From a virus: a stretch of 29,682 nucleotides of DNA. The stretch's first letter is position 1. Each line of letters begins with the position of its first letter. Of this stretch, positions 1 through 29,682 are shown piece after piece. The notes under the pieces are model-generated. The model made no database searches and was not told the DNA's origin. It was given only the letters and a program-made list of their open reading frames with translations. Location: positions 1 to 29,682 of the IMG/VR virus record IMGVR_UViG_3300042695_000486. One strand, given 5' to 3'. The position numbers were made by a program, and so were the translations under genes.

Positions 1-1
1 C

Positions 2-121
2 AAGGACAAAGCAATGACGATACGCCATCGTGAGGATGCTTGGAAAATAGCTGAAAAAGAAGGTCAGATCAGACGAAAAGTATCTTCTGATGGAACGCTC
101 TACAGTGAGAACCTTTATTAA
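2..121 (+). CDS. hypothetical protein, 3' end
   Basis: The last 39 codons of an open frame enter from the left edge and end in TAA inside the promoter module at 118-128. The visible part is basic and helix-prone (KIAEKEGQIRRK). An ATG at 14 could be a start, but the frame is open to the window edge. Family not recognised. Confidence 0.55.
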   Translation, partial: KDKAMTIRHREDAWKIAEKEGQIRRKVSSDGTLYSENLY

Positions 122-142
122 AAACTAGATCACACTCAGGAC

Positions 143-433
143 ATGAAGCAAGAACTTTATATCGAACTTGATGGTAACACATCCAAAGAACTTTGGGATA
201 ATCTAATGGATTTGATGTGTGAAGCATGTAAATGTAAAAACGATGAGGGGGTGGACGAATGGCCACTGTTGATGTCAAAGAGTTATAAGGGACTGATCAA
301 AGTGGTTGATCTTGGCAAGGGGAATACCAGCGGAAACCAATATCATAAAGATGTAGAGATCAAAAAATTGAAAGCCGAAATTACCAATTTGGAGAATAGA
401 AAATCGGGACACAATATTTTGAATTATGTGTGA
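143..433 (+). CDS. hypothetical protein (96 aa), helical C-terminus
   Basis: Starts 15 nt after the module at 118-128. The N-terminal half has a small Cys cluster (CEACKC near residues 32-37). Residues about 70-88 (KDVEIKKLKAEITNLENRK) look like a short coiled coil. The stop TGA overlaps the start of the next gene, so the two are translationally linked. Not recognised. Confidence 0.7.
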   Translation: MKQELYIELDGNTSKELWDNLMDLMCEACKCKNDEGVDEWPLLMSKSYKGLIKVVDLGKGNTSGNQYHKDVEIKKLKAEITNLENRKSGHNILNYV

Positions 434-611
434 TTGTTATAAAATTGGTGGACCTTGGATTGCAGAAGACCCGAATTGTCCAGTTCATGGAACTGAGGCT
501 AGGATTAAAACAAACAAGATTGAAGCTCTTAAAACAAGAGCCGATCAAGCTACAAATCTTGAAGAAGTGACGGCAATATTAAAAGACTTTATTGATCTAC
601 AATCGGAATGA
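426..611 (+). CDS. small Cys/His protein with PNCPVHG motif (61 aa)
   Basis: The N-terminus carries C2, C4, C18 and H21 (MCDCYK...DPNCPVHG), a pattern that could bind one metal ion and recurs in small phage proteins. The rest is a helical tail. It overlaps the upstream gene by 8 nt and has no promoter module of its own. The role is unknown; metal binding is inferred from the residues. Confidence 0.7.
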   Translation: MCDCYKIGGPWIAEDPNCPVHGTEARIKTNKIEALKTRADQATNLEEVTAILKDFIDLQSE

Positions 612-642
612 TTTCTCTTAAAAACTAGACTACACCGATACC

Positions 643-822
643 ATGAAAGCAAGTTATCGCAAAACAAAGACTGGATTTTACCCTGTAATTATCTTCAATA
701 ACAAATCGCGCATGACGCATCGTGTCCAATGTTTCACAAAAGATTCGGCAATTAGGCTTGCGGAAAGTGTTATCAACGACATTATCAATGTCGGGATTAT
801 CTCAGAATATCAAGAAAAATGA
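643..822 (+). CDS. hypothetical protein (59 aa)
   Basis: ATG lies 15 nt after the module at 618-628. The start reads MKASYRKTKTGFYPVIIF, suggesting a small beta-rich fold, then a helix (KDSAIRLAESVINDII). The layout resembles short phage domains where a tyrosine-rich strand pair precedes one helix. The stop overlaps the next start (ATGA). Confidence 0.7.
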   Translation: MKASYRKTKTGFYPVIIFNNKSRMTHRVQCFTKDSAIRLAESVINDIINVGIISEYQEK

Positions 823-1031
823 ATATTCAAGCATACGTTAATATTGAGCCTATAACAATCAAGAGAGAATTGACCAGAGGTGAGTGTCTGGAATTCATCA
901 CGGAAATTGATGCTGCATACAAGGATGTGGGTTTCACGTTGGAATTGATCAAAATCCTGATGAAGTCTGTTAAGGGTGATCTGGAGGATTTTGAATGGAA
1001 TGAATTATTGGAATCATTCACGAAATTATGA
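819..1031 (+). CDS. hypothetical protein (70 aa)
   Basis: Starts inside the previous stop codon (ATGA) and ends the same way into the nucleotidyltransferase gene, so 643-1462 is a three-gene overlapping operon under the module at 618. The protein is mostly helical and acidic at the C-terminus (GDLEDFEWNELLESF). Not recognised. Confidence 0.7.
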   Translation: MNIQAYVNIEPITIKRELTRGECLEFITEIDAAYKDVGFTLELIKILMKSVKGDLEDFEWNELLESFTKL

Positions 1032-1462
1032 TCAAGATACCTGAAGAAATTATAAACAGATTCAATTTACCAAATACGGCATTTTTATCTGGAAGTAGAG
1101 CCATGGGATTCCCAAGAGAAGGGAGTGATTGGGATGTTTGTATTCCCAACCATTTAATAGCGGATATTAAAGACAAATGTGATAATATCAAGGAAAGTGA
1201 ATACTTTGAGGGTTTTATAACACAATTTGGAGAATATAAAGTGAATTTTATCCCTCTCCATCCCTTAGATATGGTTTGTTGGATTTTAGCAACCAAAACA
1301 ATTGCTGATTTGAACAACACTTTTGAACATACCAGAGTGAAAGAACCTGCAATGCGTCATGGAATATTTGAAACATTCAGGGGAGTATTTAAAACGACCA
1401 TTGTTTACGAGGGAGCAGAGGCACTTCATCCGATAATTGAAAAGCTGCTTGCCGATTCTTAA
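1028..1462 (+). CDS. nucleotidyltransferase-fold protein (144 aa)
   Basis: Residues 22-36 carry GSRAMGFPREGSDWD, matching the GSR-x(n)-SDxD signature of the Pol-beta nucleotidyltransferase superfamily (MNT/KNTase type), where the two Asp bind the catalytic metal. The third carboxylate, expected in the strand KVNFIPL near residue 75, seems to be Asn, so catalysis is uncertain. The size suits a minimal NTase. No HEPN toxin partner is adjacent; the neighbours are an ORFan and a RadA-like ATPase. Substrate unknown. The stop TAA is supplied by the module at 1459-1469. Confidence 0.75.
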   Translation: MIKIPEEIINRFNLPNTAFLSGSRAMGFPREGSDWDVCIPNHLIADIKDKCDNIKESEYFEGFITQFGEYKVNFIPLHPLDMVCWILATKTIADLNNTFEHTRVKEPAMRHGIFETFRGVFKTTIVYEGAEALHPIIEKLLADS

Positions 1463-1483
1463 AAACTAGAACACAATACCCCC

Positions 1484-2443
1484 ATGCAGATTAACACGCT
1501 AGAAACCAAATTCGCCAAATGCTCCTCAATCGAGATTCCCGATTCCTACTTCAATAGGATGACTACGGGATGTTCCGAAATTGACATGATGTTTGGCACT
1601 GAACATCTTTCCGGCTTTATGTCTGGTAGTGCAATCTCCATCTGTGGCGTTGGAGGTTCTGGAAAATCTACCGCACTGTGTCAAATAGCTCAAATGCTTA
1701 CCACCCAAGGTAAACGTGCTGCCATTGCTTCTGGCGAGGAATCCCATCTTCAAATCGCCTATGCTTGCAAGCGTTTGGGTGTTACGGATGTTGATGTTGC
1801 CCATATCAGCAACGTGGAGGATATTGCGGAAGCCATGTCTGATTACGATTTCATGGTGGTGGATAGCTTTCAAGCCCTTCGTTCTTCCAATTCTAAAATG
1901 AAGAAGAGGGAATTCTACCAATACGCACAAGATTTGCTTCTATCAACTGCCAAGGAAACCGGATGCGTTCTGGTGTTCGTTCTCCATATCACAACCCAAG
2001 GTCTTCCCAAGGGAGGAACCGATATCATCCATGCCGTGGATGTGAACATGAAAGTCACGGTGGATAAGGAGGATGATTCCATGCGTCTCTTCCATGTATA
2101 TAAGAATCGCTTCGGGGAAACCAAGATTCACATGGCAATGATGACTTCCAAGGGATTTGACTTCAAGGGTGCTTATGTTGCTCCTGTGGAAGCTGAAAAG
2201 CCTAAGAAGAATAAGACTCCCACTGCGGAGATTCGCAAGGAAGAAATTCTCAATATGGATGAACCTCCTCACTTGACTCTGGATCGGGTGTGTGATAAGC
2301 TTGAGGTGTCCGGTCAAACCGCTGGCATTCTCCTTCGGGAGCTTGTTGGAGAGGGTAAGATGCAGAAATTTGGCAGGGGTGTGAACGCTGTCTGGAAAAT
2401 CGCACAAGAATGTCAGAAATTACACAAACATTTAACGAAATAA
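1484..2443 (+). CDS. RadA/Sms-like RecA-fold ATPase with C-terminal winged helix
   Basis: 319 aa. Walker A GVGGSGKST at residues 55-63, SGEES at 83-87 (the RadA-type sensor), Walker B FMVVDS at 123-128 and KNRFG at 207-211, the signature RadA uses in branch migration. This supports an ATP-driven DNA-binding role in recombination or replication. The N-terminal zinc finger and C-terminal Lon-like domain of bacterial RadA are missing; residues 245-307 instead resemble a winged helix-turn-helix (LTLDRVCDKLEVSGQTAGILLRELVGEGKMQKFGRGVNAVW, written here in pieces: LTLDRVCDKL then LRELVGEGKMQKFGRG). A short linker rich in Lys/Pro joins the two. It starts 15 nt after the module at 1459. Confidence 0.85.
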   Translation: MQINTLETKFAKCSSIEIPDSYFNRMTTGCSEIDMMFGTEHLSGFMSGSAISICGVGGSGKSTALCQIAQMLTTQGKRAAIASGEESHLQIAYACKRLGVTDVDVAHISNVEDIAEAMSDYDFMVVDSFQALRSSNSKMKKREFYQYAQDLLLSTAKETGCVLVFVLHITTQGLPKGGTDIIHAVDVNMKVTVDKEDDSMRLFHVYKNRFGETKIHMAMMTSKGFDFKGAYVAPVEAEKPKKNKTPTAEIRKEEILNMDEPPHLTLDRVCDKLEVSGQTAGILLRELVGEGKMQKFGRGVNAVWKIAQECQKLHKHLTK

Positions 2444-2447
2444 TATT

Positions 2448-2662
2448 ATGGAAGAACACGATTATTACAGAGTTCAGGTGACTAAAAAAATAAAAAACCC
2501 ATCATTCAGTATGATATTGAACATTCTTTTATTAGAAGATGGGAATCTACCAAGGATGCTTGCGTCGATCTGAATTTAAATAGTTCTAGTATGTCAAATC
2601 ATCTAAGTGGCAAAACCCGTCATTGTGGTGGTTATTTGTGGGAATTTGAAAATAAAAAATAA
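2448..2662 (+). pseudogene. frameshifted NUMOD1-like DNA-binding ORF
   Basis: From ATG 2448 the frame reads MEEHDYYRVQVTKKIK and then stops at 2571-2573. The other frame continues cleanly from about 2500 to TAA 2662 with PIIQYDIEHSFIRRWEST, a helix-turn-helix stretch (ACVDLNLNSSSMSNHLSG) and GGYLWEF. That is the NUMOD1-like pattern found beside homing endonucleases. One missing A in the A6 run near 2495 would restore one 71-residue protein. No nuclease domain remains, so this may be a remnant. Either a true frameshift, slippage or a sequence error. Confidence 0.65.
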
Positions 2663-2666
2663 TAAA

Positions 2667-3122
2667 ATGCGAGTTGTAATAAATAAATGTTTTGGGGGGT
2701 TTAGCCTTTCCAAAAAAGCGGTGCGAAGAATGGCGGAACTTCAAGGGAAGGAATGTTATTTTTTCAAAAATGATTTTAAAACCAATCAATACATCCCCAT
2801 TGAGGATGATGCTGAAGAATGGTGTTGGTTTGCATTCCATGTTCCCAATCCGAATGATTACCAATCTGAAAAAGAGTGGCGTGAAATGACGATTGAAGAG
2901 AGGCAAGCAGATAACAAGAAATGGGATGCCATCTCCATTGATAAAAGACTAAGCGATAGGAGTGATCCTGCTATGATTCAAGCTGTGGAAGAGTTGGGGG
3001 AAGCTGCCAACGGTGATTGTGCGGAACTGAAGATCGTGGAAATTCCTGATGGTGTGAAATACACTATTGCGGAATACGATGGTATGGAGCATATCGCAGA
3101 AGTCCATAACACTTGGGGATAA
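2667..3122 (+). CDS. conserved phage protein, KCFGGFSLS family (151 aa)
   Basis: The N-terminus MRVVINKCFGGFSLSKKA matches a conserved but uncharacterised protein I know from many tailed phages. The middle is rich in Trp/Glu (EEWREMTIEERQADNKKW) and the end is a small beta region. The start at 2667 is preferred over an upstream in-frame ATG at 2607, which lies inside the preceding frameshifted gene. No promoter module; transcribed from 1459. Confidence 0.75.
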   Translation: MRVVINKCFGGFSLSKKAVRRMAELQGKECYFFKNDFKTNQYIPIEDDAEEWCWFAFHVPNPNDYQSEKEWREMTIEERQADNKKWDAISIDKRLSDRSDPAMIQAVEELGEAANGDCAELKIVEIPDGVKYTIAEYDGMEHIAEVHNTWG

Positions 3123-3126
3123 GAAT

Positions 3127-3379
3127 ATGAAATTTTTTAACATTTTCAGAAAAGAAACTTGGTCGGTGATCAAGGAAGAACTCGCCGTTGTAACTGTTGG
3201 ATACTACGATTCTGGTTGGCCAATGGGACAAATTGAGGCAACCTTAATATTTGAAGAGAGTAACAAAGGAAACAAACGATGCTGGATGAAAGAACATTGA
3301 TGGGAACACTGTGGAGGAATTCAATGATCTGCCGAATCCCAAGAATTGTCAGATCATCACAAGAAGAATCAACGAATAA
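3127..3379 (+). pseudogene. frameshifted small hypothetical gene
   Basis: As written, the frame from 3127 stops at 3298-3300 after 57 aa (ending WMKEH). Shifting frame by removing one A near 3288 gives an open continuation NIDGNTVEEFNDLPNPKN to a TAA at 3377-3379 inside the next promoter module, where genes here normally end. So the intact gene was very likely about 83 aa. The family is not recognised. Confidence 0.65.
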
Positions 3380-3400
3380 AAACTAGAATACACTGATCCC

Positions 3401-3886
3401 ATGCCCGACATTGAAATTAACGGAACAAAATTGTGCGTATCTTTGGAAACCATCATCAATGGAATGTCCAAGGAACAGAAGAGAGAAGTCCTATCATGGC
3501 TTGCCACCGATGGGGAAGTCATGGAATCCGTGGTGGATCATATTCTGGGAAGGGATGAGCAAGGATGGTCAACGGGTGATCCAAACCGTTGCCAACAAAT
3601 CCTTGGGGAAGTGGAGGATTTCCATCTTGCTGATGTCAGATATAACTGGAAACCTTGGGATGAAATCAAGCAGAAATTGAAGAACATTCGTGCTGATGAG
3701 CGTCTGTATTGGGTTCTCTATCATCAAATTGACGCACAAACGAGTAGTATGGTGTTCAATGAATTACGGAGACTTGGGGTGGAATCCAATTACACAACCA
3801 AAGAGGCTGATGAGGATATTGCCACGATCCATGAGGTTATCAAGGATACGTTCAAACAGATGGCTAAAGATAAGGTTAAAAACTAG
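3401..3886 (+). CDS. hypothetical protein (161 aa)
   Basis: Starts 15 nt after the module at 3376-3386. Mostly helical, with an N-terminal segment MPDIEINGTKLCVSLETI resembling phage proteins that begin with a short beta pair. It ends -KVKN using AAA AAC TAG of the next module. The Trp-rich centre (YNWKPWDEIKQKL) suggests a globular soluble fold. Function not known. Confidence 0.75.
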   Translation: MPDIEINGTKLCVSLETIINGMSKEQKREVLSWLATDGEVMESVVDHILGRDEQGWSTGDPNRCQQILGEVEDFHLADVRYNWKPWDEIKQKLKNIRADERLYWVLYHQIDAQTSSMVFNELRRLGVESNYTTKEADEDIATIHEVIKDTFKQMAKDKVKN

Positions 3887-3900
3887 AATACAATAGCAAC

Positions 3901-4224
3901 ATGTTTAAGCTACCACAAATAATCATTGGCTGTATCCTATTCTTTATCGGCATGTCCATCCCTCTGGGATTCTTCAGCCTGTTTGGTATGTTATTGGCAC
4001 TTGTTGGCACGTTCTTTATCTCCCGTCCTTTCGCATTGGATAGCGGATTTGGGAATACTCCCATGTTCTTCCTGTTGGGCATGTTCGTGTTTATCCCCTC
4101 GTTCTTTTTAACACGAAAGACTTTCATTGAATTTGGTATGGATGACTTAACAATCGGGGCAATCCGTCTCACACTTTGTATGGTGGGGGGTGTGCTTGCC
4201 TTTCTCTCAATCTCAAAATCATAA
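3901..4224 (+). CDS. small multi-pass membrane protein (107 aa)
   Basis: Four hydrophobic segments at about residues 5-25, 26-42, 58-75 and 84-105, with few charged residues between them; no cleavable signal peptide. First gene of the unit 3901-5222, where 4226, 4407, 4612 and 4791 follow at 1-2 nt spacing or overlap. Likely host inner membrane; role unknown. Starts 15 nt after the module at 3876. Confidence 0.75.
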   Translation: MFKLPQIIIGCILFFIGMSIPLGFFSLFGMLLALVGTFFISRPFALDSGFGNTPMFFLLGMFVFIPSFFLTRKTFIEFGMDDLTIGAIRLTLCMVGGVLAFLSISKS

Positions 4225-4225
4225 T

Positions 4226-4405
4226 ATGACATTGGAACAATTCCAACAAACCAAGCAGAAAGAACTTGCAAATCTCATTCCATGTCGTAAGATCGCTTAC
4301 GAAGAGGGAACGGATCACAAGGTTGTTCTAAGCAATGACAAGTTCTGGGACTTATTCGCATTCTTCAAGAATCAATGGCACTACATTACAACAATTAAGA
4401 TATAA
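4226..4405 (+). CDS. hypothetical protein (59 aa)
   Basis: ATG follows the upstream stop by 1 nt (TAATATG), with no Shine-Dalgarno. Sequence MTLEQFQQTKQKELANLIPC starts with a helix, then an aromatic C-terminus (FWDLFAFFKNQWHYI). Not recognised; position in a tightly packed operon is the main evidence. Confidence 0.65.
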   Translation: MTLEQFQQTKQKELANLIPCRKIAYEEGTDHKVVLSNDKFWDLFAFFKNQWHYITTIKI

Positions 4406-4406
4406 C

Positions 4407-4610
4407 ATGACAAAGTATCAAAAATTATGGTTTGAAGAAGGTTATTATGATAACCAACAAGGGGAACATCCCGAAGCATTTTGTCAGGAAAAGTGGATGA
4501 AGTCCATATATGACTGTGGTTGGGGTGGTGAACAATTTACAATGATTGTGGAACACTTTCCATTCTACAAACAAGGAGCAACAAAAGCATATAACGAAAA
4601 AAACAAATAA
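4407..4610 (+). CDS. hypothetical protein (67 aa)
   Basis: Starts 1 nt after the previous stop. Rich in Tyr, Trp and Gly (WFEEGYYDNQQGEHPEAF, CGWGGEQF). No domain recognised. The C-terminus is Lys-rich (AYNEKNK). In-frame upstream ATGs are rejected because they overlap 4226-4405 in another frame. Confidence 0.65.
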   Translation: MTKYQKLWFEEGYYDNQQGEHPEAFCQEKWMKSIYDCGWGGEQFTMIVEHFPFYKQGATKAYNEKNK

Positions 4611-4611
4611 C

Positions 4612-4791
4612 ATGGCTAATAAAAAAACAAGGGCAAGTCGGGCAAGAGGATGGTGCAGCACACTGGATGAGCAAACCAATGGCAACAAAATCTTCAAGGG
4701 AGACGTTTGCGATACTGCATGGAACGCGAAAGCATCCAACAAGCGAGCGCGAAAGGTCTATGGTAGGATATCACAACAAGGCAAGGACTGA
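4612..4791 (+). CDS. small basic protein (59 aa)
   Basis: Strongly basic (KKTRASRARG at the start, KASNKRARKVYGR at the end), which could bind nucleic acid. Two Cys (residues about 15 and 33). It starts 1 nt after the upstream stop and its TGA overlaps the next ATG. Function inferred only from charge. Confidence 0.65.
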   Translation: MANKKTRASRARGWCSTLDEQTNGNKIFKGDVCDTAWNAKASNKRARKVYGRISQQGKD

Positions 4792-5222
4792 TGGGTAGCA
4801 TGTTTGACAACCGCAAGATTCTCCATGGCCTTCCAAAGGATGGTCAGAAGATCGAAGCCATTACTAACAAAACCAATTCGTGGTTTCTATCAGTGGTGGA
4901 AGATACTAAAAAGCTGAAGATTGGAAAGGAATATACTGTTCTCAAGACGGAACTCAATTCATCCAGTTCTTATGTGTGGCTTGAGGAATTTGGAAAAGAT
5001 GTATTCTTTAATATACATAGCTTTGAATGGGAACTCCCGAATCTTGATCCAAATGATCTGATTGGGTTTTTCGTTTCCGATATGAATACCATTCATCACA
5101 AATATGGGTGGGGTGTTCAAGTGGGGGAGAATATCAGACATGAGGGAAATCCCATGATCGTGGTGAAGTGTGAGAATAAGGAACATGTCGATTACATCAC
5201 AAGCGTAGAATTTAAAAACTAG
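4791..5222 (+). CDS. hypothetical protein (143 aa)
   Basis: Starts on the A of the previous TGA; a second ATG at 4800 is an alternative. Two beta-rich halves: residues 30-80 (GKEYTVLKTELNSSSSYVWL) look like a small barrel, the rest a strand-rich unit. Ends -FKN with AAA AAC TAG of the module at 5212. Not recognised. Confidence 0.7.
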   Translation: MGSMFDNRKILHGLPKDGQKIEAITNKTNSWFLSVVEDTKKLKIGKEYTVLKTELNSSSSYVWLEEFGKDVFFNIHSFEWELPNLDPNDLIGFFVSDMNTIHHKYGWGVQVGENIRHEGNPMIVVKCENKEHVDYITSVEFKN

Positions 5223-5236
5223 AATACAATAAAGAC

Positions 5237-5437
5237 ATGAAATACACAGTAATTTGGGAAGACCGCTGGCAATCAGGATCACATCATCATTGTATCACAA
5301 AGAAGACTTGGGTGGAAGCTAATTCCATTGAAGACCTTATGAAAGAATATGGTGATTATGCCCGATTCATTTTTGAGGGACATATCCTAACTTTGGGGGA
5401 AGAATTCAATCAGGAATTGGTTGATGTGATTGTTTAA
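5237..5437 (+). CDS. hypothetical protein (66 aa)
   Basis: A single promoter unit between modules at 5212 and 5434. The pattern MKYTVIWEDRWQSGSHHHC followed by VEANSIEDLMKEYGD fits a small alpha-beta protein in which a strand pair precedes a helix; this layout is common in phage ORFans. The HHHC cluster may bind metal. Confidence 0.7.
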   Translation: MKYTVIWEDRWQSGSHHHCITKKTWVEANSIEDLMKEYGDYARFIFEGHILTLGEEFNQELVDVIV

Positions 5438-5458
5438 AAACTAGAATACAATATCAAT

Positions 5459-5842
5459 ATGAATAACGAACAACAAATAAACGAAGCCCTTCAATGGCTA
5501 CAATCGACGGGTCAATCTTTGGTTGACTTCACTGGCGAACAATCTCCTCTCTACTGTCAGGAAGTTCTCAATTGGACATTCTATGGTAATATGATAACGG
5601 TAATCATCGGCATCATTTGGATTATTGGTTCTCTGTTTCTAATCAAACCGTGTATTAAAGCTTGGAATTTTGAATATGGTTATTGCAACAAAGGAGCAGC
5701 AATTTCTATATCTACCTCTTTGGCGTTGGTGATTGCAGGTGCATTCATACCAATTACTATTATGAGTGTTGTTGATATGGTTAAAATTAAGGTTGCACCA
5801 CGAATGGTATTGGTTGAGCATTTTCAACAAAAATTAAAGTAA
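5459..5842 (+). CDS. two-span membrane protein (127 aa)
   Basis: Two strong hydrophobic helices at about residues 44-64 (NMITVIIGIIWIIGSLFLI) and 80-107, with a polar N-terminus of about 40 residues and a polar tail. The topology suggests a hairpin in the inner membrane. Stop and next start overlap (TAATG), so it is coupled to 5842. Not recognised. Confidence 0.75.
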   Translation: MNNEQQINEALQWLQSTGQSLVDFTGEQSPLYCQEVLNWTFYGNMITVIIGIIWIIGSLFLIKPCIKAWNFEYGYCNKGAAISISTSLALVIAGAFIPITIMSVVDMVKIKVAPRMVLVEHFQQKLK

Positions 5843-6303
5843 TGCACCCCCAATTCAATCCCCAAGCCCTGCTTAACAAACCTCTGGAAATCTCCTATTG
5901 GAAAGATTCCATTGGGGAGGACGCAAAAATCGTTGACATTGGGGAAGACCAATATAAGATCGTATTTGAGCAAGCACCGGAAGACGATGATCAGGAAGAC
6001 CTTTTCATTTGGACAACCCAAGAACCGGAATCAATCGAAGGAGATAGAGCATTCTTCCGAAACATTGGAGCAACAAATTTCTATCTGAAAATCAAACAAA
6101 AACTAGAATACAATAACATTATGAAAACAACAGTAAAGGAACTGAGTGAGAAGCTGGGAGTAGATACCGTGTATGTGAACGGATTTCTTCAAACCCTAAT
6201 CAAGATGGGCAAGGCAAGCGTGGTAGGCAAGGTGAAGAAACCTAGCGGAACCCGTGGCAAGCCTTCCAATATCTACGAAATCAACGAAGGTATCGTTGAC
6301 TAA
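5842..6303 (+). CDS. read-through fusion of an acidic ORFan and a winged-helix protein
   Basis: 153 aa as an open frame. Residues 1-85 form an acidic protein ending ...FYLKIK. The frame then runs through a promoter module (6096-6106) and into a second protein starting at M 6121 (61 aa). That part has a helix-turn-helix (VKELSEKLGVDTVYVNGFL) and a wing rich in Lys/Gly (KPSGTRGKPSNIYEI). The module here reads CAAAAACTAG: its first base is C instead of T, so the stop TAA became CAA. The second gene can still start at 6121 from its own promoter. Both forms are probably made. Confidence 0.7.
   Translation: MHPQFNPQALLNKPLEISYWKDSIGEDAKIVDIGEDQYKIVFEQAPEDDDQEDLFIWTTQEPESIEGDRAFFRNIGATNFYLKIKQKLEYNNIMKTTVKELSEKLGVDTVYVNGFLQTLIKMGKASVVGKVKKPSGTRGKPSNIYEINEGIVD
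6096..6106 (+). promoter_or_regulatory. promoter module with lost stop codon
   Basis: The only copy where the module lies in the frame of the upstream gene's TAA but carries CAA instead. The -10-like TACAAT and the 15-nt spacing to ATG 6121 are intact, so promoter function should be unaffected while translation of the upstream gene continues through it. Confidence 0.7.
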
Positions 6304-6314
6304 CAATTTTCCAA

Positions 6315-6516
6315 TGGAGCAACGGTGTGGAAAATCTTAGACACACAGCAGAGTCGCTTGAAGTATCTCTGGATTAGTTTATCAGGCAAGAAAGAAGGAA
6401 AGACGAAACCCTTCCTCCTGACGCATCGAGTAGCCAGTCGTGGTGAAAGCCAGATATGTTGAGTAGATTGTGGGCATGATCAGCCTAGAGTGGGGGTAAG
6501 ACCCACTTGCTCCACC
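6315..6516 (+). ncRNA. candidate structured RNA with tRNA-like ends (about 200 nt)
   Basis: No gene fits 6304-6549. The ends pair perfectly (TGGAGCAA at 6315-6322 with TTGCTCCA at 6507-6514). Inside the 3' strand is a 5-bp stem with a 7-nt loop at 6490-6506 (GTGGG/CCCAC), spaced like a T-arm, then A and CC. The loop GGTAAGA lacks the normal TTC. GTGT/ACAC at 6325/6342 mimics a D stem. TATCTCTGG (6364) and CCAGATA (6450) may close an internal domain. A -10-like TAACAAT at 6301 would start RNA near 6314. Could be a tRNA with an insert or an unrelated RNA. Confidence 0.4.
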
Positions 6517-6549
6517 TTTTTAATAAATAAAACACTAACCACCGCGAAA

Positions 6550-6666
6550 ATGCGTGACCTGACGGCAAATGGAAGCTCTACCAAGTGGGGGACTGGCATT
6601 CTGCATAACGCCAATGTGGAGGCACGGGCGGACAACGCCGCACCGCCGAAGCCCCCGACTCAATAA
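6550..6666 (+). CDS. cassette ORF remnant running into attC (38 aa)
   Basis: Reads MRDLTANGSSTKWGTG...NANVEARADNAAPP and ends within the first attC-like site. The tail encoded by the site (NANVEARA) resembles that of the ORF ending at 7340 (NDQVEARRP), because both are translated attC arms. No promoter module. Probably the 3' end of a truncated gene cassette rather than a functional gene. Confidence 0.4.
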   Translation: MRDLTANGSSTKWGTGILHNANVEARADNAAPPKPPTQ

Positions 6667-6726
6667 CTACATGAAAACTACGAAATCAAAACACCCCGCC
6701 CGTTGCTCTCTCACGCCTTGTTCGTC
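6603..6726 (+). other. integron attC-like recombination site 1
   Basis: Left R''-like box GCATAAC (6603-6609), 6-nt spacer, then left arm GTGGAGGCACGGGCGG (6616-6631). The right arm at 6696-6714 pairs with all 16 bases and leaves exactly three unpaired T (6703, 6707, 6711). Then GCCTT and R' GTTCGTC (6720-6726). Long imperfect arms with a few extrahelical bases, an unpaired spacer and AAC/GTT ends are the hallmarks of attC sites folded by integron integrases. Oriented with the ORF upstream. No integrase gene in the window. Confidence 0.8.
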
Positions 6727-6748
6727 GTCTTTGATTTTGAAACGTCGG

Positions 6749-7012
6749 ATGCAACTCAAACGCATGGAAATCCAGATAGAGAAAAACGTCGCGTGGAATC
6801 TCGGCTACGATCCAAGCGATATCTGGCATCACGAACTACTCGACCGCCGCAACGAACTCTCACTGATCGTGGGTAAAACCGACCCCGAATGGTGGGCGAT
6901 CTACGACCGATTCCGGGACGCCGAAAACTGCAAGCGGCTGATGACCTTTCTTCCGACGAACGACCAAGCTGACCCGCTGCATGGGCGGGGGAAGACTCAA
7001 CCGGAGAAATAA
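6749..7012 (+). CDS. integron-cassette hypothetical protein (87 aa)
   Basis: The cassette body between attC-like sites 1 and 2. The start at 6749 (or ATG 6764) is chosen because in-frame ATGs at 6671 and upstream would translate attC arm sequence (HPARCSLTPCSSS), which is typical non-protein filler. Core: NLGYDPSDIWHHELLDRRN, TDPEWWAIYDRFRDAENCKR, helical. The C-terminus NDQADPL... is encoded by attC 2. GC-rich and without a phage promoter. Unknown function. Confidence 0.6.
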   Translation: MQLKRMEIQIEKNVAWNLGYDPSDIWHHELLDRRNELSLIVGKTDPEWWAIYDRFRDAENCKRLMTFLPTNDQADPLHGRGKTQPEK

Positions 7013-7083
7013 TATGCCGAATCACAGAAAACTCAGAGAAGAACAGGAAGGCCCATGCAGTTGGGTCCAGCGTCTGGTTCGCC
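6955..7083 (+). other. integron attC-like recombination site 2
   Basis: R''-like GACGAAC (6955-6961), spacer GACCAA, left arm at 6968-6986 (GCTGACCCGCTGCATGGGC). The right arm at 7051-7071 pairs along the whole length, with one G-T pair and two unpaired bases (7061, 7067). Then GTCTG and R' GTTCGCC (7077-7083). Same architecture as site 1 but different arm sequence, as expected for attC sites that share structure, not sequence. Confidence 0.8.
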
Positions 7084-7340
7084 GTTGGCGGTGGACACGC
7101 AGAGAGCGCGACATCATCCAGAACTGTGGATGCGTGACCTACTGCCCGAAGTGCCACGACATGCTCAACGATCAAGCCTACTGGCTGGCGAGCAATGGCG
7201 ACGGACTTGGAACCTACAAGTGCCGACTCTGCGGGAATGTCAGCGAGTGGCATTTCGGCATCGCTCCCGTGGCGCTGCTGATCTACTCGGCTCACACGAA
7301 GCATACGGCGAACGATCAAGTGGAGGCACGCCGACCATGA
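7014..7340 (+). CDS. cassette zinc-ribbon-like protein (108 aa)
   Basis: Cysteines form a zinc-ribbon-like set: CGC, CPKC (residues about 43-51) and CRLC near 75-80 (YKCRLCGNVSEWHFG). The N-terminal 25 residues are encoded inside attC 2, so the native start may lie further in. The C-terminus HTANDQVEARRP is attC-encoded. The stop overlaps the next ATG (ATGA). GC-rich; role unknown, metal binding inferred. Confidence 0.6.
   Translation: MPNHRKLREEQEGPCSWVQRLVRRWRWTRRERDIIQNCGCVTYCPKCHDMLNDQAYWLASNGDGLGTYKCRLCGNVSEWHFGIAPVALLIYSAHTKHTANDQVEARRP
7307..7336 (+). other. half attC-like site
   Basis: GGCGAAC, spacer GATCAA and left arm GTGGAGGCACGCC match the left halves of the neighbouring attC-like sites; the first ten arm bases equal those of site 1. 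I find no matching right arm downstream before 7470, so this is a left half only, perhaps left by deletion. Confidence 0.45.
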
Positions 7341-7612
7341 ATGCTCGAATACAGAAAGAAGCCAAACGTCTAGGTCTTGGAATCCGCCCCGGCGGGAAAT
7401 ACGTTCGAGGAGGGTGGACTGACGGAATGCCCGGAAAATGGGTGTTCAGCACCTACCCGCTCGATCCGTCTGGAAACGAAAAAGAGGAGGACATGGGACA
7501 CTGCGACGACAACGCCGAGGACGCCATCGAGCAGCTGGGCAAGGACGCTGAGTATTTCTTCGCTAACGTCACAACGCACGCGCCGGGAGCCAATGAGAAG
7601 CCTTTGAAATGA
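7337..7612 (+). CDS. cassette hypothetical protein (91 aa)
   Basis: Starts in the previous stop (ATGA). N-terminal MNARIQKEAKRLGLGIRPGGKY is basic; the acidic middle (DNAEDAIEQLGKDAEYFF) is helical. The last residues (THAPGANEKPLK) are encoded by attC-like site 4 of the island. GC-rich codon use unlike the AT-rich phage genes. Not recognised. Confidence 0.6.
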   Translation: MNARIQKEAKRLGLGIRPGGKYVRGGWTDGMPGKWVFSTYPLDPSGNEKEEDMGHCDDNAEDAIEQLGKDAEYFFANVTTHAPGANEKPLK

Positions 7613-7655
7613 AACTGGAGAGCTAGTCTCGGTCGTGTGCCGTGGCTTGTTCTCG
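7561..7655 (+). other. integron attC-like recombination site, weaker
   Basis: R''-like CGCTAAC (7561-7567), arm GCACGCGCCGGGAG (7576-7589), right arm CTCGGTCGTGTGCC (7628-7641), R' GTTCTCG (7649-7655). Arms pair for about 10-12 bp with two G-T pairs and two bulges. The order and spacing match sites 1 and 2, but pairing is less perfect. Confidence 0.55.
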
Positions 7656-7691
7656 CTCTTCCGAATTACCAACCAACCTACAAATCACGAT

Positions 7692-7946
7692 ATGACGATA
7701 CGAATCACAAAATGGAACGGACTCTGCCTCACGGCGGAAAAGAAACACCGCTGGTGCCTGAAAATATGGTGGCTGGGCAAATGGTGGGGACGCTGCGGCT
7801 TCTCATCCAGCGGGCGGGACTTCTACCACACGGATGTTAGCTACTACCATCACGGATGGACTCGGACGCGCCGGACGTGGATCGGCCCGATCATGGTCGA
7901 AGCTGAAAAGTCCCTGACGTGGGGAATCATTTCCGGAGAACAGTAA
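7692..7946 (+). CDS. cassette Trp-rich small protein (84 aa)
   Basis: Starts after the R' box of the preceding attC-like site, as a cassette ORF should. Very Trp/Arg-rich (HRWCLKIWWLGKWWGRCGF, WTRTRRTWIGP). The pattern of alternating aromatic strands suggests a small beta-sheet protein. No attC follows; the island seems cut at about 7950-8010, where phage sequence and promoters resume. Confidence 0.55.
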   Translation: MTIRITKWNGLCLTAEKKHRWCLKIWWLGKWWGRCGFSSSGRDFYHTDVSYYHHGWTRTRRTWIGPIMVEAEKSLTWGIISGEQ

Positions 7947-8037
7947 CTTATGACCCCCAATAAGTGTCCATAACCATGCCGGAATCAATTATGCGCTTTC
8001 CTTACTACATTCTTAAAAACTAGAACACAATAACACA

Positions 8038-8598
8038 ATGAGCAAAACGCTAATTACAACACTGTCGGTTCTTGGAGGTGTCATCCTCCTTGGAGTAATC
8101 CTTTTGGTTTCCGTTCTGGGAAGCTTCAACTCTTACACAAGATTTGAGAATCTTGCAAAAGCAGCACAAACGGATAATAAGAATATCCTTGATAACACTC
8201 GAAAATCCATTCGGGAAGCTGCCAACGTATCGGACAAGGAAGTGGAAGCCCTTACCAATATCATCACGGGTTATGCCGATGCAAGAGGGGGTAATACTGC
8301 CGGGGATGGTCAACTTGTCACTGTAGGTATGGTGACGGAAGCAGTCCCAAGTATCCAAGGTATTGAAACGCTGAAGAATCTCCAGAACATCGTGGTTGCA
8401 GGACGAAAGGATTGGCAAATGGCACAAACACGATTGGTTGATATCAAACGACAAGCGGATAATATGATTGGAACCGTACCATCTGGAACCATTCTGAAAT
8501 GGTTTGGTAAAAAGGAAATTGAAATTATCATCGTAACTTCCAAGGAAACCGAAGGTAATTTTGCCACTGGTGAGGATAATTCCAATTGGGTTGAGTGA
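8038..8598 (+). CDS. LemA-family membrane-anchored protein (186 aa)
   Basis: N-terminal hydrophobic helix at residues about 8-29 followed by FNSYTRFENLAKAAQTDNKN, then a long helical region and RKDWQMAQTRLVDIKRQADN, FGKKEIEI and TSKETEGNF. This matches phage LemA-like proteins: an N-terminal anchor and a helical bundle outside the membrane. The bacterial role of LemA is poorly known, and phage versions are uncharacterised. The stop overlaps the next gene (TGATG). First gene after the GC-rich island; module at 8013-8023. Confidence 0.75.
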   Translation: MSKTLITTLSVLGGVILLGVILLVSVLGSFNSYTRFENLAKAAQTDNKNILDNTRKSIREAANVSDKEVEALTNIITGYADARGGNTAGDGQLVTVGMVTEAVPSIQGIETLKNLQNIVVAGRKDWQMAQTRLVDIKRQADNMIGTVPSGTILKWFGKKEIEIIIVTSKETEGNFATGEDNSNWVE

Positions 8599-9668
8599 TG
8601 AGCGGATACTGGATATTCCTGTTGATGATAATCCCCGTGATCGCGGGGGTTGTCTCATGGCAAAAGTTCCACACAATTGAATTGTGGGAATCGGCAACAA
8701 GCGTGGGAGCGGCACTGGTTGTGATCATCTCTGTTTTTGGCATATCACAATGTAGCCTGAGTCATGATACTTATACCGAATCCGGTAGGATTATGTCGGT
8801 TGTCCACACTCCTAAATGGAAGGCTGAATGGACGGAGACGGAGACATACACCACAACCGATTCCAAGGGTAAATCCCATACACATACAAGACTGGTTACA
8901 AGAAGAAAAACACATTCCCCCACATGGGTTGCAGATACGACAATCGGTAGTATGCAAATCACGGAAGGATATTTTAATTACATTGGGAGACAACATGGAA
9001 TTCGTAAAGAGTTGGGGTATCGTCCCGATTATGATTCAGGAGATAGATATGATTATCATTCCACGGTATCTGATGATCCCGAATTTTGTGATTATCCGGT
9101 CAATGGAACTGCCATGTGGTTAAATCCAATCCTAACCCAAAAGGGATTGCGTGGATATGAAAAGCTATCAGACAATGAAATCCAACAATACGGACTATTT
9201 GATTATCCGAACCATGATAAATTCAAGTCATCCCGATTGTTGGGGGGTGTTCCCCTAAGCCATTGGGATTGGGATAAGATGAATACCTATCTATATGATC
9301 AAAGGGGGGTGAATGTTCTCATGGTCAAATTGGGTAGCATTGATACTGCCAAGAAATTCCAACAACATTGGAAGAACGGTAGGAAGAATGATCTGGTTCT
9401 ATGCTATGGTGATGGTTGGTCTTATGTGTTTGGATGGACTGATAAGGAACTGGTTAAGATGAATCTTCAGACGATCTTGTTGGATAATCCAATTGATATT
9501 AATATCATACCTTTGATAAAATCGGAAATTCTGAAAAATTACAAGCCTCATAATTGGGAGCAATATCAGGACGATGAATTTGTGGTAGAGACTTGGATGA
9601 TCGTCACGGCATTTCTCCTGATGATCGCAACCCAAGCAGGACTCTACTACAAGTTCCATAAAAACTAG
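8598..9668 (+). CDS. membrane protein coupled to LemA (356 aa)
   Basis: Two N-terminal transmembrane helices (residues about 4-20 and 33-53), a large soluble middle, and a C-terminal helix (ETWMIVTAFLLMIATQAGLYYKF). The soluble part starts with a Thr/Lys/His-rich strand region (TETYTTTDSKGKSHTHTR). ATG 8598 overlaps the LemA stop; a GTG at 8595 is possible but unnecessary. A two-gene operon suggests a shared envelope function. Ends -FHKN* in the module at 9658. Confidence 0.75.
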   Translation: MSGYWIFLLMIIPVIAGVVSWQKFHTIELWESATSVGAALVVIISVFGISQCSLSHDTYTESGRIMSVVHTPKWKAEWTETETYTTTDSKGKSHTHTRLVTRRKTHSPTWVADTTIGSMQITEGYFNYIGRQHGIRKELGYRPDYDSGDRYDYHSTVSDDPEFCDYPVNGTAMWLNPILTQKGLRGYEKLSDNEIQQYGLFDYPNHDKFKSSRLLGGVPLSHWDWDKMNTYLYDQRGVNVLMVKLGSIDTAKKFQQHWKNGRKNDLVLCYGDGWSYVFGWTDKELVKMNLQTILLDNPIDINIIPLIKSEILKNYKPHNWEQYQDDEFVVETWMIVTAFLLMIATQAGLYYKFHKN

Positions 9669-9682
9669 CGTATAATCGAAGT

Positions 9683-9928
9683 ATGAAACCAACAATCAGT
9701 CTGATTAAGTCCATCATTTGGAAAATGTATTATCACCTATCTTTAGGCAAGGATTACCAATCCAGTATGAAGAGTGCATCCAACATCTTCTCCAACGTGA
9801 TCGACTCCACGAACGGTAGGGTGTCGCATTTCCATAACATCAAAGGTGATCGCATTCGGGGATGGCATAAGCGAATCAAGTTCAATGTCAATGTCACACA
9901 ACATCCTTTAATCTCAAAATATTATTAA
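9683..9928 (+). CDS. small basic protein (81 aa)
   Basis: First of five close genes (9683-10910) driven by the module at 9658, whose -10 here is ATAAT. Basic, His-rich C-terminus (KGDRIRGWHKRIKFNVNV). No domain recognised. Confidence 0.65.
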   Translation: MKPTISLIKSIIWKMYYHLSLGKDYQSSMKSASNIFSNVIDSTNGRVSHFHNIKGDRIRGWHKRIKFNVNVTQHPLISKYY

Positions 9929-9929
9929 T

Positions 9930-10193
9930 ATGATGACTGATATTTACAAAATCGGAGAATACACCATCTTAATTGAACGTGATGAAGATGATGATGATTT
10001 CTGGTATTATCATAATGTAATTCTACCAAGCGGAGAACAACATATGTTAGATACTTGCAGAAATATCAATGATAAGGATATTGCGGCGTTTATATCATTC
10101 TATGAAGTCCATGATAGATTTCCAACACGCAAGGATCACCCAACGAACAAGGTCGGGGGACTGAATGCCAAGAGAATTCTTGAGATTAAATAA
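9930..10193 (+). CDS. acidic hypothetical protein (87 aa)
   Basis: Starts 1 nt after the previous stop; ATG 9933 is an alternative. MTDIYKIGEYTILIERDEDDDDFWYY is a beta hairpin with an acidic patch; then a helix and a basic tail. Not recognised. Confidence 0.65.
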   Translation: MMTDIYKIGEYTILIERDEDDDDFWYYHNVILPSGEQHMLDTCRNINDKDIAAFISFYEVHDRFPTRKDHPTNKVGGLNAKRILEIK

Positions 10194-10197
10194 TACC

Positions 10198-10452
10198 ATG
10201 TCCCAATGTAGATACTGTCAGTCCTCATCATATGGTCTAGGATGTCCCGCTTCCCCTTATGGAAAGCATGAACACTTTGATGATGAAAGGAAATGTGAAT
10301 TTTGTGGACAGACAGGCTATGGTGCAGGATGCACACTTAGTCCCGTGAAGAAGCACAAGCATGGTAGTGGCAAGAACAAGTGTAGGTGGTGTGGAAATAC
10401 GGCATCCGGTCATGGTTGCATTCATTCCCCAAGTGGATATCACGAAAAATAA
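10198..10452 (+). CDS. triple CxxC...C...H repeat protein, zinc-binding candidate (84 aa)
   Basis: Three tandem copies of C-x2-C-x8-C-x3-SP-x3-H(xH): C4/C7/C16/H24, C33/C36/C45/H53 and C62/C65/C74/H82, each with a GxGC and SP step. Each copy has four candidate ligands for one zinc ion. The whole protein is repeats, so it is likely a small binding or scaffold protein. The start at 10198 is chosen because it gives the first C4 repeat directly; no Shine-Dalgarno. Zinc binding is inferred from the residues. Confidence 0.75.
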   Translation: MSQCRYCQSSSYGLGCPASPYGKHEHFDDERKCEFCGQTGYGAGCTLSPVKKHKHGSGKNKCRWCGNTASGHGCIHSPSGYHEK

Positions 10453-10453
10453 T

Positions 10454-10645
10454 ATGAAAGAAATTAAATTTGATAATGATTTTAAGTTGGGTAAAGCAAC
10501 ACATAGGAATCTAGGAGTTGTTGAAATAACCGAAGCATGTCTATTTATGCAGGATTGTAATCCCGATGCTTCAACTCTTTATGTTGAACACGATGGCGAT
10601 ATTAAAGAAGTATCTCACAATATGATGATTCCTCAATCAAAATAA
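10454..10645 (+). CDS. hypothetical protein (63 aa)
   Basis: ATG 1 nt after the previous stop (AATATG). A beta-rich sequence (MKEIKFDNDFKLGKATHRNL, STLYVEHDGDIKEV). Not recognised; operon position supports it. Confidence 0.65.
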   Translation: MKEIKFDNDFKLGKATHRNLGVVEITEACLFMQDCNPDASTLYVEHDGDIKEVSHNMMIPQSK

Positions 10646-10646
10646 T

Positions 10647-10910
10647 ATGAAAGCATTGACAAAAGAACAATTGGAAGAACTTGGTTTCACGGTTAAGGAA
10701 AGACAACTTAAAAAAGGATTGAAAATTGATATCTATTGGGATGGTTGTTATTCTGATTATATCGGGCATTACGAAGAGTATCCATCGTTTAGGGATATCA
10801 TTGGAAACGTAGTGAGAGAGGTTGGAAACGAAACGGACAGGCTATGGAAGAACCGTTTGATGGAGAGGTTGTTTGGTGATGCGAACGACACTATCTATTA
10901 CGATATGTGA
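10647..10910 (+). CDS. hypothetical protein (87 aa)
   Basis: Last gene of the 9683 operon. An N-terminal helix (MKALTKEQLEELGFTVKER) precedes beta strands; the C-terminus is charged. Not recognised. Confidence 0.65.
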   Translation: MKALTKEQLEELGFTVKERQLKKGLKIDIYWDGCYSDYIGHYEEYPSFRDIIGNVVREVGNETDRLWKNRLMERLFGDANDTIYYDM

Positions 10911-10936
10911 ATTAAAAAATAGCACACACTGTTCTC

Positions 10937-11125
10937 ATGCCGAATAAAACATTTACAATCAAACAAGTTCGAGAATATGTTGAAGGGTGGTTGGGAGTAG
11001 AGGATGATATGCAAGCCCTGAACATGAATCAGATCAAGGCAATGCTGAACAATTCTCTGGTATGCGTGGACGATCCAAGCGATGGGATTGAGGATTATGT
11101 GGCGCGAAGTTTGGATAAAAACTAA
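10937..11125 (+). CDS. hypothetical protein (62 aa)
   Basis: The promoter module at 10912 is a variant (TTAAAAAATAG). The protein is helical and acidic with IKQVREYVEGWLGVEDDMQAL. Ends -LDKN*, where the AAC TAA belongs to the next module at 11115. Confidence 0.65.
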   Translation: MPNKTFTIKQVREYVEGWLGVEDDMQALNMNQIKAMLNNSLVCVDDPSDGIEDYVARSLDKN

Positions 11126-11139
11126 ATTATAATCAACCC

Positions 11140-11325
11140 ATGGAAGATTTCGTAGATAAATTTGAGGAGTGGACAGATGAAGAACTCACCAAAAGATGGA
11201 ACTATCTGGAAACCTGCAAGCTTTCCCATTATGTGGAACAAACGATGGATGCTATTGAGGCAAGTCTTAGCTATCGGAGAGTGGAAGCTTGGGATGCGGA
11301 TGGTAAGATTACCCAAAGGGGTTAA
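11140..11325 (+). CDS. helical protein (61 aa)
   Basis: Acidic start MEDFVDKFEEWTDEELTKRW, helical throughout. The -10 is TATAAT, the best consensus match in the window. Not recognised. Confidence 0.65.
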   Translation: MEDFVDKFEEWTDEELTKRWNYLETCKLSHYVEQTMDAIEASLSYRRVEAWDADGKITQRG

Positions 11326-11346
11326 AAACTAGACGATACTTGAGCC

Positions 11347-11685
11347 ATGAAGAGAACAACAATCAACAGAATCCAAAGGAAGCGAGAGCATCGCTATGAA
11401 ATTCTTAGACGGGTATTTTCAAATTTTTATGGTTTGAAGGACATGACACTCCCCAAAGCTATTGAAATCCTGAAACCACACAGGGGAGAGATTGCTGCTG
11501 AACTTCGCTATCTGAATTGGTATGATCAAATGAGGGGGTGGATGCCTTTAGATAATAGAAAGGGAGTGGATACCTATGGATATGAATCGGAAGAATCAAT
11601 CCTTATCAATCTTCAATATATTTCTGATCGTTTCCCCGCACAATTCCGCCTTCAATGGGTGCTGGATTTGCTGGATAAAAACTAG
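11347..11685 (+). CDS. hypothetical protein (112 aa)
   Basis: A basic helical N-terminus (MKRTTINRIQRKREHRYEIL) then an aromatic region. It ends -LLDKN*, from the module at 11675. Not recognised; DNA or RNA binding possible from charge only. Confidence 0.65.
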   Translation: MKRTTINRIQRKREHRYEILRRVFSNFYGLKDMTLPKAIEILKPHRGEIAAELRYLNWYDQMRGWMPLDNRKGVDTYGYESEESILINLQYISDRFPAQFRLQWVLDLLDKN

Positions 11686-11699
11686 AACACAATAACGCC

Positions 11700-11972
11700 A
11701 TGACCAAACAATACTACATGTTCATTCCTCTGGACATTGACAAGGAAAAGAACACCCGATTCGTTGTGGAGACGGATGGGATTCCTACTGGTAATCTATT
11801 CTCTGGTAGGGTCATCGCAAGGAACAAGAAAGCTTACTGGTATTTGGGAAGAGAATCGGATCAATGGGCAAATCCCATTGCGGATATGAAGAACGGCAGC
11901 AAGCCATCTTTCCTTCCCATCAATCTGGATGAGGCGATTGCGAAATTTGATGAGCATTGCATCGAAGGATAA
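11700..11972 (+). CDS. hypothetical protein (90 aa)
   Basis: MTKQYYMFIPLDIDKEKNTR opens a beta-rich fold with a Trp/Tyr centre (KKAYWYLGRESDQWANP). Followed after 4 nt by 11977, with which it shares a promoter. Not recognised. Confidence 0.65.
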   Translation: MTKQYYMFIPLDIDKEKNTRFVVETDGIPTGNLFSGRVIARNKKAYWYLGRESDQWANPIADMKNGSKPSFLPINLDEAIAKFDEHCIEG

Positions 11973-11976
11973 AATT

Positions 11977-12609
11977 ATGAGAAACGTTAATATACCTAAA
12001 GCCAGAGTCTATATTCGCGCCGATGCATTCGGTGGTAATGAGACTGATTTTGAACCTGCGTGGTTACTCAGTGTCAGAGCAATGCGGAATCGTCCGTTCT
12101 GCTTTCAAGTTTGGGTAGATCGATTTGCTGCTTGTTTCGACAAGATTCCCCCTCAATGTGTCTATCACTATGAGCCGAATGGTGAACAAGTTAATCTTCC
12201 GCTTCATAAAGTGCAAATGTGGGAGTGTTTAACGGGTAGTATCGAGGTTTGGCAGAAAAGTCAGCTTGCAGATGTCCCTATGTTGGTGAATATGGGGAAA
12301 GGTTGCGCCCCCATGACTGGACATTACTGGTTCACCATTGATTTCCTTCCAGAAGGACAAGCTGCTGGGATGATTGACATTGGCGATGTGGAACTTCTTG
12401 AAGAACACAAGGAGGGGAATGTTGTGAAGTTGTCAAATGGACAAATTGCAATCTATCCAAACAACCGTTTGAAATGGTTGCCAATCAGTCTTACTCCGAA
12501 AGGTGCAGTGGAGCGCATACCTGATTGGAATGTCGCTACAAACGAACAATGGGATGACTGGTGGCAAGACTCAACAGAAATCCTTGGGGATGCTAAATGG
12601 GCTTACTAA
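11977..12609 (+). CDS. hypothetical protein (210 aa)
   Basis: The start at 11977 is used because the upstream in-frame ATG at 11929 overlaps the previous gene. Long Cys- and Trp-containing soluble protein (IPKARVYIRADAFGGNETDF, EQWDDWWQDSTEIL). Two halves seem to repeat a beta layout but no domain is recognised. No promoter of its own. Confidence 0.7.
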   Translation: MRNVNIPKARVYIRADAFGGNETDFEPAWLLSVRAMRNRPFCFQVWVDRFAACFDKIPPQCVYHYEPNGEQVNLPLHKVQMWECLTGSIEVWQKSQLADVPMLVNMGKGCAPMTGHYWFTIDFLPEGQAAGMIDIGDVELLEEHKEGNVVKLSNGQIAIYPNNRLKWLPISLTPKGAVERIPDWNVATNEQWDDWWQDSTEILGDAKWAY

Positions 12610-12642
12610 CATGCTCTTTAAAAACTAGACTACACTGACAAC

Positions 12643-12956
12643 ATGAAGACAAGACCAAGAGCGATGAGAAGCTTTCCACCCGTTCTCTGAATCAGATGAC
12701 GGAAATCGTCTCTCTGGCATGGAATGGTGCAGGTAATCGCGGCGGGAACATGTTCTACCTTGCCCAAGGTGCGACGGAATTCTGGACTAGGGGCAATGGC
12801 ACTGGTGGATCGAACAAAGACCTTGGACGTAAGGCATACTCCGCTGAATTCGGCTTGGGTATGGAGAACAAGAGAAGCTTTGTATCTGCTCTTGTCAATC
12901 CCGTGGAGCGTGAGAAGCTTATCAAGCGGGGTGATCTGGTTCTTACTGCTGGATGA
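12643..12956 (+). pseudogene. gene with a frameshift a few codons after its start
   Basis: The ATG at the canonical 15-nt spacing (12643) gives only 15 aa. Adding one base after ATG AAG AC joins it to a clean frame reading KTKSDEKLSTRSLNQMTEIV and continuing to TGA 12954-12956 (about 104 aa). As written, translation could begin only at ATG 12696 (86 aa). The body (GGNMFYLAQGATEFWTRGNG, GGSNKDLG) is Gly/Asn-rich. Family not recognised. Confidence 0.6.
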
Positions 12957-12962
12957 TAGATT

Positions 12963-13068
12963 TGGGGTGTGCGACTAATGGTATGTCGGCATGTGGTCGC
13001 AACAGACATGATATCCACTGTCTGCCAGACGAGTCAGCGATGGAGGTTCAAGTCCTCCCGCCCCAACC
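12963..13068 (+). ncRNA. tRNA-like RNA with aberrant anticodon and variable arms
   Basis: Acceptor TGGGGTG (12963-12969) pairs fully with CGCCCCA (13059-13065), one G-T pair. D-arm CGAC/GTCG with a GG-containing 9-nt loop (12972-12988). T-arm GGAGG-TTCAAGT-CCTCC (13042-13058) has the canonical loop. Discriminator A, then CC. The centre is abnormal: CATGT/ACATG closes an 11-nt loop, followed by an extra hairpin at 13017-13034 (ACTGTCT/AGACAGT-like with one bulge). No readable 7-nt anticodon loop. Either a tRNA pseudogene, a tRNA with an insert, or a tRNA mimic. Confidence 0.55.
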
Positions 13069-13113
13069 TTTTAAAAACTAGATTAAGATTTGGTCGTAAC
13101 GAGAAAGAAACAT

Positions 13114-13428
13114 ATGAAAAAAGTAATCGAAGGAAAAGTCTATAACACGGAAACCGCAACTGAAATTGATTATTATTCCAATAATTATTATTCAACGGAT
13201 TTCAATCATTACACTGAATCGCTTTACAAAACCAAGAAGGGGAATTACTTTCTATATGGTTCTGGTAATGCCATGAGCAAATATTCATGTCCAGTTGGAA
13301 ACAACGGGCGGGGAGGTTCTTCTGATATCATCGCCCTAAGCGAATCAGAAGCCATGGAATGGATGGAAAAGTATGGGGATGCTGATATCACGGAGAAAGA
13401 ATTTTCCCATGCTCTGGTAGAGGCTTGA
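13114..13428 (+). CDS. conserved mobile-element/phage protein (104 aa)
   Basis: MKKVIEGKVYNTETATEIDY, then TESLYKTKKGNYFLYGSG and LSESEAMEWMEKYGDAD match a small conserved family seen in phages and integrative elements, function unknown. The start is odd: the module at 13071-13081 would place a start at 13096, where GTA stands, in frame with ATG 13114 six codons on. The gene therefore starts 33 nt after the module, unlike its neighbours. Confidence 0.75.
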   Translation: MKKVIEGKVYNTETATEIDYYSNNYYSTDFNHYTESLYKTKKGNYFLYGSGNAMSKYSCPVGNNGRGGSSDIIALSESEAMEWMEKYGDADITEKEFSHALVEA

Positions 13429-13439
13429 GTGTCAAAAAC

Positions 13440-13510
13440 AGCTTCCGATTAATCCCGCTCGGACGGGAAAAATGCTGAGACGGAAGGAACGGGAATAGCA
13501 TTACGCCCGA
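13440..13510 (+). ncRNA. candidate pseudoknot RNA
   Basis: In an 88-nt gene-free gap. Three helices: CTTCCG (13442-13447) with CGGAAG (13481-13486); TCCCG (13453-13457) with CGGGA (13464-13468); AATGCT (13471-13476) with AGCATT (13497-13502). The first helix's 3' strand lies in the loop of the third, which makes a pseudoknot. It could be an independent RNA or a 3' element of the upstream mRNA. Not recognised as a known riboswitch. Confidence 0.4.
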
Positions 13511-13541
13511 CCACTTTTAAAAACTAGATTAAGATTTGGAT

Positions 13542-13775
13542 ATGAAAAATATCTCTAAAAAGATACTAGCAGTGATTGAAATTGCGGAGCAAAACAATTA
13601 TAGGGTATCCCATTGTCACGATTGTATTTTCATTACCAAAGGTAAGACGAATCGTTCAAGGGGAATTCAGGTTTGGGAGGATATGACAGCTACTAGATGT
13701 GATGTTGATATATCATACGCAAATAAACTGAAAACAAAAAAAGACATGTTGAAAGCTTTGGGGTTGGAGGAATAA
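13542..13775 (+). CDS. hypothetical protein (77 aa)
   Basis: ATG 13542 keeps the 15-nt rule (a TTG at 13536 is rejected). A helix (KNISKKILAVIEIAEQNN) then beta strands with HCHDC (residues about 29-33). Followed by TAA supplied by the module at 13772. Not recognised. Confidence 0.7.
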   Translation: MKNISKKILAVIEIAEQNNYRVSHCHDCIFITKGKTNRSRGIQVWEDMTATRCDVDISYANKLKTKKDMLKALGLEE

Positions 13776-13796
13776 AAACTAGATTAATATTTGAAC

Positions 13797-13973
13797 ATGC
13801 AGACGCAACAACAAATGTTCTACCAATCCCAACGGAAAATCGCTGAACGATACCATGCCATTGATTGGATTGCAAAGCAGGACAACAAGCCGACATTGGA
13901 AGAATTGGAAATCCTACGGAAAAAGAATCCCGCATGGAACTCGTATCCTGAAGCATTCGCTTTTAAAAACTAA
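13797..13973 (+). CDS. small helical protein (58 aa)
   Basis: Gln-rich N-terminus (MQTQQQMFYQSQRKIAERYH) and a helical body (LEELEILRKKNP). Ends -FKN* from AAA AAC TAA of the module. Its -10 is TTAATAT. Not recognised. Confidence 0.65.
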   Translation: MQTQQQMFYQSQRKIAERYHAIDWIAKQDNKPTLEELEILRKKNPAWNSYPEAFAFKN

Positions 13974-13987
13974 ACCACAATCAAACC

Positions 13988-14551
13988 ATGACAACAATCA
14001 CCACACAACTCTACTCCTACAAGGAGTTATCTCCCGAAGCGCAAGCACGGGTAATCACCAACAAGATCAGGGATGCGGAGAACGATGAATGTCTTTTGGA
14101 ATTCACTTCCCAAGAGATGCTGGATTCCCTGAAAGCAGTCTGTGAAGCTTGCAATCTGCGATTGGTTGACTATTCCTTTGGTAGCTATTGCCAAAATTGG
14201 AAGGTGAAAGTTGCTAATTATTACGTTAAAGACTTGGAAGGCAATCGCGCTCTGGCATGGTTTCTGCGGGTTCTGATCGACAATGGCTATGCGCGTCCCA
14301 AACATTTCAAGGACATGGAATTCCCCGGTGTGTGCGGATTCACGGGTGTATGCTTTGACGAGGACATCGTGGAATGCGTATGGAAGGAACTGCTTGATGG
14401 GAGAACTGTTCGCAAGGCATTTGATCAAGTCGCCAAGATGTTCTGCGATACTCTGGAGAACGAATACGCATATCTCACAAGTGAGGAATGTATCATGGAT
14501 TATCTGGATGAAGATGCGGATATCTACACCGAAGAAGGGGAGGAATTTTAA
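13988..14551 (+). CDS. YSYKELSPEAQ-family protein (187 aa)
   Basis: The N-terminus LYSYKELSPEAQARVITNKI matches a family common in phages and gut bacteria that databases sometimes label antitoxin of a stability system, without experimental support that I know of. The rest is helical with conserved Cys/Trp (NWKVKVANYY, WFLRVLIDNGY) and an acidic tail. Operon with the 36-aa membrane protein at 14554. Confidence 0.7.
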   Translation: MTTITTQLYSYKELSPEAQARVITNKIRDAENDECLLEFTSQEMLDSLKAVCEACNLRLVDYSFGSYCQNWKVKVANYYVKDLEGNRALAWFLRVLIDNGYARPKHFKDMEFPGVCGFTGVCFDEDIVECVWKELLDGRTVRKAFDQVAKMFCDTLENEYAYLTSEECIMDYLDEDADIYTEEGEEF

Positions 14552-14553
14552 TT

Positions 14554-14664
14554 ATGATAACTGGAATTATTTTCATTACAATGTGTTGGCTGATGATATC
14601 AGGAAACTTTCTATGGGGTGTTGCTTTATTGATAGCATATCTATGGGTTCCGAATCTGGATTAA
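14554..14664 (+). CDS. 36-aa single- or two-span membrane peptide
   Basis: Too short for usual gene calling. MITGIIFITMCWLMISGNFL followed by WGVALLIAYLWVPNLD is almost all hydrophobic with no basic residue, so a membrane peptide. Starts 2 nt after the stop at 14551 and its TAA is the module at 14661, the normal junction here, which supports it as real. Confidence 0.6.
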   Translation: MITGIIFITMCWLMISGNFLWGVALLIAYLWVPNLD

Positions 14665-14685
14665 AAACTAAACGATACTTATACT

Positions 14686-14922
14686 ATGACAAAACAATAC
14701 CACGCGATTCCGGTTCTAATGTATGTTCCGGTTGATATCTATCCTGATGTGGCGGATGCTCACAACAATATCTCCGATTTGATGAATGCTGAAAATCGGG
14801 AATTCTATACATTTTTTGCGGAGGACTTTAAGGATGGAATTGTGGAGATTGATCATAATGTCGATCAATTCTCTGCCATGATCACAGTGGATTGCGAAAA
14901 ATCACACATTGATATTATTTAA
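14686..14922 (+). CDS. hypothetical protein (78 aa)
   Basis: MTKQYHAIPVLMYVPVDIYP is a strand pair, then an acidic helical part. The first five residues MTKQY also begin the protein at 11700, perhaps a shared promoter-proximal sequence. Not recognised otherwise. Confidence 0.65.
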   Translation: MTKQYHAIPVLMYVPVDIYPDVADAHNNISDLMNAENREFYTFFAEDFKDGIVEIDHNVDQFSAMITVDCEKSHIDII

Positions 14923-14943
14923 AAAATAAAACATAATACGCAC

Positions 14944-15222
14944 ATGAACAAAGACATCGCAGAAATGATTATTGATTACGGAAACGACCTATCCCTTTAC
15001 GAAGATTACAGTGGACGGGGAATGTATGGGAAGACAACAACCGCCATTACGTGCGATAGTAAGGACGATCTCATGGGAGCAATCGGGGAATGTTTCTTTG
15101 AAATGGTTCTTGATGCCAAGGACATGGGAGAGGACTATGATACTACGGGTGTAAAGGAATTGAAAAACGTTCTCAGAAATCTCCAACAAGATAGTCTTGG
15201 GCTGGGATACATTTTTTATTAA
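14944..15222 (+). CDS. hypothetical protein (92 aa)
   Basis: Promoter variant TTAAAAAATAA at 14919. Sequence MNKDIAEMIIDYGNDLSLYE with GRGMYGKTTTAITCDSKDDL and a helical C-terminus resembles conserved phage ORFans, identity uncertain. Two Cys. Stop TAA from the next module. Confidence 0.65.
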   Translation: MNKDIAEMIIDYGNDLSLYEDYSGRGMYGKTTTAITCDSKDDLMGAIGECFFEMVLDAKDMGEDYDTTGVKELKNVLRNLQQDSLGLGYIFY

Positions 15223-15243
15223 AAACTAGACTACACTACAAAC

Positions 15244-15747
15244 ATGAACATCACTACAAACATTCAGTCATTGACTGCCAACGAAATCCTTTCCAACTTT
15301 TTCAAAGGAAAGGGTCAATTCATGCGAGCGGCATGGAAAAGCAATCCAAAACCAGCAGCCTCATTCAAGGATGTTGTTCTGGAAAAACGCACCACTTCAA
15401 TTATTCGTTCTGGTCTTGATTTCGCCAATCTTTCCAGTGTCAAGGCTGGGATCGAATCCGGCGAACGTGGGGAAGTTCAATCCCTTCCTTTCGGGGAGTG
15501 GGCCTACTTTCCCTACCTAATCAAATATGAAAAGGAAGGCAATACCAATTATTATCTTCGCATGTATCCAACTGATTCGATTCCTGTTGTGCGATATTTT
15601 GCCAATGGTAATGAGATATCAAAAGATATCTTTGCCACATATCTCACTCCATCGGAAGCCAAGAAACTGACGGGGGAAAAGGAAAAGCCTGAATGCTTCA
15701 CGATCAAGATGGAAAACGTTCTCTCCACTGAAGAAGTGATTGATTGA
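15244..15747 (+). CDS. hypothetical phage protein (167 aa)
   Basis: Helical N-terminus, a beta-rich middle with LPFGEWAYFPYLIKYEKEG and LRMYPTDSIPVVRYFANG, and a tail LTPSEAKKLTGEKEKPECFT. I recall similar sequences in phages but cannot name a function. Followed by a 74-nt gap holding a hairpin, then a coupled small gene. Confidence 0.65.
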   Translation: MNITTNIQSLTANEILSNFFKGKGQFMRAAWKSNPKPAASFKDVVLEKRTTSIIRSGLDFANLSSVKAGIESGERGEVQSLPFGEWAYFPYLIKYEKEGNTNYYLRMYPTDSIPVVRYFANGNEISKDIFATYLTPSEAKKLTGEKEKPECFTIKMENVLSTEEVID

Positions 15748-15787
15748 TATGTTTCCATAGCCAAGCATAGCGGAAGCTCCCGCCCGA

Positions 15788-15809
15788 TCCTGATATACGG
15801 TAATCAGGA
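15788..15809 (+). terminator. hairpin TCCTGAT/ATCAGGA, possible terminator or RNA element
   Basis: Perfect 7-bp stem with an 8-nt loop (ATACGGTA), followed by CCTTTAATATT. The U tract is short, so termination would be weak. The same gap contains a direct repeat CATAGC (15757, 15768). The next gene has no promoter module, so it must be read through this hairpin. Confidence 0.35.
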
Positions 15810-15821
15810 ACCTTTAATATT

Positions 15822-16010
15822 ATGAAAGACTATGATCTATATACTGTGGAATGGGAATACGAAGATATGCTTCCCAAGGACTTATCCGATCTGGAATATG
15901 ATCTGATGTTTGATAAGAGTGAAGTTAGGGATGGTGTTCGCATGTTCCCATATATCACAATCTACTCCAATGAGGATGGATCAAGCAAGCGAGTCTATCT
16001 CTGCGTATAA
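15822..16010 (+). CDS. acidic hypothetical protein (62 aa)
   Basis: MKDYDLYTVEWEYEDMLPKD, acidic and aromatic, beta-like. No module of its own; it starts 12 nt after the hairpin at 15788-15809. TAA from the module at 16007. Not recognised. Confidence 0.65.
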   Translation: MKDYDLYTVEWEYEDMLPKDLSDLEYDLMFDKSEVRDGVRMFPYITIYSNEDGSSKRVYLCV

Positions 16011-16031
16011 AAACTAGCAGATAATCCCACC

Positions 16032-16517
16032 ATGACCGATACCAAGAACCGAATTCACCAGACAATCCAACAATTTGCGGAAGTTGCCCGAATTAAGGGT
16101 TACGAATTCCCCAAGTGTGTGATTGATTTTTCTCTCAAGGGTGCTACCGCTGGACAGGCTTTCCGTAGAAGCCACAAGATGCGATTCAATCTCGCTCTTG
16201 CTGAAAGGCACATGGACGAATTCTTGTCCAGCACGGTCCCCCATGAAATGGCACACATCCTACAGTTCAAGCATTATCCCCATTCCAAGCCACATGGGAG
16301 GGAATGGGGTCACTTTTGCCGTGTGCTTACGGGGGAAACCATGCCACGATGCCATAGCTACGATGTTACAGGCATTGAGAGGACACGCAAGGTCAAGAAA
16401 TATCTCTTCGCTTGTGGATGCCGTCAACATACTGTATCCAAAACGATTGTGAATCGGATCATGGAGGGTAAAACATACACTTGCATGTGCTGTAAGGGTG
16501 AGATTAAAGCGGTATAA
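16032..16517 (+). CDS. SprT-like zinc metalloprotease (161 aa)
   Basis: HEMAH at residues 71-75 is the HExxH zinc site; H89 in KPHGREWGH supplies the third ligand, as in the SprT/Spartan family. The C-terminus has a zinc ribbon (CGC at 128-130, CMC at 151-153). Host-like SprT proteins cleave DNA-protein crosslinks in eukaryotes; bacterial and phage versions are little studied. Length matches family members. Single promoter unit. A role in DNA-bound protein removal is inference. Confidence 0.85.
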   Translation: MTDTKNRIHQTIQQFAEVARIKGYEFPKCVIDFSLKGATAGQAFRRSHKMRFNLALAERHMDEFLSSTVPHEMAHILQFKHYPHSKPHGREWGHFCRVLTGETMPRCHSYDVTGIERTRKVKKYLFACGCRQHTVSKTIVNRIMEGKTYTCMCCKGEIKAV

Positions 16518-16538
16518 AAACTAGAGCATACTCCTATC

Positions 16539-16730
16539 ATGAAGATCGTTAAACACACTCTGGAACATCTGCACAAGGGAACGGACATGCTTGATCTTCC
16601 CGAATATTTCCGGGGAACGGAAAAGCAATGCAAGGGGATGATGATACGCTTTGAATGGTGTAAGGATCAAAGTCTGTTCGGGGGATACTGGAGGGATGAG
16701 GATGGGGAATGCTACTATCTCCTCCCATAA
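16539..16730 (+). CDS. hypothetical protein (63 aa)
   Basis: MKIVKHTLEHLHKGTDMLDL then Cys/Trp-containing strands (FEWCKDQSLFGGYWRDEDGE). A compact soluble domain. Not recognised. Confidence 0.65.
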   Translation: MKIVKHTLEHLHKGTDMLDLPEYFRGTEKQCKGMMIRFEWCKDQSLFGGYWRDEDGECYYLLP

Positions 16731-16751
16731 AAACTAAACAATAATTACGAC

Positions 16752-16985
16752 ATGGACATTGAAAACATCAAGCCCTATGAGGACATGACTGACGATGATC
16801 GTTGGCAAGCCATTGGTTCCGCCCGATACATTCTGGAAGATGTGAGCATGGAAAAGATGGCGGAAGTTTCAGGATTGCCCATGGGGGTGATTGTGGCGGC
16901 ATACAGGAACATCTTTCGCAATGTCAATGATGTGGATGAACCGCGCCCGACAAATCCGACAAGACCAAGACGCATTAAAAACTAG
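16752..16985 (+). CDS. helix-turn-helix-like small protein (77 aa)
   Basis: SMEKMAEVSGLPMGVIVAAY (residues about 32-51) fits a helix-turn-helix pair, preceded by an acidic start. The tail is Pro/Arg-rich (RPTNPTRPRRIKN). Ends -IKN* with the module's TAG. DNA binding is inferred. Confidence 0.65.
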   Translation: MDIENIKPYEDMTDDDRWQAIGSARYILEDVSMEKMAEVSGLPMGVIVAAYRNIFRNVNDVDEPRPTNPTRPRRIKN

Positions 16986-16999
16986 AACACAATTACGAC

Positions 17000-17767
17000 A
17001 TGACCAAGAACCAAGAGACAATCGCCAAGGCATTCCGATTCAATACAGGCAAGTCCATGTTGGATAGTGGAGACTACTACGGAAGGCATTATGAAAAGCC
17101 TCCAATCTCCGAAGAGCAACCGATGGTGAGGATCGATGTATATGGTAACGATGTTACCGCAACCATTGAAACCGCTCTTTTCCTTGCTGAAACTTGTGAA
17201 GTGGATTTCGATATCCAAGAGCAATTTGAAGCATGGGCGGCATTGGAAGAGAATTCCGATTTATCATGGTTTGAAGCAGGGAAAACCTTTGCAACCGAAG
17301 TGTTGGGATTAACACAACTTGCAAGGGACAATACATATAATAATGAGAATGACTTATCTCAGGACTATGTATGGGAAGTATATTCCCATTTTGATAATGT
17401 GAAGCGGGATTGGATTTACGATGACGAAGCTATCATGGTATGCTATGCCCATACGGGATGTGATGTGCGGGGAGGTTATGCCTATCCTTTGTTCATGCGA
17501 TGCCAAGGTGATTATAGCATTCCCATGGATATTGTGGCGGAATGGCGTATCTCCGAAGGGACAAGGGATGGGGAGGAAATTGAGCGAGAGGAATGCCAAG
17601 AATTGGATGAACAATGGCAAATCGGATATTCATCTTGCCCATCCTATCAATTTTCCAAGGATATTGAGAAAGTCATTGAGGATTCGGCAACCATTAACAG
17701 CGTGGAAGTTAAGTTGAAAAGTGGAGAGATTGTCAAGGTCTGGGCAAGCGCAAGGACTGATCGGTGA
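17000..17767 (+). CDS. conserved phage protein (255 aa)
   Basis: Begins with AFRFNTGKSMLDSGDYYGRH, a pattern I know from uncharacterised phage proteins. Then a beta/alpha body with many Trp and Cys (WEVYSHFDNVKRDW, CYAHTGCDVRGGYAYPLF) and a C-terminal beta unit (VKLKSGEIVKVW). Acidic overall. No catalytic motif seen. Single promoter unit; largest ORFan in the 13.5-24 kb stretch. Confidence 0.7.
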   Translation: MTKNQETIAKAFRFNTGKSMLDSGDYYGRHYEKPPISEEQPMVRIDVYGNDVTATIETALFLAETCEVDFDIQEQFEAWAALEENSDLSWFEAGKTFATEVLGLTQLARDNTYNNENDLSQDYVWEVYSHFDNVKRDWIYDDEAIMVCYAHTGCDVRGGYAYPLFMRCQGDYSIPMDIVAEWRISEGTRDGEEIEREECQELDEQWQIGYSSCPSYQFSKDIEKVIEDSATINSVEVKLKSGEIVKVWASARTDR

Positions 17768-17794
17768 TCTTAAAAACTAAACGATAATAAAGCC

Positions 17795-17959
17795 ATGACT
17801 GATTACATTGAACACAACGGCAAAGGTATCACTATTCTATTCCCCTCTGGAATGTTTGAGTATTATTCCGATACGCAAGAACGTTTTCTCAAGTTTGATG
17901 ACATGGAAGAGTGTAAGGAATCCATCGACAATGAGCAGGAATTTCTATTTAAAAACTAA
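17795..17959 (+). CDS. hypothetical protein (54 aa)
   Basis: MTDYIEHNGKGITILFPSGM has a beta hairpin; an acidic helix (KFDDMEECKESIDNEQEF) follows. It ends -LFKN* by the module at 17949, which precedes an attC-like site. Confidence 0.65.
   Translation: MTDYIEHNGKGITILFPSGMFEYYSDTQERFLKFDDMEECKESIDNEQEFLFKN
17949..17959 (+). promoter_or_regulatory. promoter module abutting an attC-like site
   Basis: Core intact and the -10 is CAATAT, but no ATG stands at +15; instead GACCAA of an attC left arm begins at 17969. The cassette appears to be joined to the phage right behind the module, where the R'' box should be, so a promoter now reads into a captured cassette. Confidence 0.6.
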
Positions 17960-17967
17960 ACCAATAT

Positions 17968-18058
17968 CGACCAAGGTGAGGCACAGCCTCCCGCCGAAAA
18001 TCTATGAATACACCTGAGACTCAACGGGAGGCTGTTGTCCTCCACCGCCTTGTTAGCG
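17968..18058 (+). other. integron attC-like recombination site, captured
   Basis: Left arm 17975-17993 (GGTGAGGCACAGCCTCCCG) pairs with 18025-18046 over 19 bp, leaving exactly three unpaired bases (18035, 18038, 18042). Then GCCTT and R' GTTAGCG (18052-18058). The left box reads CAATATC rather than NNNNAAC, so it is eroded or was replaced at the joint. 10 kb from the other attC-like sites. Confidence 0.75.
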
Positions 18059-18225
18059 ATTTGAAATCTCGCTGCAACCGACACGCGAATGGAGAGTGTA
18101 TGTCGCTCGTCTGCCTCTATAACGGCGGATACGAGCACGGCACAAAACCAGACTACAATTTGGCAACATGCGAAGTCCACGAGCAGGTGGTAGCTCTCGA
18201 ATCTCTTATCGCTAACAAGCCATGA
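18004..18225 (+). CDS. captured cassette Cys/His protein (73 aa)
   Basis: C-x3-H-x4-EC-x4-C (residues about 23-37) and ATCEVHEQ near 58 form a likely zinc site. GC-richer than its neighbours. The ATG at 18004 is in the attC loop; ATG 18100 is an alternative but would lose the first Cys/His. The stop overlaps the next gene (ATGA). Function unknown. Confidence 0.6.
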   Translation: MNTPETQREAVVLHRLVSDLKSRCNRHANGECMSLVCLYNGGYEHGTKPDYNLATCEVHEQVVALESLIANKP

Positions 18226-18389
18226 CTACGAGAGAAAAGTTATCCCAAGCAATCAAAAATGAAAATCGCCTGATACGTGGGAATTTCCGTAGGTGGAAAT
18301 ACTGGAATCGTCGGGTTGATAAGTTGGCATGGAAATGGAATCACAAGGTGGGAGAATCTTGGAATAAGATTATTGCTTTTAAAAACTAA
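18222..18389 (+). CDS. small basic Trp/Arg protein (55 aa)
   Basis: MTTREKLSQAIKNENRLIRG then RRWKYWNRRVDKLAWKWNHK: 18 of 55 residues are Lys/Arg/Trp, likely to bind nucleic acid or membrane. Overlaps the previous stop, returns to AT-rich codon use, and ends -AFKN* by the module at 18379. Confidence 0.65.
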   Translation: MTTREKLSQAIKNENRLIRGNFRRWKYWNRRVDKLAWKWNHKVGESWNKIIAFKN

Positions 18390-18403
18390 ACCATAATACA
18401 ACC

Positions 18404-18808
18404 ATGGGATGCGACACTAAAGGATATGTAGTTACCGACAACATTGATGTTCGGGAGATTGGTAAGAGGGTGCTTGATGTAATCAGAACTATTCAAGGAG
18501 AAGCTACAAATACATTTGTAAGCAATTCCAATGTATTTGTAAAGCCTGAATATGATCCTCACTGGAATTTCTATATCTTCCGTTTCAAGGATGGGGTTGA
18601 CGAACGGCAAATGTTTGTCCATATGGACACGGAAGATTTTGAGGAATGCCACGGGGAACTTGGCAAGCGGGGAATCATTTTCTCTCTTGGAATGTGGGGG
18701 AATAGCGTGGAACTGATCCAGAAATTTCTGGATGTTTTTCAGGATGTGGGAGCTTGCTACGTTCAAGAGAACGATTGTGGGGATGCTCCGGTGGCGCATA
18801 AAAAATAG
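18404..18808 (+). CDS. hypothetical protein (134 aa)
   Basis: MGCDTKGYVVTDNIDVREIG resembles small phage proteins with an N-terminal strand pair. An alpha-beta body follows, with a Cys-containing end (CYVQENDCGDAPVAHKK). Uses TAG from a variant module (ATAAAAAATAG, 18798). Not named. Confidence 0.65.
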   Translation: MGCDTKGYVVTDNIDVREIGKRVLDVIRTIQGEATNTFVSNSNVFVKPEYDPHWNFYIFRFKDGVDERQMFVHMDTEDFEECHGELGKRGIIFSLGMWGNSVELIQKFLDVFQDVGACYVQENDCGDAPVAHKK

Positions 18809-18822
18809 AACACAATTACGAC

Positions 18823-18993
18823 ATGACAGAGGAAAAACAAATTGAAAAATGGTTCGCCATTAATATGCAAGACTTTTCCAATTGGACGGAAGCAGCACAA
18901 TGTTGTGCAGATGCGCTGGGACATGAGGAATGGTTGGATGATTCCGATCACGTTCTATGGGATATTGCAATTGATTTCTCACACGATGTATGA
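18823..18993 (+). CDS. hypothetical protein (56 aa)
   Basis: MTEEKQIEKWFAINMQDFSN, helical, CC pair in the middle (AAQCCADALGHEEW). Just under 60 codons. The stop TGA lies 1 nt before the next ATG at 18995, forming an operon. Not recognised. Confidence 0.65.
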   Translation: MTEEKQIEKWFAINMQDFSNWTEAAQCCADALGHEEWLDDSDHVLWDIAIDFSHDV

Positions 18994-18994
18994 T

Positions 18995-19267
18995 ATGCAA
19001 AAAGAAATTATATATATCAAATACGACCATGCGTTTGAAGAAGACATGGAACCATATCGGCAAGAATTGATTGAACGATTCCTCAATTATAATTGGGGTG
19101 CGGGATTCTCCACTGACAATTTTCGTTGTGATGATAGATATTTCTATTGTGATATGATATCGGAATATTATGTTCCCGATGATTATGGGACATACCAGCA
19201 AACGCAATCATATATCCAAGGTGTTATGACGGGATATCTGATGGCGCGGGGAATTGAAGTCCTTTAA
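18995..19267 (+). CDS. hypothetical protein (90 aa)
   Basis: Tyr-rich (MQKEIIYIKYDHAFEEDMEP, DDRYFYCDMISEYYVPDDYG). Second gene of a pair. The upstream in-frame ATG at 18842 is not used because it lies inside 18823-18993. Not recognised. Confidence 0.65.
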   Translation: MQKEIIYIKYDHAFEEDMEPYRQELIERFLNYNWGAGFSTDNFRCDDRYFYCDMISEYYVPDDYGTYQQTQSYIQGVMTGYLMARGIEVL

Positions 19268-19288
19268 AAACTAGCACACAATCCTATC

Positions 19289-19552
19289 ATGAAAAGGAAA
19301 TTGAATAGGTATGGACAATATTCATCCGCACAACACGAAAGGATTTGTGTTCTGGAAAGTAAAATCAAATCCATGATAAGAGCGTGGGAGTCTAAAAACG
19401 ATAGTGGTTTGTGCGCTTTAATGATCTCTGCAAAAAGCGACATGGAATTTAGGTTGTCCAACAATCCTCTCAGTCCCGTTTATCACGAAAATTATTCTCT
19501 CTGGTATGATAATTTTTACGTGTCTCCTCCCTTTGAACATGAAGAGAGATAG
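19289..19552 (+). CDS. helical protein (87 aa)
   Basis: Basic helical start (MKRKLNRYGQYSSAQHERIC), then a Tyr/Phe-rich end. The stop TAG (19550) comes before the module, not inside it. Not recognised. Confidence 0.65.
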   Translation: MKRKLNRYGQYSSAQHERICVLESKIKSMIRAWESKNDSGLCALMISAKSDMEFRLSNNPLSPVYHENYSLWYDNFYVSPPFEHEER

Positions 19553-19581
19553 AATCTTAAAAACTAAACCATAATACACAT

Positions 19582-19797
19582 ATGAACATATTCAAAAGAG
19601 AAACACTATCGGAAAAGATTGATCGATTGGAAATCAAACTTGCGGGGATGTTGTCAATGGATGAAACCTCTCAGGTTTTAATTAAAAGTAAAGTTCCCAT
19701 GTATATCGTGGATAACTTTATTAAAAATCGGGTAAAGATCGCAGAGATTCGAAAGGAACTGGAAATCTTAAAAACTAAATTAATATTGCGACCATGA
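19582..19797 (+). CDS. coiled-coil protein extended through the next promoter (71 aa)
   Basis: Heptad-like EKIDRLEIKLAGMLS and RVKIAEIRKELEILK. Here the next module (19769) is read in its third frame, which has no stop, so the protein gains ...LKTKLILRP and ends in a TGA overlapping the next ATG (19794). One of three such cases. Confidence 0.7.
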   Translation: MNIFKRETLSEKIDRLEIKLAGMLSMDETSQVLIKSKVPMYIVDNFIKNRVKIAEIRKELEILKTKLILRP

Positions 19798-20000
19798 ACA
19801 AGATACCGAGGGAAGAGATTGAAAAGCTTGCCAATCGCGCAAGGGTGAACGAAACCGCTGTGTGGAACTTTCTGGGAACCGCGCACTATAGCGGAAACAT
19901 TCCCAATGCCCTGATGAATCTGGACATGGATGCCCGTTTGTATGGGTGGAACAAGGAAACCACGCAAGCGATTCGGGATGGACTGCTGAATAAAAACTAA
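19794..20000 (+). CDS. hypothetical protein (68 aa)
   Basis: Helical start (MNKIPREEIEKLANRARVNE) and a charged body. The ATG overlaps the previous TGA but sits 15 nt after the module at 19769. Ends -LLNKN*. Not recognised. Confidence 0.65.
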   Translation: MNKIPREEIEKLANRARVNETAVWNFLGTAHYSGNIPNALMNLDMDARLYGWNKETTQAIRDGLLNKN

Positions 20001-20014
20001 ACCATAATTACGCC

Positions 20015-20248
20015 ATGACAATTGAAACCGTAGGTATTGAAGAGATTGATGGGGAGAAATACCATATCGGAACTCCCATGGAACACCTGACAATCAAGGA
20101 AGCCAAAGCATGGGTCAAGGAACATATAATTGACTGTGATTATTGGGACAGCTTCGCGGAAAAGAAAGGTTTCCACAAGGAAGTGAAATATATTTATATT
20201 TTCAAAAACGGGGAAATCCATTCGGAATACGAAACCAACTTCGCTTAA
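20015..20248 (+). CDS. hypothetical protein (77 aa)
   Basis: Small alpha-beta protein with strand-helix-strand order (VGIEEIDGEKYHIGTPMEHL, KEAKAWVKEHIID, VKYIYIFKNGEIHSEY). Not recognised. Confidence 0.65.
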   Translation: MTIETVGIEEIDGEKYHIGTPMEHLTIKEAKAWVKEHIIDCDYWDSFAEKKGFHKEVKYIYIFKNGEIHSEYETNFA

Positions 20249-20269
20249 AAACTAAACGATAATAAAGCC

Positions 20270-20506
20270 ATGAGAAACGAAACCATTACCAAGACATTTG
20301 GAAAATATACCGTCACCTTGGAACTCTTTGAGGAGGGAGGGGATCAACGATCATATTGTGACATTGAGAGCAATACGGGGGGAGCATCTTCCCTTGGTCT
20401 TGCTCTGGACATGGGATTCCTTGAGAAAGATAATGGGGGGGAAGAGAAGATTTCCAATAAGGTTCTTTCTCAGATTGAGGATTGGGCATTGGAGAACGGA
20501 TATTAA
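20270..20506 (+). CDS. hypothetical protein (78 aa)
   Basis: Beta-rich N-terminus (ETITKTFGKYTVTLELFEEG) with Gly-rich loop (SNTGGASSLGLAL) and a helical end. Not recognised. Confidence 0.65.
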   Translation: MRNETITKTFGKYTVTLELFEEGGDQRSYCDIESNTGGASSLGLALDMGFLEKDNGGEEKISNKVLSQIEDWALENGY

Positions 20507-20527
20507 AAACTAAACGATACTGAACCC

Positions 20528-20671
20528 ATGGACGATGAATTTTTGAACAATGCTGAAAAATTAGCCTTCTGGCTACGAGAAGCGATTTTAAATAATACAC
20601 TCGCACTCGATTTCAAATGGGCGGCGGAAGATTTTCTAAATTCTTTGGAAAAAATAAAAACTAAACGATAA
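20528..20671 (+). CDS. small helical protein extended through the next promoter (47 aa)
   Basis: MDDEFLNNAEKLAFWLREAI, helical and acidic. The module at 20654 is read in the frame without a stop, giving ...KIKTKR and a TAA in the -10 region (20669). Too short for standard gene finders, but it begins 15 nt after the module at 20503. Confidence 0.6.
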   Translation: MDDEFLNNAEKLAFWLREAILNNTLALDFKWAAEDFLNSLEKIKTKR

Positions 20672-20678
20672 TAAAGCC

Positions 20679-20855
20679 ATGTCCTACTACTAAGACAAAC
20701 TCAACAAGCTAACGGAAGATGAGCGGGATGCCCTGCTGGATTTCATCCAAAACCTAAAGGATGGTGATATTATGTTCATTGCCAGTGAAATGCAAATGGA
20801 TCATGCCGACAAGCGGAAACTTTGCCGAGCATTGGAGAACTTTCAAGACGCATAA
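20679..20855 (+). pseudogene. gene with in-frame TAA at codon 5
   Basis: ATG at the canonical spacing reads M S Y Y TAA, then stays open for 53 codons (DKLNKLTEDERDALLDFIQN ... RALENFQDA) to TAA at 20853-20855, inside the next module. A single-base change from a sense codon such as CAA, TAC or GAA explains it. No ATG restores most of the protein (the next in-frame ATG is 20772). Premature stop or sequence error. Confidence 0.6.
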
Positions 20856-20876
20856 AAACTAGAACACAATAACACC

Positions 20877-21095
20877 ATGACCAAGCAAGAACACATCGCA
20901 TACCACGAAGATAAGATCAACCGTCTCTACGAAGAGCGCGACAAGCTTCAGGCAAATCTTCACGAAACAACCTCTGACAATCGCAAGATTTTCATGGAAG
21001 ATTTGTTTTTCTACACTAAGAAATTCTCCGAGATTGACAGGGATTTGCGGGTATCCATTGAAATCCGTATGACTCTCCTGAATCTGGAAGCATAA
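20877..21095 (+). CDS. coiled-coil protein (72 aa)
   Basis: Predicted almost wholly helical with heptad-like charge (KINRLYEERDKLQANLHETT, FSEIDRDLRVSIEIRM). A small structural or partner protein is likely; no name. Confidence 0.7.
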   Translation: MTKQEHIAYHEDKINRLYEERDKLQANLHETTSDNRKIFMEDLFFYTKKFSEIDRDLRVSIEIRMTLLNLEA

Positions 21096-21119
21096 AAACT
21101 AGCCTACACTGATACCACA

Positions 21120-21452
21120 ATGACAACGACACTTAAAAGCAACTGGATGGGAAGCAAGAACTCAGCACCAACGATCTTCCGAGCAGCATCAAGGGGCAAC
21201 GTGTTCACACGTTCGGAGAAGCTGAAAATGATCTTCGCGGAAAAGGATCGCGCCCATCGCAAGGCGGAACGGGTTGAATTGCTCTTTCAGGAGCGCAACA
21301 AGGCGGCGGAAGAGAAAGCCAAGCGGGAAAGGTTCTTTGCCGCGACAAACGCCCTACAGGAGCATCCTGACGCAAAGGTGAGGCATTCCAAGAGTGGATC
21401 GTATATCCAACCGCGAGTCAATGGCGCATTCCAAGCCAAGATCGCCCTATAA
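21120..21452 (+). CDS. basic protein with Lys/Arg helix (110 aa)
   Basis: Basic throughout; residues 35-75 form a long Lys/Arg/Glu helix (EKLKMIFAEKDRAHRKAERV). Could bind nucleic acid. The ATG stands 18 nt after the module, one codon later than usual. Followed by a hairpin-forming gap. Confidence 0.65.
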   Translation: MTTTLKSNWMGSKNSAPTIFRAASRGNVFTRSEKLKMIFAEKDRAHRKAERVELLFQERNKAAEEKAKRERFFAATNALQEHPDAKVRHSKSGSYIQPRVNGAFQAKIAL

Positions 21453-21458
21453 ATTCTC

Positions 21459-21515
21459 GTCGGATAGTCCCCTTCCTCCCGCTGGTGAGTAGGGTTTGCA
21501 AGGGAAGGGGACGAC
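21459..21515 (+). ncRNA. long hairpin RNA candidate
   Basis: GTCCCCTTCC (21467-21476) pairs perfectly with GGAAGGGGAC (21503-21512), 10 bp, extended by GTC/GAC (21459/21513) across an internal bulge; CCC/GGG pair inside the loop. No long U tract follows, and the next promoter starts at 21518. It might cap or protect the 3' end of the upstream mRNA or be a separate RNA. Confidence 0.4.
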
Positions 21516-21542
21516 TTTTAAAAACTAGACCATAATCAGCAC

Positions 21543-21740
21543 ATGAACATGTATTATATCCATTGGCAAGCCCCGCCCGCAAAAGGTATGAAAAATCCTC
21601 TTTCAAATCTTTACAAATTCACGATTGTTCGTTTGTCTGATTCTAATGAACGTTTCACGAATCGCAAGCCAAGGAAAGATTTGAACCGGATTGATTTCAT
21701 GGTTTGGGATAATGAGGAAAATCAAGAGGTTAAAAACTAG
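21543..21740 (+). CDS. hypothetical protein (65 aa)
   Basis: MNMYYIHWQAPPAKGMKNPL and a basic Asn/Arg region (SNERFTNRKPRKDLNRIDF). Ends -EVKN* by the next module. Not recognised. Confidence 0.65.
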   Translation: MNMYYIHWQAPPAKGMKNPLSNLYKFTIVRLSDSNERFTNRKPRKDLNRIDFMVWDNEENQEVKN

Positions 21741-21754
21741 ACCACAATACGGAC

Positions 21755-21994
21755 ATGAAAGCAACAATTGATCCCAAGGAAGTGACAGTGAGACATAGCA
21801 TCCGGGAAGATGTGGGGAGGGAATTCCTGACAGTGGATTGTCCCGAAGGATGGGATGATGTGAAGAAGCTTGTGAAAAAGGTTCTCACGTTTGAGGGGAG
21901 GAAATTCGCTTACACGGGATGGAATAGCGATAGGAACGAAGCTTTCTTCGCTCGCCCTTTGAATGGGGTGGAGATGGTTGCCAAAATCTCTTAA
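21755..21994 (+). CDS. hypothetical protein, paralog of 28408 (79 aa)
   Basis: Shares its backbone with the protein at 28408-28650: NPKE/DPKE start, GWDDVKK(L/I)xKKVLT(F/Y)EGRKF, and GWNSDRN-x-xFF. Probably an alpha-beta domain whose GWNSDRN loop is the conserved site. Function unknown; see the paralog pair. Confidence 0.75.
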   Translation: MKATIDPKEVTVRHSIREDVGREFLTVDCPEGWDDVKKLVKKVLTFEGRKFAYTGWNSDRNEAFFARPLNGVEMVAKIS

Positions 21995-22015
21995 AAACTA
22001 AACGATAATTAAGCC

Positions 22016-22177
22016 ATGAACGAAATTCAAAAACGATTGGAATACCTTCGCGGGGAGATTGAAGCGGAACGTATCAGTTATGAGGAAATCGCGGAACTGG
22101 AATCCCTGAAAGAGCATATCAATTCAGGGGATGTCCAACTTCTGGAATGGGCGGGAGTATCAGAATTTAAAAACTAA
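22016..22177 (+). CDS. helical protein (53 aa)
   Basis: Almost entirely Glu/Leu/Ile helix (IQKRLEYLRGEIEAERISYE), coiled-coil-like. Short, but sits 15 nt after the module at 21991 and ends -FKN*. Confidence 0.65.
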   Translation: MNEIQKRLEYLRGEIEAERISYEEIAELESLKEHINSGDVQLLEWAGVSEFKN

Positions 22178-22191
22178 ACCATAATCAGCCC

Positions 22192-22383
22192 ATGACACAC
22201 CGCATTGAACTCAAAGAGGACAAAAATGGGTATTTCACTGTGAGAATGAACGGTAGGGATTCCGCCTATGGTCTGACGAAAGAGCAAGCCGATTGGTTCA
22301 TAAAAGGATTGTCGATTGCTTTTGCTGAAACGGGTGCTGGGGTGGACAAGAATGATGATTTCTACCGAATCATGTCTTATTAA
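22192..22383 (+). CDS. hypothetical protein (63 aa)
   Basis: Beta hairpin (HRIELKEDKNGYFTVRMNGR) then a helix (TKEQADWFIKGLSIAFAETG). A common small phage layout; not named. Confidence 0.7.
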   Translation: MTHRIELKEDKNGYFTVRMNGRDSAYGLTKEQADWFIKGLSIAFAETGAGVDKNDDFYRIMSY

Positions 22384-22404
22384 AAACTAGAGGATACTTC
22401 AAAC

Positions 22405-22584
22405 ATGAAACACAAAGCAGGTCTGTATCGGTTTGAGAGAAGCGCGGATTTGTTCGCTGCAATCAAGGGATGCCAAGGGGATACTCTGGAAATCCGTTTG
22501 ACGGAAAAGGAAGCACGAACAATCTTCAAGGATGAGCTATTCCAAAGGTTGGGATTTGTGGGGTGGACATATTTGGGCGAGTGA
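22405..22584 (+). CDS. hypothetical protein (59 aa)
   Basis: Basic start (MKHKAGLYRFERSADLFAAI). Its stop is TGA just ahead of a degenerate module (GTGAAAACTAG, 22581). The 27 bases from AAAACTAG to the start match those before 22606. Not recognised. Confidence 0.65.
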   Translation: MKHKAGLYRFERSADLFAAIKGCQGDTLEIRLTEKEARTIFKDELFQRLGFVGWTYLGE

Positions 22585-22591
22585 AAACTAG
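22581..22591 (+). promoter_or_regulatory. degenerate promoter module (GTGAAAACTAG)
   Basis: First three bases are GTG in place of TTA; the AAAACTAG core and 15-nt spacing to ATG 22606 are kept. The core through ATGAA is identical to the copy at 22383-22409, which suggests one promoter was copied from the other. Confidence 0.6.
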
Positions 22592-22605
22592 AGGATACTT
22601 CAAAC

Positions 22606-22902
22606 ATGAACAAAATTTATATCGGCACAAGCGCAAAGTATAAATACACTTGCCAATATCCAACCAAAGAGCAGGTTGAAAATGAAATGGATTTTTGCGA
22701 TGATCTGGTGATTGAGGAAACCACGGAATCTGAGCTTCTATTGAAAAGCATTCCCGAAGAATTTGTTTCAGTTTTGTCCTATATGGCATATGAAAGGGGA
22801 CATTCAGCGGGGGAGAGTGAAGTTGCATTGTATTTGAGAGATTTGATTTACGATTTGAAACCCGCAATTGACAAATACACCGCCCGACTACTTAAAAACT
22901 AG
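22606..22902 (+). CDS. hypothetical protein (98 aa)
   Basis: Aromatic N-terminus (MNKIYIGTSAKYKYTCQYPT), then an acidic helical body. Ends -LLKN*, read from the module at 22892. Not recognised. Confidence 0.7.
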   Translation: MNKIYIGTSAKYKYTCQYPTKEQVENEMDFCDDLVIEETTESELLLKSIPEEFVSVLSYMAYERGHSAGESEVALYLRDLIYDLKPAIDKYTARLLKN

Positions 22903-22916
22903 ATTAAGATTTGATC

Positions 22917-23111
22917 ATGCACCAATACGAGAGCATTAAACAGCAATTGGCAACGATGATTCAGGACATTGCCAATAAAGAAAAAGGAAATATCTCTCTT
23001 GAATCCAAGATTCATATGAAGAAAGTGAAAAAGGAACTTGGGGAGATGCGTAGGCAATTGATTCTTCTACACTTTGAAATTGAAGACATTTATAACATTT
23101 GCGAGATTTGA
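22917..23111 (+). CDS. helical Lys/Glu-rich protein (64 aa)
   Basis: ATG at the 15-nt spacing (22917), not the TTG at 22911. Helical with mixed charge (NKEKGNISLESKIHMKKVKK), C-terminus YNICEI. Followed by an AT-rich leader to tRNA-Ile. Not recognised. Confidence 0.65.
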   Translation: MHQYESIKQQLATMIQDIANKEKGNISLESKIHMKKVKKELGEMRRQLILLHFEIEDIYNICEI

Positions 23112-23138
23112 AAAAGTCCTATAAAATTAAATAAAAAT

Positions 23139-23216
23139 TGTCCGGTAGCTCAAAGCGGTGAGAGCGCTTGCCTTATAAGTGAGAGGTTGCGGGATCGACA
23201 CCCGCCCGGACTACCA
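23139..23216 (+). tRNA. tRNA-Ile (anticodon TAT)
   Basis: Acceptor TGTCCGG pairs with CCGGACT (first pair T-T mismatch), D-arm GCTC/GAGC, anticodon stem CTTGC/GTGAG with loop CTTATAA (anticodon 23174-23176 TAT), T-arm GCGGG/CCCGC, A discriminator and encoded CCA. Reads ATA, a codon often rare in hosts with GC-rich genomes. The T-loop is ATCGACA rather than TTCGANN. No promoter module immediately upstream. Confidence 0.85.
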
Positions 23217-23247
23217 CTTTTAAAAACTAGAATAAAATAAAAGCACG

Positions 23248-23706
23248 ATGAAAACAATTGACACAAGAGACTTGAAAGAGCGCAAGGAAGAACTGGAAGC
23301 CCTGCGGGATGTCGTTACGGATGCCCAATCGGAATTGGATCAACACCGCGATTTGAAACCCTCCGAAGAGGATGAGGAAGAAATCAGGGAATGGGAGGAT
23401 GAATTGGATGAATTGGAGGAAACCTTGCAAAATGCCATTGATAATTTCTCCGATGACGAGAAAGGGGAACTGGAGGAATTGGAGGAACTGGAAAGCGAAA
23501 TTTCCGATTTTAGCCGTGGGGAAACGATGATTCCCGTCGATGATTTTGAGGACTATGCAAGGGAACTGGCGGAAGATTTGGGAGTAACTGAAAGAAATGC
23601 GTCATGGCCTTACAATCATATTGATTGGGAAGCTGCGGCGGAAGCCTTGGCACAAGATTACACAATCGTTTCCTATCAAGGGGATGACTATTATGTGAGA
23701 GCTTAA
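23248..23706 (+). CDS. highly acidic phage protein (152 aa)
   Basis: The first 90 residues are an acidic coiled-coil-like stretch (LDELEETLQNAIDNFSDDEK; long Glu/Asp runs). The C-terminal third (DDFEDYARELAEDLGV, HIDWEAAAEALAQDY) matches a domain common in phages that looks somewhat like the ArdA DNA-mimic end, but the match is weak. DNA mimicry is only a hypothesis from charge. ATG is 18 nt after the module at 23220. Confidence 0.7.
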   Translation: MKTIDTRDLKERKEELEALRDVVTDAQSELDQHRDLKPSEEDEEEIREWEDELDELEETLQNAIDNFSDDEKGELEELEELESEISDFSRGETMIPVDDFEDYARELAEDLGVTERNASWPYNHIDWEAAAEALAQDYTIVSYQGDDYYVRA

Positions 23707-23727
23707 AAACTAAACCATAATAAGGAC

Positions 23728-24018
23728 ATGACGAAACACAAGCTACCAACGATCAAGGAAATTACAAAGCTTCTCATACATTGCAAGAAATACATTGATG
23801 AGGATTCCCGTGCATTTGAGGATGGGGATACGCCATCCATGCAAATCACAATTGGGATCAATACGGAAAATGGGGAATGGGGATATCAAACGGGGGATAA
23901 TAGCTATACGGGGGGAGCTTATCTTTATCCAACGTGGGGAGTGGGATATCTCTTTCGGAATTCCAATTGTCGAGAGGTTGCCAAGGAAATTCTGGCAGAT
24001 GCCGAAAGCTGCCTTTAA
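23728..24018 (+). CDS. conserved phage ORFan (96 aa)
   Basis: Helix-strand protein with MQITIGINTENGEWGYQTGD and NSYTGGAYLYPTWGVGYL. This Trp/Gly pattern recurs in phage ORFans. Function unknown. Own promoter. Confidence 0.7.
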   Translation: MTKHKLPTIKEITKLLIHCKKYIDEDSRAFEDGDTPSMQITIGINTENGEWGYQTGDNSYTGGAYLYPTWGVGYLFRNSNCREVAKEILADAESCL

Positions 24019-24039
24019 AAACTAAACAATAATAAAGCC

Positions 24040-24234
24040 ATGCCTTACTTACTACTGATTGAATGGGGAAATTGTGATAAGACTTACCAATCTTTTCAAT
24101 TTCTGAAAGATGCCAAACACGCTTTTGACTCATATGAACATGATGAAAATGTGGAATATCTGCAATTGGTAACTATTGGGGAGGAGGTGGAAAGTTTCTA
24201 TAATCCCGATTGTTGCCCTGAATCAGACTTTTAA
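24040..24234 (+). CDS. hypothetical protein (64 aa)
   Basis: Strand-helix-strand layout with a C-terminal CC pair (YNPDCCPESDF). Not recognised. Confidence 0.65.
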   Translation: MPYLLLIEWGNCDKTYQSFQFLKDAKHAFDSYEHDENVEYLQLVTIGEEVESFYNPDCCPESDF

Positions 24235-24255
24235 AAACTAAACCATAATAACGAC

Positions 24256-24537
24256 ATGATTCAACTCAAATGTATTGCCATCGATGGTGAAATGGTTACG
24301 GAAGGAAGGAATTTCAAAAGCATTGATGCAGCTTGGGATCGCTCAAGTGACATGGGGAGCCGATGGTTCTTTTATCCTATCCATGTTGTGACAGGCAAGC
24401 GCAAAATCCTCGCTGTTCCTGATGGTATGGGAGAGCATTGGAAGGGGAGGAACATTGAAACGCTCCAAAGTGCGATTAACGAATTATCTGAGGAAATTTG
24501 CGATTGGGTGAATGGGGAATGCCCATGCCCTCTTTAA
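24256..24537 (+). CDS. conserved phage protein (93 aa)
   Basis: DAAWDRSSDMGSRWFFYPIH then TGKRKILAVPDG is a pattern shared with uncharacterised phage proteins. Ends with a Cys pair (GECPCPL). A small alpha-beta fold; no function known. Confidence 0.75.
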   Translation: MIQLKCIAIDGEMVTEGRNFKSIDAAWDRSSDMGSRWFFYPIHVVTGKRKILAVPDGMGEHWKGRNIETLQSAINELSEEICDWVNGECPCPL

Positions 24538-24558
24538 AAACTAGCGTAATATAGAGCC

Positions 24559-24762
24559 ATGAAGACACTCCGATACCACGATCAAAAGCCCGTTCGCAAA
24601 GGCGACAAATTCAACGCCCCTCGCTGGGGAACTTGTATTGTGACAGGGTTTGACAGGCTCAACGAATGCGCCTCCGCTAAAAACGTATGCACTGATGAGG
24701 AATTTGACTTTCTGGGACAGGCGACATTCGGGGAATCTGATCTGGAGAAAAGAAAAGCTTAA
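24559..24762 (+). CDS. hypothetical protein (67 aa)
   Basis: Basic N-terminus with KGDKFNAPRWGTCIVTGF, an SH3-like beta strand pattern. Not recognised. Confidence 0.65.
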   Translation: MKTLRYHDQKPVRKGDKFNAPRWGTCIVTGFDRLNECASAKNVCTDEEFDFLGQATFGESDLEKRKA

Positions 24763-24783
24763 AAACTAAACCACAATTACCCC

Positions 24784-24951
24784 ATGAACAAATACAGGAT
24801 CACTTACAAGGATTGTGGGGAAATCATCACGGAATATCGCAAGGGGGGGGATGTTTTTGAAATCCAAGATTGGTTCTGGAATAGCATCATATCATGGCAA
24901 GGGGATACCTATGGGATTGAACTGGTGCAAATCACACGGGTTAAAAACTAG
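24784..24951 (+). CDS. hypothetical protein (55 aa)
   Basis: MNKYRITYKDCGEIITEYRK followed by a Trp-rich helix (VFEIQDWFWNSIISW) and a strand. Ends -VKN* in the module at 24941. Just below 60 codons. Confidence 0.65.
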   Translation: MNKYRITYKDCGEIITEYRKGGDVFEIQDWFWNSIISWQGDTYGIELVQITRVKN

Positions 24952-24965
24952 ATTAAGATTTAGCC

Positions 24966-25217
24966 ATGACCTACAAAGCGATATCAAATCCCTTATGGAA
25001 GCTCAAGGATGAATATGCCCATCTGCTATTACCCAAACACGTTTCCTTTCATGGCGCAATGCCCTCCCCCAAGGAAGCTTATGAAGTGATTCACAAGCCT
25101 TCCATGGAAATCAATGATCGCGGAAGAATCACCTATTCCAATTACTTCTATGGGAAGATCATCCAAACGATGGAGGAAGCCCAAGCAATGGCGGAAAAAC
25201 TGAACAATAAAAACTAG
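24966..25217 (+). CDS. hypothetical protein (83 aa)
   Basis: Mixed alpha-beta (LLLPKHVSFHGAMPSPKEAY, GRITYSNYFYGKIIQTMEEA). Ends -LNNKN* by the module at 25207. Not recognised. Confidence 0.65.
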   Translation: MTYKAISNPLWKLKDEYAHLLLPKHVSFHGAMPSPKEAYEVIHKPSMEINDRGRITYSNYFYGKIIQTMEEAQAMAEKLNNKN

Positions 25218-25231
25218 AATACAATAACACC

Positions 25232-25795
25232 ATGAACACGACTGAATTTTGTAACAAATACTCCCCGAATGAGATGTGTGAGGAAGGGCGAGAATTTGCT
25301 CTAAGCCACGAAACCATGTCCCAAGTTTGGGATGCTTGTGAGGAACCAGAATGGCTTTTTTGGATGCTTGAAAAATGCAAACCTCTTGAAAAGGAACAAT
25401 CAGTGAGATTGTCCATAGCATTTGCGGAAAAATGTCTTGTCAATATACCTAAAGGGGAAAATCGCCCAAAACTTGCAATTGAAGCTGCAAGGGCATGGAT
25501 TGAAAACCCTTGCGAAGAAACACGGTCAGCAGCGTCAGCAGCAGCGTCAGCAGCAGCGTCAGCAGCAGCGTCAGCAGCATGGTCAGCAGCATGGTCAGCA
25601 GAGTCAGCAGCGTCAGCAGCAGCGTCAGCAGCATGGTCAGCAGCATGGTCAGCAGAGTCAGCAGCGTCAGCAGCAGCGTCAGCAGCATGGTCAGCAGAGT
25701 CAGCAGCATGGTCAACAGCACGGTCAGCAGCGTCAGCAGCAAGGTTAGAACACTGTGAGATGATACGGGAAATGATTCCCAATCCATTCCTTTAA
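25232..25795 (+). CDS. immunity-like protein with Ala/Ser/Trp repeat tract (187 aa)
   Basis: Residues 1-98 form a helical domain (SHETMSQVWDACEEPEWLFW, LSIAFAEKCL, AIEAARAWIENP) resembling proteins labelled putative immunity protein (Imm5-like). Residues 99-171 are SAAS/SAAAS/SAAWS/SAES tandem units coded by 9- and 12-nt repeats, with a higher-order repeat of about 18 residues. The tract may form a long helix with Trp spaced along it. The repeat should make length vary between isolates. Function not shown. Confidence 0.7.
   Translation: MNTTEFCNKYSPNEMCEEGREFALSHETMSQVWDACEEPEWLFWMLEKCKPLEKEQSVRLSIAFAEKCLVNIPKGENRPKLAIEAARAWIENPCEETRSAASAAASAAASAAASAAWSAAWSAESAASAAASAAWSAAWSAESAASAAASAAWSAESAAWSTARSAASAARLEHCEMIREMIPNPFL
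25526..25744 (+). repeat. GCN/TCA-type 9/12-nt tandem repeat tract
   Basis: About 20 units drawn from TCAGCAGCG, TCAGCAGCAGCG, TCAGCAGCATGG and TCAGCAGAG. A 54-nt super-unit (SAAASAAWSAAWSAESAA) recurs twice in full, then partly. Nearly all other frames stay open across it, producing shadow ORFs on both strands. Confidence 0.9.
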
Positions 25796-25816
25796 AAACT
25801 AGATTAAGATTTGGAC

Positions 25817-25984
25817 ATGACCGAAACACAAGCAAAACAAGCTTTGGATGCATGGACAATCAAAACGTATCTGGATTGGGTTAATAATTATCTGACAATT
25901 GAAAAGATGGCAGGGGATTACAATCTTTCCCCAAGCGGAATGAAAGCGATCATTGAAAAAGGCAAGGAACTTTACGAAGGTTAA
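25817..25984 (+). CDS. helix-turn-helix-like protein (55 aa)
   Basis: TIEKMAGDYNLSPSGMKAII (residues about 29-48) reads as two helices with a turn, as in small DNA-binding proteins. Own promoter. Binding is inferred. Confidence 0.6.
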   Translation: MTETQAKQALDAWTIKTYLDWVNNYLTIEKMAGDYNLSPSGMKAIIEKGKELYEG

Positions 25985-26005
25985 AAACTAGAGGATAATA
26001 AAGCC

Positions 26006-26281
26006 ATGAAGATCAAACGGGAGGATTACCAAAAGCTGGAAACCATTATCAATACGGAAGCGGAAAGATGCGGGGGAATAGAACATATCAAATCCCTTTA
26101 TGAACAAGGACAATTTCCCCGTGCCGATAGGGTGAAAGACCTGCAAAAGAGATTCGTGTGGGATATCCTATTTTCCACAAAGCAATACAATTTTATCAAT
26201 GAGCTTTATGAGTATATGAACGATTCCCATATTGAAACCGCCCTGCGGAAGATTTGCCCCAAGGTGGAGAGGAAGTATTAA
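26006..26281 (+). CDS. hypothetical protein (91 aa)
   Basis: Helical, Lys/Glu-rich (REDYQKLETIINTEAERCGG, ADRVKDLQKRFVWDILF). Not recognised. Confidence 0.65.
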   Translation: MKIKREDYQKLETIINTEAERCGGIEHIKSLYEQGQFPRADRVKDLQKRFVWDILFSTKQYNFINELYEYMNDSHIETALRKICPKVERKY

Positions 26282-26302
26282 AAACTAAAGCAGAATAGCA
26301 CC

Positions 26303-26545
26303 ATGACATTAAATCAATTAAGAAAAGAATTAAAGAAAATCGGATTCAAATTGAAAACTGAAACCCTATCTTGGGGAAGACACGCAAGCATCATCCATGA
26401 GGAAAGCGGTTTGCGTGTTTCCAAAGGGGGAGTGTATTCAAAAGAACAAGCAGAATCATTCCAAGTATTTCATGAATTCAAAGAAAAACACCTTCAAGAC
26501 TTCAAGGATATTAAGGAATCCGAAGGACTTGTGGGATTGGTTTAA
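26303..26545 (+). CDS. hypothetical protein (80 aa)
   Basis: A basic alpha-beta domain (LKKIGFKLKTETLSWGRHAS, HEESGLRVSKGG). Not recognised. Confidence 0.65.
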   Translation: MTLNQLRKELKKIGFKLKTETLSWGRHASIIHEESGLRVSKGGVYSKEQAESFQVFHEFKEKHLQDFKDIKESEGLVGLV

Positions 26546-26566
26546 AAACTAAACGATAATAAGAAC

Positions 26567-26911
26567 ATGCAAGACACAATCAACGGAATCACAATCAAGA
26601 CAACCCTTTCCAATACCAAGCAACCAACGTGGTCAATGGGAATACATAACCATTACAAGGTGAGGGTTTCCAAGGGAAGAAACAGCGTATCCTTCGATTA
26701 CTTCGCTAGTATTTACAATACACAAAACAATAAGGAACCCGATGGGAAAGATATCCTTTTCTGCTTTGCATCCGATGTAAGCAATGGGCGGGAGGAATTC
26801 GATGATTCCATGATGACTCCCCAGCAATACAGGGAATGCAAACGCATGGCCAATGCTGCGAAAAGGATGGAAATTCCCGAGGAAACACTGGTGGAATGGT
26901 GGCAACTTTGA
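26567..26911 (+). CDS. conserved phage ORFan (114 aa)
   Basis: Beta-rich start (NGITIKTTLSNTKQPTWSMG, HYKVRVSKGRNSVSFDYFA) and a helical end (MTPQQYRECKRMANAAKRME). I recall similar phage proteins of unknown function. Stop TGA lies 59 nt before the next module. Confidence 0.7.
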   Translation: MQDTINGITIKTTLSNTKQPTWSMGIHNHYKVRVSKGRNSVSFDYFASIYNTQNNKEPDGKDILFCFASDVSNGREEFDDSMMTPQQYRECKRMANAAKRMEIPEETLVEWWQL

Positions 26912-26994
26912 GGAGACTAACTTTCCAAGGCTGGGGTTTATATGGATTGATGGGGATCGGATTTCTCTCTTAAAAACTAAAGCAGAATAGCACT

Positions 26995-27375
26995 ATGACA
27001 ATCGCCAAACAATTAAAAGTAACAACATTTCCATTCGTCATCAAAGATAAGAATGGCAATACAATCTATTATGAAACCTCCACTGGTTCTTGGAGCAAAA
27101 GAGAACGGGATACCAATGGCAATACAATCTATTGGGAAGACTCCACTGGTTATTGGGGTAAAAGTGAATACGATTCAAGGGGCAATGAAATCTATCGGGA
27201 AGACTCCACTGGTTATTGGAGTAAAAGTGAATACGATTCAAGGGGCAATGAAATCTATCGGGAAAACTCCTATGGAGTTTTATTTGACAAACGCCCAAAA
27301 GTGGTTGAAATGACATTGCAAGAAATTGCTGATAAGATGGGAATCAAGGTAGAACAATTAAGGATTAAAGACTGA
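26995..27375 (+). CDS. 21-residue tandem-repeat protein (126 aa)
   Basis: Three full 21-aa copies and part of a fourth (NGN[TE]IYxE[DT]STGxWxKxEx) from 27052 to about 27285, nearly identical at DNA level (63-nt units). This repeat is common in phage proteins. The C-terminus (MTLQEIADKMGIKVEQLRIK) is a helix-turn-helix-like segment. The repeat likely forms a beta-rich stalk or surface; function not known. Confidence 0.8.
   Translation: MTIAKQLKVTTFPFVIKDKNGNTIYYETSTGSWSKRERDTNGNTIYWEDSTGYWGKSEYDSRGNEIYREDSTGYWSKSEYDSRGNEIYRENSYGVLFDKRPKVVEMTLQEIADKMGIKVEQLRIKD
27052..27285 (+). repeat. 63-nt tandem coding repeat
   Basis: Units begin at 27052, 27115 and 27178, with part of a fourth from 27241. 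Units 2 and 3 share long identical blocks (the ACTCCACTGGTTATTGG core and the following AAAAGTGAATACGATTC). Confidence 0.85.
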
Positions 27376-27387
27376 TAGGGATAGTTA

Positions 27388-27497
27388 TTAGTCAAGACTA
27401 AAAAACTTAGTACAGGCTAAGTTTCTTAGCCATGAAAAACAATCTAAGTCCCTGCTAAGAAAGTATGTTAGGACTAAGAAACTTAGCCTTGGCTAAG
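27388..27497 (+). repeat. CTAAG/CTTAG palindrome array (no gene)
   Basis: The gap 27376-27539 holds no gene but eight copies of CTAAG or its complement: CTAAG at 27417, 27444, 27455, 27474, 27493; CTTAG at 27406, 27425, 27482. Perfect short palindromes: TTAGTC-AA-GACTAA (27388-27401), GGCTAAG-TTT-CTTAGCC (27415-27431), CTTAGCC-TT-GGCTAAG (27482-27497). It looks like an iteron array that binds a protein, or an RNA folded into several hairpins. Confidence 0.7.
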
Positions 27498-27564
27498 ATT
27501 TTGGGATAGGGGAATACGAAAGGATGGAGGCAATTGGTTTTAAAAACTAGCGTAAGATTTTGAC

Positions 27565-27834
27565 ATGAAAAGAAAACCAACGGAATAAGACTTTATTTCC
27601 TTCGCTTGCAATATCGGATTTCGATATCATGAAAGCGGAATCATGCGAAACAAGGACAATTCAAAAGCGGGAATGTATATGAAAGGCGACTTCATCACCG
27701 ACGAGCAAAAGCAAAAGCTGATCGACAAATTCGGGGATTGGGTGGGATTTTTCAAGGCACAATCACAATATGCGCCGGAAAGTATCAAGCCGATCATCAT
27801 GCTGAAATCGCAAAAGGAACACGATAAAAACTAG
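27565..27834 (+). pseudogene. gene with in-frame TAA at codon 8
   Basis: ATG at 15 nt after the module gives MKRKPTE and then TAA; the frame then stays open for 81 codons (DFISFACNIGFRYHESGIMR ...) to TAG 27832-27834 in the next module. An ATG at 27643 could still give 63 aa. Restoring a sense codon would give one 89-aa protein. Second case of this kind in the window. Confidence 0.6.
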
Positions 27835-27848
27835 CGCAGAATAAAGCT

Positions 27849-27995
27849 ATGATAACGACAAAATTTAGAATAATGACGTTAGGACAAGTCTATCACATGG
27901 AATGGAACGGTGTGTGGACGAAAGACGTAATTATTTCCGAATTGGATACTGGTGGATATTACCAATATGGATTCAAGGTTGCTATGGGACACTGA
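27849..27995 (+). CDS. small hypothetical protein (48 aa)
   Basis: MITTKFRIMTLGQVYHMEWN with beta strands and an aromatic end (TGGYYQYGFKVAMGH). Canonical 15-nt spacing after the module at 27824. Confidence 0.6.
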   Translation: MITTKFRIMTLGQVYHMEWNGVWTKDVIISELDTGGYYQYGFKVAMGH

Positions 27996-28019
27996 TAAAA
28001 ACTAAACCAAAATAGCACC

Positions 28020-28088
28020 ATGAACGAAACAATGACCGAATCCGATATCCAAGACATGATTGACTATCACAACGGAATCGTTAAATAA
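28020..28088 (+). CDS. 22-aa peptide ahead of the tRNA cluster
   Basis: MNETMTESDIQDMIDYHNGI then VK, TAA. It has a full promoter module (27995) and 15-nt spacing, and precedes tRNA-Leu by 8 nt. It may be a real micropeptide or simply the start used to carry transcription into the tRNAs. Confidence 0.5.
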   Translation: MNETMTESDIQDMIDYHNGIVK

Positions 28089-28096
28089 AGTCTCAT

Positions 28097-28182
28097 GCTT
28101 TGGTGGTGGAATGGCAGACACTACGGACTTAAAATCCGTTGCCAGTAATGGCGTAAGGGTTCAAGTCCCTTCCGAAGCACCT
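28097..28182 (+). tRNA. tRNA-Leu (anticodon TAA)
   Basis: Acceptor GCTTTGG pairs with CCGAAGC (28172-28178), one G-T pair. Anticodon loop CTTAAAA gives TAA. A long variable arm (GCCAGTAATGGC hairpin at 28141-28152) marks the Leu class. T-arm AAGGG-TTCAAGT-CCCTT. Discriminator A at 28179, then CCT, so CCA is not fully encoded. Confidence 0.85.
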
Positions 28183-28187
28183 TTCAA

Positions 28188-28203
28188 TGTTCCACGTGGA
28201 ACA
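28188..28203. promoter_or_regulatory. parS-like 16-bp palindrome
   Basis: TGTTCCACGTGGAACA is a perfect palindrome. It matches the bacterial parS consensus (TGTTTCACGTGAAACA) except one symmetric pair (T to C, A to G). Bacterial ParB binds this class of sites. It sits in a 28-bp gap between tRNA-Leu and tRNA-Met. The similarity is seen; binding is not tested. Confidence 0.55.
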
Positions 28204-28207
28204 AAAT

Positions 28208-28283
28208 GCGCTTGTAGCTCAGTGGTTAGAGCATCCGACTCATAATCGGCGGGTCAATGGTTCAAATCCATTCGGGCGCACCA
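28208..28283 (+). tRNA. tRNA-Met or tRNA-Ile2 (anticodon CAT)
   Basis: Acceptor GCGCTTG/CGGGCGC with two G-T pairs, D-arm GCTC/GAGC, anticodon loop CTCATAA, T-arm AATGG-TTCAAAT-CCATT, A discriminator and encoded CCA. The first pair of the anticodon stem is a T-C mismatch. It could be elongator Met or an Ile2 needing lysidine; the sequence does not decide. Confidence 0.85.
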
Positions 28284-28286
28284 CTC

Positions 28287-28297
28287 TTAAAAACTAA
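28287..28297 (+). promoter_or_regulatory. promoter module directly before tRNA-Arg
   Basis: TTAAAAACTAA with -10-like ACAAAAT ending at 28305. The mature tRNA-Arg starts at 28307, so a start at the usual +7 (28312) would lie inside the tRNA. Transcription from this module cannot make the intact tRNA; it more likely is made from upstream, or the module marks an RNA-processing point here. Confidence 0.55.
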
Positions 28298-28306
28298 CAC
28301 AAAATC

Positions 28307-28381
28307 GGAGCGTTCGTTCAACGGATAGGACTGAGGTTTTCTACACCTCCAATGTAGGTTCGATTCCTACACGCTCCACCA
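28307..28381 (+). tRNA. tRNA-Arg (anticodon TCT)
   Basis: Acceptor GGAGCGT/ACGCTCC fully paired, D-arm GTTC/GGAC, anticodon stem GAGGT/ACCTC with loop TTTCTAC (anticodon TCT, reads AGA), T-arm GTAGG-TTCGATT-CCTAC, A discriminator and encoded CCA. AGA is frequent in these phage genes and often rare in bacteria. Confidence 0.9.
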
Positions 28382-28407
28382 TTTAAAAACTAGATTAAGA
28401 TTTAGCC

Positions 28408-28650
28408 ATGTCCAACATCACCATTAACCCGAAAGAAATCAAAGCAGATTACCGTGTTTCCACCGATGGGCGTGGATGGCTTTATATCGAAGTCCCTAAC
28501 GGATGGGATGATGTAAAGAAAATTAGTAAGAAAGTTCTCACCTACGAGGGGCGAAAGTTCCTTTTCAGTGGATGGAATTCTGATAGAAATGACTGCTTTT
28601 TCAAGGAAGAATTGGTAGGAAGCTCCACAGTAGTAGCCCAATTCATTTAA
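28408..28650 (+). CDS. hypothetical protein, paralog of 21755 (80 aa)
   Basis: MSNITINPKEIKADYRVSTD then GWDDVKKISKKVLTYEGRKF and GWNSDRNDCFF match the protein at 21755-21994 along its length. Two copies 6.6 kb apart suggest duplication with an added role. Function unknown. Confidence 0.75.
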   Translation: MSNITINPKEIKADYRVSTDGRGWLYIEVPNGWDDVKKISKKVLTYEGRKFLFSGWNSDRNDCFFKEELVGSSTVVAQFI

Positions 28651-28674
28651 AAACTAGCCTAAGATATTGTCACC

Positions 28675-28854
28675 ATGAACACGCCACAAAACACTGACAG
28701 CATGAAAGAAAAAATCGCAGATATCATTCTGCAATATCAAAATGAAATCTCCAATTACTTTGAGATGGAAGTCTCCATGGAATACGATGCGGAACACATG
28801 GATGCGTATCTGGAAAACATGAAAGTTGAGATCCTCAACCTATTCAACATCTGA
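28675..28854 (+). CDS. acidic helical protein (59 aa)
   Basis: MNTPQNTDSMKEKIADIILQ, helical, several Met and Glu. ATG is 18 nt after the module at 28647, as in the next gene, whose upstream region is nearly identical. Confidence 0.65.
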   Translation: MNTPQNTDSMKEKIADIILQYQNEISNYFEMEVSMEYDAEHMDAYLENMKVEILNLFNI

Positions 28855-28911
28855 ACATAACCGAAGGCGGGTTGTGATACCATTTAAAAACTAGCCTAAG
28901 ATATTGTCACT

Positions 28912-29124
28912 ATGAACGAAGCACCTATCTGTTACCCATATCTTGTTGGAAAGCTCACCACGACCTTTGAGTTCCTTGCATACAACCTTTACAAACAAGG
29001 CATTATCACGGGAGAGCAAACGCAACTTGTCGAGGATTTTGTCCTTGCTGAAATGGCAAGGGTGAATGCGGATGAGCGAAAATATTCAAATGAATTTGAA
29101 GCGATAAAAACTAGCGTAAGATAG
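28912..29124 (+). CDS. hypothetical protein (70 aa), read-through into next promoter
   Basis: CYPYLVGKLTTTFEFLAYNL and a helical acidic end. The module at 29104 is read in the frame without a stop, giving ...AIKTSVR and a TAG in the -10 region. Third such case. The 18-nt spacing follows the module at 28884. Confidence 0.65.
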   Translation: MNEAPICYPYLVGKLTTTFEFLAYNLYKQGIITGEQTQLVEDFVLAEMARVNADERKYSNEFEAIKTSVR

Positions 29125-29131
29125 CCTCACC

Positions 29132-29323
29132 ATGAAAGCAAAGCCACTACATAATTACAAGCTGTTGGGAACTGATATTGTTCTTGATGTTCGCAAGACC
29201 TATGGATTCTCCCATGCCACCAATCAACCCGATTGGAAGGAAAAAGGATTGATTTTTATCCATGAGCGAAAGGATGATCCTGTGGGGGTTCTATTGGAGC
29301 GCGGGGAATATGTGATCGTTTAA
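29132..29323 (+). CDS. hypothetical protein (63 aa)
   Basis: Beta-rich (NYKLLGTDIVLDVRKTYGFS, GLIFIHERKDDPVGVLLERG). Spacing 18 nt after the module at 29104. Not recognised. Confidence 0.65.
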   Translation: MKAKPLHNYKLLGTDIVLDVRKTYGFSHATNQPDWKEKGLIFIHERKDDPVGVLLERGEYVIV

Positions 29324-29344
29324 AAACTAGATTAAGATAACACC

Positions 29345-29527
29345 ATGACCAGACAATACACAAACCAACTGCTTGAAATGATCGAAGAGGGTATTCTTGA
29401 TAAGGATACCGTGATCAGTGCCTTCTGCTCCTACATGTCGGAAGCCGATGTTCAAGACCTTTGCGAGCGCGAAGGATTCATCGAGGAAGAAGAAGAGGAC
29501 GAGGAAGAAGAGGAAGAAGAGGAATAA
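29345..29527 (+). CDS. small protein with poly-Glu tail (60 aa)
   Basis: MTRQYTNQLLEMIEEGILDK then VISAFCSYMSEADVQDLCER and a tail of 16 acidic residues. Phages often encode such short helical proteins with acidic ends; role unknown. Stop from the module at 29524. Confidence 0.7.
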   Translation: MTRQYTNQLLEMIEEGILDKDTVISAFCSYMSEADVQDLCEREGFIEEEEEDEEEEEEEE

Positions 29528-29548
29528 AAACTAGACTAAGATTTAACC

Positions 29549-29682
29549 ATGACCAAATTACTTACAAAAGAACACGTTAAAGCAATGGTAAAAGCTCTGG
29601 AAAGCGCGGGACTGCCCGTGGAAAAGGACTGGCAAGCCGGGACTGTCCGGGTGATGCACAAGGGCAAGGAAATCTTTGCTGC
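29549..29682 (+). CDS. hypothetical protein, 5' part
   Basis: 44 codons are visible, cut by the window end. MTKLLTKEHVKAMVKALESA is helical, then a basic strand region (GTVRVMHKGKEIF). ATG is 15 nt after the module at 29524. Not recognised. Confidence 0.6.
   Translation, partial: MTKLLTKEHVKAMVKALESAGLPVEKDWQAGTVRVMHKGKEIFA

Follow-up and report, generated by a model that had tools for sequence, protein, structure and literature searches.

The window, i.e., the whole stretch of DNA analysed here, makes up a whole IMG/VR virus record (29,682 bases) and is part of a large tailed phage. At one locus it carries an array of integron-type gene cassettes (array A), with three attC sites and a half site, and a single cassette lies apart from it at 18 kb (Table 1). 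The attC sites are on the minus strand and the ORFs run antisense to them, an element that the initial annotation of this DNA did not include; both internal cassettes of the window that were scored are reversed relative to their attC (2/2).

Table 1. Features of the cassette array and of the single cassette in the window.
Feature	Position	Strand	Remarks
ORF 0, 38 aa	6550..6666	+	N-terminal part common with sibling; C-terminal part enters attC 1 and differs
attC site 1, left array end	6603..6726	-	R1 24.2 bits, E 4.7e-5; arms pair
Cassette array A, 1332 bp, between G|TT cores	6609..7940		Another array, of 613 bp, there in sibling G005
Cassette ORF 1, 113 aa	6671..7012	+	Start inside attC 1
attC site 2	6955..7083	-	R1 28.1 bits, E 3.8e-6; fold z -2.80
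Cassette ORF 2, 108 aa	7014..7340	+	Start inside attC 2; zinc-ribbon-like
Half attC, left arm only	7307..7335	-	Visible in sequence, GAAC at 7310
Cassette ORF 3, 91 aa	7337..7612	+	Start just past half site
attC site 3	7561..7655	-	R1 39.6 bits, E 2.3e-9
Cassette ORF 4, 84 aa	7692..7946	+	Stop codon in phage flank
Promoter-like motif AAAAACTA...AATAT	17951..17967	+	Immediately before single cassette; minus-strand core G|ATATT
attC of single 18-kb cassette	17962..18058	-	R1 29.1 bits, E 2e-6
Single cassette, 248 bp	17968..18215		Missing from relative L122 (empty site)
ORF of single cassette, 73 aa	18004..18225	+	Start inside attC, end in phage flank

By all signs the window is a fragment of a larger phage genome. 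One related record (G004) spans it entirely at 99.99% identity, and another (G001, 177,639 bases) matches its bases 1-14089 at 100%. Over 3000-11000, four contigs (L001-L004) match at 100% (L003 to 9601), a sibling phage, G005 (207,489 bases; also L005), shows 96.1-99.7% identity in its three long matches, and L006 and L007 show 73-91% in their longer matches. Neighbouring genes are phage-like, e.g., 8038-8598 belongs to a virion structural family (E 2.5e-30). A blastn search of 4800-9700 against 50,697 phage records returned no match, and neither did one of 6500-8000 against 72,556 plasmid records. Two further contigs (L015 and L016) likewise contain the flank pattern GGCATTCTGCATAACG; they were set aside because their surroundings are unlike this phage. 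Elsewhere in the window, 25232-25795 is a repetitive ORF rich in alanine and serine (SAASAAWSAAWS...).

Directly before the array, the segment 6313-6518 resembles a structured RNA, with a closing stem GGAGCAA/UUGCUCC and a T-arm-like 3′ stem-loop. Its fold has a minimum free energy of -62 (z -1.5; 17 of 200 shuffles equally good), a search of 6290-8020 against Rfam up to E 1 gave no match, and the segment is nearly identical in G005.

The initial annotation had described the ORFs of the array as GC-rich and as using no phage promoters, and the sequence agrees with both points. GC content is 55.9% in the array and 52.8% in the 18-kb cassette, against 41.7% in the remaining window. The motif AAAAACTA occurs 65 times on the plus strand of the window and never on the minus strand; no copy falls within 6130-8010, and none lies directly before the array.

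Most cassette ORFs have no match to known families. The five cassette ORFs of the window hit no family in NCBIfam or PADLOC; in Pfam, ORFs 1-3 gave sub-threshold matches only (one for ORF 1), and ORF 4 and the 18-kb ORF gave none. There is no PHROG match for ORF 1. ORF 2 is related to phrog_4005 (unknown function, 6.3e-8) and to an HNH family (1.1e-5), and a search of its protein in genome_contigs returned no confirmed relative. The ATG of ORF 4 lies 36 bases beyond site 3, and an alternative GTG at 7635, inside that site, would give a product of 103 aa.

attC sites and the bacterial covariance model

Because circularity was to be avoided, we built a covariance model, R1, solely from attC sites of bacterial (Verrucomicrobiota) contigs (n = 35). 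A pairing scan gave a degenerate attC pattern, which was searched in genome_contigs and matched 28 stretches, nine of them with Verrucomicrobiota names, including three contigs of Haloferula luteola. The training sites are 35 of the 48 listed by the pairing scan at seven loci (five named loci and two contigs around integron-integrase matches). The structure, 17 pairs, was set by hand on alignment A1, with column 22 left unpaired. Its covariation score is 0.356, compared with 0.134 in shuffles (0/500 as high) and at most 0.190 when the partner was slid. Three of five covariation measures lie above all 500 shuffles; the two that do not are pairs with double changes (40/500) and further pair types (178/500). 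RNAalifold, unaided, recovered 7 pairs of the L-box helix and one unpaired base in the 5′ arm (column 16).

When applied to the window, R1 finds four sites under E 0.01, all on the minus strand, with polarity given by the unpaired 5′-arm bases; the fifth-best of the 18 matches listed reaches 8.9 bits (E 0.88). The four sites show AAC/GTT boxes and paired L boxes. The three attC-like sites proposed by the initial annotation are real, since R1 returns all of them at identical coordinates (E 4.7e-5 to 2.3e-9), and the fourth, in the 18-kb cassette, is an addition to that list. The ranking has to be revised, since the third site, which had been called weaker, scores best. The proposed half site is visible in the sequence but goes unreported by R1 up to E 10; its arm, AACGATCAAGTGGAGGCACGCCG, recurs in a site of the phage contig L060, and it probably marks two fused cassettes. 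Folding energy alone does not establish attC sites: the minus-strand z-score of site 2 is negative (Table 1), and those of sites 1 and 3 are +1.06 and +1.60.

Over 617,254 bases of related phage records, R1 gave six matches under E 0.01 and a seventh at E 7.7. Three of the six are the copy of array A in G001, two form the array of G005 (array B) and one belongs to a single cassette of G005, so that all six fall in cassettes recognised by sequence comparison. On 232 kb of G007, G008 and G009 there was no match up to E 10. The attC family of the window is also present in arrays of Verrucomicrobiota genomes. Searches covering the nine Verrucomicrobiota-named stretches, L084 and L072 found sites under E 0.01 in seven of the nine (not L062 and L071) and in L084, and no site in L072; matches in L063, L068, L079, L083, L085, L110 and L113 are partly by construction, because R1 was trained on those loci.

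Exchange of arrays and single cassettes between relatives

At the array locus, the sibling G005 carries array B, 613 bp long, with two attC sites and other ORFs, and the two arrays have the edges CATAAC|GCC and AAC|AGTAAC in common. The 18-kb cassette is missing in L122; its flanks, rejoined at the core, match the empty site at 56/60 positions with no gap, and the insertion was therefore conservative, with no target duplication. By sequence comparison, then, the cassettes are mobile, being swapped or absent between close relatives. It had been proposed that cassettes were captured from an integron and kept as a block. The first half of that proposal is supported in so far as these are integron-type cassettes with no detected local integrase; the second is not supported, given the different array between the same edges in the sibling and the separate cassette at 18 kb whose site is empty in a relative. 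Two other contigs, L006 and L007, were considered as precise empty array sites and rejected: a block of ~6300-8014 is missing from them and another segment, tRNA-like by eye, is found there.

The target cores reconstructed on the minus strand at all three insertion points are G|TTAT, G|ATAT and G|TTAT, and each fits the core consensus quoted, as GWTMW or GNT, in a passage of PMC4618277. As aligned here, the units in the window follow the rule for integron cassettes, i.e., they are G|TT-bounded and conservatively inserted, and the same rule applies in the phage contig L131.

In the window, an AT-rich box and then a start codon usually come after the promoter-like motif AAAAACTA, a regular layout with one promoter per gene. 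A single cassette similar to that of the window, 291 bp long, is located at 59 kb in G005 behind a AAAAACTA-type motif. Its ORF is of the Lar type, with matches to PF14354 (E 2e-6, 28.4 bits for a cut-off of 28.6), phrog_599 (2.9e-8) and TIGR03655 (26.3 for a cut-off of 39.6); from these profiles, the cargo is likely a counter-defence gene for Lar-type anti-restriction. This 59-kb site is without an empty counterpart because the gene behind it has no other relative, matching nothing except itself in viral_contigs.

Cassette orientation and integrases

A cassette ORF usually runs in the direction of its attC, although this is not absolute, and in canonical integrons the attC sites point away from intI. 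The bacterial contigs L113 and L110 have their array on one side of intI, and the attC sites, read AACAAG...CGTT, point away from it. Among internal cassettes, 45 of the 53 scored in phage contigs are reversed, compared with 6/48 in bacterial arrays, where 42/48 are canonical (Fisher 6e-14, cassettes within one contig not being independent). The two groups were assigned by hand, and one interval per group was dropped for having no ORF of 50 aa. This count of internal cassettes replaced a first, looser one (38/49 in phages, 9/55 in bacteria) because the latter was distorted at array ends. The ORF starts inside the attC in 34 of the 45 reversed phage cassettes.

Phage status was taken from IMG/VR membership and from terminase, DnaB, RecT, primase or endolysin families in the scanned records. 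Such hallmarks were seen in L054, L055, L058, L059, L060, L084 and L131; L053, L056 and L057, with one protein scanned each, gave no PHROG match. Two members of the phage group, L067 (four reversed, two canonical; no phage hallmark) and L084 (six reversed, two canonical; labelled Acidobacteriales, with a phage-type DnaB helicase), can be left out, and the count is then 35/39. At 1659-5505 of the latter, a MAG contig, nine attC sites with mostly reversed ORFs lie behind the DnaB-type helicase, and it is likely of phage origin and assigned to the MAG by binning.

No PF00589 integrase was found in the window, as the initial annotation had stated, nor in any of nine relatives, most of these records being fragments; therefore, one presumably acted in trans. 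In a search confined to the phage-type attI motif ACTGATTCAACCGC, with two mismatches allowed, the window, G001 and G005 had no copy. None of nine array-bearing virus records (L017 and L053-L060) has a TIGR02249 match over the cut-off.

IntI-like genes do occur in other phage sequences. In Haloferula luteola, L117 carries at 8208-10490 such a gene together with two reversed cassettes and the attI motif; a gene for a Mu-like protease (PF10123) lies nearby, and this is probably a prophage-borne integron. With this gene as the query, tblastn matched five contigs of IMG/VR: L127, which is the same prophage, at 100%, and L128-L131 at 78-80%. L128, which begins directly before intI and has no sites, and L129 look like one phage. 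The contigs L127, L129, L130 and L131 pair an IntI-like gene with reversed-type arrays: nine attC sites of L131 precede the gene and one more lies apart, L130 has six under E 0.01 and a seventh at 0.29, L129 has two and a third at 0.013, and L127 has two. With TIGR02249 (cut-off 265) their proteins score 236.0 bits (L131), 260.3 (L130), 253.8 (L129) and 247.8 (L117, the same protein as L127), and the same proteins score 103-119 with XerC/XerD models and 123-138 with XerA_Arch. Weaker TIGR02249 matches were present in 14/14 control genomes, none above the cut-off.

Between array and intI, these four contigs have AACSACTGATTCAACCGCNNSCGCGGTTT conserved and a variable sequence left of AAC, which makes AACSACTGATTCAACCGCNNSCGCGGTTT a candidate attI-like site. 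L131 also carries, at 13024-13355, a second copy of the attI-like motif and, beside it, a 290-bp unit running from GAAC to GAAC. This unit is 100% identical to a copy in the array, and the two places have nothing in common beyond GAAC on either side. Since an identical unit is found in two places, the order within it is attC first and ORF second.

The direction of intI is not uniform between the bacterial contigs. In L113 (TIGR02249 317 bits) it diverges from the array, whereas in L110 (2910-6258, Verrucomicrobiales MAG) the integrase is transcribed toward the array, an atypical arrangement unlike that of L113 from the same MAG. R1 found no site beside the integrases of L111, L112, L114, L115 and L116.

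Origin of the cassettes

Our main reading, to which we give a probability of roughly 0.8, is that this is a phage with mobile integron cassettes and no detected integrase, that an integrase acting in trans inserts cassettes at G|WT cores, and that reversed cassettes accumulate. The integron integrase would be encoded on the host chromosome or else by a co-infecting phage, or a prophage, that carries an intI. It would recombine attC, folded as a single strand, with an attG-type site, a G|WT core, of the phage. For two of the three insertions the target would be the antisense strand of a promoter -10 region, a link drawn from the insertions at 18 kb in the window and at 59 kb in G005. The AT-rich -10 box, read antisense, offers a G|WT core, so that insertion would leave the promoter facing the cassette; since the attC would then lie next to the promoter, only ORFs running against the attC would be read from it. 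Phages would in this way accumulate reversed cassettes, in which the attC hairpin would form the 5′ leader and often hold the start codon. The two promoter insertions, together with the polarity count, suggest such promoter-driven reading.

Alternatively, genuine attC cassettes may now be moved between phages by homologous recombination, through annealing at the attC arms, with capture being a past event. The undetected integrase in this phage (PF00589, window and nine relatives) is consistent with such a history, as are the outer arms of attC 1, which are alike in arrays A and B around a different inner stem, the very similar ORF body behind different hairpins in L057 and L059, and the RecT and exonuclease carried by the array-bearing phage contig L060. 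However, both the 18-kb empty site and the L131 repeat show cuts at the core, the copies in L131 have only GAAC in common at both sides, and the three insertion points lie in different phage sequences. We regard recombination in place of an integrase as unlikely, while giving it real weight; phage annealing at common attC arms may add to cassette exchange.

Hairpins that so often contain a start could also be a repeat family of the phages themselves, e.g., translational leaders whose loop holds the start codon, merely resembling attC. The 34/45 reversed ORFs that start inside the attC and the recurrence of the outer arms would suit such a family, but a model derived from bacterial arrays, of which two (L113 and L110) have an integrase on the contig, recognises the sites, such sites in phages adjoin IntI-like genes as well as a conserved attI-like site, and the units are mobile, with their cuts at G|TT; we find this reading very improbable. 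Even less credible are chance inverted repeats in GC-rich DNA. The folding energy of sites 1 and 3, no better than that of shuffles, is what chance would give, yet the R1 scores (24.2-39.6 bits, with the next match at 8.9), the swapped arrays and the empty site all speak against it.

Beyond insertion by an integrase in trans, we hypothesize that Verrucomicrobiota phages own a distinct operon-type integron lineage, in which cassette genes and intI have one transcription direction and the attC is a 5′ leader and start-codon hairpin. Its cassettes would jump into promoters of unrelated integrase-less phages and constitute a common gene pool that includes counter-defence. We hold the chances of this broader proposal to be about even.

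The arrays of Verrucomicrobiota (Haloferula luteola and MAGs) are similar to those of the phages in attC family, R and L boxes and array form, and differ in their canonical cassettes (42/48). Loot et al. (2024), cited in PMC12901181 and PMC11023631, reportedly described attG-mediated cassette insertion into genomes. The likeness lies in a cassette placed outside an integron at a degenerate core; here, in contrast, reversed cassettes are inserted and their targets lie in a phage, two of three at promoters. In the atypical Treponema integrons, as presented in excerpts of PMC3607928, intI and cassette genes also have one direction, as in the phage arrays. In Treponema, transcription of intI heads toward attI; in the phage arrays it heads away from the attI-like site, and it is the ORFs that are turned.

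Integrase-less attC clusters in phages are already known. According to sections of Qi et al. 2023 (PMC9892861), 17 CALINs (attC clusters without integrase) are found in phages, IntI1 recombined five of six phage sites tested, a complete integron occurs in temperate phages and attC directions diverge in one phage; by term count, "Verrucomicrobi" and "attG" are absent from its text. The window resembles these CALINs in having integrase-less attC clusters in a phage genome and is unlike them, as far as those sections describe them, in its ORFs against attC, its single cassette with an empty site at a promoter and its alternative sibling arrays. In full-text searches of an open-access library, we found no description of reversed phage cassettes.

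Cassette insertion and array replacement in phage genomes are thus seen by comparing sequences directly, through the empty site, the alternative arrays and the duplicated unit, which goes beyond the mere presence of attC. If the reversed form is true, phages adapted the integron to the way they transcribe their own genes, and its cassettes would be a gene pool common to phages, possibly with anti-restriction genes. How integrase-less phages gain cassettes becomes testable.

As a minor observation, L115, a contig of an Akkermansiaceae MAG, carries at 752-3596 an integron integrase that has no relative in viral_contigs and scores 308 bits with TIGR02249, above the cut-off. Next to the gene is an ORF of 586 aa that weakly matches a terminase family (phrog_38, 7.8e-4), and it is possible that this is a second phage-borne integrase type.
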